Part shown: in pieces, positions 1 through 42,646 of the stretch
Position numbering within the stretch: the stretch's first letter is position 1
Layout of the letters: each line of letters starts with the position of its first letter
IMG/VR virus record: IMGVR_UViG_3300017725_000013
Coordinates: 1 to 42,646 of that record
From: a virus
DNA: 42,646 nucleotides
Strand: one strand, 5' to 3'
Notes under the pieces: generated by a model
Told to the model about the DNA's origin: nothing
The model's input: only the letters and a program-made list of their open reading frames with translations
The model's database searches: none
Made by a program: the position numbers and the translations under genes

Positions 1-777
1 GGTAAAGTTGGGTTTCATAATTCTGTAAGATCTGCTGAGAAAGGTAGAGCTTTAGGATTAGGCGTTTTAGGTTGGCACACGTATTTACAAGAAAAGGGCC
101 TACCATTTGAAGGATTATTAGCACAATATGAAACACGTAAAATATTTTCACAAATTAAAATTGAATCGGAAAGAGCCTCTATGGCGCTTGCTGAAGAATT
201 TGGCGAACCTCTTTGGTGTGTCGGCACTGGGATGCGTAACACTCACCTTAGGGCTATTGCTCCTACCGTTAGTAACAGTAAGCTTAGCGGTAATGTATCT
301 CCTGGTATTGAGCCTTGGGCTGCTAATGTATTTACTGAGCAAAGTGCTAAAGGTACTTTCATCCGCAAAAATCCCACATTGGTTAAGCTCTTTCGAAGAC
401 TTAAAATCAATAATGAAACTACTTGGTCTAAGATCTTAAAAGACGGAGGATCAGTACAAGGGCTAAAAGAACTTAATAAAGTTATGGTTGGTCCTTATAA
501 TGATATACCAGCTAAAGATGTATTTAAAACATTTAAAGAGATTAATCAATTAGAATTAATTAATCAAGCAGGTATCAGGCAGCAGTATATAGATCAAAGC
601 GTAAGTTTAAACTTAGCTTTTCCTAGTGTTGCCACGCCTAAGTGGATAAACAAAGTACATTTTGAAGCTTGGAAAAAAGGTATTAAAACCTTATACTATA
701 CTCGCACTGAGTCAGTGTTACGTGGAGATATTGCTGAACAAGCAATGGATGACGGCTGTCTTAGTTGTGATGGATAA
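1..777 (+). CDS. nrdA: Ribonucleoside-diphosphate reductase class I, large (alpha) subunit, C-terminal part
   Basis: This is the 3' end (258 codons plus stop) of a gene that begins left of the window; the reading frame is open from base 1. The enzyme reduces ribonucleotides to deoxyribonucleotides for phage DNA synthesis. Family features visible are the barrel segment SGNVSPGIEPWAANVF near fragment residues 97-112, the tyrosine pair in KTLYYTRT (residues 232-233 of the fragment) that matches the radical-transfer tyrosines of NrdA, and a C-terminal CLSC pair (C253 and C256) like the cysteines that re-reduce the active site. The catalytic cysteine loop lies in the missing N-terminal part and cannot be checked. 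It is the only plus-strand gene and converges on the late genes. The radical-generating beta subunit is not in the window. Identification as the class I alpha subunit is firm; the subclass is not resolved. Confidence 0.95.
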   Translation, partial: GKVGFHNSVRSAEKGRALGLGVLGWHTYLQEKGLPFEGLLAQYETRKIFSQIKIESERASMALAEEFGEPLWCVGTGMRNTHLRAIAPTVSNSKLSGNVSPGIEPWAANVFTEQSAKGTFIRKNPTLVKLFRRLKINNETTWSKILKDGGSVQGLKELNKVMVGPYNDIPAKDVFKTFKEINQLELINQAGIRQQYIDQSVSLNLAFPSVATPKWINKVHFEAWKKGIKTLYYTRTESVLRGDIAEQAMDDGCLSCDG

Positions 778-784
778 CAAAAAA

Positions 785-809
785 AAGGGCTCTCGTAATG
801 AGGGCCCTT
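785..809. terminator. Bidirectional intrinsic terminator between convergent genes
   Basis: Arms of 10 bases (785-794 and 800-809) around the 5-base loop GTAAT form a GC-rich hairpin. One pair is G-U on the plus transcript and A-C on the minus transcript. Bases 779-786 are eight A residues, which give a good U-tract for transcripts coming from the right. On the plus side the tail is the weaker TTTCTTGTT. It lies 8 bases after the ribonucleotide reductase stop and 44 bases beyond the last minus-strand gene, as expected for a shared terminator. Confidence 0.85.
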
Positions 810-853
810 TCTTGTTACAGGATCTTTGGGTATGGTGCCCATTTTTTTTTATC

Positions 854-1156
854 CTATTTCTTTTCTTTTAATTCTTCAATTAATTGTTGTAATTTTTCTA
901 CATCTTTTTGCAAGTATTCTATTCTTAAATCTTGCTTTGCATCATCTGGCAATGCACCCATCTCACCTCTAGGCCATTTAATTCTAAATTCATCATTTAA
1001 AGTTTGATTATATTGTAACCTTGAAACATCTTTTTCTAACGTAGATATTTCAGCAGTAAGATCAAACCATATTCCAGCTATAGTTACAATACCAGCAACT
1101 ACACCTATTAATGTTTTAATATCTAGCTGAACTTTTGATGTTTCATCTAATTTCAT
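854..1156 (-). CDS. Small single-pass membrane protein with coiled coil (possible lysis accessory protein)
   Basis: This 100-residue protein is not recognised as a named family. A short polar N-terminus is followed by a hydrophobic segment at about residues 15-33 (TLIGVVAGIVTIAGIW), then a charged helical region with heptad-like spacing to the C-terminal LQQLIEELKEKK. It is the last gene of the minus-strand block, just before the terminator, and its start overlaps the stop of the preceding gene by 4 bases. It resembles that neighbour: both have an LD(I/L)KT(L/I)I entry into the membrane segment, so they look like tandem paralogues. Small inner-membrane proteins with a coiled-coil tail at the end of a late region could be holin or spanin components, but a canonical holin is already encoded at 32794-33249, so the role is open. 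Confidence 0.8.
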   Translation of the reverse strand: MKLDETSKVQLDIKTLIGVVAGIVTIAGIWFDLTAEISTLEKDVSRLQYNQTLNDEFRIKWPRGEMGALPDDAKQDLRIEYLQKDVEKLQQLIEELKEKK

Positions 1157-1452
1157 CGTCTGTAAATTTTATCTTCTAGATTATCTAAACGTTTATCATG
1201 ATCTTCAGCAAGCTTATCCATCATTTCTTCAAGATATAAAAGCTTTTGATCTATAACTTCATGCGACTGTTGAGGTGGTAGTTTTTTAGCCTCTTCAATA
1301 CCAGCTTTGTTTACCTGAATTTGCTCAGTCAAAGTAGTATAAGTCATTGTTATAGATATTAAACCACCTACTATTAATATAATAGTTTTTAAATCTAAAC
1401 TTAAATCTGGCTTTCCATCGCCGTCTATGTCTACACCCACTTCGTTACTCAT
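1153..1452 (-). CDS. Small single-pass membrane protein with Ca-loop-like N-terminus
   Basis: This 99-residue protein has the N-terminal stretch DIDGDGKPDLSLD (residues 8-20), which has the spacing of a calcium-binding DxDxDG loop. A transmembrane segment follows at about residues 22-40 (TIILIVGGLISITMTYT), then a long charged coiled-coil-like tail ending in KIYRR. The membrane-entry motif and the following LTEQI match LTAEI in the next gene downstream, suggesting duplication. The gene overlaps that neighbour by ATGA. Orientation would be N-terminus out or in depending on charge; the strongly acidic N-terminus and basic C-terminus favour N-out. The function is unknown; lysis or membrane association at infection are the plausible options. 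Confidence 0.8.
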   Translation of the reverse strand: MSNEVGVDIDGDGKPDLSLDLKTIILIVGGLISITMTYTTLTEQIQVNKAGIEEAKKLPPQQSHEVIDQKLLYLEEMMDKLAEDHDKRLDNLEDKIYRR

Positions 1453-1461
1453 AATTTCATA

Positions 1462-1569
1462 TTATTTTTTTAAAGATTTAAGCATTCTATCTATAATGCT
1501 AGCTTGTTTTTTATGCATTTTTGATGCATTTTTTAGTTCTTTACTAACTTTTTTTAATTTAGCTTTCAT
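1462..1569 (-). CDS. 35-residue basic helical protein, unknown
   Basis: This short frame encodes a lysine-rich, almost certainly helical peptide starting MKAKLKKVSKELKNASKM and ending MLKSLKK. The start codon overlaps the stop of the preceding 46-residue gene in an ATGA arrangement, which supports translational coupling and a real gene despite its size. Composition (many Lys, no aromatic residues) suggests binding to nucleic acid or membrane, but no family is recognised. The next gene starts 10 bases after its stop. Confidence 0.6.
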   Translation of the reverse strand: MKAKLKKVSKELKNASKMHKKQASIIDRMLKSLKK

Positions 1570-1706
1570 TTCTTTTTTATTTTAACACAGTTGTTAACCA
1601 TTTTAGTTTTACCACTTTTAGTTTTTTTTCCACTCGGTGATTTTTTCTTGCCAGCAGCTCTATAACCTTTCCAGCACGTCATTTTTTTCATTAAAGGAGA
1701 TTCCAT
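1566..1706 (-). CDS. 46-residue basic protein with YRAAGKK motif
   Basis: This small frame begins MESPLMKKMTCWKGYRAAGK, is very rich in Lys, Gly and Ser, and has two cysteines (C11 and C40). Its start lies 13 bases after the giant protein gene and its stop overlaps the next start. From memory, short basic proteins with the 'GYRAAGKK' and '(V/N)NC(V)' features recur in marine phage structural regions, but I cannot assign a function. The YRAAGKK stretch also forms the C-terminus of the 273-residue ejection-type protein in this window. An internal methionine at residue 6 is an alternative start. Confidence 0.7.
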   Translation of the reverse strand: MESPLMKKMTCWKGYRAAGKKKSPSGKKTKSGKTKMVNNCVKIKKK

Positions 1707-1718
1707 GTTTATTTATTT

Positions 1719-4700
1719 TTAATTAAAATTTGTATCAAAATTATTGTTTCCACTATTAAAATCATTTGAAAAATCAAATGAATCACTAAAAGGTGATTTA
1801 GAAGATGACTTTCTAGATTTTTTGAAGTCTTTATATGGACCCACAGCATACTCTGACCAACCTAATGCTCTAGATATTTTTTGCCATCCTTCCATGTCTT
1901 CTGTCATTACAGCTCTCATATTATTAAATTTCATTAAAAGTCTATCTGCAGGAAAATTAGTTGCTGCTGAAATTACATTAGAACTAGCTAAATATGCTGG
2001 GTTTTTACTGTCCATTAATCCTAACTTTTTAATGTCTTTATAGTTCCAAGATATTGCGTTACCTGCTGCTCTTAGTTTTCTAATTTTAGTATCTAAACTA
2101 GGTACAAAGTCTAAAGCTTCTAAAGCTACATTAGCATATTCTGGTCTAGATTTTTTGTTTTCATTATAAACTTTAATAAGCATATTTTTTAAAGTAGAAA
2201 CAGCAGCGCCTTTAATACCAGATCCTCTTAACATAGTGTCTAGCATTCCGTTAACAGTTCTAATATTTCTATCTTGTTTGCGTTTTTGAACATTAGGATT
2301 AGCCGCTTGCTCATCAGTTTCCCATATATCACCAAACATAGCATTAGACATTCCATTAAACAATAAGTTTTGAGCTACACTGTAGTATATTATTTTTCTT
2401 ATGTTTTCTCCTTTATTACCTCTACCCGCCATCAAATCTTCAACGGCTCTTTTAGTTATTCTAGTGTATTGTGCAGGAGTGTTGTTAAATGCTAATATTG
2501 CTCTTCCTGAAATACTAGCTTGCTCAGAACTAAGCATAGATGTTGCCGCTGATTGTTGGGTTTGTTCAGATATTAATCTAAAATCTTCAAAAGCTTTATC
2601 TCCTGCTTCTTTTTCAGACATACCTTGTTTTTTATATGTTCTAGTTCGATTAACTAAAAATGTAGCACCACCTGAAGCTATTGCCGCGGCATCTGCAGCT
2701 CTAGTAACTATATATCCTTTTTGAAGAATTAAATTGGTTAAACCTTTAATACCGTTAGATTGTGCTGCTTCAGCAACTTCATTCTGGCTAACATCTATTT
2801 TGTCTCCTCCCATTCTATCTTGAAGATAATCACTATTCCATATTCTTCTAACAGCCGCAGAATATACAGGAAGATTTCCTATAACCATACCTGCAGCTAT
2901 CGGGTTGTTATCAGAGGCATTAAGATAATTTATAGAAGAAGTTAACTGCATTACACCAGATTTTACGTTTAAAGACATGGTTACAGCATTGGCTCCATTT
3001 AACCAATCAGCCATCCTGTTTTCCCATTCGTTTTTAGATGGCTTTCTGTTTCTACCTGATTTAATTCTAGTTATCATATTTTCTAATGCAACTCTATATT
3101 TAGTTCCATATTTTGCTTCTAAATTATTTAAATTTTGTTTAGAATATATTTGATTAATGTTGTTTGTAAATCCTGTTGCTTCTAAATATTTAGCTCTTTT
3201 AACAGTTCCTAATCCACTTCTTAAATCAGTACCCATAGTACCTGTTAGCCACATTTCAGTAGGTGGAGGATAACCATCACCTTTTGTCATTTCTATTAAT
3301 TTGTCAGAAAAAGCTACAAACTCAGGATTTGCATCAACATAGTTTATAACATCTTTTAAATTTTGTTTGCTTAATCCAGGTACTTCCATACCTTGCCTTG
3401 CCCAGTTATAAATTCTAATAGCATTTTCGTTAGTAAAACCTTTTACATCACTATTTTTTCTTAACCGTTTAGGAACATTTTTTAATTGTTTTTTTAATCC
3501 TAACCAAGACATTTCGACGTTTCTAGTGTCTATACTAGCAAGATTTTCTGCTTTATTTAAAGGATCTATTAAATTTTCTTTATACCAAGCAAATTGTTGT
3601 TCACCTAATTTACCTTTTGATAAAGTTCTATATATTAATCCTTTAAAATCTTCTGCAGATGATGGAATCCATATATCATCTCTTACTTTTTCACCTAAAA
3701 GCTTTGCTTGAGCCGCTGAATAATTTCTTATTTCTGAAGATCCATCTCTAATAATAGCGTTTAACTCTGAGCTTAAGTCTTTTGAATCAAAAGATTTTTT
3801 AATATTTTGTGATATTTCAATATCTTTAATACCTAATCTATTTAAAACCTCTGCGGTTGAAGTATTGTAAGGTAAATTTTCACCTTTAGCAACACCTGTT
3901 CCTTCGTCAGCAAGCTTTATTAATTCAAAATTATTATCATCTACTTTTATTTTTTCTTTTATAGTTTCTTTTTTTAATGAGTTTTCAAAAAGTATAGTTT
4001 CTGATGTAACTAAATTTGGATCACGCTTCATTAAAGTTTGTAATTCTGTTAAAACTGTAGCTTTTTGCTTTGCAGGTATAGTGCTAGCTATTTGTTCTGC
4101 CATAGTAATGTTTGTCATACCAGGCTCTGTTAACATAACTTGATTTTTCATTTGTGATAATGTAGAAAAAACATTTGAAGTAAAATTAGTTCCAGCTGTT
4201 GCTTTTTCTCCAATAATGGGGCTAAAACTTGTAGTTCCACCCATATCTCCACTGTCATTAAAATTAGATAACTCTTTAGGTATCACATGTTGTTTAGCTA
4301 CATTTTTCATGAAATAATCTAATTTTTTCTCAAAATCTGCTTTAGATTTAAAACCAGCAGGTTGAAACATAAAATCTGTAAAATTAAGCAACTGTAAAGC
4401 GTGTTCAATATGATTTGCTGGTGTTTTTCTTAAATTTCCTTTTTTATCAGTATATTCAATTTGTTTACTACCTTCAACAGCTATGCTTTCTACTTTATAC
4501 AAAGACTTTATTAAACCTGTAGCTATATTTGTTTGTTGACTAAAGCTTAATAACATCATTTCTTTTGCCATTGTTTTTTCTTTACCAGGTTTAGCCTCAG
4601 CGTAAACATCATACATACTCATTATAAAATCTTTTGCTACAGCTTGATTTGCAGCAGCGGTTTCAGCATATGTAAAAGGAACCTTTTCTCCATTTTTAAG

Positions 4701-7700
4701 TATAAATTTACCATCAGTTCCTTTTTTAAATCCACTTTTAGTTAACAATCCATAAGCATAAGTGTTTAATTCTTCAGCTCTTTTTAATGTGTTGTCTCCG
4801 TATTTTTTCTTTAATTCAATTTGTTTATCAGTAATTTTTTGTTTAAAAAGACCCCAAGCAGGTATAAAAAAAGCTTCTCTTTCTGTAATTTCTTTTTCAG
4901 TTAATTTTCTTCCTGATTTAAACGATCCTTTTCCTGTATAATTATCAATAAAAACTTCATTTCCTCCACCTTCTTTTTCTGATCCTTTTTTAAAATTTAC
5001 AAATTTTAATTTACCATTAACTGTTTCAAGCCTCATGTTACTTTTGCTTCCAATACCTAAAGTTTTTATAATGGCGTTAACTTGAGTTTTGTCTAAACCT
5101 TCAAGTTTACCCATGTTTTTTAAAACTTTTTTCATATAATTTTGAAAAAGTTTTTGTTTTCTAGGGCTTTTGTTTAATTCGCTATAAGATACATTTTCTG
5201 GATTTAATCCTAAACTTCTTGCTATGTTAGCAGTGCTTTTTGCAGCCTCCTTTTGCATTACTTCAAACTCTTCTTTAGTAAAATCAGAATTTTCTAATAT
5301 TAAAACTTCTGTTTCAGCAAACAATTTATCAGCGGCCTTTTTTTCAGCAAGTTTCATAAAACTTTCAGGAACAAGCTTAATCATGTAAGATTTTACTTCT
5401 GCAGTAGCTTCACTATTGTTTATAATAGTTACCATATCGTTTATTGAAAAACCACCAGTTTTTACTTTTTCTTTTAATTCTGTTTCTACACCCTCAAATA
5501 TATTTTTAGAATCAACAAACCTAGATTTACCTTTACCCATATTTTCTATGACCTGTAAATCAAGACCCATTTTTCTGCCTACATCTTGAGCTTGCTTTAT
5601 ATTTAAAGATTTATTTATTAAATCAATTATTCCTTTCATGGTTTGAGCAACAGCAGCTTGTTCTTTTGTACTTCTTGGCCCTAATTGATTACTTCTTTTA
5701 CCATCGCTAATACCTATAGCATTGTATATATCTTTTAATTCAATATTTCTTTTTAATCTATATTGAGGATTTCCATTAATTACTTTTCCAGTTGATTCGT
5801 ATAATAAGTTTCTAACATTATTAAACATACCCGTAGGCATTCCACCAATAAGTTTTGTTTTAAAAACTGTTTTTCCAGCTTCTTTACTTGCAATCTTATC
5901 AATAACCGGATTACCTTTTGGACCCATTAATAAAACCGTTTCAATAGGCGTGTTAGCTTCTTGAATAATTTTTAAACTCCATTTTAAGTTTGCAGGATTT
6001 GCTAAAAAAGCTAAAGCTTTTCTTTGATCTTTTTTATCAAAATTATCTTTAGAGTTTCTTATTTTATTAGCAGGTATACCAATCATTTCACTTAAAAGCT
6101 CTCCGCTAAAACCTTGTTTTCTTGCTAAATCGTTTACATTTTTAAATGTGCCTTTAAAATCAGGATTTAAAACAACTCCTGCAAAATCTAATTTACCTTT
6201 ATTTATTACGTCTTTATATTTAGGTAAATAATCGCCTTTATTATCTTTTAAACGAATGGTGGGTGGACCGTCTAATACATTTATTTTTTTATTAGTTTTA
6301 GCAATTCCAGATCTTCCAGCTGAACCAGGACTTAAATCTAAGTTTTCAAAACTACTAGTTTTAAAAGTTTCACTATAACCTTGTTGAACCTGTCTTTCTT
6401 CTGAAATTGTTAAGTTGTCAATACTTGATGTGAAGCTGGTTTGCTTAAACTGCTCAGTACCCAGTTTGTTTATTCTTAAGTTATATAAATTACTTGTTTG
6501 TTCGGCTATTGGCAAATTTTTTTCCCCAACTTTTGAAACATCATAGTCTAAAAATCTTTGATAATACTCTTGTTCAAGATCTTTCTTAAACTGCTCATAA
6601 GTTACACCCTCACGATTACCCTCTAAAGTTCTTGTATACAATCTTTTCATTGAAGCCGCAAAAACAGGTTGTGCAGCTTTTAATATTAAAGCTTTATCTT
6701 TTTCGTTTTCTAAAGTCTTTAAAAATTCTTTTGTAGGTTTACCGTCATTCCAACCTTTTCTATCTTTAAACAGTTCGTTAGTTACAGTGTAGCTTTCTTT
6801 TTTAACCGCAGTTTCTTCAGCTTCAATTAATTTAGAATCTCTTTGTGTAGTTTTTTCATCTACTACAATACCTATAGTTCCATTACCTCTTTCTACAAAC
6901 TGTATGTTTCTGTCTTTAAAAGCATTCATCTCTGGCGCTAACATGTCAACAAATTTCTGAGCTTTACCAGTTTTCATTTCCCTTAATGCTTCAAAGAAAT
7001 AACTTTGTATTTCCGAAGCTTTTGTGGGAGGATTACCTTTATAACCTACAAGATCAAAGTTTGTTTTAATATCTTTTATTACTTCAGTAATAAAATTAGG
7101 GGCTTCAGCTGTATAATATAACTCTGGTCTAGAAAATATTTGAACTACATAAGCTAACTGCTCTTCTTTTGACATATTTTCAGACATAGCAACACCATCT
7201 TTTTCATACGCTTTTTCCATTATTACTCTAAACCTTCTTAAGCCTCCTTTAGGAAGTCCAGCTGCTTCAATACTTTCAGGACTCATTTTAGGTAGTCTGT
7301 TCATAACATCACCTACAATTCTAGGTTGAGAATTAGGAAATTTTTTATTAGTAACACTTCTAACGTAGTGAGTCATTTCATGATTAACTAAATCTTGAAT
7401 ACTACCAACAACCCCTTCTTCTATCATTTTATTAGCCAATCTTTTATTAACTAATACTTCATATTTTCCATTTCCAAGATCATTAAATCTAGCAGGAACT
7501 TCCACACCTTTATCAGCATCCCATAATTTTTCTCTTGCAACTTTTGCATCTGAAACAACAGTTAAAACGCCTGATTTAATATCACCACCACCTTTTTTTA
7601 GAATATTAGTGATTGGATCCATTGACTTTGTTTGTAAAGTTTTTTGTAAGTTTGGATCATCTATACTAATTAAAGCACCACCATTTCTAAGTTCAACAAC

Positions 7701-10556
7701 TTTTTGTAAATTGTTTATTGATTGATCATAAGATTTTACTAATTTTTTTTCTTTATTAGTTAGCTTTCTATCGACCATTTCTAGTGTTTTACCTTCAAGG
7801 CCAGTTAGTTTAGCTTCTTTTGTTAAAGCAATTCTTTTAGTATATAAATCTCTTATTGTTTTATTTATTTGATTTGTTCCAATAAAATCAGTTCCTTTCA
7901 TGTGAAAAACACCAGTACTAGCAAATAATAAACCATTTAAAGCAACTCTTTTAGATACTTCGTCCATGTCTCCATAAAGCTCATTAAATGCAGCCATGAA
8001 ATTTTCGTTTCCTTTTAAATCTTCTATTTGTTTTTCTAAAATATGACTAGCTTCGGAAGCCGCTACACCCATTACAGCTGTTTTTATTCCGTTTTGAAAA
8101 AATGGATCCATAACTGATTGTCCTCCAGCAGAGTTTGATATTCTAACTCCTCTGGCTAACACACCACTAACACCAAATATAGCTCCAGTTCCAGGTGGAA
8201 AACCTAACAACCTCATTTTTGCTTCTTCAACACCACCTGTAACCATTGTAGCGCTAAGTTTTTCCCAAGTTGATCCAGATTTTAATGCTTGTTGTATCCA
8301 TTTAGCAGCGCCTAAATAATTCATAGCACCTCCTGTTACAGCTGTTAAAGCCATAATTTCACCAAACAATGGTACAAATCCTCCAGCCATTTCAGCAAAA
8401 GTTGGACCAAAAGTAATTTTTAATGCTTCTAATTGCTCAGGAGTAAACTGTGCGGCAGGCATTTTACCATCTATAATGTCTTGCGCATATACCTCGTTGT
8501 ATTCTAAATTAAGGGCCTCAACATTTCTTTTTAATTGTATCGTACCTCCTGCGTCATAATCAAGGCCAACAGTATCAGCTAAAGCTTCTATAGCAGCACC
8601 ACCAAAAATAGCAAGATTACTATCTGATTTTATGTTTTGAATATCTTTGTTTAAATAAATAGTTTCCCAAACAGCATCAAGCTCTCCATCAACAGCTTCT
8701 AAATTATCTTTAAATATTTTTATTTTGTTTTTATCGTCGTCGCTAATTATAGTTGTAGTCAAGGTATTACCCAAAAGTCTTTGATAGTCAAAAACAGAAA
8801 TATCATAATAACCAGTTTTTTCATCTGCAGTAAAACCATGATAACTCATCATAGATTTTTTACTATAAGGAACTGCTCCAAATTTAAATCTAATATTTTC
8901 ATTTCTACCATCAGTCAGTATATCTAGTTTTTCAGTATACTTTGTGTCTGCAAATAATTCTGCGCCCTCTTGAGTTGTTAAACTTCTATCTATAACTCTT
9001 AATCCAGTTATGTAATCTGAAAGAGAAGACTGCATTGAATCATAACTTTGATTATATATGTTTCCTTTTGTTTTTCTTTCCTCAGCTCTAGTAAAAGCAT
9101 CTTTACCACTAACGAAATTTAAATCTGATAATTCTTTGTATTTTTGATCGTACGCTTCTTTATAACCTATAGTTTTAAGAATTCCACCTGGGGTTTGAAT
9201 TTGTCTTGATTCTGAGTTAGCGTAAGCTTTTGCGGCAAGCCTAGCATTAGTATTTATTTGTTTACCAAAACTTTTAATCTTATCTTGTTCTGTTTCTATT
9301 TGAATTTGAATGCTATCATACCATTTTTTTTCATCAAAATTGTCTCCATTAGAAACTTTTTCAGGTGGACCTTGAAGCAATTGACTTTTTAAGTCACTAA
9401 TTTTTTTATTTGTAGTTAATATAGATCTATTAATTTCGTATAGTTTTGTTTCAAATTCATTTGTATCTTTTAATCTAGCAGCATGTGATTCGTTTTTAAA
9501 ATCAGTTCTTGATTCAAGAGAATATTCTTTATTATTTTTATAAATATTATTTCTAGTTTCTTCTATCGCTGCAGTTCTTTTAAAAGTATTTATTAAATTA
9601 CTTTTTGTTCCATATAGTTTTGCAAAATCTCTTTTAGAAAAATTTAATTCAGTGTCTAATTTAACATCTTCATAAACAGCATCAATAAGTTTATTCATTT
9701 CATCATCGCTGTAATTATAGTTGGCAATTCTATCATCTTTAAGGTTTAAACCTACAATGCTAGGATCTTTAAAAGCATTAATAAAGTTTTCTGCAGCATT
9801 ATCAGCTATAGCATTCATCTGATCAGCATCGTATTTAACAGCACTAGAACTGTCCGATAGCTCTATTTGAGTAGAAACAGAATCCATATTTGGATTAAAA
9901 TCTGGTTGTTCATCTGTAAAATAATCTTCTGGAGCAAGACCCGTGTTCTTGTAAACATTACCTACAAGACTAGATGTTTTACTATTATTTTTTAAAAACT
10001 CAGCTATTTGATCATAAGCTTCAGGGTTTTTAATTAACTGCATTGAGCCTTGAGTATTTCCTCGTACATTTTTAAACAAAGGTATTTCTGTTGTTTCTCC
10101 AGTTTCAATATTAGTTAATGAAATTACATCAAGACCTGGTTTAAATGGTATATCTACTTTTACTCCAACACCTTTGGTTTTAAATATAGAGTTTAAATCT
10201 CTTTTTATATTGTCTTCATTAGCAACATCTTCACCTTCAGGAAGTATGCTTTCAAATTCTTTTTTACTTAAAACAACATTAGGATCTGATGAAACCGAAG
10301 AAGTATCTACCAAGTCTAATTCCGTATTCACTATTGGCGCTACAACATCTGTCGACACCACATCCGCGCTTGTTGCGGTGTCCGTTTGAAAATCTGGAGA
10401 AACTTCTTCATCAACAATTATTTCTTCGTTTTCTTTTTCAGCTTTTATTTCAGGATTTTTTATTAAATATTCTTCTAAAGTAGTTCCTAAGCTATTAACT
10501 TTTTCGTCAATTTCTTCTTGAGAATAAGTAAAATCTTTGTACTTGTATATAGTCAT
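1719..10556 (-). CDS. Giant (2945-residue) internal virion/ejection-type polyvalent protein with zincin motif
   Basis: One uninterrupted frame of 2945 codons lies at the end of the virion gene series, in the position held by the largest ejection protein (gp16-type) of T7-like phages and by giant cargo proteins in crAss-like phages. Residues 1059-1063 are HEMTH in the context NHEMTHYVRS, a metallopeptidase HExxH motif. A glutamate in SKEEQLAYVV about 75 residues later could be the third zinc ligand. Residues about 715-900 contain a cluster of hydrophobic, Gly/Ala-rich segments that could insert into a membrane. The N-terminal third is acidic and helical. The C-terminal ~500 residues (ending SDSFDFSNDFNSG and a short Asn-rich tail) resemble, from memory, the conserved end of large uncultured marine phage proteins. 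No RNA polymerase DxDxD motif was found. Packaging in the capsid and injection is inference from position and size. Confidence 0.85.
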   Translation of the reverse strand: MTIYKYKDFTYSQEEIDEKVNSLGTTLEEYLIKNPEIKAEKENEEIIVDEEVSPDFQTDTATSADVVSTDVVAPIVNTELDLVDTSSVSSDPNVVLSKKEFESILPEGEDVANEDNIKRDLNSIFKTKGVGVKVDIPFKPGLDVISLTNIETGETTEIPLFKNVRGNTQGSMQLIKNPEAYDQIAEFLKNNSKTSSLVGNVYKNTGLAPEDYFTDEQPDFNPNMDSVSTQIELSDSSSAVKYDADQMNAIADNAAENFINAFKDPSIVGLNLKDDRIANYNYSDDEMNKLIDAVYEDVKLDTELNFSKRDFAKLYGTKSNLINTFKRTAAIEETRNNIYKNNKEYSLESRTDFKNESHAARLKDTNEFETKLYEINRSILTTNKKISDLKSQLLQGPPEKVSNGDNFDEKKWYDSIQIQIETEQDKIKSFGKQINTNARLAAKAYANSESRQIQTPGGILKTIGYKEAYDQKYKELSDLNFVSGKDAFTRAEERKTKGNIYNQSYDSMQSSLSDYITGLRVIDRSLTTQEGAELFADTKYTEKLDILTDGRNENIRFKFGAVPYSKKSMMSYHGFTADEKTGYYDISVFDYQRLLGNTLTTTIISDDDKNKIKIFKDNLEAVDGELDAVWETIYLNKDIQNIKSDSNLAIFGGAAIEALADTVGLDYDAGGTIQLKRNVEALNLEYNEVYAQDIIDGKMPAAQFTPEQLEALKITFGPTFAEMAGGFVPLFGEIMALTAVTGGAMNYLGAAKWIQQALKSGSTWEKLSATMVTGGVEEAKMRLLGFPPGTGAIFGVSGVLARGVRISNSAGGQSVMDPFFQNGIKTAVMGVAASEASHILEKQIEDLKGNENFMAAFNELYGDMDEVSKRVALNGLLFASTGVFHMKGTDFIGTNQINKTIRDLYTKRIALTKEAKLTGLEGKTLEMVDRKLTNKEKKLVKSYDQSINNLQKVVELRNGGALISIDDPNLQKTLQTKSMDPITNILKKGGGDIKSGVLTVVSDAKVAREKLWDADKGVEVPARFNDLGNGKYEVLVNKRLANKMIEEGVVGSIQDLVNHEMTHYVRSVTNKKFPNSQPRIVGDVMNRLPKMSPESIEAAGLPKGGLRRFRVIMEKAYEKDGVAMSENMSKEEQLAYVVQIFSRPELYYTAEAPNFITEVIKDIKTNFDLVGYKGNPPTKASEIQSYFFEALREMKTGKAQKFVDMLAPEMNAFKDRNIQFVERGNGTIGIVVDEKTTQRDSKLIEAEETAVKKESYTVTNELFKDRKGWNDGKPTKEFLKTLENEKDKALILKAAQPVFAASMKRLYTRTLEGNREGVTYEQFKKDLEQEYYQRFLDYDVSKVGEKNLPIAEQTSNLYNLRINKLGTEQFKQTSFTSSIDNLTISEERQVQQGYSETFKTSSFENLDLSPGSAGRSGIAKTNKKINVLDGPPTIRLKDNKGDYLPKYKDVINKGKLDFAGVVLNPDFKGTFKNVNDLARKQGFSGELLSEMIGIPANKIRNSKDNFDKKDQRKALAFLANPANLKWSLKIIQEANTPIETVLLMGPKGNPVIDKIASKEAGKTVFKTKLIGGMPTGMFNNVRNLLYESTGKVINGNPQYRLKRNIELKDIYNAIGISDGKRSNQLGPRSTKEQAAVAQTMKGIIDLINKSLNIKQAQDVGRKMGLDLQVIENMGKGKSRFVDSKNIFEGVETELKEKVKTGGFSINDMVTIINNSEATAEVKSYMIKLVPESFMKLAEKKAADKLFAETEVLILENSDFTKEEFEVMQKEAAKSTANIARSLGLNPENVSYSELNKSPRKQKLFQNYMKKVLKNMGKLEGLDKTQVNAIIKTLGIGSKSNMRLETVNGKLKFVNFKKGSEKEGGGNEVFIDNYTGKGSFKSGRKLTEKEITEREAFFIPAWGLFKQKITDKQIELKKKYGDNTLKRAEELNTYAYGLLTKSGFKKGTDGKFILKNGEKVPFTYAETAAANQAVAKDFIMSMYDVYAEAKPGKEKTMAKEMMLLSFSQQTNIATGLIKSLYKVESIAVEGSKQIEYTDKKGNLRKTPANHIEHALQLLNFTDFMFQPAGFKSKADFEKKLDYFMKNVAKQHVIPKELSNFNDSGDMGGTTSFSPIIGEKATAGTNFTSNVFSTLSQMKNQVMLTEPGMTNITMAEQIASTIPAKQKATVLTELQTLMKRDPNLVTSETILFENSLKKETIKEKIKVDDNNFELIKLADEGTGVAKGENLPYNTSTAEVLNRLGIKDIEISQNIKKSFDSKDLSSELNAIIRDGSSEIRNYSAAQAKLLGEKVRDDIWIPSSAEDFKGLIYRTLSKGKLGEQQFAWYKENLIDPLNKAENLASIDTRNVEMSWLGLKKQLKNVPKRLRKNSDVKGFTNENAIRIYNWARQGMEVPGLSKQNLKDVINYVDANPEFVAFSDKLIEMTKGDGYPPPTEMWLTGTMGTDLRSGLGTVKRAKYLEATGFTNNINQIYSKQNLNNLEAKYGTKYRVALENMITRIKSGRNRKPSKNEWENRMADWLNGANAVTMSLNVKSGVMQLTSSINYLNASDNNPIAAGMVIGNLPVYSAAVRRIWNSDYLQDRMGGDKIDVSQNEVAEAAQSNGIKGLTNLILQKGYIVTRAADAAAIASGGATFLVNRTRTYKKQGMSEKEAGDKAFEDFRLISEQTQQSAATSMLSSEQASISGRAILAFNNTPAQYTRITKRAVEDLMAGRGNKGENIRKIIYYSVAQNLLFNGMSNAMFGDIWETDEQAANPNVQKRKQDRNIRTVNGMLDTMLRGSGIKGAAVSTLKNMLIKVYNENKKSRPEYANVALEALDFVPSLDTKIRKLRAAGNAISWNYKDIKKLGLMDSKNPAYLASSNVISAATNFPADRLLMKFNNMRAVMTEDMEGWQKISRALGWSEYAVGPYKDFKKSRKSSSKSPFSDSFDFSNDFNSGNNNFDTNFN

Positions 10557-10569
10557 AATTTAATTTTAT

Positions 10570-12459
10570 TTAATCTGGTAATTTTGCTCTATCTTGGTTA
10601 GTATAATAATTCCTAAATTCTTTTTGTTCAGCAGCAGTTCTGTTAAATACATATCTTTCAATAGTTTTTCTTAAAGACTTATTACTAAAAGAGTTATAAG
10701 ATGGTTGCATTTCCCATTTTCTATTTTTAGGGTTTCTAATCCATAAAGATTGCAAATCTACTTTATTAACTTCCGCATTTATTTCATCTTCTGTTTTTAC
10801 TGTTTCACCTCTAATTGCAGCAGCTTTTGCTTCTGCTTTTAACTGCTCTCTTACTTTTGTTCTTGCTGTCTCACCACTTGCGGCTTCTAAACCTAATTCA
10901 TTTTTTAAATAATTTTCATGTATACCTACGTTGGTAGCGCTCCACTCTTGTTTTGGTTCAATTGCTCCAGGAATATCACGGTTTTGAGTAATCTCTAATT
11001 CAAGTATGTTTTTAGCAACACTTTGCATATATATATTTTGATCTTCAGCTTTACTAACTTGACTAAACTTTTCTTTTAAATAAATAAATTCATCAGGATC
11101 AGGTTCTATACCGTTATTGTTTTTTGTAACAAATTGTTGGATGTCAAACTTTAAATCTTTAAAACGCGAAGAGTCTATTTTTGAAAATGTATCTTCAGTA
11201 TATTTTTCGTATAATTCTTCTCTTAAAATATTTTCTTTTTCAGGTAACGTAAGATCACTAAAGTCTTTAAAATTATTTACAATAATTTCTTCACCATTTC
11301 TATTAACAACTATATTCCAAGGATCAGTTCCCATTTTTAATGTGTTTTGCATTTGAGCTTTTAAATCACCTATAGCGTTTGGATCTTTTGTTGGATTATT
11401 TAACATTACCTCAATGGTAGAATCAATTTCTCCATTAAGAGTTTCATTAGCTCTTATCATGTTTTGATCTACTATTTCATATCCAATGGTTCTAGATTTT
11501 CCTTCAACTTGAGTAACAACATTTGCTGTAGCTCCTTTTCCACCCATAATGTATAAACCATCTATCTCTCCATCTGCAGTAATACCAGAGGCTTCATTTA
11601 TAGATCCAGTGTTTATTGTTTCGCCTATTTGTCTTATTAAGCCGCCTGTAATGTTTTCTCCTTCTACGTTTATTAAGCTTGCAAAATCTTTTTTGAATGA
11701 TAATTTAAAATTATTTTTTTCTAAATGTTCTTTAGTTTCATCACTTAATTCGTTCCAAGCTTCCGAACCTTTTTTTATAGTAGTTTCCACTGAAAGTATT
11801 GATGCACCACTAGGAAAACCATTACCACCTTGTTCTATTGATTTACCATCTCCTATTAGTTGATCACGCGAGTAAGACGCACCTTCTATTGATAAATTTT
11901 TTAAACCAAAAGCTGTCATCATGCTTATGTCTTGCTCTAGTTCGCCATCACCAGCCCAATAATGAGTACTTAGCATACCAGCTTCCCCAACACCATCAAA
12001 ATCAATTAAATCTCCTATGGCATAAGAATTATTTTGAATTGCATTTGTTTGATAAATATTAGCTTGATTTATTATAGCTTGATTTGCTGATCTTTGTTCT
12101 TTAGTTATATTAGGGTTTGTTTCATTTTCAGTTGCCGCAGCAATAGAACCTTTATAAGTTCCATCACCTTCTAACAAGTATTTTACATTTCTTAAATATG
12201 CTTCCCATAAATCTCCTTCTTTTTTACCTTTATAATTACCTTGATTAGTAATAGCGTTTTTCCATTGAAGGTTTGCTATTTTAGATTGAGCCCCTTGAAC
12301 TCTTAATTTATTTTTTTCAGCTGATGCAGCTCTAGCTTTTCTAGCTTTTTGTTGAGCTAATAAACCTGCGGCTACACTTTTACCTAAATTTTCTATAGCT
12401 TTACCATAAACGTTTAAAGATGTATCACGTAAAATTTGTGGATTATCATATGCTCCCAT
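10570..12459 (-). CDS. Putative internal virion (ejection) protein, 629 residues
   Basis: I do not recognise a named family by sequence. The protein starts MGAYDNPQILRDTSLNVYG, continues with a basic Ala/Lys/Arg helical stretch (residues about 35-60), and is otherwise soluble, mixed charged and helical, with no signal peptide or membrane segment. It sits between the 273-residue Ala/Gln-rich protein and the giant protein, 12 and 13 bases from them. This is the place of gp15 in the gp14-gp15-gp16 ejection series of T7-like podoviruses. Role as an injected internal protein rests on this synteny and composition. It could instead be a tail-internal scaffold. Confidence 0.75.
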   Translation of the reverse strand: MGAYDNPQILRDTSLNVYGKAIENLGKSVAAGLLAQQKARKARAASAEKNKLRVQGAQSKIANLQWKNAITNQGNYKGKKEGDLWEAYLRNVKYLLEGDGTYKGSIAAATENETNPNITKEQRSANQAIINQANIYQTNAIQNNSYAIGDLIDFDGVGEAGMLSTHYWAGDGELEQDISMMTAFGLKNLSIEGASYSRDQLIGDGKSIEQGGNGFPSGASILSVETTIKKGSEAWNELSDETKEHLEKNNFKLSFKKDFASLINVEGENITGGLIRQIGETINTGSINEASGITADGEIDGLYIMGGKGATANVVTQVEGKSRTIGYEIVDQNMIRANETLNGEIDSTIEVMLNNPTKDPNAIGDLKAQMQNTLKMGTDPWNIVVNRNGEEIIVNNFKDFSDLTLPEKENILREELYEKYTEDTFSKIDSSRFKDLKFDIQQFVTKNNNGIEPDPDEFIYLKEKFSQVSKAEDQNIYMQSVAKNILELEITQNRDIPGAIEPKQEWSATNVGIHENYLKNELGLEAASGETARTKVREQLKAEAKAAAIRGETVKTEDEINAEVNKVDLQSLWIRNPKNRKWEMQPSYNSFSNKSLRKTIERYVFNRTAAEQKEFRNYYTNQDRAKLPD

Positions 12460-12471
12460 GTTGTATTTATT

Positions 12472-13293
12472 TTAATTCTTTATTTTTTTACCAGCTGCTC
12501 TATAATCTGCTCTACTTTTTCCATAATTTCCAGGAGCTGCTTGATACTGTTTAAAACTAACTTGACCCGTTGTGTCTCTTCCGGTTAAAGATGCGGCAGC
12601 GATTGTGCCAACAGCGCTTAATGCTGAACCATATCCTGCAGCTGTTGCAGTGTTTGCATCAATAAGATTTTGTGAAGCTTGCTGCTCTTGACCAGCGGCT
12701 CTGTTAAGATCCATATTTATTCTTTGTTCATTAGCACTAAACATAAACTGCTTACCTTGTGCATCAGCGGCTTGTAGTCTTTGTCCTTCTGATATAGCAA
12801 TATTTTGTAATCTTTGTTGTTCAGACATTTTCATTTGCTGAAGCTGTTGTTCTCCTTGTGCTTTTAGTTTTTCGTTTGTAGCTTCTTGCTGTTCAATATT
12901 AGCAGAAACACCTTTTTTACTTTGCAAAGCAGCTTGAGCTAAAGCAGTTGCACCACCAGCACTTGCACCAGTTGCTCTTAACGTATCTAAAGTGTTTGCT
13001 AAAGCAATATCTGCTTGTTCCATTTGTATTTCTGCTGCTTGAGTAGCAACGCCTAAGCTAGCAAAAGGATTATTTATTTGTCCAGAAAGATCTGTAGCTA
13101 AATTAGATAAATTTTTTGTGTTTGCATAAGGATTTGTAATTGGAGTACGTCTTCTTTTAATTGCTTCCATTTTAATTTGAGCAGCTTGCTGAGCTGCCCT
13201 TGCTCTTCTTGCCGCTTTTCTACCTTGGTTAGCTTGAACCGCTCCACCAACTACACTTAATGCTGTGCCTGCAATTGCTGTAAATGCTGCCAT
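12472..13293 (-). CDS. Putative internal virion protein (gp14-like), Ala/Gln-rich
   Basis: This 273-residue protein begins with a hydrophobic, small-residue helix (AFTAIAGTALSVVGGAVQA, residues about 3-21), followed by a basic RKAARRARAAQQAAQ stretch and a long Gln/Ala-rich helical region. A second Ala/Gly-rich hydrophobic segment lies near residues 215-235. This composition, the length and the position directly before two larger virion-type proteins match T7 gp14-like ejection proteins that form a channel in the host outer membrane. The C-terminus is DYRAAGKKIKN, sharing YRAAGKK with the 46-residue protein at 1566-1706. Family membership is inferred, not proven. Confidence 0.78.
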   Translation of the reverse strand: MAAFTAIAGTALSVVGGAVQANQGRKAARRARAAQQAAQIKMEAIKRRRTPITNPYANTKNLSNLATDLSGQINNPFASLGVATQAAEIQMEQADIALANTLDTLRATGASAGGATALAQAALQSKKGVSANIEQQEATNEKLKAQGEQQLQQMKMSEQQRLQNIAISEGQRLQAADAQGKQFMFSANEQRINMDLNRAAGQEQQASQNLIDANTATAAGYGSALSAVGTIAAASLTGRDTTGQVSFKQYQAAPGNYGKSRADYRAAGKKIKN

Positions 13294-13295
13294 AA

Positions 13296-13706
13296 TTAAA
13301 TTATTTTTATTATTTCATAAGATGGTTTATCATCTACTTGATAACCTATTTCTTTGTGAGTGTTTATTAAGTTTTTATTTCTTCCAATGCTAAGTATAAT
13401 TTTAAAACCACTTTCTTTTGCTACATGTTCTATTCCTGCGATTAATAATTTTATAGCATCATTTTTATCTTTGCTTTTGTAGTTTACATTAGAAACAATC
13501 CACTCTAACCAAGCAACTTTAGAATTTGTTGTATACATAAATCCAGCTACAATAGGTGTTTTATTTTTTTCAACTATAAAACCACCTGTACCATTTTCTG
13601 GCAACATATCTTTTGTAGGATGATTAACCCATTCAGGCCAACCATTCCAAAGTTCTACTAAAGTATTCCAATCAGAATCTTTTAATTTTCTTATATTTAA
13701 TTTCAT
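13296..13706 (-). CDS. GNAT-family N-acetyltransferase-like protein
   Basis: The 136-residue length and the strand order fit a minimal GNAT fold: an N-terminal MKLNIRKLKDSDW, a central strand with GGFIVEKNKTPIVAGFMY, then AWLEWIVSN and a helix KDAIKLLIAGIEHVAKESG. It ends with the typical NLINTHKEIGYQVDD turn seen in the last part of GNAT domains. The acetyl-CoA loop (Q/RxxGxG/A) is replaced by YKSKDKNDAIKLLI and is not canonical. The gene is embedded between the 700-residue tail protein and the gp14-like protein, with a 2-base gap on the downstream side, so it is co-expressed with virion proteins. The substrate is unknown; a virion protein or a host factor are both possible. Confidence 0.75.
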   Translation of the reverse strand: MKLNIRKLKDSDWNTLVELWNGWPEWVNHPTKDMLPENGTGGFIVEKNKTPIVAGFMYTTNSKVAWLEWIVSNVNYKSKDKNDAIKLLIAGIEHVAKESGFKIILSIGRNKNLINTHKEIGYQVDDKPSYEIIKII

Positions 13707-15809
13707 TTAATATGATGATTCTACTATTTCAGAAGACACAGAAAATAATTCTTTTTTACCATAACCTCCAACGTTACCTTTATTATTATCTAATACAAAT
13801 TTAGTTTCAGCAAAAAATCCTTTTACTCCACCTATGTTTTGACCAAATATAACCTCAGCGTTTTGTACTTCTGTACTATTTACTATATTAGCAAAATATT
13901 TATTTTCTTTTCTTTTAAAAGTATTAGCCCATAAACTAGTTTCTAAATCATTTAAAGTTAAGGGTTGATAATATTTAAAAACAGGTAATCCTGTAGTTTT
14001 AACGTTTGTTGAACTAAGCGTTGGTGTAATTGCTGAAGAAACTTCTGAAGCAGTAAAAGAATTCATTTCCCATTCTGTACCGCCTTCATAATTTATTGTT
14101 TTAAAATTTTTAACAACAGATGGATTTGCATTTAAAACTAACGTTACTGATGAATTATTTGTAACACCATAAAAATTAGCGTATTGATTTAGATAATCTG
14201 AATTAAGAGTATGATGCTTATATACTGCTGATCCAGTGCTAGAAGTGGAATAAAAATTAGCACCACTACTAATCATTGTTGATGGTTTAAAGCTTATAAA
14301 ACTTGTCCAACCTAAAACAGTTTCATCAAACATAACTGTAGAAAATGGCTCTCTCCAACATATAATAACCTGAAGTGCTGGTATTTGTTTTGTTAAATTA
14401 GCAACAAAAATTGCAGGATTACCTGGACTACCTATTGTTGTCACGCTAGTTATAGTACCATAAAATTCTCCTGTTATTTGACCAGAAGTAGTATAACTAT
14501 ATATGTTATCTCCCGCTACAATAGGACCAATTTGTGCGTTAAGCGTAACAGTTACACTATCACCTGCAGCGGCTGCAGATCCTCCATTTTGGCCAACTTG
14601 ACCACCTTGTTGTTGCTGTATAGATAAAACGTAATTTTTAGTATGCATGTCCCAAGCTCCTACTACATTATTTACTGAAGATTTAGATAATTCATCTCTA
14701 AAAAAGTCATGCATACCGTAACTAGAAATTTCAGTTATACCATCTTTAGACAACCTACAAACACAGTTTCTTTTTCTGTCAGTAAAATATTTTCTATAAC
14801 CATATACCGCAAAACTTTGTGGATCTTTTGATATACCATATTCTCCTGCATAACCTACAACTTGCCCTATTACCTGTGCTCCAGATGTAGTAATTGGCAT
14901 ACCTTCTGCAGAAAATATTGCATCTTTATCAATTAAAGCTCTACTTACTTTTTCTTCTTGAAATATAATTAAGTTTGTATCTTCTGCGTATAGCTTCTGA
15001 ATTGATGCGTAAATTGGATTTAAGCTTCTTGTTATATCTGTTCCAACAGAAAATTGATTTGTATTGTTAACACCAGTTCTAGAGTTAAAAACTCCTGAAT
15101 ATATCATAGAATTAAATCTATGCTGTTGTTGTGGATTATCTTCTACTATATAAGCTTTAACACCTAGATCAACCGACGTGTTATTATAACCAGCTCTTAT
15201 TCTAGATTCCTCTATGTACCAATCATTCACAATATCTCCATTATAAAGCTTAGGTATGTATGAAAAATCATTAAGATCTGTAAAATCCAATGATATACCT
15301 GTGCCAACATTGACAGGTGTATCTATAACAAAATCTGTTGTACCACCTGCGCTGTATGTGTAAGAAATTATTTTACCACTAGCAGGTGAACCTCCAGCTG
15401 TAGGAAATCCACTAACTGTTTGGCCAGGACCAACTTGTTTGCTTGCATTAATCTGTATAGCTGTAACACCAGCTCCACTATTTCCAGCTCTTACTTTAAA
15501 TGTTAAAATATCTCCAACAGCTAAAAGCGTAGAACCTAAACTATCGCAATTAAAAATAGTAGGAGGATCTGTTTGGCCTACACCACTAGGTATAGATGTA
15601 ATTTTAGTTATAATACTATTATTTTTAAGAACGTTATCTCCTACGTTTATTTGATCATTACCAAGTTGTAATTTAAATTGTGTTTGATTAGGATTTGTTA
15701 TACTTATCGCAACAATACCTGTAGTAGTAGTTGAACGTACTGGCTCCATTGTTTTTAATCTCTTTAACCAAAAGGAGTTGAAATATTTTAATTCAAGTGT
15801 TGCCGCCAT
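13707..15809 (-). CDS. Tail protein, 700 residues (tail tube/hub component)
   Basis: The protein is rich in Ser, Thr, Asn and Gly and looks like an all-beta virion protein without signal peptide. The central part (about residues 270-390) contains segments such as LIIFQEEKVSRALIDKD and FAVYGYRKYFTDRKRN followed by KDGITEISSYGMHDFFRD, the style of podovirus tail-hub (gp12 or P22 gp10-like) beta-propeller proteins. A Gln/Gly/Ala-rich loop (QQQQGGQVGQNGG, near residue 400) interrupts it. It immediately follows the 1507-residue tail-hub gene (gap 35 bases) and precedes the acetyltransferase. The assignment as part of the short-tail nozzle or hub is inference from order and composition. Confidence 0.78.
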   Translation of the reverse strand: MAATLELKYFNSFWLKRLKTMEPVRSTTTTGIVAISITNPNQTQFKLQLGNDQINVGDNVLKNNSIITKITSIPSGVGQTDPPTIFNCDSLGSTLLAVGDILTFKVRAGNSGAGVTAIQINASKQVGPGQTVSGFPTAGGSPASGKIISYTYSAGGTTDFVIDTPVNVGTGISLDFTDLNDFSYIPKLYNGDIVNDWYIEESRIRAGYNNTSVDLGVKAYIVEDNPQQQHRFNSMIYSGVFNSRTGVNNTNQFSVGTDITRSLNPIYASIQKLYAEDTNLIIFQEEKVSRALIDKDAIFSAEGMPITTSGAQVIGQVVGYAGEYGISKDPQSFAVYGYRKYFTDRKRNCVCRLSKDGITEISSYGMHDFFRDELSKSSVNNVVGAWDMHTKNYVLSIQQQQGGQVGQNGGSAAAAGDSVTVTLNAQIGPIVAGDNIYSYTTSGQITGEFYGTITSVTTIGSPGNPAIFVANLTKQIPALQVIICWREPFSTVMFDETVLGWTSFISFKPSTMISSGANFYSTSSTGSAVYKHHTLNSDYLNQYANFYGVTNNSSVTLVLNANPSVVKNFKTINYEGGTEWEMNSFTASEVSSAITPTLSSTNVKTTGLPVFKYYQPLTLNDLETSLWANTFKRKENKYFANIVNSTEVQNAEVIFGQNIGGVKGFFAETKFVLDNNKGNVGGYGKKELFSVSSEIVESSY

Positions 15810-15844
15810 AATTTATTATCACTTATTTTTTAACATTATTACTA

Positions 15845-18800
15845 TTAACTCGTACCACCTAAAATTCTTAATAATGGGTTAACAGTACCTCCAGCACCAG
15901 TAGTGTTACCATAGTTTCCAACATTACCACCAGTAACCGTCATCACTCCACCGCTTACAATCATTCGTGCTGAAAAATTATAATCTTGGTAATCAGTCAT
16001 AGTGCTAAAAGCAGGTGTTGTAGACGTAACAACTGAAACAGCGTTCCAAGGGTACGCAATATTATTTCCATTTGTATCATATGCAACATTACCTGGAGAT
16101 CCAGCTGCGTTAGTCCAGTTTGGTTCTGCAGTTAATTGATATGTTGTGTAAAATTGTTTTACATATTCTCCATAAGGTGTAAAAGCAAAAAGATTAACAG
16201 ATCCAGCAGCACCACCACCTGGAGCACCTATATTACTATTACCATTAGGTGTTCCTACCTTGTATCTATAGCTTTTAGGTGTAGTTGCAGCTGTTGTACC
16301 ATAATTTGTTCCTGTTCCATCAGGTATAATAACACATGAATCATTATATAAATCTTGTGAATTTACTGTTACTTGTGGAAATTCACCAGCAACCGTTGCA
16401 TTTATACACTCAATGCTAGTTGCAACTATAGCATACTCTTCGCTGTTAGTACTAGGTGCTTCAAAAGCAAAAATATATTGACCATATTTTTTAGTATTAA
16501 TAGCTGTGTTTGTTAAAAGCAAACTTTGTTCTAAAGGATTTTGTTGTCTATTATTAATATCTGTTGCTTTAACCCAAGTAGTTGCGGGTGTTCCGCCAAT
16601 TGCAGGAGTTCTTTTCCAAACTGTAAAACTATCAACACTAGTAGATAAAATACTTAAATCGTTAGTTGTTTTATTTTGTGTAGTATTTATTGAAAAAACA
16701 ATAGTTCCTGATTTAACGTCTGATTTACCAGCTGCACTGTTACCTAGTCTCCAAGGTTGTCCACCATTTTGAGGAGCTACAGTGTTTGATCCTGGATAAC
16801 CAGTTCCTTCAAAATCATTTGTTGCAGGATTTGTATTACCTACTAAAGTATTGTCAGAAAGATACCAACATGCATTAATTGTTGTTGATATATTTGGTAC
16901 AACAACTGTATTAGCAGCTGTTGGAGTAACACTAGGATCAATACAAGGTGATATAGCACCCGCATTTAAAGCTGCTTGACCCACTGTAACAACTAAAGTT
17001 CCAATAGAACTAGAAAGAGAACCTTGACCTAAACCAACTCCTGGTATTATGCTAGTATCAAAAGCGTCTTGAACTAAAACGCTAAGACTATAAGCGCCAA
17101 CTGGGGTATTTTGATTTTTACTTAGCTCACCAGTTGCAGCATCTATTGAAAAATAATTACCAGAAGGTTGAGAAGATATGCTAAATTTTAAATTTGTTGT
17201 TGGCGAGGTAAGAGCACCATTAACACCTTGTAACACAGGACTTGACGATCCTGATCTTCGCAAAGGGTTTGTAGCGCTTGATGCAACAGTAAATGGATTT
17301 AAAGAAACACCTGTAAAAGAAGGTGCTAAATTTGTTAAGTTTCCAAAAAAGCTTAATGTGCTAGTTTGACCACTAACATCAAAAGTCATTGTAAATTTAA
17401 ACCTTTGACCATTAGAAAATTGAGTACTTCCACTTGTTCCAACTCCAGTCCCTGCAAATGCCGCATTGTAAACAAAATTATTTGTTGTTTTTATTTGCCA
17501 AGGGCCATTATATGTATTAGAAGGAGGGTTACCAGCGTTGTCAGTTAATACAAAATCTTGAGCAACACCAGCAAAATTAACTGCCGAAAAAGTAGTTGGA
17601 TCAAGTGTAGCTGTTGTTATATTGGTTCCAGCTGCATTAACTGGAAAAAATGCAGCGCTTAAAACGTTAAAACCAGTAGGATTAAGTTCTGTCTGAGCGT
17701 ATGTAAATGTAGAAAAACCAACAGCACCATTAAAACCACTATTAATGTCTGCATTTAAATCTGATATTAAACCTGTAGTTGTTGACTCCCAGTATAAATC
17801 TAAAATAGATTCTACGGGTTGTGTTTCATATACGGCTAATTGCTGTGTCATAGTAGCAGTGGTAACACCTATAGGTAAAGATGTAGATATTCTTGCTATT
17901 AACGGATTTGTATCAATTTGATATAAATTTCCTTGACCAACAGTTGTTAATGTGTTTGGAACCATATTAGAATCATCCGCTGTAGATATGCTTATAGCTG
18001 TATCAGAAAAGTTACCAGGATAAAACTGAACATTTGATGTTGCAGTATTATTAACTCTACCATATAACTCAACTGAACTAGAAAATTGTTTTTGATCAGG
18101 ACCAACTTCTGCTAGATCTCTAGGTATTTTATTTATATTATCATTTATTAAAACAATATTAGCAGTTTTACCTTCTTCATTAACAGGAAAAGGTATTGGT
18201 AATTCAACATTACCTGGATTTGGATTTGGTAATGTTGTTATTTGAGCAGGGTAACCATTTAATACACCCGGAAGATATGCATTGTAATAATCTTGTTCAT
18301 TTTGTTTAACCACTACTTTGTATGAATACCAACCTGTTTCATTTAATTTATAACAATATTTTGGATCAGGATTAGTAGCAGGAACAGTTAAAGAATATAG
18401 CTTTGTATTAACATCACCGTCACATGTTACGGTATAAACTGGTGGTGTTGCGCCATCATTAGGTGCACTTAAAACTTTAACATAGTCTGTAAACTCTCCT
18501 CTAAGAAAATCTCCAGTTACTGGAACACCAGTTGCAGCACCTGTTAAAGTAAACGTGTAAACTTTTCCAGCCACAGAAGAACCAGCAGCGGCGTTAAAAC
18601 CTGTGTTACCATTTTTTGCCATTGCATACAAGCCAGGATCACTACCTATTTCAGTGTTAGGCGTATTTATACTGCTTGGTCCACTTATATAAGTGTCAGT
18701 TCCACCAGCTTGAATAGAATTTTCTAAATACACTTGTAAAGCATCACCAAACCAAGCTTTAACATCTTCAGCTTGAGTATCATATGGAGTAAAAATTGTT

Positions 18801-20368
18801 GAAGAACCAAATTTTACACCGTTTATTGTTTGAGATTCAGATATTTCATTAGATAACAAAACTGATGTTTGTCTTCCAAACTTGTCACCTAACACAAAAC
18901 CAACTTGATAATTTCTATTTTGCTTTAACGTGCTGTTTGGATATTCAATAAAGTTTTGATAATCATTACTTATTTGTTTTTTATTAACACCTACTTTATA
19001 TGATATACCGTTTGATGGAGGACTATATTTATCATAAAAATTTCCATAAATAACTCTATTACCAGAGCTTTCTTGAGCTAAAGCCCTTGTGGGTACTTGA
19101 TCATAAACTCTTATTGTTTGCGCTTCCGTTAAAGTTTTGTATGGTTTTGTAGACTGATAATTATATGTATAAACATTAGTCGTAAGATTTGCAAAGTTTG
19201 AAGAAGATATAGTGTCTAAAACTTTAACAACAAGACCATCAGACTCTTTGTAAAGAATATCTATTTCGTTAATTTTATAACTACCAAAAGGCGCTTGGTT
19301 TTCTCCTTTTATATTTGAACCTATATCTGGCAAAGGAATTAAAAGTTCTACATTTTGAATTTCGTTTTCCATCCAACTTAAAATAGTACTTCTATAAGCA
19401 TCTTTTTCGTTACCATTTATAAAATAACCTTTTTGTTTTGGAATAAAAGCAGGTTGAGTAAATGGAGCAAAAACAGAATATTCTCCGTCTGCATATCTAT
19501 ATCTATAGCTAAATCTTACAAACTTATCTTCTAAATAATTTGGATCACCTGGCCAAGTAGCATTATTTTTTTCATTTGTCATTGTGGTTCCTGTAAAAGT
19601 AAGAACCGTTCCACTACCTCCAGGAACTGTTAAAGTAGCTGTTAAGTGAAGTTGAGTGCTGCTAACAACTTTTGTTACTTGAACTAAATCTGTTATTAAA
19701 GTTGTACCACCAGTCACATACATACCTACTGTTATATTTGTATTAGCAGCTATATTTAAAACAAAAACACCTGCTGTTGGAGTTGCTTGGCTTGTAAACG
19801 TGCTAGTAGTAGTTTTTAATAAACTAATAGGTTCATAAGGAGAAAACTTAGCAACAGATATATCTGTTTCTTTTGTATAATACCCTAATTCATTTGTTAC
19901 ATTTATTACTCTTGGTTGATTTCTATTGTCAGTCCAAAATAATAAATCATCTATTAAATTAATTCCAACAATAGGATAAAATGTGGAAAAATTTAAAAAT
20001 GATCCTTCAACTATTGTTTGATATGTTTTACCATTTCCAAAAGTTGAACCATCAGTGTTATAAGCAACTATAAAATTACTACACAAACTACATGTTACGT
20101 TTTGAGAATTATTTGTTGTTATAAAGTAATACAGTCTTTCATTTGGCTCATCATCATATACTCCTATTACAAACTTAGTTCCGACAATGTCTATAAGCTC
20201 TTCTTGTTTAAAATTACCTAATATATTTTCTAAAGAACCAATATCGTCGGATTCAGATTTACCTACAGATATATTCTGCGCATCTCTATATTCACCGTTA
20301 GGTATTAGTCTATCGTCTAAGTCTTTATTCATTTTAGACTTTAGAAAACTATTTTTGATTTCTGCCAT
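15845..20368 (-). CDS. Large tail-hub/stabilisation-type protein, 1507 residues, with cadherin-like domain
   Basis: The N-terminus MAEIKNSFLKSKMNKDLDDR followed by LIPNGEYRDAQNISVGKSE resembles, from memory, the start of phage stabilisation/tail-hub proteins (P22 gp10-like) and of large tail proteins in marine and crAss-like phages. Residues about 180-260 look like a small inserted beta domain. Residues about 1050-1105 contain GNYFSIDAATGELSKNQ and AYSLSVLVQD, the hallmark of a cadherin-like Ig fold. The C-terminal ~400 residues are Asn/Thr/Gly-rich beta sequence, typical of exposed distal tail domains. It is about twice the size of P22 gp10 and is followed by a second tail protein. A role as the tail barrel or muzzle with an added surface domain is inferred. 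The start is only 3 bases from the preceding stop. Confidence 0.82.
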   Translation of the reverse strand: MAEIKNSFLKSKMNKDLDDRLIPNGEYRDAQNISVGKSESDDIGSLENILGNFKQEELIDIVGTKFVIGVYDDEPNERLYYFITTNNSQNVTCSLCSNFIVAYNTDGSTFGNGKTYQTIVEGSFLNFSTFYPIVGINLIDDLLFWTDNRNQPRVINVTNELGYYTKETDISVAKFSPYEPISLLKTTTSTFTSQATPTAGVFVLNIAANTNITVGMYVTGGTTLITDLVQVTKVVSSTQLHLTATLTVPGGSGTVLTFTGTTMTNEKNNATWPGDPNYLEDKFVRFSYRYRYADGEYSVFAPFTQPAFIPKQKGYFINGNEKDAYRSTILSWMENEIQNVELLIPLPDIGSNIKGENQAPFGSYKINEIDILYKESDGLVVKVLDTISSSNFANLTTNVYTYNYQSTKPYKTLTEAQTIRVYDQVPTRALAQESSGNRVIYGNFYDKYSPPSNGISYKVGVNKKQISNDYQNFIEYPNSTLKQNRNYQVGFVLGDKFGRQTSVLLSNEISESQTINGVKFGSSTIFTPYDTQAEDVKAWFGDALQVYLENSIQAGGTDTYISGPSSINTPNTEIGSDPGLYAMAKNGNTGFNAAAGSSVAGKVYTFTLTGAATGVPVTGDFLRGEFTDYVKVLSAPNDGATPPVYTVTCDGDVNTKLYSLTVPATNPDPKYCYKLNETGWYSYKVVVKQNEQDYYNAYLPGVLNGYPAQITTLPNPNPGNVELPIPFPVNEEGKTANIVLINDNINKIPRDLAEVGPDQKQFSSSVELYGRVNNTATSNVQFYPGNFSDTAISISTADDSNMVPNTLTTVGQGNLYQIDTNPLIARISTSLPIGVTTATMTQQLAVYETQPVESILDLYWESTTTGLISDLNADINSGFNGAVGFSTFTYAQTELNPTGFNVLSAAFFPVNAAGTNITTATLDPTTFSAVNFAGVAQDFVLTDNAGNPPSNTYNGPWQIKTTNNFVYNAAFAGTGVGTSGSTQFSNGQRFKFTMTFDVSGQTSTLSFFGNLTNLAPSFTGVSLNPFTVASSATNPLRRSGSSSPVLQGVNGALTSPTTNLKFSISSQPSGNYFSIDAATGELSKNQNTPVGAYSLSVLVQDAFDTSIIPGVGLGQGSLSSSIGTLVVTVGQAALNAGAISPCIDPSVTPTAANTVVVPNISTTINACWYLSDNTLVGNTNPATNDFEGTGYPGSNTVAPQNGGQPWRLGNSAAGKSDVKSGTIVFSINTTQNKTTNDLSILSTSVDSFTVWKRTPAIGGTPATTWVKATDINNRQQNPLEQSLLLTNTAINTKKYGQYIFAFEAPSTNSEEYAIVATSIECINATVAGEFPQVTVNSQDLYNDSCVIIPDGTGTNYGTTAATTPKSYRYKVGTPNGNSNIGAPGGGAAGSVNLFAFTPYGEYVKQFYTTYQLTAEPNWTNAAGSPGNVAYDTNGNNIAYPWNAVSVVTSTTPAFSTMTDYQDYNFSARMIVSGGVMTVTGGNVGNYGNTTGAGGTVNPLLRILGGTS

Positions 20369-20371
20369 GTA

Positions 20372-22264
20372 TTAAAATTTAAGCCACTTAGATTTACCTC
20401 TCATAACTTGAACAATTTGATCAAGTTTAAGATTAGATAATCTAATTTTTGCATTTCTTAGTTTAGCACTTTTTTCTTTTTGAAATCTTCTTACTATATA
20501 TTCTTGTATACCTGTACTTGTAGATAATAAAGCATATATTATATAAGAATACAAAGCTTCTTCAGCTAGTTTAGGTATTCTTGTATCAAGATCATAAGCA
20601 TTACCATCAGAAATGTATTGTAATAATATAAGTCTGTTTGCTAAATTACTTGTAAAATTAAAAGTACCTTTTCTTTCATCAATTTTAAACCAACCATTTT
20701 TTTGACTAGTTTGAGGTTCTAGTCCATATCTTTGACCTAAAGCACCTTCATAAACGCTACGATCAAACACTGCGTTGGCATTATTTAATTCATTAATAAA
20801 TCCTCCGCTAATCCTTCTAGGATCAGTTTTGCTCCAAACAGGGTTTATCTGTGAAGTAACTTCTGTATTATTATCATTATTATCTTGAATTGGATTACCT
20901 AAGTCATCTTGACTAAAAGTATAATAAGGGCTTTGATTTAAATTATTTGTAGGATATATAACATGTAAAACACCTAACTCATCAACCCAAGATAATTTTA
21001 CATAATTAACGTAGTCTTGAGGTATAGTTAAACTTAATGATGAAGGCACTGTAAGTTCAGAAGATTTAATGCTTTTTAACGTATCATAACTAAATTCTTG
21101 TAATCCTCTTCTAGCGTGAAATATAACATCAGATCTTTTTACACTTGTTATAAGTTTACCTTCTCCTACATATGCAATTAAAAAATTATCTATAACGTCA
21201 TACAGTCTTGTGTAACTATAATCACCATTACTATCGTGCATGGTATCTTCATTCAGCTGTATTTTAAGATAAGTGCCAGCAGCTAAAACAGTGTTAACAG
21301 TTATAACATTATTCACCATCGTGAAAGGATTAACGTTGGAAAATGTTAAAACCTCAGCGTCAACAACAGTAGCATTTTTATTAAGCGTAATTTCTTGTTT
21401 GAAAAAAGTATAAACACCACTACTATCGGGTCTTTGCGTCATGTTTTTGTTTAAAACCAAAACACTTCTCCCCGCTGTATTAGTATTACTTACAACTATA
21501 GTTCCATTTGATATATAGTTTCCACTTACACCCATACCTGCTAATATAGTAGCATCATATGTTCCTAAAGTAAGGGTTGTTGTACCTGTTATTGCTGGTT
21601 GAAATCTAATAAGCATTCCAACGCCTGTTCCATTTTGTAGTTTATTCCAATTAATAGTGGTTAAACCACCATTAGTAGATACAGTTTGTACAAAAGTTGG
21701 TGGTGTATAATCTGTCCAAGTTCCTACACCTCCAGGATTAGGATCATCAACAACAGCATTAGCTCCCAAAGCTTGTATACTTGCTGTTATATCTGCATTC
21801 ATTATAACACTATAATCACTTAATATAGAACCGATGTTTCCTGTAACAAAAGGAACATAAGCACTTCCCGTTATTGAAGTTCCAGGATTAATAACACTAA
21901 GAACAGTTGTTGCTGATTCTACACCAACACCAGACACGGTCATGCCACTTTGTATAGCTTCGTTATAAGCGGTTAAATCTACAGACGTGCTTGCAAAACC
22001 AGTTGCATTAACAACGGTTCCTGTAACTTGAGATCCTATTGGAGATAATTCAGTCCATACATTTGCGTTTGGACTAGTAAACATTTTAAAATTGTTCTTG
22101 TTATAATTTCCGGTTGCAGGATCTGATCCTCCAAAAACTAAATCAGTATCAAAAGTCGATGTAAACGTCTTACCAGTACCGCTTGTGCTTATGTAAAACT
22201 GCTGAGCTCCAGCGTAATATTGACTATTGGTTTCGTTTATTAAACCTCCATTGGGTATAGGCAT
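20372..22264 (-). CDS. Neck/tail-adaptor (ring) protein with large N-terminal beta extension
   Basis: The protein has 630 residues. The first ~340 are Thr/Gly/Val-rich beta sequence with repeated phrases such as GMTVSGVGVESATTVLSV and ILAGMGVSGNYISNGTIVVS. The last ~290 look like a podovirus head-to-tail adaptor: LYDVIDNFLIAYVGEGKLI, DVIFHARRGLQEFSYDTLKS, LTIPQDYVNYVKLSWVDE, and a C-terminal helix bundle ending RGKSKWLKF. Location after the capsid and neck genes and before the tail hub supports a tail tubular or ring role. The N-terminal extension may decorate the neck; that is inference. Confidence 0.8.
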   Translation of the reverse strand: MPIPNGGLINETNSQYYAGAQQFYISTSGTGKTFTSTFDTDLVFGGSDPATGNYNKNNFKMFTSPNANVWTELSPIGSQVTGTVVNATGFASTSVDLTAYNEAIQSGMTVSGVGVESATTVLSVINPGTSITGSAYVPFVTGNIGSILSDYSVIMNADITASIQALGANAVVDDPNPGGVGTWTDYTPPTFVQTVSTNGGLTTINWNKLQNGTGVGMLIRFQPAITGTTTLTLGTYDATILAGMGVSGNYISNGTIVVSNTNTAGRSVLVLNKNMTQRPDSSGVYTFFKQEITLNKNATVVDAEVLTFSNVNPFTMVNNVITVNTVLAAGTYLKIQLNEDTMHDSNGDYSYTRLYDVIDNFLIAYVGEGKLITSVKRSDVIFHARRGLQEFSYDTLKSIKSSELTVPSSLSLTIPQDYVNYVKLSWVDELGVLHVIYPTNNLNQSPYYTFSQDDLGNPIQDNNDNNTEVTSQINPVWSKTDPRRISGGFINELNNANAVFDRSVYEGALGQRYGLEPQTSQKNGWFKIDERKGTFNFTSNLANRLILLQYISDGNAYDLDTRIPKLAEEALYSYIIYALLSTSTGIQEYIVRRFQKEKSAKLRNAKIRLSNLKLDQIVQVMRGKSKWLKF

Positions 22265-22270
22265 AATTTA

Positions 22271-23221
22271 TTATCTTTGTTGATTAATGTTTTCTTGTTG
22301 TACTTGTTGAGCTGCAACCTGTACGATTTGTGGGTCTTCAATAACAACACCCGCATATAATAATATTTTTAACGTAAGCTCTGTTTGATCCGCTGAATGT
22401 ATTTCAAAATCAACAGAGGTTTCAGGTTGATAAATATATTGATAGTTTGATGCTGCGGTTGAAGTAAAATTCCATTGTGGTGGTACTGGTTTTCTTATGT
22501 ATGCAGCTTGAACCCCGTTTGTTATTGTAATAGGATAAACAATAACTTGATTGTTTTCATAAACATATATAGGATATGTTGTTGAAGGTTTAGTTAAATT
22601 AGATGAATTTAAATGAAACAAATCAGATCTAGTGACTCTTTCTAGTTCTTGAGTATCTAAAGCTCCTGGAGTATAAAACAATTGTCCTAGTCTATAAAAT
22701 TCGTTTGCATAAAGATTTACTATAAGCGCTTGGCCAGCAGCTGGAGCACTAGATAATGTAATAATAGATCCGCTTAAGCTAAAAGCATTTGGTGCCAATT
22801 TAACTCCATTTAAAAATACAGAAACACTTGAATCATTATTTGAAAGTGTTAAAGCGTTTCCAGTTAAAGTGTAAGCAGTAGCAGCAGTAGTGTTAAATGT
22901 TTGTGATGCAGAAGTTAAACCAGATGTGTAGTCATTATAACCTGGTAGTTCAAAAACATTACTTGAAGAGATTGAAGTTGCTGTTCCGAACTTTTTAAAT
23001 ATAGAGATTTTTTCATCAAGATTTACGACTCTATCTGCGTAATCTGTATTTGTTTGTGGAACACGTATTTGCTGATTTAAGCTGTCAAAATATGTTTCAA
23101 ATATTTCTAATTGAGCTTGAGCACCTGTTTTGTTAAACTCTACGGGTGTCATATAACCTCTCTGTTCTTTATTAAGTATTAATAAAACGGTTTGGTATAC
23201 AGTATTTACGTTTATTGCCAT
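22271..23221 (-). CDS. Putative neck/ring protein, 316 residues
   Basis: The helical N-terminus (VNTVYQTVLLILNKEQRGYM, then TPVEFNKTGAQAQLEIFETYFDS) is followed by an all-beta middle with a DNSVSVFLNGVKLAPNAFSL insertion and a C-terminal part ending QVAAQQVQQENINQQR. This pattern, length and its location between the 254-residue head protein and the adaptor gene suggest a ring or head-completion protein joining portal and tail. I recall similar proteins in uncultured marine phages, but no certain family name. It lies 6 bases upstream of the next gene. Confidence 0.75.
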   Translation of the reverse strand: MAINVNTVYQTVLLILNKEQRGYMTPVEFNKTGAQAQLEIFETYFDSLNQQIRVPQTNTDYADRVVNLDEKISIFKKFGTATSISSSNVFELPGYNDYTSGLTSASQTFNTTAATAYTLTGNALTLSNNDSSVSVFLNGVKLAPNAFSLSGSIITLSSAPAAGQALIVNLYANEFYRLGQLFYTPGALDTQELERVTRSDLFHLNSSNLTKPSTTYPIYVYENNQVIVYPITITNGVQAAYIRKPVPPQWNFTSTAASNYQYIYQPETSVDFEIHSADQTELTLKILLYAGVVIEDPQIVQVAAQQVQQENINQQR

Positions 23222-23245
23222 TTTAATATTTTAGTTAATAATGAC

Positions 23246-23265
23246 AGGGCCACAAAAGTGACCCT
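23246..23265 (-). terminator. Weak hairpin (possible attenuator or processing site)
   Basis: On the minus transcript, AGGGTCAC and GTGGCCCT pair over 8 bases (one G-U) around a TTTT loop, in the 66-base gap between the 254-residue gene and the 316-residue gene. The bases after the stem (GTCATTATTAACT) are A/T-rich but lack a continuous U-tract, so strong termination is doubtful. A short palindrome CTATAATTATAG lies just upstream. It may tune expression between head and tail genes. Confidence 0.45.
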
Positions 23266-23287
23266 TCACTATAATTATAGTTACATG

Positions 23288-24052
23288 TTATTGTAACTTT
23301 TTCTGAATTGTTTTGTAAACATCTACACCTTCATCTGTTTTAAACCAAGCAGCTAAAGCTGAATATGGATTTTCATCAAATGGTATAGTCATTAATTTTC
23401 TATTATTACTTCCCCATAGAAATTCTCGTTGATCTTGAGAAAGTTTTAAAATGCTTTGTTCTACCGCTACAATTCCAACGTTTCTTAAACCAACATTGTC
23501 ATCAGATGCTATTGCTAAAAACCCTTCTGGATTTTTTCTAGCCATTAAAAGTAGATCTCTTTTTAATTCTTGAGAGCTTAAACTTGAAACTCCAGATCCT
23601 TTTTCCACTCTTAAAACAGCTTCAGCATGATCTATATCCATGTTTTTTGCTGCCATCATAGCATCAAGTTCTAAGTTTATATCATCAAGCTCGTCTTCAG
23701 CAACTTCATCAGCTTGCCATTCATAATAAGTATTGTTTAATCTTGGGTGATATAAAGATAATAATTTTTGTAAATTTTGTTTTTCCTTAGGAACTGTTAA
23801 AACACCTTCTTCAAATATAATGTGCCCCATTGTAACTTCACCTTTTTGTTCATCAACAAAACATGAATTTTGATTAGTTGCATATCTAATTTCTCTTTGA
23901 GTTCCAGTGGTTTCATCAAACCACATAAGTGGTGATCTTCTTGAATTTTTTGATCCTAATGTATAAGTTAACGGCTCTGCGTTATTTAATAGTAGATAAG
24001 TTCTACTCTTTATCTCCCATTGAGGGGCTTCTGTTTTTTTAGTCTTTGACAT
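23288..24052 (-). CDS. Conserved head/neck-region protein, 254 residues, unknown function
   Basis: The N-terminal half is a beta-rich domain with LLNNAEPLTYTLGSKNSRRS, PLMWFDETTGTQREIRYATN and QNSCFVDEQKGEVTMG. The middle is acidic (DEVAEDELDDINLELD) and the C-terminal half is helical, ending YKTIQKKLQ. I recall this architecture (a short 'resistance-like' beta domain with the RYATNQ..FVDEQ phrase) from marine phages directly downstream of the capsid gene, but its function is not established. It is preceded by the capsid terminator and by a pentamer-repeat leader, so it probably has a controlled level of expression. It may be a head completion or decoration protein. Confidence 0.78.
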   Translation of the reverse strand: MSKTKKTEAPQWEIKSRTYLLLNNAEPLTYTLGSKNSRRSPLMWFDETTGTQREIRYATNQNSCFVDEQKGEVTMGHIIFEEGVLTVPKEKQNLQKLLSLYHPRLNNTYYEWQADEVAEDELDDINLELDAMMAAKNMDIDHAEAVLRVEKGSGVSSLSSQELKRDLLLMARKNPEGFLAIASDDNVGLRNVGIVAVEQSILKLSQDQREFLWGSNNRKLMTIPFDENPYSALAAWFKTDEGVDVYKTIQKKLQ

Positions 24053-24070
24053 AATATAATATAATATAAT
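24053..24070 (-). repeat. Pentamer-repeat leader directly upstream of the 254-residue gene
   Basis: The plus strand reads (AATAT)3 followed by AAT immediately after the complement of the start codon, so the mRNA has repeated ATATT units ending at ATG. A near-identical leader precedes the scaffold gene, and a related one precedes groEL. No Shine-Dalgarno sequence is present. Confidence 0.6.
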
Positions 24071-24080
24071 TAATAAAAAT

Positions 24081-24112
24081 AAAGGGCTAGGCGCCGAAGC
24101 GCCTAACTCTTT
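24081..24112 (-). terminator. Intrinsic terminator after the major capsid gene, UUCG tetraloop
   Basis: On the minus transcript the stem TAGGCGC / GCGCCTA closes a C(UUCG)G tetraloop. The stem extends outward to 14 pairs with one A-C mismatch and one G-U, and the flank after it is CCCTTTATTTTTATTAATT. It starts 10 bases beyond the capsid stop codon. Such a terminator after the capsid gene typically lowers expression of the tail genes relative to capsid. The loop is CGAA on the plus strand, so the minus orientation is the functional one. Confidence 0.85.
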
Positions 24113-24121
24113 AAAGCAATC

Positions 24122-25642
24122 TTATTGTTGGAATAATACGAAATTATTCGCGGCTTGAGTAACCAAACATCTTTCAGTCAACCAATTAACTTGCATCGCA
24201 TCTAACGCAGTAGTGTAAGCACCACCTGCAGATCCTGTGATCCAGTTTTTGTATCGTCTGTCTTCAGTTTGTGAAGCTCTATATCTAACGTGAAGGAACG
24301 GTCTTCTTATGTTAGTACCAAGTTGTTGGTCATACACAGTTGAAGTTCCAGCAGGTATTAATACACCTTCGATATTGTTAACCGCAACAGCACCTCTTGT
24401 AGAAGCGTCGTTTAAGTATTTCCAGCTAGTTTTGTAGAAGTCATAAGAACCTCTTCTAAAACCAGAGAAACCTAGGTTAAGTGCCATATCCTCAGAGTTT
24501 TCAAATAAACCATAAGCAGTACCACCAGAAGAACCAGCAGAAATTTGCCCTAGCATATCGTCAAATTCTAAATCAAGATCTCTATTTAAGAAAAGCATGT
24601 TTTCTTCGATAGCGCCTTGAGTATCTAAGTTCTTAAGAACTTGATCAAAGTCAGAAATACCAGTAACTCCAGAAAAACCAGATAGTATGTTACCTCTTGA
24701 TTGAATAGCAGCAAATAAACCTTCTGATCCATGCGCATTAACTGCAGCACTATATCCCGGAACATTTCCAGCAGCTGCACCAGCAGCAAAACTGTTAGCA
24801 CCAGCACCACTAGCTAATTCACTTTCAACCATTGCCATTTCTAAGTAGTCATCAAATCTTAGTCTTGTTTCAGACTCAGACTTTAAATACCATAAGTATC
24901 CTGATGTACCATCTTCTGTAGCAACTTCTACCCAACCGATTTGAGACATATCAGAACCATTTATTTGAAACGAATCTTTTATGATAATTGGTTGATTAGA
25001 AAATTGAGTAAACTGTGGTTGAATAGATTTGTAAGATGCAGCATTAGGAGCAGCACCTTGAGCCGTAGCTTGAGATGTACCTTTTGCAAAAGCAGAACCA
25101 TATACAAATATTTTCAACGAAGTTGATCTGTTAGCAGCTCCAGCTGCAACACCTGCATCAGCTAAAGTAAGCCAGCTGTTTCCTACAAAAGTAAAAGCAG
25201 TAATAGATGCAAGAGGACCAGCGATATTTTGGCTAGTACCTACAACACCTTTTATTGTAACACCAGTAGCTGGATTCATTACAACAATAGTGTCGTTTGC
25301 AAAAATAGCATTTTGAACACCATTAGCTAATGGAAAAGTAAATACATTTCCGTTTGCAGCAGCAGTTCCAACGAGAGTTACACCAGTGTAAGACACGTGT
25401 AATCTGTTTTGTTCAGACCAAATTACTTGATCAGATGTCATTGGCATTTCAGCGCCAACCATACGTAAGAAACCATTTAAAGTTCTATTTCCGTATCTCT
25501 CTACCTCAGCTTCATAAACCTCAGGTAAGTATTGTTGTGCAAAGTCATTTGCACCAGCATTAAACGCTAGGTAATTGTTTTGTAGCGCTAATTGAGTTTG
25601 AGAAGGTATAATGCTTCCAAACACAGGAGAAATTTGTCCCAT
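24122..25642 (-). CDS. Major capsid protein
   Basis: This 506-residue protein lies directly after the scaffold gene and before the strong terminator. It begins MGQISPVFGSIIPSQTQLAL without a signal peptide. It has the HK97-type layout expected of a large capsid subunit: an N-terminal arm (1-50), an inserted beta domain (about 70-220), a long helix LWYLKSESETRLRFDDYLEMAM, and a conserved C-terminal part with GFRRGSYDFYKTSWKYLND, FLHVRYRASQTEDRRYKNW and LTERCLVTQAANNFVLFQQ. From memory these C-terminal phrases recur in capsid proteins of uncultured marine phages. It is likely the most abundant protein of the virion. The leader is A/T-rich with AAAAC repeats. Confidence 0.9.
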   Translation of the reverse strand: MGQISPVFGSIIPSQTQLALQNNYLAFNAGANDFAQQYLPEVYEAEVERYGNRTLNGFLRMVGAEMPMTSDQVIWSEQNRLHVSYTGVTLVGTAAANGNVFTFPLANGVQNAIFANDTIVVMNPATGVTIKGVVGTSQNIAGPLASITAFTFVGNSWLTLADAGVAAGAANRSTSLKIFVYGSAFAKGTSQATAQGAAPNAASYKSIQPQFTQFSNQPIIIKDSFQINGSDMSQIGWVEVATEDGTSGYLWYLKSESETRLRFDDYLEMAMVESELASGAGANSFAAGAAAGNVPGYSAAVNAHGSEGLFAAIQSRGNILSGFSGVTGISDFDQVLKNLDTQGAIEENMLFLNRDLDLEFDDMLGQISAGSSGGTAYGLFENSEDMALNLGFSGFRRGSYDFYKTSWKYLNDASTRGAVAVNNIEGVLIPAGTSTVYDQQLGTNIRRPFLHVRYRASQTEDRRYKNWITGSAGGAYTTALDAMQVNWLTERCLVTQAANNFVLFQQ

Positions 25643-25660
25643 AATTAATTGTTTTGTTTT

Positions 25661-26818
25661 TTAGTTAAATTTTCTTGTTTTTATCTTCAATTTAGAAGAA
25701 TCAAGGCCGCTGATAGCTTTAACTTTTAATCCATTAACAAATACGTCTCCACTAGGCGTAGGCCTAATGTCGTCAGATATGTTTTTAGATTTTGCAACTA
25801 AATTTTTAGTAGCATCGGATTTACCTTGCTCATAAAAATGTTTTGCAATAGAATCAATATTGTCAGCAGCGTACATAGCTTTATGATAACCTTTAACATC
25901 ATTTACATTACCTTTATCATCTAAGAACTTCTTAATTGTGTTGGAAATATTTGATTGTTTAGTTGCAACTTCACTAGGGTTTTTAACTCCATATCTAAAT
26001 TTTTTTTCTCCTAAATCGATCTCAAAACCTTTGAAATTATCGGAAAAATATTTATTAGTAACAGATTTAAAATCTTCATGTTGTTGTTGAGCTGTGTTTT
26101 GCTCTTCATTATAGCGGTTGAAAAAATCCATTGCCTTTTTTTGGTCTTGTGTCGTACCAGGTCTCAACTTGATTTCCTCGTAATATTGACTTTTTAAACC
26201 ATCTAAATGCTTTCGGGCTTTAGCAACCTCTTCTTTATATGCAAGTTTCTTTTTACGAACCTCGCGTTCTTCATCAACTTCTTCATCAAATGAAAAATTA
26301 TCTTCAATCATAAAGTTAATTTCGCTTGAATCTAAATGTGACTTAGCTTGTTTATAATACTCTCTTAAAAGAGTATTGTTATCTACATTAGAATAATCAG
26401 CATTTAATCTTACATAATCTTCTAATGATCCACCAGTTTCTTTCATAAAGTCTACAACTTTTTCAATATTTTCTGGTAGTTTAGCTACTTCTCTCGCCTC
26501 TTCTGGCGTAGGAGCAATAACTTTTTGTTCAATTTTTTCACCTATTTGCTGTATTTCTTCTTCTACTTTGTCTTCAATAGGTTTATTTTCTTCTTCTTTA
26601 ATTTCAGAAACCGGGCTGGACTCTGGTACTCGTTCGTCCACTTTAGGGCTATTTCCGGTTTGTTCGCCCACAACCACTTTCTTTGTTTCTCCGACTGGAA
26701 TGGCATCTGTTTCTTTTTTAGGTTTTGATAAATCAACTTTAATAATACCGTCGTTTACCAATTGTTTTGGTTTACGTTTAATTTTAAACGTACCTTCTTC
26801 TTTTACTTGTTCTGACAT
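25661..26818 (-). CDS. Capsid scaffold protein
   Basis: This 385-residue protein is highly charged, rich in Glu and Lys, predicted helical, and located between portal and capsid genes, the standard place of a scaffold. Residues about 1-110 are acidic and low-complexity (for example EIKEEENKPIEDKVEEEIQQ). Residues about 180-230 are a charged coiled coil with REVRKKKLAYKEEVAKARKH. The C-terminus is basic (LKIKTRKFN), as in scaffolds that contact the capsid protein electrostatically. No protease domain or cleavage site could be identified. It is 19 bases upstream of the capsid gene. Confidence 0.8.
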   Translation of the reverse strand: MSEQVKEEGTFKIKRKPKQLVNDGIIKVDLSKPKKETDAIPVGETKKVVVGEQTGNSPKVDERVPESSPVSEIKEEENKPIEDKVEEEIQQIGEKIEQKVIAPTPEEAREVAKLPENIEKVVDFMKETGGSLEDYVRLNADYSNVDNNTLLREYYKQAKSHLDSSEINFMIEDNFSFDEEVDEEREVRKKKLAYKEEVAKARKHLDGLKSQYYEEIKLRPGTTQDQKKAMDFFNRYNEEQNTAQQQHEDFKSVTNKYFSDNFKGFEIDLGEKKFRYGVKNPSEVATKQSNISNTIKKFLDDKGNVNDVKGYHKAMYAADNIDSIAKHFYEQGKSDATKNLVAKSKNISDDIRPTPSGDVFVNGLKVKAISGLDSSKLKIKTRKFN

Positions 26819-26833
26819 AATATAATATAATAT
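26819..26833 (-). repeat. Pentamer-repeat leader directly upstream of the scaffold gene
   Basis: Three AATAT units on the plus strand abut the complement of the scaffold start codon, followed by AAATTAATAAAAATT. The minus-strand leader is nearly identical over about 30 bases to that before the 254-residue gene at 23288-24052. No Shine-Dalgarno sequence is seen. Confidence 0.6.
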
Positions 26834-26848
26834 AAATTAATAAAAATT

Positions 26849-29257
26849 TTATTGTGGTTCAAATTGCTCTAAACCAAATCCGCCTAAATTATCATTTCCT
26901 GCGGATTCAAAATCAGTTGGTGATGTAGCGTTTTGTCTTTGACTAATCATTTCACTTTGTTGAGTAGCTTGAATTTTAGTTCTTTTATCTTTACGATCTT
27001 CTATTTCAGCTTCTTTTGTTTTTGTAACTTGAGCTTGTGTTTGAGCAAGTTGTATTTGATAATTAAATTCTTCAGCCATTAATTGTTTTTTAATCATAGC
27101 TTCTTGTTCCATCCTTTGTATTTCAAACTGAGATTTAGCTTGCTCTATTTGTATCTCTGTTTGTGCCATAGCTTCTCTTTTTTGAACCTCATTTAATGCT
27201 GCTTGCTCGGCTGTTTTAGCATTAGCTTCACCTTGAGCTGCAATCATAGCTTTTTGATTAGCTTGATCTTCTTTTTGTTTTTGTTTTCTTTTAAGCTTTA
27301 GCATTTGATTAGCTAACTTAAGATTTTTTATTTGTCTTATATCTATAGCGTCTTCTAAATCAATTCCTTGAGATTGTAAAGCTATTTGTATATTTTGTTC
27401 CAACATTGCTTTTTCTTCATCTTCAGGTTCTAGTTCTAAATATATTCCAAAATCATACAAATGTAATTCTTTCATATCTTCTAAATTTCCTACACTAAAC
27501 TTTCCAATACTAGATTTTAAAGCGTTATTAGTTAAAGAAAACTCAAGCATGTCAGCTATTCTTAATGAAATATTTTCACAAGCTCTTAAAGTTAAATATA
27601 GACTAGACCTTAATATATGTCGCGTTGCCACATTTGAAGCATTAGCTGCCATTTTTTGTAAACCAACTAAAGCATCTTTATCAGGCATAGAACCATCTCT
27701 TGCTTCATTAAGCCCTGTTACATCTCTTATCATTTGTAAATAATACTGATAAGTATTTATTAATGATTGTATTTTACCATTAGCACTAGATGATTGTAAT
27801 TCTTGTATAGGTACTTTACCTCTATTCGGATCACCATCTTGTGTTAAGCTTCTACCAACAATACTACCGGTCTGAAAATACATGTTTAAAGCTTCTTGCG
27901 GATTATAATTAGTACCATTGCCTAAATCAACTTCAGCCAGACCATCAACATCAACAAACACCCCGTCTGGAACCATACGTTGAATTACTTGTTGTAATTT
28001 TAATGATGTAAGCTGTATCATGTCAGCAAAACTTGTACATCTACTTACTAACGATTCAATACGACCTTGATATAAACTAGGAGCACACACTGCGTAATTC
28101 ATCATAACTTTTGTTAAATCACTTTTTGGTCTTGTCATGTTTTCTGCTAGCTTCCATTCAAGCATTTGTGGAACACCCATAACTTTAGCACCACTAAATA
28201 AAACTTCTATAGACCTTGAAGCTCTATTAAAATTATCACTTTTAGGTGGATTAAAAGTATCTGGTTTTTCTAAAGTTTTTTGTAAACCATTTTCAGTTTC
28301 TTTTATTTTAAAAACTTGATCAATAAATGTTTTATATTCAAAAAACAGTATTTGAACTAAATCGTTATCGTAATTAGGATTAGCAATATAACCATCACGC
28401 CCTGGATACCTAACCATTTTTTTTAATTCATCATCAGTTAAATAAGGAAATTTCTTTTTAATTTCAGCTAAAGTCATAGACTTTATTTCACCAACATAAT
28501 ATATGTCTTCAAAATTAGGATCATTTGTATATGAATAAACTAAATTAGCAGGATCTACATAATCAACAACTACACCTTCTGATTTATTAAAAGAAGTTTT
28601 TAAAGCTCCAATTCCAATTGTAATTATATCTTCAGTTACTCTTTTATTTACTAAATCATATTTACTAAAAGCTAAAACATTATTTATAGCTTCTTCTTCT
28701 GCAATTTCTATACCTTGCTTATAGCTTAATTGCATATGTAACTCTAATTCTTCTTTTGATCTAGGTAAATCTTTTATAGGTAAAGAAGATTGTTTAAAGC
28801 TTAATCCTGTATTTTTTTCGGCATTAGCTATTATATCTTTTGCAAACATATCTTTTGCAACACCATCTAAATATGTAGATCTTTTTTTAGAAGAAAAAGG
28901 ATCTTGAGCATATGCTTTAATATCGTAACTTTTAGCACTAATACCGTTTGATACTATATCTACAAACTTAGGTATAATAGGAACTGGCTTCCAGTCTAAA
29001 TTTAAATAAGACAAATCACCATTAATAGATAATTCATCTTTATATTTTTGTACGTTTTGCTCTCCACGAGCGTATAATCTTAAGTTATGAAAATTTTGAT
29101 AACCTGTATTCCATCTACTACCATTTACTCTACCTCCTCTAAACCATTCGTATTCAATAGCTTGCCCTACTAACAAACCATATTCTAAAGATTTCTTTTC
29201 CTCTTCAGATACCATCTGACTAGGAAACGCACTATTAATACCAGTGTTTAATTTCAT
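26849..29257 (-). CDS. Portal protein
   Basis: This 802-residue protein is encoded between terminase and scaffold. Its start overlaps the terminase stop by ATGA. The N-terminal half carries LDWKPVPIIPKFVDIVSNGI, and a central portion has VVDYVDPANLVYSYTNDP and RDVTGLNEARDGSMPDKDA, the type of motif seen in the wing/stem region of large portal proteins. The last ~150 residues are a long Gln/Glu/Lys/Ala-rich coiled coil (about 655-770) matching the C-terminal barrel of podovirus portals. It forms the dodecameric vertex through which DNA is packaged. The length is long for a portal but typical of podoviruses with a barrel. Confidence 0.88.
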   Translation of the reverse strand: MKLNTGINSAFPSQMVSEEEKKSLEYGLLVGQAIEYEWFRGGRVNGSRWNTGYQNFHNLRLYARGEQNVQKYKDELSINGDLSYLNLDWKPVPIIPKFVDIVSNGISAKSYDIKAYAQDPFSSKKRSTYLDGVAKDMFAKDIIANAEKNTGLSFKQSSLPIKDLPRSKEELELHMQLSYKQGIEIAEEEAINNVLAFSKYDLVNKRVTEDIITIGIGALKTSFNKSEGVVVDYVDPANLVYSYTNDPNFEDIYYVGEIKSMTLAEIKKKFPYLTDDELKKMVRYPGRDGYIANPNYDNDLVQILFFEYKTFIDQVFKIKETENGLQKTLEKPDTFNPPKSDNFNRASRSIEVLFSGAKVMGVPQMLEWKLAENMTRPKSDLTKVMMNYAVCAPSLYQGRIESLVSRCTSFADMIQLTSLKLQQVIQRMVPDGVFVDVDGLAEVDLGNGTNYNPQEALNMYFQTGSIVGRSLTQDGDPNRGKVPIQELQSSSANGKIQSLINTYQYYLQMIRDVTGLNEARDGSMPDKDALVGLQKMAANASNVATRHILRSSLYLTLRACENISLRIADMLEFSLTNNALKSSIGKFSVGNLEDMKELHLYDFGIYLELEPEDEEKAMLEQNIQIALQSQGIDLEDAIDIRQIKNLKLANQMLKLKRKQKQKEDQANQKAMIAAQGEANAKTAEQAALNEVQKREAMAQTEIQIEQAKSQFEIQRMEQEAMIKKQLMAEEFNYQIQLAQTQAQVTKTKEAEIEDRKDKRTKIQATQQSEMISQRQNATSPTDFESAGNDNLGGFGLEQFEPQ

Positions 29258-31476
29258 CTATTAATTATTTTTGATTCATTGCCTCTATTGTCATATTTAG
29301 AAAAACTTAAATTTACAGGTTCTTTAATAAGATCAGCAACGGGTCTATATTTATTTTTATTACAAGCCATAATAGCTAATCCAGAGCTTATCGACGCATC
29401 GTGTTTTGTTCTATCATTTATATTAAAAGCAGCCCAATCTTCTAAAGTTCTTTGAAAATACATTGATCCATATTGTTCATTATTGTAACCTACAAAATTT
29501 TCAATATAAGCTTCAATTGCAGCGGCGTGTGCTTGTTTTATGTCTTGGCTTGAGTTTGGTATACCACCTATTTCTTTTTCTGTTATAGATAATTTATGCA
29601 TTGTTTTATCTGGTCGATTCATAGAAAAACCTCTATAACCTCTACGTTTAAAGTAATAAAGTAATCTTGGTTTATTGTTTTCTGCTAATATTGGCATACC
29701 ATAAAAATGACAAGCCATAAGAACATCTTCAAAAAATATTTCAGCAGTAGAAGGTCTTGCTATATATTCTAAAAAGAATAAATTTGGTGGAGCGTCTTCC
29801 ATGCTAAACTTAGTTAAACCATGTAAAGAACCTTTTGATCCTCTACCATCTACGGTTCCGGATATATCATAACTGTCACACCCAAAAGCTCCCATATGAT
29901 CATTACCAGGATATTTTTTACCATTTTTTATAAGTATTCTATTTTGTTGATTTATATTAGGAACCCAAGAAACCATAAACCTACCTTGTTTACTTGGTAC
30001 AAATATAACGCTAGTGTCTTGAATACCATCTTCCCATTGAAAATTACCTTGAGTAACCACGTTCGAATGTTTTAAATCTTCATTATAATCTATTTGTTCG
30101 TAGATCTTAGTTAGATTAAATAAAGATTGTTTTGTTTCATCTCTGAACGCGTGTTTTTCTGTGCGAGGAAATTGTCTATATAATTCATTAAGTGCATCAG
30201 GATCATTCTTAAGGCCATCTACTTCGTTCTCCCAGTGTTCAATGACGCCAATTTCAATCTTTTGGCCATCGATGCCATCAACTTCGGATTTTGGAGTTTC
30301 AAAGACAGGGTATCCATGAGCATCAATGTATCCTTCGTAGTTCCATTCCATAGGTATGAACAAGCTATATAATCCTGAGCTAGTCTGTCCATTGCGGTTT
30401 CTTTTGGTAACATTTGAGTCATCATATAATTTTTTATAGTTTCTACCGCCTTTGTCAAGAGCATTGCTCGTTGACCCCATCATACATTTACCAATTATCC
30501 TACTACCTAATCTTAATGTTGTTTTTGTAACACGCCAGTTATTAAGAATGTTTTCCGGCTTTTCCCATTTACCCGCTTCATCGTGTACAAGGAGCATAAG
30601 TTTTTCACCGTCATAGGAGTTATCTCCAGTATTTTTCCAGTCGATAGTTGTATCGAGTCCAACCATTTCTTCAAGCCGTTCATTTGCTTCAAGCTTTTTT
30701 CTTGTAAACTTTGACGCTGGTACTCTATATGCGAGCTCCGTTTTGGGTCTGTCCATACCATCTTGGATCGGTTTAAAAAAAAACGGGTAGTTAACTGAGA
30801 TTGGAACAATTTTATCTGTAAACATCTTTTTAGCATCCGCTCCAGATTTTGAGAGAACACCGAATCTTGCATCACTTGAGATTGTTGCCATATTAACGGT
30901 TTCGCCCGATGCCATAAAAGAGAATCCTGACCTTCTGTTTTTAAGGTATGCCATGCCATAACATCTTTTGTCTGCTTTGCAAGCTTCCCAGAATATGAAG
31001 AATAATCTGTTTGCTTCTCTAAAGTCTGGTTGCCCAACATCAATCTTTGACCACTGCAAATACATGTAGTGAGTACCAGTAATATAGGTAGGAACACCTT
31101 TGTTATAAAACCAGAAACCTTCGTCTCTTCTTTTAAATTCTTCATCTATGTAATTGTGCAGTTTTTGTTTAAATGTGTCCGGGTAAGTTTTCCAATCAAA
31201 TATTGTTTTAATATATTTTAATTCTCTTCTTTTTTCAAACACTTCCCAGTATTGATCTTTTATAGACTTAGATCTTTTATAAGAATTATTTTCTAGTGGC
31301 AAAGCAATTACAAGGTTTTGTATTTCGTATATTTCACCGATTTGTCCGGTTCTGCTTATTACTATAATATCATATTCTTTATTATAACCATACTGCCATT
31401 TTTTAGACTTATTGAGTCTTTTAATAACATGTGGCTTTATAGGTTCAACTATTTTATATAAATTTTGCTCGTACAT
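29254..31476 (-). CDS. terL: Terminase large subunit
   Basis: The 740-residue packaging motor has an ATPase half and a nuclease half. Visible are a degenerate Walker A-like segment KNRRSGFS (residues 179-186), a Walker B LMLLVHDE (293-300, with D299 and E300), a coupling motif MGSTSNALDKGG (333-344) and a first nuclease aspartate in GAFGCDSYDISGT (D534). Later acidic residues occur in PILAENNKP and KHDASISSGL. The style of the ATPase motifs and GGRNYKKLYDDS resembles, from memory, terminases of crAss-like and related phages. It overlaps the portal gene, and its start shares a base with the upstream gene's stop. Confidence 0.92.
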   Translation of the reverse strand: MYEQNLYKIVEPIKPHVIKRLNKSKKWQYGYNKEYDIIVISRTGQIGEIYEIQNLVIALPLENNSYKRSKSIKDQYWEVFEKRRELKYIKTIFDWKTYPDTFKQKLHNYIDEEFKRRDEGFWFYNKGVPTYITGTHYMYLQWSKIDVGQPDFREANRLFFIFWEACKADKRCYGMAYLKNRRSGFSFMASGETVNMATISSDARFGVLSKSGADAKKMFTDKIVPISVNYPFFFKPIQDGMDRPKTELAYRVPASKFTRKKLEANERLEEMVGLDTTIDWKNTGDNSYDGEKLMLLVHDEAGKWEKPENILNNWRVTKTTLRLGSRIIGKCMMGSTSNALDKGGRNYKKLYDDSNVTKRNRNGQTSSGLYSLFIPMEWNYEGYIDAHGYPVFETPKSEVDGIDGQKIEIGVIEHWENEVDGLKNDPDALNELYRQFPRTEKHAFRDETKQSLFNLTKIYEQIDYNEDLKHSNVVTQGNFQWEDGIQDTSVIFVPSKQGRFMVSWVPNINQQNRILIKNGKKYPGNDHMGAFGCDSYDISGTVDGRGSKGSLHGLTKFSMEDAPPNLFFLEYIARPSTAEIFFEDVLMACHFYGMPILAENNKPRLLYYFKRRGYRGFSMNRPDKTMHKLSITEKEIGGIPNSSQDIKQAHAAAIEAYIENFVGYNNEQYGSMYFQRTLEDWAAFNINDRTKHDASISSGLAIMACNKNKYRPVADLIKEPVNLSFSKYDNRGNESKIINR

Positions 31477-31748
31477 TACTTAGATCTTTTTTCAGCAAAA
31501 CCTTTAAAAGTAGTTTCTTTTTTATCTACAATTATATCTTCTAATATATTACTTTCTTCTTGTATACGATTAAGTATTTCAAAAGCATCAAATATAGCTA
31601 GCTTTTTTGTAGCTGCAGCATTTTTTAATCTATCAGCTGATATATCATCATCAGAATCAACAATAGCTTCTTTAGCAACTTTAATAAGTTCTTCAACTGC
31701 TTTGTGCCCAGCTTGGATTATGCTCAACTTCGTTTCCTTGACGTTCAT
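31476..31748 (-). CDS. Small protein upstream of terminase, candidate small terminase subunit
   Basis: This 90-residue, helical protein is encoded immediately before terL with a 1-base overlap. It starts MNVKETKLSIIQAGHKAVEE and contains an acidic patch EAIVDSDDDISADRLKNAAA. It is shorter than usual small terminase subunits and has no clear helix-turn-helix, so the assignment rests on position alone. Its first 56 bases overlap out of frame with the end of the preceding tandem GroES-like gene (overlap 31693-31748), an unusually long overlap. An internal non-AUG start further in cannot be excluded. Confidence 0.6.
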   Translation of the reverse strand: MNVKETKLSIIQAGHKAVEELIKVAKEAIVDSDDDISADRLKNAAATKKLAIFDAFEILNRIQEESNILEDIIVDKKETTFKGFAEKRSK

Positions 31749-32298
31749 ATTTAATTACAATATCATTAGATTTCATACAATAAAGACGTTTGCCATCAAC
31801 GACAAAGTCATATTCTCCAAATGGTTTATAGCCAACAAGATCTCCCTCGTTGATTTCTAGCGCTTCTAACGCATTATTACCATATTTTAATATACCAATA
31901 AGGTTTTGCTCTAAAACATTATGTATTTCAACTTTATCTTTTATTGGTGCTATAAAACATCTATCATTAAAAGCTTTCCATTTATCTTTTTTTTTATATA
32001 AATATATTTGATCTTGTTGAACAAAATATAAATTATCTTTAAAATAAGATTTACTGTTTTTTTCTTTACCCTTCATATTATACCATCTTCTAAACACATT
32101 ATGATGAATCATAACTAAATCACCTTTTTGTATAGGAGTTTTGTAAGATAAAGGTATTTCAATAACTTTAGCTATATTATTTACAGATTTAAAAGTTTCT
32201 ACCTGTGTGTTAATTATAAGGCTTTTGTCACCTACTTTAACTTCATTATTATATCGCTGGCCTACTGGCTCAACAATAAAATCAAATAAGCTTTTCAC
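31693..32298 (-). CDS. Tandem GroES-fold protein (putative double co-chaperonin)
   Basis: The 201 residues appear to hold two GroES-like barrels. The first spans about residues 1-102, with FDFIVEPVG, a flexible segment EVKVGDKSLIINTQ, VNNIAKVIEIPL, KGDLVMIHHNVFR and DNLYFVQQDQIYLYK. The second spans about 110-185, with NDRCFIAPI, LIGILKYGNNALEALEINEG, DLVGYKPFGEYDFVVDG and RLYCMKSNDIVIKYE. The pattern 'G-hydrophobic-GN...GD(I/L)V...V.G......SDI' matches the second half of GroES. The second barrel seems to lack a mobile loop. I recall similar proteins in marine phages, but a tandem arrangement like chloroplast Cpn20 is my inference. The gene starts where the next upstream gene stops (1-base overlap). 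Confidence 0.7.
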   Translation of the reverse strand: MKSLFDFIVEPVGQRYNNEVKVGDKSLIINTQVETFKSVNNIAKVIEIPLSYKTPIQKGDLVMIHHNVFRRWYNMKGKEKNSKSYFKDNLYFVQQDQIYLYKKKDKWKAFNDRCFIAPIKDKVEIHNVLEQNLIGILKYGNNALEALEINEGDLVGYKPFGEYDFVVDGKRLYCMKSNDIVIKYERQGNEVEHNPSWAQSS

Positions 32299-32525
32299 TA
32301 ATATTCTAAATCGTACTCAACGGATATAGCCATGTTAGAATTAAACTTCTTCCACGGCAATACCTCGTCTTGTTTTTTGATAAAAATATTATAAGAATTA
32401 TCTTCTGTATCAGAAAGTATATGTGATATAGTATGACCACCATATACTGACTGCCCTACTGAGTAGTGCATAGCATCAGTCTTATAGTCAGAACCAATAC
32501 TTATCTTTCTAATAATTGAAGACAT
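32298..32525 (-). CDS. Conserved small phage protein, unknown function
   Basis: This 75-residue protein starts MSSIIRKISIGSDYKTDAMH and ends VEYDLEY. The sequence is compact, mixed alpha/beta, with YSVGQSVYGGHTISHILSD in the middle. I recall short proteins with this layout close to terminase genes in marine phages, without function. It overlaps both neighbours by one base (TAATG arrangements), so it is translated together with the tandem GroES-like gene. Confidence 0.7.
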   Translation of the reverse strand: MSSIIRKISIGSDYKTDAMHYSVGQSVYGGHTISHILSDTEDNSYNIFIKKQDEVLPWKKFNSNMAISVEYDLEY

Positions 32526-32779
32526 TATTTCTTATCTTCTTCTTTTTCAATAGGTTCGTATGTTCCATCTTCTAAATTAATATTGATAGAGCCATATTCC
32601 TTTTCTAATTCTTTTTTGAAATCCTCGGTTTCTTTATTTACTTCACCGAATTTCCCTAATACTTGGGCTTTTTGGGCTTCTAAAAATCCAACTTCATTTA
32701 ATAGTTTGTTTAACTGTTTTTGAAAGCCTTGGATTTTTTCTAACTGGTCTTTGGTAATCATTGATTTTACTTCACTCAT
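32525..32779 (-). CDS. Small coiled-coil protein, unknown
   Basis: The 84-residue protein is Glu/Lys-rich and helical, with QLEKIQGFQKQLNKLLNEVG (residues about 12-31) as a coiled coil, followed by EVNKETEDFKKELEKEYG and an acidic tail IEKEEDKK. It is probably a small scaffold, packaging or adaptor subunit, but no family is recognised. The first eight residues (MSEVKSMI) precede a second methionine that could be the true start. It follows the holin gene by 14 bases. Confidence 0.65.
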   Translation of the reverse strand: MSEVKSMITKDQLEKIQGFQKQLNKLLNEVGFLEAQKAQVLGKFGEVNKETEDFKKELEKEYGSININLEDGTYEPIEKEEDKK

Positions 32780-32793
32780 TTTATTAAATTTAA

Positions 32794-33249
32794 TTATTTG
32801 TTGCTTATTGATTTAAATTTTTCTGCACCTCGAGAACCAAAATAAGCAACATAAACGGTTATCAAAAGTGATTTTAAAAGGTCGATCCAGCCAGTATCAA
32901 TACTAAAAGCTATATCAAACCCATCTAATAATATAAAAACTATAAGAGATATTGTTAAAAATATTAAAGCTATTGGTCGTGTATTTTTACTAAGCCATGA
33001 ATCTGACTTCATATCGCTTGACCAACGCTTTGTAACCTCTTGTAGTTCAGTCATATCTTGCTCTAATAACTTAAGAGCTATTTCCTTATCTTGTGGTGGT
33101 AGGTCTGGATCTTTATGTATAAGATTTTTAACCATACCTAGCGCACCTCGATCAGGCAATATATTACTAATCACATCTACAATACCTGATTTACCTAGTA
33201 AGAATTTACCCACTTTAGTATCTTTAAATTTTTTTTTAGGTTTAGACAT
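32794..33249 (-). CDS. Holin, GTA-type three-TM family
   Basis: The 151-residue protein has a basic N-terminus, an amphipathic region with LLEQDMTELQEVTKRW, then SSDMKSDSWLSKNTRPIALIF leading into hydrophobic segments at about 88-108 (PIALIFLTISLIVFILLDG) and about 120-140 (WIDLLKSLLITVYVAYFGSR). The sequence 'D...S.....RP..L' before the first segment is the hallmark I associate with the holin family first named for gene-transfer agents (GTA_holin_3TM). It would permeabilise the inner membrane for the M15 endolysin encoded at 36035-36499. The third membrane segment is not clear. Confidence 0.8.
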   Translation of the reverse strand: MSKPKKKFKDTKVGKFLLGKSGIVDVISNILPDRGALGMVKNLIHKDPDLPPQDKEIALKLLEQDMTELQEVTKRWSSDMKSDSWLSKNTRPIALIFLTISLIVFILLDGFDIAFSIDTGWIDLLKSLLITVYVAYFGSRGAEKFKSISNK

Positions 33250-33251
33250 AA

Positions 33252-33560
33252 TTATCCTGCTTTATATGCGGGTGCTTCCCACGGTAATTTTTTATTTGCT
33301 TCATTAAATGTAGATCTAGGATAGGTTTTACCTTTAAAATAAACATTATTCTCGTCATAATCTAATTCTCCAGAAGCTAATTGTTTTATATGAACCTCTT
33401 CGTGATTAATAGTATCTATTATATCATCTTGCTGTGTCATATCCTGGTTAATTAAAATAGTACCTCTTTTGTCTGCTCTACCCATAATATCATCACCTAA
33501 TGGCATGTTAACTATTGGAGTAGGATTTTTTTTAAAAGGAGGTGTTAATTTAAAACTCAT
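33252..33560 (-). CDS. Small HExxH metallopeptidase-like protein
   Basis: The 102-residue protein carries NHEEVHIKQL with H53, E54 and H57, the zinc-binding HExxH core. It is followed by SGELDYDENNVYFKGKTYPR and ends LPWEAPAYKAG. Similar short phage proteins with a 'WE..AY' end and HExxH are, as I recall, common in tailed phages; the size is too small for a typical protease domain but fits a minimal zincin. A third ligand (perhaps a C-terminal Glu) cannot be assigned. Its start overlaps the stop of the preceding gene by ATGA. Confidence 0.7.
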   Translation of the reverse strand: MSFKLTPPFKKNPTPIVNMPLGDDIMGRADKRGTILINQDMTQQDDIIDTINHEEVHIKQLASGELDYDENNVYFKGKTYPRSTFNEANKKLPWEAPAYKAG

Positions 33561-33706
33561 TTTCCAGGAAACATTTTATTTAATACGTTTTTACGGTGTT
33601 CACAGCCACAGGGTATATTTAAACCCTGTGACACTGTGTCTACCATTTTTTTGATACCAGTTGCTTTAGTAAAAGATTCTATCTTATCACCTAGGCCTGA
33701 TTTCAT
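33557..33706 (-). CDS. 49-residue conserved protein with CGC motif
   Basis: This small frame reads MKSGLGDKIESFTKATGIKK and then VDTVSQGLNIPCGCEHRKN to FPGK. The 'GLGDxIxxxTKATG' start, the CGC pair followed by a basic 'xxRKxxLN' and a final Phe-Pro are a pattern I recall from many marine phages, located among structural genes. The cysteines (C33 and C35) could bind a metal. It overlaps the next gene by ATGA and is 2 bases downstream of the preceding stop. A strong inverted repeat lies inside the gene (33601-33638). Confidence 0.72.
   Translation of the reverse strand: MKSGLGDKIESFTKATGIKKMVDTVSQGLNIPCGCEHRKNVLNKMFPGK
33601..33638. repeat. Extended inverted repeat inside the 49-residue gene
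   Basis: CACAGGGT (33607-33614) and ACCCTGTG (33623-33630) are perfect complements around ATATTTAA. A further CACAG (33601-33605) pairs with CTGTG (33634-33638), separated by small internal bulges. It sits in coding sequence, so it may be an RNA structure, operator or simply a coding coincidence. Confidence 0.5.
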
Positions 33707-33707
33707 A

Positions 33708-34061
33708 TTAAGCTAATACTGGTGCACTAAACTGTACAAAACTTAAAGCTTGTCCGCTAGCACTAACTGTAGCTGGAATACCACCAACTTTAGCAACAAT
33801 ACCTCCTGGGTTACCAGTAATAGTATCACTGATAATATCAGCCACATTAAATCCAGCAGCTGCCTGTGTGTGAGTAAATGTAATAACTTCTTGTGTAGCT
33901 AATCCGCTGTCTAAAAATAAACTCACAGTTGTACCTACTGTACCTGCAGTTGGATTAGGTAAAGTTGCATCACCTTGTCTTACTAACATTATCTTGTCTT
34001 TTGCGATAACGTACTTTGTCTGACCATTTACGGCCGTAATTGGAATTTCTAAATAACTCAT
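33708..34061 (-). CDS. Small beta-rich virion-type protein, unknown
   Basis: The 117 residues are all-beta, beginning MSYLEIPITAVNGQTKYVIA with KDKIMLVRQGDATLPNPT, then Gly/Ala/Thr/Val-rich strands ending ALSFVQFSAPVLA. There are no cysteines, no membrane segment and no signal. Composition (small hydrophobic, Gly/Thr) is like decoration or tail-tip subunits. It lies among other small structural-type genes upstream of the CGC protein. The family is not recognised. The leader is A-rich (AAC/AAA repeats) without Shine-Dalgarno. Confidence 0.65.
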   Translation of the reverse strand: MSYLEIPITAVNGQTKYVIAKDKIMLVRQGDATLPNPTAGTVGTTVSLFLDSGLATQEVITFTHTQAAAGFNVADIISDTITGNPGGIVAKVGGIPATVSASGQALSFVQFSAPVLA

Positions 34062-34119
34062 AATAATTTTTTTGTTTTGTTAAAATTGGTATGTATGTAA
34101 TGGTATTATTTGGTTTACT

Positions 34120-34623
34120 TTATTTCATCATTTTAAAATCTTCTCCATCAATTTTTCCATTTTTGTTTTTATCTAGCTTTACTTGGCCACCTTTTAATTT
34201 AGTAGGAGATTTTTTTTTACCATGACCACTACCATATTTAGTAAGACCATCAGGTTTATTACCTTGACTTTCATTTTCTCCTTCTCTTTCATCTCTACGA
34301 TCTTTCATAGATTGTTTCTTACCAGATTCTTTACCATCTTTCATACCTAAAGATTCGTCTTGTCTATCGTTATATCCTTGACTTTTTGGATTACCCATGC
34401 TTTTTGATTTATGCATAAAGCCTCCTTTTGGATGACCTCCTGAAATAATTCCAGATTTATTAGGACTATAATCTCCAGCCATCATTTTTTTTTGATTAAG
34501 ATCCATACCACCACCTGTATTTTCTTTTTTTGGTGATAAATTTACTCCACCTCCGTGCATTTTGCCTGCCATAGCAATTCCATTAACTGTTGGCATGTCT
34601 TTTTTACCTGTACCGTATCCCAT
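34120..34623 (-). CDS. 167-residue Gly/Lys-rich protein with EF-hand-like loop
   Basis: Start chosen at MGYGTGKKDMPTVNG because the longer frame (to 34701) would overlap the upstream gene by 53 bases. The protein is low in hydrophobic residues, rich in Gly, Lys, Met, Ser and Asp, with repeated basic-acidic segments such as KDGKESGKKQSMKDRRDERE. It ends in DKNKNGKIDGEDFKMMK, a canonical DxNxNGxIxxxD/E calcium loop. It has no recognised family and may be an intrinsically disordered, Ca-stabilised virion protein. The start context is A/T-rich. Confidence 0.65.
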   Translation of the reverse strand: MGYGTGKKDMPTVNGIAMAGKMHGGGVNLSPKKENTGGGMDLNQKKMMAGDYSPNKSGIISGGHPKGGFMHKSKSMGNPKSQGYNDRQDESLGMKDGKESGKKQSMKDRRDEREGENESQGNKPDGLTKYGSGHGKKKSPTKLKGGQVKLDKNKNGKIDGEDFKMMK

Positions 34624-34648
34624 AATAATAATTTTTAATTTGTTTTTT

Positions 34649-34846
34649 TTATTTTTTTGATTTGCAGCCAAAATTTTTGGCATAGTTAGCCATCTTAACA
34701 ACAGCTGATGAATATTTATTTTTGTTTTTCATTACCATACTAGCAGCCGAACAAGCTGACATACCTCGTTTTTTAGCCCATGCAGTAAATTTTCCTTTGT
34801 TTCCATCTTTTATTTCAGGAAACTTTTTTAATAGTGGAGATAACAT
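34649..34846 (-). CDS. 65-residue conserved phage protein, unknown
   Basis: This short, basic protein starts MLSPLLKKFPEIKDGNKGKF and contains TAWAKKRGMSACSAASMVMK and YSSAVVKMANYAKNFGCKSKK. The pattern 'GKFTxWAKxxGMSxxxAAxxVMxNKxKYSxxVVKMANxAKNFG' is, as I recall, shared by short proteins in marine phage structural regions. It has no known function. The start shares one base with the preceding stop, so it is probably coupled to the 252-residue gene. Confidence 0.72.
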   Translation of the reverse strand: MLSPLLKKFPEIKDGNKGKFTAWAKKRGMSACSAASMVMKNKNKYSSAVVKMANYAKNFGCKSKK

Positions 34847-35604
34847 TAGTCTAAAGCTATTAAGTTGGTTAATCCTCCAGCCACTGCAGTTACTTGAACA
34901 ACAGATACTGGTAAAACAAAACCTTGAGCAGGATTTGTAAACGTTATTGTTTGATTATCTATAGTTAATACTGAAACACTTGGCAACACACTAAACGAAA
35001 AAGTTAAAACTGAATCGTTAGCTATAAGAGCAGCTAAGTTATCTACTAAACTAAACTGATTAGCTGTGGTAATAATATCAACAACACCTATTAAAACTCC
35101 ATCATCATAAACATTCATTCCTGATTGAATGTATGGATTAGCAACTTTATAGGTTACAACTTTTTGAGTAGCAGCCGCAGCATTTGCTGTTGCACTAGTT
35201 ACTGATCCAAAGCTATTGCCTTGTTCTGGTGAAATACCTATATACAAACTATATTCTTTCCAACTGTTTTGATTAACATTAAAAAATGTTAATTGTTGAC
35301 CAGCATCCATTTGAATAGGTTTATTTAAAGTTATTGTAGTATTAGCAGCGTGAACAACTTGTTCGACAAATAAGTTATCGTTTATAACTATAGGGCTAGG
35401 TGCTATTGTAAGCGCTGTAATATACATACCTCTTTTTATAGCTGTATTTAAAGTTAATACTAGTGTTACAGACGTCGCTGCGTTAGTAACTGAGGTTGAT
35501 GTAGTTGATTCAGTTATTTTAACTGTACCATCTACTAATTGTGTAGCACTTACAACCGGTGTAATACCGCTTTTAAATGCTTCAGTGTAATAATTTCTTA
35601 TCAT
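34846..35604 (-). CDS. Virion-type beta-sandwich protein, 252 residues, unknown
   Basis: The protein is Thr/Val/Ala/Asn-rich with no helical charge pattern. It begins MIRNYYTEAFKSGITPVVSA and has three beta-like phrases ending in hydrophobic segments, for example TSVTLVLTLNTAIKRGMYIT, DNLFVEQVVHAANTTITLN and GMNVYDDGVLIGVVDI. Similar phrases such as 'G(M)xVxxxG(V)' occur in the N-terminal part of the 630-residue neck protein, so both may carry the same fold. This suggests a virion decoration or appendage protein. The family is not recognised. Confidence 0.65.
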   Translation of the reverse strand: MIRNYYTEAFKSGITPVVSATQLVDGTVKITESTTSTSVTNAATSVTLVLTLNTAIKRGMYITALTIAPSPIVINDNLFVEQVVHAANTTITLNKPIQMDAGQQLTFFNVNQNSWKEYSLYIGISPEQGNSFGSVTSATANAAAATQKVVTYKVANPYIQSGMNVYDDGVLIGVVDIITTANQFSLVDNLAALIANDSVLTFSFSVLPSVSVLTIDNQTITFTNPAQGFVLPVSVVQVTAVAGGLTNLIALD

Positions 35605-35627
35605 AATGTTTTATTTTTTTTTTTATT

Positions 35628-36035
35628 TTAACATTTCCATCTTCGTCTAGCAGCTCTACCTCTTTTACCTTTCCATCCTTTTGATCTTGCACAAAAAGAT
35701 TTTCTTCTTTTAGCAGCTTTACTACCTTTTTTTACTTTACCAGTAACTGCTGTTTTTAATTTACTACCAGGATTAGCTTTTCTGTAAGCTCTAACACCTT
35801 TTTCTGTCATACCAGCACCTTCTTTAGCTTTTCTAAAGTTTCTACCTTTTCCTGTTGTAGTTTTTCTAATTCTTTTGCTAGGTGATTGAGAATCTTTTAA
35901 AGCTTTATCTGTTGGATAACCTTTGTCACCTGGTTGAGCAGGGCTTTCACCTCTATCTCTTTTAGCATGAATATTAGCCCACAAGCCTCCTTTTGCAATT
36001 GGTGAAAAAGGATTATGATTTTGTTGATATGCCAT
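35628..36035 (-). CDS. Basic conserved phage protein (DUF6321-like)
   Basis: The 135 residues are rich in Lys, Arg and Gly with KSFCARSKGWKGKRGRAARR near the C-terminus and the segment EGAGMTEKGVRAYRKANPGS followed by KLKTAVTGKVKKGSKAAKRR. This matches my memory of a short conserved family in marine phages and cyanophages (DUF6321). Cysteines occur in FCAR and at the last residue. The protein could bind DNA or be a virion component. The start shares a base with the endolysin stop. Confidence 0.78.
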   Translation of the reverse strand: MAYQQNHNPFSPIAKGGLWANIHAKRDRGESPAQPGDKGYPTDKALKDSQSPSKRIRKTTTGKGRNFRKAKEGAGMTEKGVRAYRKANPGSKLKTAVTGKVKKGSKAAKRRKSFCARSKGWKGKRGRAARRRWKC

Positions 36036-36499
36036 TATACTACTTTATATTTTGTTTTACCATTTTCTTTATAAGCCTGTAAGCATCTTCTTCTATTAAC
36101 ATCTTCTGATATGTAACTTACATGTACCCAATCAGGATTATTTTTATCACCAAACTCCCATATCATCTGATCATAATCTAAATTACACTTAATGTATTCA
36201 AACATTTCAGCATTAGTTTTATAACCATATTTATCATCTATGTCAAGTGCACATCCTATACAATGTTGTGAGGTTGTACTTCCGCCAATAGCAGAATTTA
36301 ATTTGGGTGAGCGATAGAAACTATTAATAGCAATTGGACCGCCTACCCATTTACGTAGAGGTTCAAAAACTTTTTCAGCAATAGTTTTCATGTTAATTAA
36401 ATCTAAATCACGAGGTGCATTATCAATACTTAACCTGGTGGCCGTGTGAGATTTAACACTTTCTTTAAGCGATATGTGTTCACTTATTCTATCACTCAT
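36035..36499 (-). CDS. M15-family peptidase endolysin (peptidoglycan-cleaving)
   Basis: This 154-residue protein has the M15 core: NSFYRSPKLNSAIGGSTTSQ followed by SQHCIGCALDID with H79 and D86 (SxHxxGxAxD), and NPDWVHVSY with H126, together the zinc triad of D-Ala-D-Ala peptidases and M15_3 endolysins. It would cut peptide stems of peptidoglycan during lysis. There is no signal peptide, so release depends on the holin at 32794-33249. It lies in a run of small late genes. The start MSDRISEH is preceded by an A/T-rich leader. Confidence 0.9.
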   Translation of the reverse strand: MSDRISEHISLKESVKSHTATRLSIDNAPRDLDLINMKTIAEKVFEPLRKWVGGPIAINSFYRSPKLNSAIGGSTTSQHCIGCALDIDDKYGYKTNAEMFEYIKCNLDYDQMIWEFGDKNNPDWVHVSYISEDVNRRRCLQAYKENGKTKYKVV

Positions 36500-36511
36500 T
36501 TTAATGAGTTT

Positions 36512-36679
36512 TTACTTTGCTAAACTAGATATAGGTCCAGCTTTGTAAGGTAATGGAGCTTTTAATACTTGCATACAGTTATCACCTGATCTTGAATTAC
36601 CTTTTGCTAAAGGTCTTCCTACTTCTGATAATGGTCCGTCCCATATTGTATTCGCTCCTAGTTGACTTGGATTTTTCAT
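36512..36679 (-). CDS. 55-residue protein, unknown
   Basis: The start chosen is MKNPSQLGANTIWDG, 10 bases after the stop of the preceding gene; a longer version (from 36715) would overlap it by 26 bases with a lysine/isoleucine-rich stretch unlike the rest. The peptide is Gly/Pro/Ser/Lys-rich, containing one cysteine (NCMQ), and looks soluble. No family is recognised. It follows a small Pro-rich gene and precedes the endolysin by 12 bases, so it may be a lysis or virion accessory. Confidence 0.6.
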   Translation of the reverse strand: MKNPSQLGANTIWDGPLSEVGRPLAKGNSRSGDNCMQVLKAPLPYKAGPISSLAK

Positions 36680-36689
36680 AATATTTTTT

Positions 36690-36920
36690 TTAATTATTGT
36701 TATAAGCTTCATCATCTATACCGGGAGGAGGAACAGGTATTTGACCTATAATAGCTGGATCGTCAATAGCTAATTCAGGTTTTTGCATTACATCTTCAGT
36801 TCCTAAAATTGGTTCAATCATGTTACCATTTCTACCTAAATCTCTTCCAAACTTATCACTCATTTCTTCTTGAGTTTTTTTAGGTATAAAATTATTTTTT
36901 ATTTCAAAAATATTTTCCAT
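36690..36920 (-). CDS. 76-residue protein with Pro-rich tail, unknown
   Basis: The N-terminal half is helical and charged (MENIFEIKNNFIPKKTQEEM), and the C-terminal half is DPAIIGQIPVPPPGIDDEAY with a final NNN. It overlaps the upstream 35-residue gene by one base, suggesting coupled translation. The proline-rich end and acidic tail suggest a short linear binding motif. No family is recognised. Confidence 0.62.
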   Translation of the reverse strand: MENIFEIKNNFIPKKTQEEMSDKFGRDLGRNGNMIEPILGTEDVMQKPELAIDDPAIIGQIPVPPPGIDDEAYNNN

Positions 36921-37027
36921 TATTTTTTAGACTTAATCTTATCTATTAATTTTTGTAATTTTGCAATTCTTTTATCAATTGAAGAATATACTTTTACTTC
37001 TTCTTTTTGTTTTTCTTTTTTTCCCAT
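36920..37027 (-). CDS. 35-residue helical basic protein, unknown
   Basis: The peptide begins MGKKEKQKEEVKVYSSIDKR and ends LIDKIKSKK. It is helical, strongly charged and overlaps the next gene by one base, with its own start 2 bases past the stop of the winged-helix gene. Such overlap makes translation plausible, although composition alone cannot prove it. It may form a coiled coil. Confidence 0.55.
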   Translation of the reverse strand: MGKKEKQKEEVKVYSSIDKRIAKLQKLIDKIKSKK

Positions 37028-37029
37028 GA

Positions 37030-37473
37030 TTATCGGTTTTTATCTTTGTTTACGTTATTTATGGATGTAATCATTACTTTGTCTATATAACTTTTACCTT
37101 TCATTATTTTATTTCTAGCGGTTGATGTTGGTATATCTTCTTTACCAAGCATGATACGGTACATGCGACTTATTAGTTGTTTACACTTAAAGGAAACTTT
37201 ATAAATATTATACTTTTGGGTTGTTCGATTATGTTGTCTCCATACGATTATCCAACCTTGTTTAAGTAATCTGTTCCAGCGTCTGTTGTCCCAACTATAA
37301 GAATATGTACCGATTTTAAAATCTTCTCTTGTAAAAAGATCCATGCAATCGAAATAAATTAACAGTTCAAGATCTGCATCATTTAATTCATTATTTTTAC
37401 AGGCCCATTTTCTAATGATCCTATAATGTTTTAAAAGATTTAAATCTCTAACATCACTTGCTTCTAGTCTCAT
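37030..37473 (-). CDS. Winged-helix-like DNA-binding protein (possible regulator)
   Basis: The 147-residue protein has a helix-rich first half (LNLLKHYRIIRKWACKNNEL, LELLIYFDCMDLFTREDF), a turn with WDNRRWNRLLKQGWIIVWRQ, and then HNRTTQKYNIYKVSFKCKQL, a wing-like strand pair, as in MarR-type winged-helix domains. The C-terminal 40 residues are basic and unstructured. It overlaps the groES stop by 4 bases, so it is co-translated with the chaperonin pair. It may control late gene expression or the chaperonin operon; this is inference from fold resemblance only. Confidence 0.6.
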   Translation of the reverse strand: MRLEASDVRDLNLLKHYRIIRKWACKNNELNDADLELLIYFDCMDLFTREDFKIGTYSYSWDNRRWNRLLKQGWIIVWRQHNRTTQKYNIYKVSFKCKQLISRMYRIMLGKEDIPTSTARNKIMKGKSYIDKVMITSINNVNKDKNR

Positions 37474-37730
37474 AACACAACAACTACGTGTGCCATATTA
37501 ACTATTTGATATATTTCTTTTTTTATCTCTATTTGATGAGTATTGTTTTTATCAAAATAAATAACATCACCTTTTTTGATCCCTATAACATTACTACCAG
37601 CTGATAATATTGTACCTTCTGCGTATCTTATATCTTCTCGTTGTTTTTCTGCTAAAAACAAACCGCCTTTGGTTTCAGAGATGCCTTGTTTTGTCATGTC
37701 TACTATTAAATTATTCCCTATTGCTTTCAT
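37470..37730 (-). CDS. groS: Co-chaperonin GroES (Cpn10)
   Basis: The 86-residue protein shows the Cpn10 layout: MKAIGNNLIVDMTKQ as first strand, a mobile loop ISETKGGLFLAEKQ (residues 17-30) with GGLFL (22-26) in place of the usual GGIVL tripeptide that docks on GroEL, AEGTILSAGSN as the turn and KKGDVIYFDKNN (52-63) as the GD-IV strand. It ends VNMAHVVVVL, shorter than the usual SESDILA end. The gene follows groEL and starts 20 bases inside it, the reverse of the common bacterial groES-groEL order. Confidence 0.88.
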   Translation of the reverse strand: MKAIGNNLIVDMTKQGISETKGGLFLAEKQREDIRYAEGTILSAGSNVIGIKKGDVIYFDKNNTHQIEIKKEIYQIVNMAHVVVVL

Positions 37731-39270
37731 TAACTCTTAAATTATTAATTACACAATCGGTTGATAAAATAGTTCTAGCCACAGAGCTAGCATTTTTTAA
37801 TGCACTTTTTGTGACGAGTAAAGGATCAATAATCCCTGACTCAATCATATTTACCATATTTCCTGTAACAACGTTTAGACCTTTACCTTCTTGATTAAAA
37901 AACTTTTCATTTTTAATACCAGCATTAGCAAGTATTGTATTGAAAGGGGATTTAATAGCTCTTAAAAGTATTTTTTCTAAAGAGTTTGAAGTATCTATTT
38001 CTTGTGATGCATTTAATAAAGCAATACCACCACCAGGTACAATACCTTCTTTAATAGCCGCTTTAGTAGCACAGATAGCATCTTCAACTCTATCACGTTT
38101 TTCTTTTAATTCAACCTCGGAATTAGCACCAACCTTTACAATAGCAACTTTACCTGATAATCTAGCTAATCTTTTTTCATTATTAATTATAATACCTGGG
38201 TGTTTAGCTGTTTTAAGTTTAGCTTTTATATCTTCAATTAAATCTTTGACTTCTTTATTTACCTCATGAACTTGCAATATGGTTTCATGCTCACTAGTTA
38301 TTGTTTTCTTACATTCACCAAGTTGCTCAGGTTGTATTAAATCAATATCATCTCCAAGATCTTCATTAATAACTGTAGCACCTGTAAGTAACGCTAAATC
38401 TTCTAGTGTTTCTTTTTTATTTACACCATAAATAGGTGCATCGATAACATTTACTTTAATATTACCTTTTATTTTGTTCATTGCTAAAGCTGACATAACT
38501 TGTTGATCAATATCAGCAATAATAAGTAATGATCTTTTATTCTTTATAGCATACTCTAAAACACTTTGTATTTTTCTTACATTTTCAACCTCTGACTCTA
38601 CGATTAAAACTAAAGGTTTATCTAGTTCAGCTGTTTTAGTATTTTGATTAGTTACAAAATGTATATTTTTTAATCCTCTATCATATTGTACACCATCAAT
38701 AGTTTCAAAATTAGTTTCTGGTAAATCAGAAACCTCTAGCATTACTACACCTGTTTGATCAACTGATCTAAAAGCATCTGCAATAATTTTACCAAGCATG
38801 GGATCATTATTTGTAGATATTGTAGCAACTTGATCTATCATATCACCATCTACTGGTGTTACTATAGAATCTAAGTAATCAACTACTTTGTTTGTAGCTG
38901 TAAGTATACTTTCTTTTACTTCTCTTGAGTTTTCTTTTGTTATTACTTTATATGCTTCTTCTAATATAGCATGAGCCAATACGGTTGCTGTAGTGGTTCC
39001 ATCACCTGCTTCACTAACAGTTTTCTTTGCGGCTTGTTTAAGTAATGTTGCTCCCATGTTTTCAACAGGATCAAGAAGTGTAATAGCTTCAGCTACAGTT
39101 ACACCATCTTTTGTAATAATAGGTTGACCAGTACTATCTTCTAACATAACACATTTGCCACTAGCTCCTAGTGTGGAGCTAACGGCTTGTGTAAGTTTTG
39201 TAATACCAGCAAACACATTGTTTTTAGCATCTAAACCAAAGTTCAGATTCTTTACAATTGCATTTGACAT
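37711..39270 (-). CDS. groL: Chaperonin GroEL (Cpn60)
   Basis: The 519-residue protein aligns across the whole of GroEL. It has ITKDGVTVAEAI (residues 52-63), the ATP-binding GDGTTTATVLA from residue 89 (D90 for phosphate and Mg contact), the ISTNNDPMLGKIIADAF segment, apical QYDRGLKN, and RVEDAICATKAAIKEGIVPGG in the equatorial domain with the conserved hydrolytic aspartate in VED. Differences are LGASGKCV where most GroEL have LGPKGRNV, and a C-terminus NNLRVNESNRE with no GGM tail, making it about 30 residues shorter than E. coli GroEL. It folds proteins in the cytoplasm with GroES. The neighbours are groES and, farther left, a tandem GroES-like gene. Confidence 0.97.
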   Translation of the reverse strand: MSNAIVKNLNFGLDAKNNVFAGITKLTQAVSSTLGASGKCVMLEDSTGQPIITKDGVTVAEAITLLDPVENMGATLLKQAAKKTVSEAGDGTTTATVLAHAILEEAYKVITKENSREVKESILTATNKVVDYLDSIVTPVDGDMIDQVATISTNNDPMLGKIIADAFRSVDQTGVVMLEVSDLPETNFETIDGVQYDRGLKNIHFVTNQNTKTAELDKPLVLIVESEVENVRKIQSVLEYAIKNKRSLLIIADIDQQVMSALAMNKIKGNIKVNVIDAPIYGVNKKETLEDLALLTGATVINEDLGDDIDLIQPEQLGECKKTITSEHETILQVHEVNKEVKDLIEDIKAKLKTAKHPGIIINNEKRLARLSGKVAIVKVGANSEVELKEKRDRVEDAICATKAAIKEGIVPGGGIALLNASQEIDTSNSLEKILLRAIKSPFNTILANAGIKNEKFFNQEGKGLNVVTGNMVNMIESGIIDPLLVTKSALKNASSVARTILSTDCVINNLRVNESNRE

Positions 39271-39295
39271 AATTTAATTTAATTTGATTTGATTG
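39271..39295 (-). repeat. Pentamer-repeat leader directly upstream of groEL
   Basis: The plus strand reads (AATTT)3 then GATTT and GATTG, so the groEL mRNA has an A-rich 5-base periodic leader ending at ATG. This parallels (AATAT)3 before the scaffold and 254-residue genes. It may set initiation rate, as there is no Shine-Dalgarno sequence. Confidence 0.55.
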
Positions 39296-39302
39296 ATTGA
39301 TA

Positions 39303-39629
39303 TTATTTAAACGTCTTAACTACTTTAGGTCCTTTTAAGAAATCTACTTTTTTACCGTAGTGATCAACACTACCATCAATAGCAGTTTCAGCGGCTTTCA
39401 TAGTTTCACGCCTCGTTACGTCTATCCATTTTTCGCAACACGGATCTTTTTCGGGATCACACGTGCAATTTGGGTCTTTGTACTCGGTTTGAAAATAACC
39501 ATTAGGTAACTGAACAATTCTCCAGTTTTTCTTTTCAGCTAAATGCTTCCAATATTTAATAGTTTCTTCGGTAATCTGTGGTTGTTGGGGTTGGCCCATA
39601 CTTGAGCTCAACGAATAAAAATAAGTCAT
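39303..39629 (-). CDS. Cys-rich small protein upstream of groEL, unknown
   Basis: This 108-residue protein starts MTYFYSLSSSMGQPQQPQIT; the second methionine (MGQPQQ, residue 11) is an alternative start. It contains NGYFQTEYKDPNCTCDPEKD and DPCCEKW, four cysteines as CxC and CC, suggesting zinc binding. The rest is soluble, ending HYGKKVDFLKGPKVVKTFK. It is not recognised as a family. Its position just before the chaperonin pair, 32 bases from groEL, makes a joint transcript likely. Confidence 0.68.
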   Translation of the reverse strand: MTYFYSLSSSMGQPQQPQITEETIKYWKHLAEKKNWRIVQLPNGYFQTEYKDPNCTCDPEKDPCCEKWIDVTRRETMKAAETAIDGSVDHYGKKVDFLKGPKVVKTFK

Positions 39630-39662
39630 TGTTTTTAGGTTTTAAGGGTTAAACATTATTTT

Positions 39663-39698
39663 ATAGGTTTATGTCACTACCACAGTGACATAGGTTTA
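39663..39698 (-). promoter_or_regulatory. Perfect hairpin flanked by direct repeats, upstream of the groEL operon
   Basis: In the 103-base gap before the Cys-rich gene, TATGTCACT (39670-39678) and AGTGACATA (39684-39692) form a perfect 9-base inverted repeat with loop ACCAC. ATAGGTTTA occurs as a direct repeat at 39663-39671 and 39690-39698, overlapping its outer edges. A possible -10-like TATAAC lies just upstream on the minus strand. No run of T residues follows, so this is more likely an operator or RNA element than a terminator. Confidence 0.5.
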
Positions 39699-39732
39699 GT
39701 TATACTATCACTTGTTTTTTTACAAACTTACA

Positions 39733-40104
39733 CTATTCTTCCACAGGTGGTACCGGTGGTGCAGGTGGGTTTTGCCATGTAAAGTATAAATCTTCGTTAA
39801 CAGGTGTAATTTCTTTTTGAATAGTAGATTCAATACTAGATTGCATAGACGGTACGTTTAACACGCCTTCAAGCCATCCAATTACTACGTTTTCAAAAGC
39901 TTCAGTGTCTTCGTAAGGTATAAAAGGATCTCCTTTTACATAAGTAAAACTTGTAGCACCTATTTGACTTGCTGAGTAAATTTTCCCACTAACATCTTCT
40001 GATCCAGAATACGTCCAGTGTACTGTAAAAATCACATTGTCCTCGCCCTCAGCTTGGATATGTGCGTTCATTTGGTTAATTGTCCATTTGTAAGTTATTG
40101 CCAT
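39733..40104 (-). CDS. Fibre-companion beta protein (DUF7936-like)
   Basis: The 123-residue protein begins MAITYKWTINQMNAHIQAEG and then EDNVIFTVHWTYSGSEDVSG, a beta-rich domain, with EAFENVVIGWLEGVLNVPSM as a helix, and ends NPPAPPVPPVEE. From memory it resembles the small phage family DUF7936, which often lies next to fibre genes. It starts 1 base after the S74 fibre stop, so it is translated with it. It may be a fibre-attachment or chaperone protein; the function is not established. Confidence 0.7.
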   Translation of the reverse strand: MAITYKWTINQMNAHIQAEGEDNVIFTVHWTYSGSEDVSGKIYSASQIGATSFTYVKGDPFIPYEDTEAFENVVIGWLEGVLNVPSMQSSIESTIQKEITPVNEDLYFTWQNPPAPPVPPVEE

Positions 40105-40105
40105 T

Positions 40106-42598
40106 TTATTTGTTTTTTAATATTTCTATTTCTGCTTTTAGTTCTTGTATTGATTTCATCAAAGCATACATCATATCAGTTGAATAAACAGTTTTTAATT
40201 CTATTCCATCTTCTGGAGTTTCTCCAAAACCATCATTGTTTACAAGTTCGGGTGCTATAGCTTCGACTTCCTGTGCAATAACACCAAGATTTTTGTTAGT
40301 TCCTTCTGGTTCATCTTTGTAATTAAATAATCTTACTGGGATAGAACATATTTTATCTAAATATTTTCCAGAGTTTTCAATATTGTGTTTTACTCTTTCA
40401 TCTGATAGATTTACATTGTTAGCTGCAAAATTATATATACCTCCATTGTTAGCTATATAAAATCTAAAACCATTATACGAAGCATTCGTGTTATAATAAT
40501 GATAATTTGTATTACCTGTAGATGACGAACTATTTCCTACTAAACCTATATAAGGAGCAATTGCATCATCGATATATTTAAAACCAAGACCAGACGTTAA
40601 AGAAGCACTTGTATTTCCAAATAAAATATGTCCCCCAGATGTTATACGCATTCTTTCTCCAGCACTTGCGTCATAAACTTGCCAACATAATGTATCTGTA
40701 CCTATACTTGTACCTGTATAAAACCCACCATTAGTTGTTTGTGTTAAAACAGCAGCATTTCTTGACCTGTTATTTTGAACAGTTACATATGCTTGTGAAT
40801 TTGTTGCAGCTTGATAAACTTCTAGTTTTTGACCAGGCGAACTCGTTCCAATCCCGACGTTGCCAATTGTATCAATAAACATACTTGTAGAAGTAGTTTG
40901 AGCTGTACCACTTGTTGCGGCTCTTTTAAAATATATTTTACCATCTACTAAAATTATAGATGAACCTGCTACATTACTCGTAATAGCTTGAAATACACCA
41001 GATGAATTTAAATAAGTATTTTGACATATTGCTATTTCATCATCTGTTCCATAAGCTGCAATTTGACTTGATTGTCCTATTTGTAACATTTTCCATCCAC
41101 CACCTGAGGCAATATAACCATTTGTAGGTATAGTCATAGTTCCAATTCCTACGTTTCCGTTACTGTCTAAAAGCATTCTATCCGTATTGTTAGTTCTAAA
41201 TCTCATAGAATTATCCGAATTTAAATATTCTATACGACCAATACCACTATTTGATGGATCAGAATCATCTGTGCCAAATTTTATTAAACAACTACTATTA
41301 GAGCCTGCAAAAATACGCATTCTTCCATACACACTTACGTTACCAGTTGTATCTATATTAACCCCATTTCCTGCTCCACTTGCACCATTATTATATCTAA
41401 AATTTAATATTCCTCCACTATTCCATATATCCCAAGCTGCATTATCATAATCTTTTAATACAATTCCTGCTGTTCCTGCACCTATTCCATTTCTACCAAC
41501 TACACCTAAAACTGTTCCTACGCTTGCAGGCGAACTAACAGAACCACCTACATTTACATTTCCTGCAAAAATTGCGTTTCCACTGTCATTCATTTTTAAA
41601 TCGTATCTACCTCCACTAACCGCAACTGGATTAAAAACGTAAAAACCTTGAGAATCAATTCCAATTTGTCTATTATTATAGCTAGATGAACGAAACTCCA
41701 TCATTCCATTAAGTCCACTATAAATATTTCCTGCAAAAGTTGCGTTTTGTGAGCTATTAAATGTTAAAGCATTGCTTGTTGCTGATCCATTGTAATGATC
41801 TAAAATAAAATTATTACTTGCATCCCTTTTCCAAACCCAATAATCATTATTTGCAGTATTAGTCCAATAAACTTCTGCGTCATCTACTTTTACATTTATA
41901 AAATTAGTGGCTGTGTAATATGGAGCGGTAACATCTCCTGCAAAAGTTGCGTTAGTTCCTATGCTTACATTATTAGTATCAAAATTGTGTATTATAGTTC
42001 CTGCCTTTCTTAAAGCTAATATTTGTCCATCTCCCCCTGTAGTAGTTCTACCTAATTGCATAGCAATTGAATCAGAAGATACTTGTAATTCAGGAACTGT
42101 TGCTGAATTTTTTAATCCTATACCTGTTTGGTCTGCAAATCCACTTGCTGGGTTTACAACTGTGTTACCCATTAAAATATTCCCTTTAGGATTTGTTCCT
42201 TCACCAACATTTATATTTCCAGAACTATCAATTCGTATTATTTCATTACTAGCAGTAACTAATTTTATAGTATCATCGGAGGGAAATCCAATATAAGTAT
42301 TTGTGTCGCCAGTATGTCTTATGAATGAGGCTATAGAAAGCTCACCTGCAAAAGTTGCGTTTCCAATATCATTTATAACTAATCTTCCACTTGCAGCCGC
42401 ATCATCATATATTTGAAAATTACCAGATGTATCTGATAAAATAGAGTAAACTTTACCACTACCACCTGAATTTTTTAATTTAATACCTGAATTAGTTCCA
42501 CCTATTTCTAAAGCATAAGAAGCTGCATCTGTATTTATACCAACTCTAAGATCTGATGAAACTCGTAATACGTTATTTATATTTGATAAGTTTGCCAT
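40106..42598 (-). CDS. Tail fibre with C-terminal S74 intramolecular chaperone domain
   Basis: The 830-residue protein has a beta-rich shaft with repeated ATFAG(D/E/N) and GN(V/I)xVG phrases (for example NATFAGDVTAP, QNATFAGNIYSG, NAIFAGNVNVG) and a terminal peptidase S74 domain. The domain begins NLSDERVKHNIENSGKYLDK, with Ser732 and Lys737 as the expected dyad, followed by GVIAQEVEAIAPELV, and ends with a coiled coil SIQELKAEIEILKNK. S74 domains trimerise the fibre and cut themselves off at the serine. It is preceded at the window edge by a second gene of the same type. Receptor binding is inferred. Confidence 0.92.
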   Translation of the reverse strand: MANLSNINNVLRVSSDLRVGINTDAASYALEIGGTNSGIKLKNSGGSGKVYSILSDTSGNFQIYDDAAASGRLVINDIGNATFAGELSIASFIRHTGDTNTYIGFPSDDTIKLVTASNEIIRIDSSGNINVGEGTNPKGNILMGNTVVNPASGFADQTGIGLKNSATVPELQVSSDSIAMQLGRTTTGGDGQILALRKAGTIIHNFDTNNVSIGTNATFAGDVTAPYYTATNFINVKVDDAEVYWTNTANNDYWVWKRDASNNFILDHYNGSATSNALTFNSSQNATFAGNIYSGLNGMMEFRSSSYNNRQIGIDSQGFYVFNPVAVSGGRYDLKMNDSGNAIFAGNVNVGGSVSSPASVGTVLGVVGRNGIGAGTAGIVLKDYDNAAWDIWNSGGILNFRYNNGASGAGNGVNIDTTGNVSVYGRMRIFAGSNSSCLIKFGTDDSDPSNSGIGRIEYLNSDNSMRFRTNNTDRMLLDSNGNVGIGTMTIPTNGYIASGGGWKMLQIGQSSQIAAYGTDDEIAICQNTYLNSSGVFQAITSNVAGSSIILVDGKIYFKRAATSGTAQTTSTSMFIDTIGNVGIGTSSPGQKLEVYQAATNSQAYVTVQNNRSRNAAVLTQTTNGGFYTGTSIGTDTLCWQVYDASAGERMRITSGGHILFGNTSASLTSGLGFKYIDDAIAPYIGLVGNSSSSTGNTNYHYYNTNASYNGFRFYIANNGGIYNFAANNVNLSDERVKHNIENSGKYLDKICSIPVRLFNYKDEPEGTNKNLGVIAQEVEAIAPELVNNDGFGETPEDGIELKTVYSTDMMYALMKSIQELKAEIEILKNK

Positions 42599-42646
42599 TT
42601 ATTTATTTTCTAATATTTTTATTCTAGCTTTTAGCTCTTGTATTGA
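42599..42646 (-). CDS. C-terminal end of a second S74-type tail fibre (partial)
   Basis: The last 15 codons and stop of a gene starting right of the window read SIQELKARIKILENK, which is 12 of 15 identical to the C-terminus of the downstream S74 fibre (SIQELKAEIEILKNK). The stop codon abuts the start of that fibre with no spacer, so the two are likely translated in sequence. The bulk of this protein lies outside the window, so fold and length cannot be seen. Confidence 0.78.
   Translation of the reverse strand, partial: SIQELKARIKILENK

Follow-up and report, generated by a model that had tools for sequence, protein, structure and literature searches.

A predicted tandem GroES-fold co-chaperonin encoded beside the terminase gene in a widespread phage family

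We found that a minus-strand gene of a phage genome (31693..32298; GTG start, 201 aa, 23.6 kDa) encodes a protein that is predicted, from structural models, to consist of two GroES barrels joined head to tail. The window, that is, the whole 42,646-nt stretch of DNA analysed here (IMG/VR record IMGVR_UViG_3300017725_000013), comes from a phage with relatives among Flavobacterium and Cellulophaga viruses. The plus-strand frame of the same interval contains many stops, which places the ORF on the minus strand. The tandem protein is not a private oddity of this phage but a member of an already annotated phage family, PHROG 13932 ('co-chaperonin GroES'), whose profile matches it with E 3.9e-28 (residues 1-182 on profile positions 1-197 of 200). 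As the initial annotation of this DNA had noted, the genome separately encodes an ordinary GroES-GroEL pair about 5 kb upstream of the tandem gene. The single-barrel GroES (37470..37730, minus; 86 aa; Cpn10 38.2 bits) has a mobile loop with a GGLFL triad and is a candidate ring partner of the tandem protein, and the phage GroEL (37711..39270, minus) has 519 residues (Cpn60_TCP1 203.5 bits). We consider it probable, with appreciable room for doubt, that the tandem protein is a Cpn20-like lid that would mix with the phage single GroES and cap GroEL for the folding of a virion protein.

We then investigated the predicted structure. The AlphaFold2 model of the window protein, built on a 38-sequence alignment, is of medium confidence (mean pLDDT 75.6 and pTM 0.71, with the five models ranging from 60.3 to 75.6), and its low-confidence zones are residues 29-37, residues 122-129 and the tail. 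The first PDB match is 7ekq_R, a Cpn20 co-chaperonin subunit in an entry titled CrClpP-S2c (Foldseek: E 1.1e-5, TM 0.56, rmsd 6.4; VIA: Z 10.5, rmsd 3.5, 158 residues aligned, span 1-185). We take 7ekq to be the Chlamydomonas plastid ClpP complex, in which the two Cpn20 barrels are presumably ring neighbours. Each half also matches Cpn10 chains on its own in VIA: barrel 1 (residues 1-105; 31984..32298, minus) aligns with 4v4o_O (Z 8.1, rmsd 4.0, 81 aligned, model residues 1-103), 1wnr_G (Z 8.1) and 4pj1_1 (Z 7.7), and barrel 2 (residues 106-186; 31741..31983, minus) aligns with 8wuc_a (Z 8.4, 76 aligned, residues 106-185). The C-terminal tail (residues 187-201 and the stop; 31693..31740, minus) is of the NPSWAQSS type and falls within the first part of the following ORF; its P195 and W197 are invariant in sequence set A1. 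A second AlphaFold2 model, with 66 sequences, was built for L202, a relative sharing 38% identity with the window protein, the phi18:3-like relatives being too few and near identical. This model is of good confidence (pLDDT 87.3, pTM 0.79) and again has 7ekq_R as its first match (VIA: Z 10.6, rmsd 4.4, 164 aligned over 3-193; Foldseek: rmsd 7.1), with its barrel 2 matching Cpn10 chains at up to Z 8.9. The phi18:3 'Chaperonin cpn10' ranks second among the predicted viral structures that match the tandem protein (TM 0.71). The two GroES barrels proposed in the initial annotation are thus recovered by both models, confidently for L202 and with medium confidence for the window protein itself, and plastid Cpn20, its chosen comparison, proved to be the right one. 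Since the overlay on Cpn20 is loose in both programs, the orientation of the barrels is only roughly alike.

Sequence support is uneven between the two halves, both of which had been described as Cpn10-like. Pfam Cpn10 (PF00166) matches the window protein only at residues 142-183 in barrel 2, with 16.5 bits against a cut-off of 21.1, and reports no barrel-1 stretch in the window protein or the eight relatives scanned. Four of these eight exceed the cut-off on barrel 2 (phi18:3, 32.6; phi38:1, 28.2; L203, 26.9; L202, 26.4 bits), and a Cpn10 match at E up to 1 is found in 10 of the 14 members of sequence set A2. PHROG 3188, the phage single-GroES family, matches residues 144-185 of the window tandem protein (E 6e-5), and the window single GroES in turn matches positions 112-188 of PHROG 13932 (E 2.2e-5). 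In hhalign, with profiles that omit the phi18:3 tandem, barrel 2 reaches 95.1% against bacterial GroES and 87.3% against phage single GroES, a set in which 12 of 30 sequences come from genome bins and were judged to be phage by their low Cpn10 scores. Barrel 1 gives 5.0% and 25.6%, respectively, the latter value being little above the highest of nine reversed controls (eight at 0.1-1.0%, one at 19.7%). The two barrels score only 3.9% against each other, so a recent internal duplication is unsupported. An hmmsearch of the PDB has its best E value, 0.11, for Cpn10 chains on the barrel-2 region, leaving barrel 1 unsupported; BamB chains come near these (E 0.25-0.26), and 7ekq_R is at E 1.2. As the sequence searches fail for barrel 1, this barrel is recognised by its predicted fold, its loop and its context.

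The missing sequence support for barrel 1 could favour a modelling artefact, in which the protein would carry a generic dehydrogenase-type GroES-like barrel, or one barrel and an unrelated domain. The best non-Cpn10 row of the window model, the dehydrogenase 3wid_C, does fall on barrel 1, with Z 6.0. However, the Cpn10 chains score higher on the same barrel, and a tandem Cpn10 tops both models, whereas non-Cpn10 rows in the L202 model do not exceed Z 4.9, the value of its best dehydrogenase row. We therefore regard an artefact as very improbable. A dehydrogenase-type GroES-like domain was rejected because of its lower Z than the Cpn10 chains in both models.

The mobile loop, which the initial annotation had named as a mark of a double co-chaperonin, is kept in loop-like form in barrel 1 and curtailed in barrel 2. 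The barrel-1 stretch (residues 12-41, 30 aa; 32176..32265, minus) contains a hydrophobic triad, residues 27-29, and directly after it an Asn; pLDDT drops below 50 at residues 29-37 of the window model, in line with a predicted flexible loop. The barrel-2 loop (residues 119-132; 31903..31944, minus) has 14 residues and no hydrophobic triad in the window; the corresponding span of bacterial GroES, counted by eye, has about 25 residues. With lengths taken from one fixed anchor to the other, all 211 sequences have a barrel-1 loop of 28-31 residues; the loop of barrel 2 has 13-17 residues in 203 of them and 24-25 in the other eight. Among 114 nr90 members, the barrel-1 triad is entirely LIVMF in 100 and has at least two of three hydrophobic residues in 111, N30 is kept in 109, and the barrel-2 loop has at most 17 residues in 110 and at least 24 in four. 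A hydrophobic triad in the barrel-2 loop is found by pattern in nine of the 211 sequences, three of them with short loops (L214, L215 and L226). Phi18:3-like and phi38:1-like relatives have long barrel-2 loops. Those of L202 (GSIIVPNS), L203 (GSIIVQ) and phi18:3 (PSLIYIPEDNKEK / SLIYIPEDNKEK, resembling host GroES SGIIIPDNAKEK) look like true mobile loops; that of phi38:1 is long and lacks a strict triad (NGLRVI). The phi18:3 barrel 1 also carries a GroES-like ESGLEL. The simplest reading would be a two-loop ancestor and a probable loss of the second loop in the clade of the window phage. The short barrel-2 loop could represent loss of GroEL duty. By eye, the roof regions of the phage tandem proteins appear short. 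Barrel 1 has a conserved HHN segment, with HH at residues 65-66 in 95 of the 114 nr90 members, that was not seen in the single GroES sequences compared by eye.

We then examined the distribution of the family. With the window protein as query, 77 phage records match, all at 80% coverage or more, and the nearest are 30-38% identical. With L202 as query, 87 phage records match, 85 of them at 80% coverage or more: 68 from Flavobacterium (elemo), 15 from Cellulophaga, one from Maribacter (Panino), one labelled Caudoviricetes and two weak others, counts that include GenBank/RefSeq twins. Relatives in PHROG 13932 are carried by elemo, phi38:1, Calle, phi18:3 and Panino, in the same place before the gene for the terminase large subunit (TerL). 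The window TerL as query also retrieves 87 records, which, compared by organism counts, cover the same organisms plus two Tenacibaculum records that have a TerL match without a tandem match. Scans of IMG/VR show at least 600 viral-contig stretches (600 of 600 candidates confirmed, and 598 of 600 in a second scan); confirmed stretches number 354 of 357 for L202, four of eight for phi38:1 and six of seven for phi18:3. Genome bins contribute 27 tandem loci among 116 candidates. Bacteroidota bins are among these genome-collection matches, and ten of the bin loci (L207, L210, L211, L214, L220, L223, L226, L227, L228 and L230) are labelled Aliivibrio, Woesearchaeota, Pacearchaeota, Maricaulis, Euryarchaeota or Desulfobacteraceae; the non-Bacteroidota labels most likely reflect misbinned phage contigs.

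The loci examined were the best 80 of each scan, so that the samples lean to close relatives. Partial genes (L036, L077), a frame-broken gene (L218) and copies (L087, L088) were dropped before counting. From 273 loci with a plus-strand match to the tandem profile, we removed ordinary GroES loci (L233, L235, L250), incomplete genes and identical copies, and kept 210 full-length genes, or 211 with the window. For each of the 207 distinct genes with enough downstream DNA, TerL follows at a distance of no more than roughly 1 kb. In the larger locus set, copies included, the TerL match starts 187-1,017 nt past the tandem stop. The tandem gene is thus not a chance ORF, as the family is recurrent and TerL follows it wherever this was tested.

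In the window, the initial annotation had placed the gene beside the terminase cluster, and a single 90-aa ORF (31476..31748, minus) indeed separates it from TerL (29254..31476, minus; PHROG 6681, E 2.7e-164). The GTG start of the tandem gene overlaps the stop of a 75-aa upstream ORF (32298..32525, minus), a position also occupied by a small ORF in the phage records examined, and its 3' end overlaps the first 56 nt of the 90-aa ORF. The latter has no Pfam match and is a candidate for a small terminase subunit or for an N-terminal domain detached from TerL; it matches the TerL N-terminus of phi38:1, and of phi38:1 only, weakly (E 0.017). TerL has 876-879 residues in elemo, phi38:1 and Panino versus 740-775 in the window, MW202828 and phi18:3. 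Judging from sequence, the 90-aa ORF may correspond, as a separate gene, to the N-terminal TerL extension in the former three. TerL is followed by the portal gene (26849..29257, minus; PHROG 6547, E 1e-151) and by a putative major capsid protein gene (24122..25642, minus). The putative capsid protein (54.2 kDa) is 37% identical to a Calle_1 protein annotated as structural/major capsid protein and is the candidate client; the putative capsid proteins of four relatives have 48.8-51.9 kDa.

This setting raises a different role, outside the chaperonin cycle, in which the GroES-fold protein would be an assembly factor or a structural part of the terminase/portal machine, the latter having been suggested in the initial annotation. 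The invariable position upstream of TerL, the short barrel-2 loop and the HHN segment of barrel 1 are consistent with such a role, and 7ekq, as a ClpP entry, implies that GroES barrels can dock on other rings. However, barrel 1 keeps the loop triad, and the long barrel-2 loops of the phi18:3-like and phi38:1-like relatives also speak against it. In the stretch of phi18:3 examined, gp085, gp086, gp087, gp099 and gp104 are annotated from MS/MS but the tandem protein gp096 is not, and in phi38:1 no structural label is attached to gp089; these missing virion labels count as weak evidence. We consider a role in the packaging machine improbable, and found no positive support for it beyond the gene order and the reduced barrel 2.

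We then asked which chaperonin genes accompany the tandem gene in 34 tandem-bearing records, picked by length and lineage from the retrieved ones and including the window. Of these, 28 encode a single GroES and 23 a GroEL, and none of the 34 has GroEL without GroES. Five records (phi18:3, three from IMG/VR, and the 72.8-kb G029) combine single and tandem GroES without GroEL. Six IMG/VR records of 17.8-47.4 kb (G009, G011, G013, G030, G032 and G034) lack a single GroES, and these may be fragments. The single GroES is thus the steadier partner and GroEL is optional, and the ordinary GroES is plausibly a ring partner of the tandem protein rather than an unrelated duplicate. In two tandem-bearing IMG/VR records, G001 (loci L197-L198) and G031, GroEL is split over at least two pieces with a stop and the single GroES match has no stop; either a sequencing error or ongoing loss of the gene may account for this. 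The window GroEL is 37.7% identical to E. coli GroEL and keeps D52, D87, D398 and GDGTTT, which we take to be the nucleotide site. The GroEL apical positions compared with E. coli, presumably those that bind GroES, are only partly conserved (position 234 is Q, E or L; 263 is A or Y), which neither supports nor excludes GroES binding. Peptides of the phi38:1 GroEL are reported from infected cells and free-virion samples (PMC13288928), and GroES is unmentioned in the main text of this paper.

Taken with the short barrel-2 loop, the conserved gene order and the co-occurrence with GroES and GroEL, all seen in the sequences compared, the predicted two-barrel fold points to a co-chaperonin that would work like plastid Cpn20. 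Tandem lids alone cannot evenly match the seven-fold symmetry of GroEL. Plastids are believed to overcome this mismatch by mixing Cpn20 and single Cpn10 (as stated in PMC4242682 and PMC5780408), and A. thaliana Cpn10(1) is described as functional only as a hetero-oligomer with Cpn20 (PMC4242682). By analogy, phage tandem and single GroES chains would join one co-chaperonin ring summing to seven barrels, for example two tandem and three single chains or three tandem chains and one single chain. The long mobile loop of barrel 1 would grip the GroEL apical domains, and barrel 2 would occupy a place in the ring without gripping. With barrel 2 silent, the first ring would have five grips and the second four; GroEL binding is stated to require at least four working subunits of seven (PMC4242682). 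The tandem protein would be made late, from the packaging/capsid gene cluster, a timing suggested by the adjoining packaging genes. The mixed lid would enclose a large virion protein, with the 54-kDa capsid protein as the likeliest client, in the phage's own GroEL or, where a relative lacks that gene, in the GroEL of the host. A precedent for such a client is T4 gp31, which is reported to be essential for folding the ~56-kDa gp23 and whose longer loops and lack of a roof are believed to make room for it (PMC6318259). What stands against the mixed lid is that barrel 1 is undetectable as Cpn10 by sequence, that the window model is of medium confidence, that the overlay on Cpn20 is loose, that the barrel-2 loop is short, that the GroEL apical contacts are only partly conserved, that six of the 34 records show no single GroES, and that the tandem gene lies away from the GroES and GroEL genes.

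This separate position also suggests separate timing, which would suit two competing lids with different clients, one made of single GroES and one a homo-oligomer of the tandem protein (about four chains with one barrel excluded, or a two-storey cap). Homo-oligomers of Cpn20 are reported to be functional in vitro, and the Cpn20 of P. falciparum to be able to replace GroES by itself (PMC4242682, PMC3542282). With one loop per chain, however, a homo-oligomeric lid would offer only three to four loops per seven barrels, at the published minimum of four in seven (PMC4242682), and the single GroES accompanies the tandem protein in most of the records inspected. The two-storey cap is disfavoured solely by the loose end-to-end match to Cpn20. 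We judge a homo-oligomeric tandem lid to be unlikely, though less so than a role in packaging, and prefer the mixed ring.

A bolder version of the mixed ring, which we put forward tentatively, is that phages, independently of plastids, arrived at an asymmetric mixed lid with one gripping and one silent barrel per tandem chain, giving a seven-barrel ring with four to five grips. Given the coupling of the tandem gene to the packaging/capsid genes and of the single GroES to GroEL, an all-single lid might be remodelled late in infection into a mixed one that holds the capsid protein. If this is true, the mixed ring would tolerate the large capsid protein or hold it longer, and relatives without GroEL would impose the mixed lid on the host chaperonin.

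We then compared the tandem protein with known systems. Plastid Cpn20/Cpn21 of plants, algae and apicoplasts has the same two barrels head to tail, is the best end-to-end structural match and is accompanied in several plastids by a single-barrel Cpn10, as the phage tandem protein mostly is by single GroES. However, identity is only 12-14%, and the phage gene is a viral one beside packaging genes. Both halves of apicomplexan Cpn20 are said to keep mobile and roof loops (PMC3542282), unlike the phage protein with its short barrel-2 loop. As this loop is short in the window and in nearly all nr90 members, we do not class the protein as Cpn20 and propose only that it may work like one. Bacterial GroES has the predicted fold of each half, and barrel 2 resembles it in sequence also, but it has only one barrel, about 10 kDa in size, and a mobile loop. 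T4 gp31 (1g31, 2cgt) is likewise a phage GroES-fold lid, with a lengthened loop, a reduced roof and a capsid client. It has a single barrel versus the two predicted here (Z 6.5 / 6.1, with 1g31_A covering one barrel only), and acts as a homo-heptamer on host GroEL, unlike the proposed mixed lid. T4 is not known to have a separate GroES gene.

The existence of these proteins is not new, as they are already in databases under GroES names; the gene is labelled 'chaperonin cpn10', 'co-chaperonin GroES' or hypothetical. In the literature, chaperonin cpn10 is tabulated among the shared proteins of Pervagoviridae (Bartlau et al. 2021; PMC8776804), GroEL and GroES homologs are described for Panino (PMC11590407), and GroEL is counted in 36 of 78 genomes of group 2, which includes phi38:1, compared with chaperonins in seven of 2,429 reference viral genomes (Nishimura et al. 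2017; PMC5332604). The PHROG 13932 annotation does not mention tandem architecture or loop asymmetry, and among the matches listed from the PMC open-access literature we found no title or abstract describing a phage tandem co-chaperonin; the narrowest search matched a single paper, a review on chloroplasts. The tandem architecture, the loop asymmetry and the paired single and tandem set therefore appear to be undescribed. The double Cpn10 structure has been stated to be specific to plant-lineage eukaryotes (PMC3542282); the models suggest that a widespread phage family also has it, mostly with a single GroES and often with GroEL. The family offers a natural test of how a lid with an even number of barrels is accommodated on a chaperonin of seven-fold symmetry, and of how many mobile loops a lid needs, as both states are available: phi18:3 has two long loops, the window protein and those of its close relatives have a single one. 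Isolate systems exist for the tandem family in Cellulophaga and Flavobacterium.

Several other genes of the window are worth recording. One minus-strand ORF of 2,945 codons spans 1719-10556; in the Manatee Spring and elemo relatives, a gene of similarly giant size lies at the corresponding end of the structural cluster. Two small, very basic Lys/Arg/Gly-rich ORFs (35628-36035 and 34120-34701, minus), located between the GroES-GroEL pair and the tandem gene, look by eye like DNA-condensing or virion proteins. The adjacent ORF at 36035-36499 (minus) resembles an M15-type peptidase/endolysin, and a gene at a similar position in the Manatee Spring relative is annotated as peptidase M15. At 40106-42598 (minus), an 830-aa tail-fibre-like protein is encoded, the C-terminus of which, going by its motif, may resemble a self-cleaving endosialidase-type intramolecular chaperone.

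Follow-up and report, generated by a model that had tools for sequence, protein, structure and literature searches.

Is the chaperonin gene pair carried by some phages a recent copy of a host operon, or a folding machine of the virus's own, and, if the latter, how much of the cellular design has been given up? The need for two rings and the roles of the floor tail of the chamber and the roof of the lid are old questions that have been approached mostly with engineered mutants. The phages considered here appear to offer a natural experiment, in which roof, tail and ring contacts have changed together and the ATP site has stayed fixed. The pair studied here lies in a 42.6 kb virus record from IMG/VR, the whole of which (42,646 nucleotides) we call the window; it also carries genes for portal, terminase, endolysin and virion structural proteins, almost entirely on the minus strand.

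The two genes (Table 1) encode a group I chaperonin (Cpn60) and a partner Cpn10. The GroEL matches Pfam Cpn60_TCP1 over residues 26-509 (E=7e-60; 203.5 bits vs. a gathering score of 34.3) and the PHROG profile chaperonin groEL (E=5e-134), has the catalytic, Mg and ATP residues, and is adjoined by a protein that matches Pfam Cpn10 (PF00166; E=1.5e-9, 38.2 bits vs. a cut-off of 21.1). NCBIfam equivalog models are not reached: TIGR02348 (GroEL) gives 446.4 bits, below its 582.1-bit cut-off (relatives score 442-467 bits), and the best GroES equivalog gives 26.9 bits, below curated cut-offs of 109-142 bits. AF2 models of GroEL (pLDDT 83) and GroES (pLDDT 87) match GroEL/Hsp60 structures and Cpn10 structures, respectively, the latter together with T4 gp31 (1g31, E=1.7e-3). 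Values of dN/dS of 0.13-0.19 for groEL and 0.04-0.23 for groES indicate purifying selection on both genes, and we therefore regard the pair as functional.

Table 1. Positions of the chaperonin genes, the sites discussed and associated genes in the window
Feature	Positions	Strand	Basis or remark
groEL (Cpn60), first gene of the pair	37711-39270	-	519 aa, ATG start; Pfam, PHROG, AF2 model
groES (Cpn10), second gene of the pair	37470-37730	-	86 aa, ATG start inside groEL; Pfam, AF2 model
Bases shared by the two genes (end of groEL, start of groES)	37711-37730	-	20 bases
147-aa protein, function unknown (phrog_17028), next gene of the operon	37030-37473	-	overlaps groES end by 4 bases
GroEL LGASGKCV, residues 34-41 (E. 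coli LGPKGRNV, 31-38)	39148-39171	-	P33A, K34S, R36K, N37C
GroEL GDGTTT, phosphate/Mg binding loop, unchanged	38989-39006	-	89/89 in family
GroEL Q235, replacing E. coli L234, lid- and substrate-binding helix H	38566-38568	-	Q in 89/89; sister family E in 81/81
GroEL N444, equivalent to inter-ring R452	37939-37941	-	alignment
GroEL residues 454-461, equivalent to inter-ring loop (E461, S463, V464)	37888-37911	-	more variable within the family than any other 8-mer of the protein
GroEL C-terminal residues 506-519, without GGM tail	37714-37755	-	alignment; low pLDDT
GroES GGLFL, residues 22-26, mobile-loop tripeptide region	37653-37667	-	GroES translation and alignment
GroES residues 47-49, site of the missing bacterial roof loop	37584-37592	-	segment of 10 residues vs. 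median 18
Virion structural protein, 506 aa, 54.2 kDa	24122-25642	-	phrog_13704 virion structural protein

As originally predicted, groEL precedes groES and overlaps it by the stated 20 bases, and this is indeed the reverse of the bacterial operon, since all 42 Bacteroidota and all 10 Pseudomonadota comparison loci are arranged groES-groEL. The arrangement is common among viruses. An IMG/VR scan found at least 540 stretches that encode relatives of the window GroEL, and the order groEL-groES is present in 80 of the 81 closest viral loci and in 10/10 loci from MAGs (90/91 in total, the one exception being cut by a contig end). Across this window family the groEL/groES overlap takes only a few values, the motif reads LGA[SG]G..V where readable, and a G/M-rich tail is found in 0/91; the conservation of order, overlap, tail and loop across loci indicates that the pair is not a product of chance. 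The same order occurs in 78/80 loci of a sister family, typified by the uncultured podovirus ctfjg026 (MW202828) and present on 442 IMG/VR stretches, in 13/14 loci of the Elemovirus family (MT497067), and in Maribacter phage Panino (PP540027), where a short ORF separates the two genes. Reversed order is thus not a novelty: it is present in cultured phages and was reported earlier for virioplankton GroELs, likewise viral group I chaperonins, whose phylogeny tracks subunit order according to the account of Marine et al. 2017 (ISME J, doi 10.1038/ismej.2017.102) given in PMC9611531. The Panino paper reports both GroEL and GroES homologs (PMC11590407); in the Panino record, PANI_CDS0109 (7519-7785, minus strand) is entered as a hypothetical protein and is actually the GroES homolog, 3' of groEL.

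The 147-aa gene adjoins groES on the same strand in 89/91 window-family loci. In the ctfjg026 and Elemovirus families its homolog also lies beside groES, on the opposite strand, so that the neighbor has been kept and its orientation flipped. We considered this gene as a third chaperonin component and rejected the idea; it is more likely a core gene of the lineage, because its homologs in Panino and Callevirus do not directly adjoin groEL. A search of Rfam gave no matches, promoter-like sites showed no excess over chance, and the single pair of terminator-like sites (37775-37790) falls within groEL. Only one long plus-strand gene was identified in the window: at the contig edge (1-777), a gene for the large subunit of ribonucleotide reductase, of which the end is present.

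Genes for packaging and virion structure place the virus. The window terminase shares 63.1% identity with its ctfjg026 counterpart, 44.8% with those of the Flavobacterium phages in Elemovirus and 37-39% with those of Cellulophaga phages, and the 506-aa virion structural protein matches proteins of ctfjg026, Elemovirus, the Cellulophaga phage set and Panino. On these terminase and structural protein matches, the virus, probably one of marine flavobacteria, belongs to a lineage of podovirus-like, short-tailed phages of Flavobacteriia, a placement that applies to the lineage and is separate from the contig's own host.

If the pair had been captured recently from a host and degraded at random, its GroEL should group with that of Bacteroidota. 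In trees of 73 and 65 proteins, the window family forms a single supported clade that stands apart from cellular GroEL, and a branch with SH-aLRT 97 has all three families with reversed order on one side. Constraining the window family to group with the GroEL of Bacteroidota lowers the log-likelihood by 65.6 units (AU p=0.00095) in a test tree that left out the long-branch phage GroELs of EL, MaF61, Mx1, phi14:2, cr108_1 and VAP7, among which joins may be false, and under the model applied this refutes host origin. How exactly the window, ctfjg026 and Elemovirus families join one another is not secure (inner fork support 43, with a long-branch warning). The best PDB sequence match of the GroEL is a reconstructed Bacteroidetes-group ancestor, which is in line with a Bacteroidota host range and would suit a recent capture; against this, identity to host GroELs is only 37-42%, the dN/dS range given above for groEL does not suggest degradation, and the same traits recur on hundreds of viral contigs. 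We consider recent capture very improbable. The part of the original prediction that called this an adapted, specialized chaperonin and not a recent host copy is therefore borne out by the phylogeny against Bacteroidota GroEL, in which the reversed-order clade is all viral, by the low host identity and by the 446-bit score against a 582-bit cut-off. The view that the pair is anciently viral, widespread and long apart from the bacterial version holds.

What has changed in the GroEL is not the catalytic center. Every one of 89 window-family GroELs keeps T30-L31-G32, K51-D52-G53, D87-T91, D398, G414-G415 and D495. A changed phosphate loop had been predicted from LGASGKCV, and the motif is certainly there, but the GDGTTT loop that binds phosphate is intact, and we reject that part of the claim: the changes of the window family (P33A, K34S/G, R36K, N37C) lie beside the loop and next to the nucleotide. 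We take the same stretch to lie also in the stem-loop that contacts the termini of the neighboring subunit. LGP[KAR]GRNV is found in 52/52 Bacteroidota and Pseudomonadota comparison loci, and parts of the change recur elsewhere among phages: Cellulophaga phi38:1 has LGASGRNV, Bacteroides phage DAC23 has LGPSGRCV and Panino has LGASGRTV. The absence of a GGM tail is confirmed, in that the protein ends in STDCVINNLRVNESNRE and its aligned end corresponds to E. coli residue 531, before (GGM)4M. G/M-rich tails occur in 49/52 bacterial comparison loci and in none of the reversed-order viral loci. Deletion of 7 or 17 C-terminal residues from E. coli GroEL has little biochemical effect (PMC11978752).

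The lid differs more than the original prediction implied, which had singled out GGLFL in place of GGIVL. The motif is present, but we rejected it as a special adaptation, since Bacteroidota GroES carry III, LYI and LFI at this tripeptide. The stronger signals, which the prediction missed, are the missing GroES roof, relaxed inter-ring contacts and L234Q. The stretch that makes up the roof loop is 10 residues long (range 10-12) in all 184 reversed-order viral GroES compared (91 window-family, 79 ctfjg026-family and 14 elemovirus-type), whereas a comparison set of 53 GroES, cellular or reference ones, has a median of 18, and the mobile loop of the window family, read off the alignment, is about 3 residues longer than that of E. 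coli. In the lid-binding groove of the window-family GroEL, the replacement of L234 by Q (E in the sister family) is accompanied by Y203 to H in 84/89 and V263 to A in 88/89, and Y199 is changed too. Residues L233/L236/V263 (L234/L237/V264 in the numbering used here) have been identified as the essential GroES contacts (PMC12696368). Because these groove positions are conserved within each family, the contact with lid and substrate is likely changed but constrained.

Loss of constraint is pronounced where two rings would meet. We ranked 280 positions that are conserved in cells by their variability in each viral family, and asked where six pre-chosen inter-ring sites (K105, A109, R452, E461, S463, V464) fall. 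In the window family V464 ranks 1, S463 4, E461 10, A109 12 and R452 15; in the ctfjg026 family R452 ranks 1, E461 2, S463 11, K105 12 and A109 15. Five of the six are thus in the top 15 in each family (hypergeometric p=1.3e-6 each), and the inter-ring sites also stand out when compared with polar positions in the equatorial domain only (p at or below 0.0001). Opposite charges at one place and changes in loop length occur in both of these separate families, with the alignment of residues 461-467 uncertain by about 1 residue; K105 stays K in 21/25 representatives. Hypervariable contact sites are not proof of single rings, as an interface that contacts itself can drift and remain an interface, and this one may have been rebuilt. 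The combination R452E/E461A/S463A/V464A is nevertheless the single-ring mutant SR1 (PMC12696368), and single-ring GroEL grips GroES too tightly and becomes functional once the lid contact is weakened (PMC5575113). Drifted ring contacts and an altered lid groove, as read from the alignments, fit this picture of a single ring with a weakened lid, without proving it.

We somewhat favor the reading that this is a dedicated Cpn60/Cpn10 pair of a Flavobacteriia podovirus-like lineage that forms a trimmed cage for virion proteins, with single or loosely paired rings. What we infer for oligomeric state, client, lid exchange and cavity size is as follows. Heptameric Cpn60 rings would capture unfolded virion proteins, of which the 506-aa structural protein is a candidate as both major capsid protein and client, and ATP binding would recruit the phage's own Cpn10. 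Folding would then proceed inside a cage trimmed at both ends, with neither the GGM floor tail nor the GroES roof loop, leaving more room or open poles, as may be the case for T4 gp31 with the 56 kDa gp23. With conservation gone from the inter-ring contacts, the rings would act singly or pair only loosely, and the lid might be released through a weakened contact with the chamber (L234Q; the changed length of the mobile loop) and not by ATP at an opposite ring. The reversed gene order and the overlap would couple synthesis of the lid to that of the chamber. The pair is probably single-ring or loosely paired; that the viral clade has a truly single-ring Cpn60 and a roof-less Cpn10, with both poles trimmed and a cycle that proceeds without a second ring, we put forward only tentatively. 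A tail-less single ring could leak substrate, and the best-known single-ring phage chaperonins, those of OBP and AR9, are without GroES; both points count against it.

An ordinary double-ring GroEL-GroES that diverged in viruses, with its interface kept by other residues and with tail and roof lost as neutral economy in a small genome, would account for the fully conserved Cpn60 fold and ATP site, for the mostly kept K105 and for the near harmlessness of those C-terminal deletions in E. coli. We regard it as less likely, given that in two separate families all but one of the six contact positions rank with the most variable cell-conserved sites, with opposite charges and loop-length changes, and that loss of the roof is universal and not sporadic. 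Mixed complexes, in which phage GroEL works with host GroES or phage GroES with host GroEL, redirecting host folding, have a precedent in T4 gp31, which acts on host GroEL (PMC6318259; PMC9598537), and the GroES tripeptide resembles those of Bacteroidota hosts. They are improbable here, because the pair is kept together in 90/91 loci and, at L234, Y203, Y199 and V263, the groove no longer has the residues that host GroES uses.

Known systems share parts of the favored dedicated, trimmed cage. Elemovirus, Panino and ctfjg026 have the same order, no GGM tail, a short roof-less GroES and a related virion structural protein, but their GroELs are only 37-40% identical to that of the window and the loop differs (Panino has LGASGRTV, the ctfjg026 family LGPxGNTV and Elemovirus MGYRGRTV). 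Human mitochondrial Hsp60 keeps a G/M-rich tail. Its single-ring ADP form (9shk) has the top TM-score among the listed fold matches (0.88, a score that reflects conformation), at about 36% aligned identity. This Cpn60 is single-ring and nonetheless works with a Cpn10 lid (PMC5575113). T4 gp31 is likewise a phage-encoded lid, without roof loops and with an extended mobile loop, features thought to let GroEL fold gp23 (PMC6318259), and the window GroES, too, has no roof loops; gp31, however, partners host GroEL, comes with no phage Cpn60 and is only about 11% identical where aligned. Phages EL, OBP and AR9 encode Cpn60s with single-ring forms (PMC9598537, PMC5934643), but these function without a co-chaperonin, and that of EL is 22% identical to GroEL.

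Order, tail and loop as first described are therefore largely known or explained. New here are the missing GroES roof, the variable ring contacts in two families and the change of L234. In the literature searched, where Marine et al. 2017 is represented by the paper that cites it, we found no report of roof, tail and constraint on the ring contacts being lost in concert. Such a loss predicts a cage of single or loosely paired rings that has a roof-less lid of its own and, if true, would give a non-mitochondrial example of a chaperonin that is naturally single-ring and has a co-chaperonin; the cultured relatives Elemovirus and Panino make the single-ring question testable.

Some of the records surveyed call for separate comment. 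The entry CAKLQH020000021.1 ('Acinetobacter phage MD-2021a') has pckG, bmrU and dgkA around its groSL stretch and looks like host chromosome, and because these surrounding genes are bacterial housekeeping genes we do not count its GroEL as a phage GroEL. One window-family groEL (G048:C200) is in two pieces with an in-frame TGA, either a broken gene or a sequencing error. The MAG Aliivibrio sp. Ust_30 has eight GroEL-like matches on separate contigs, none above the GroEL cut-off, and the bin appears rich in phage contigs; in the MAG Bacteroidetes IN_BCD_1, three viral-type GroELs (contigs C16, C37 and C23) occur beside the host gene in one bin.
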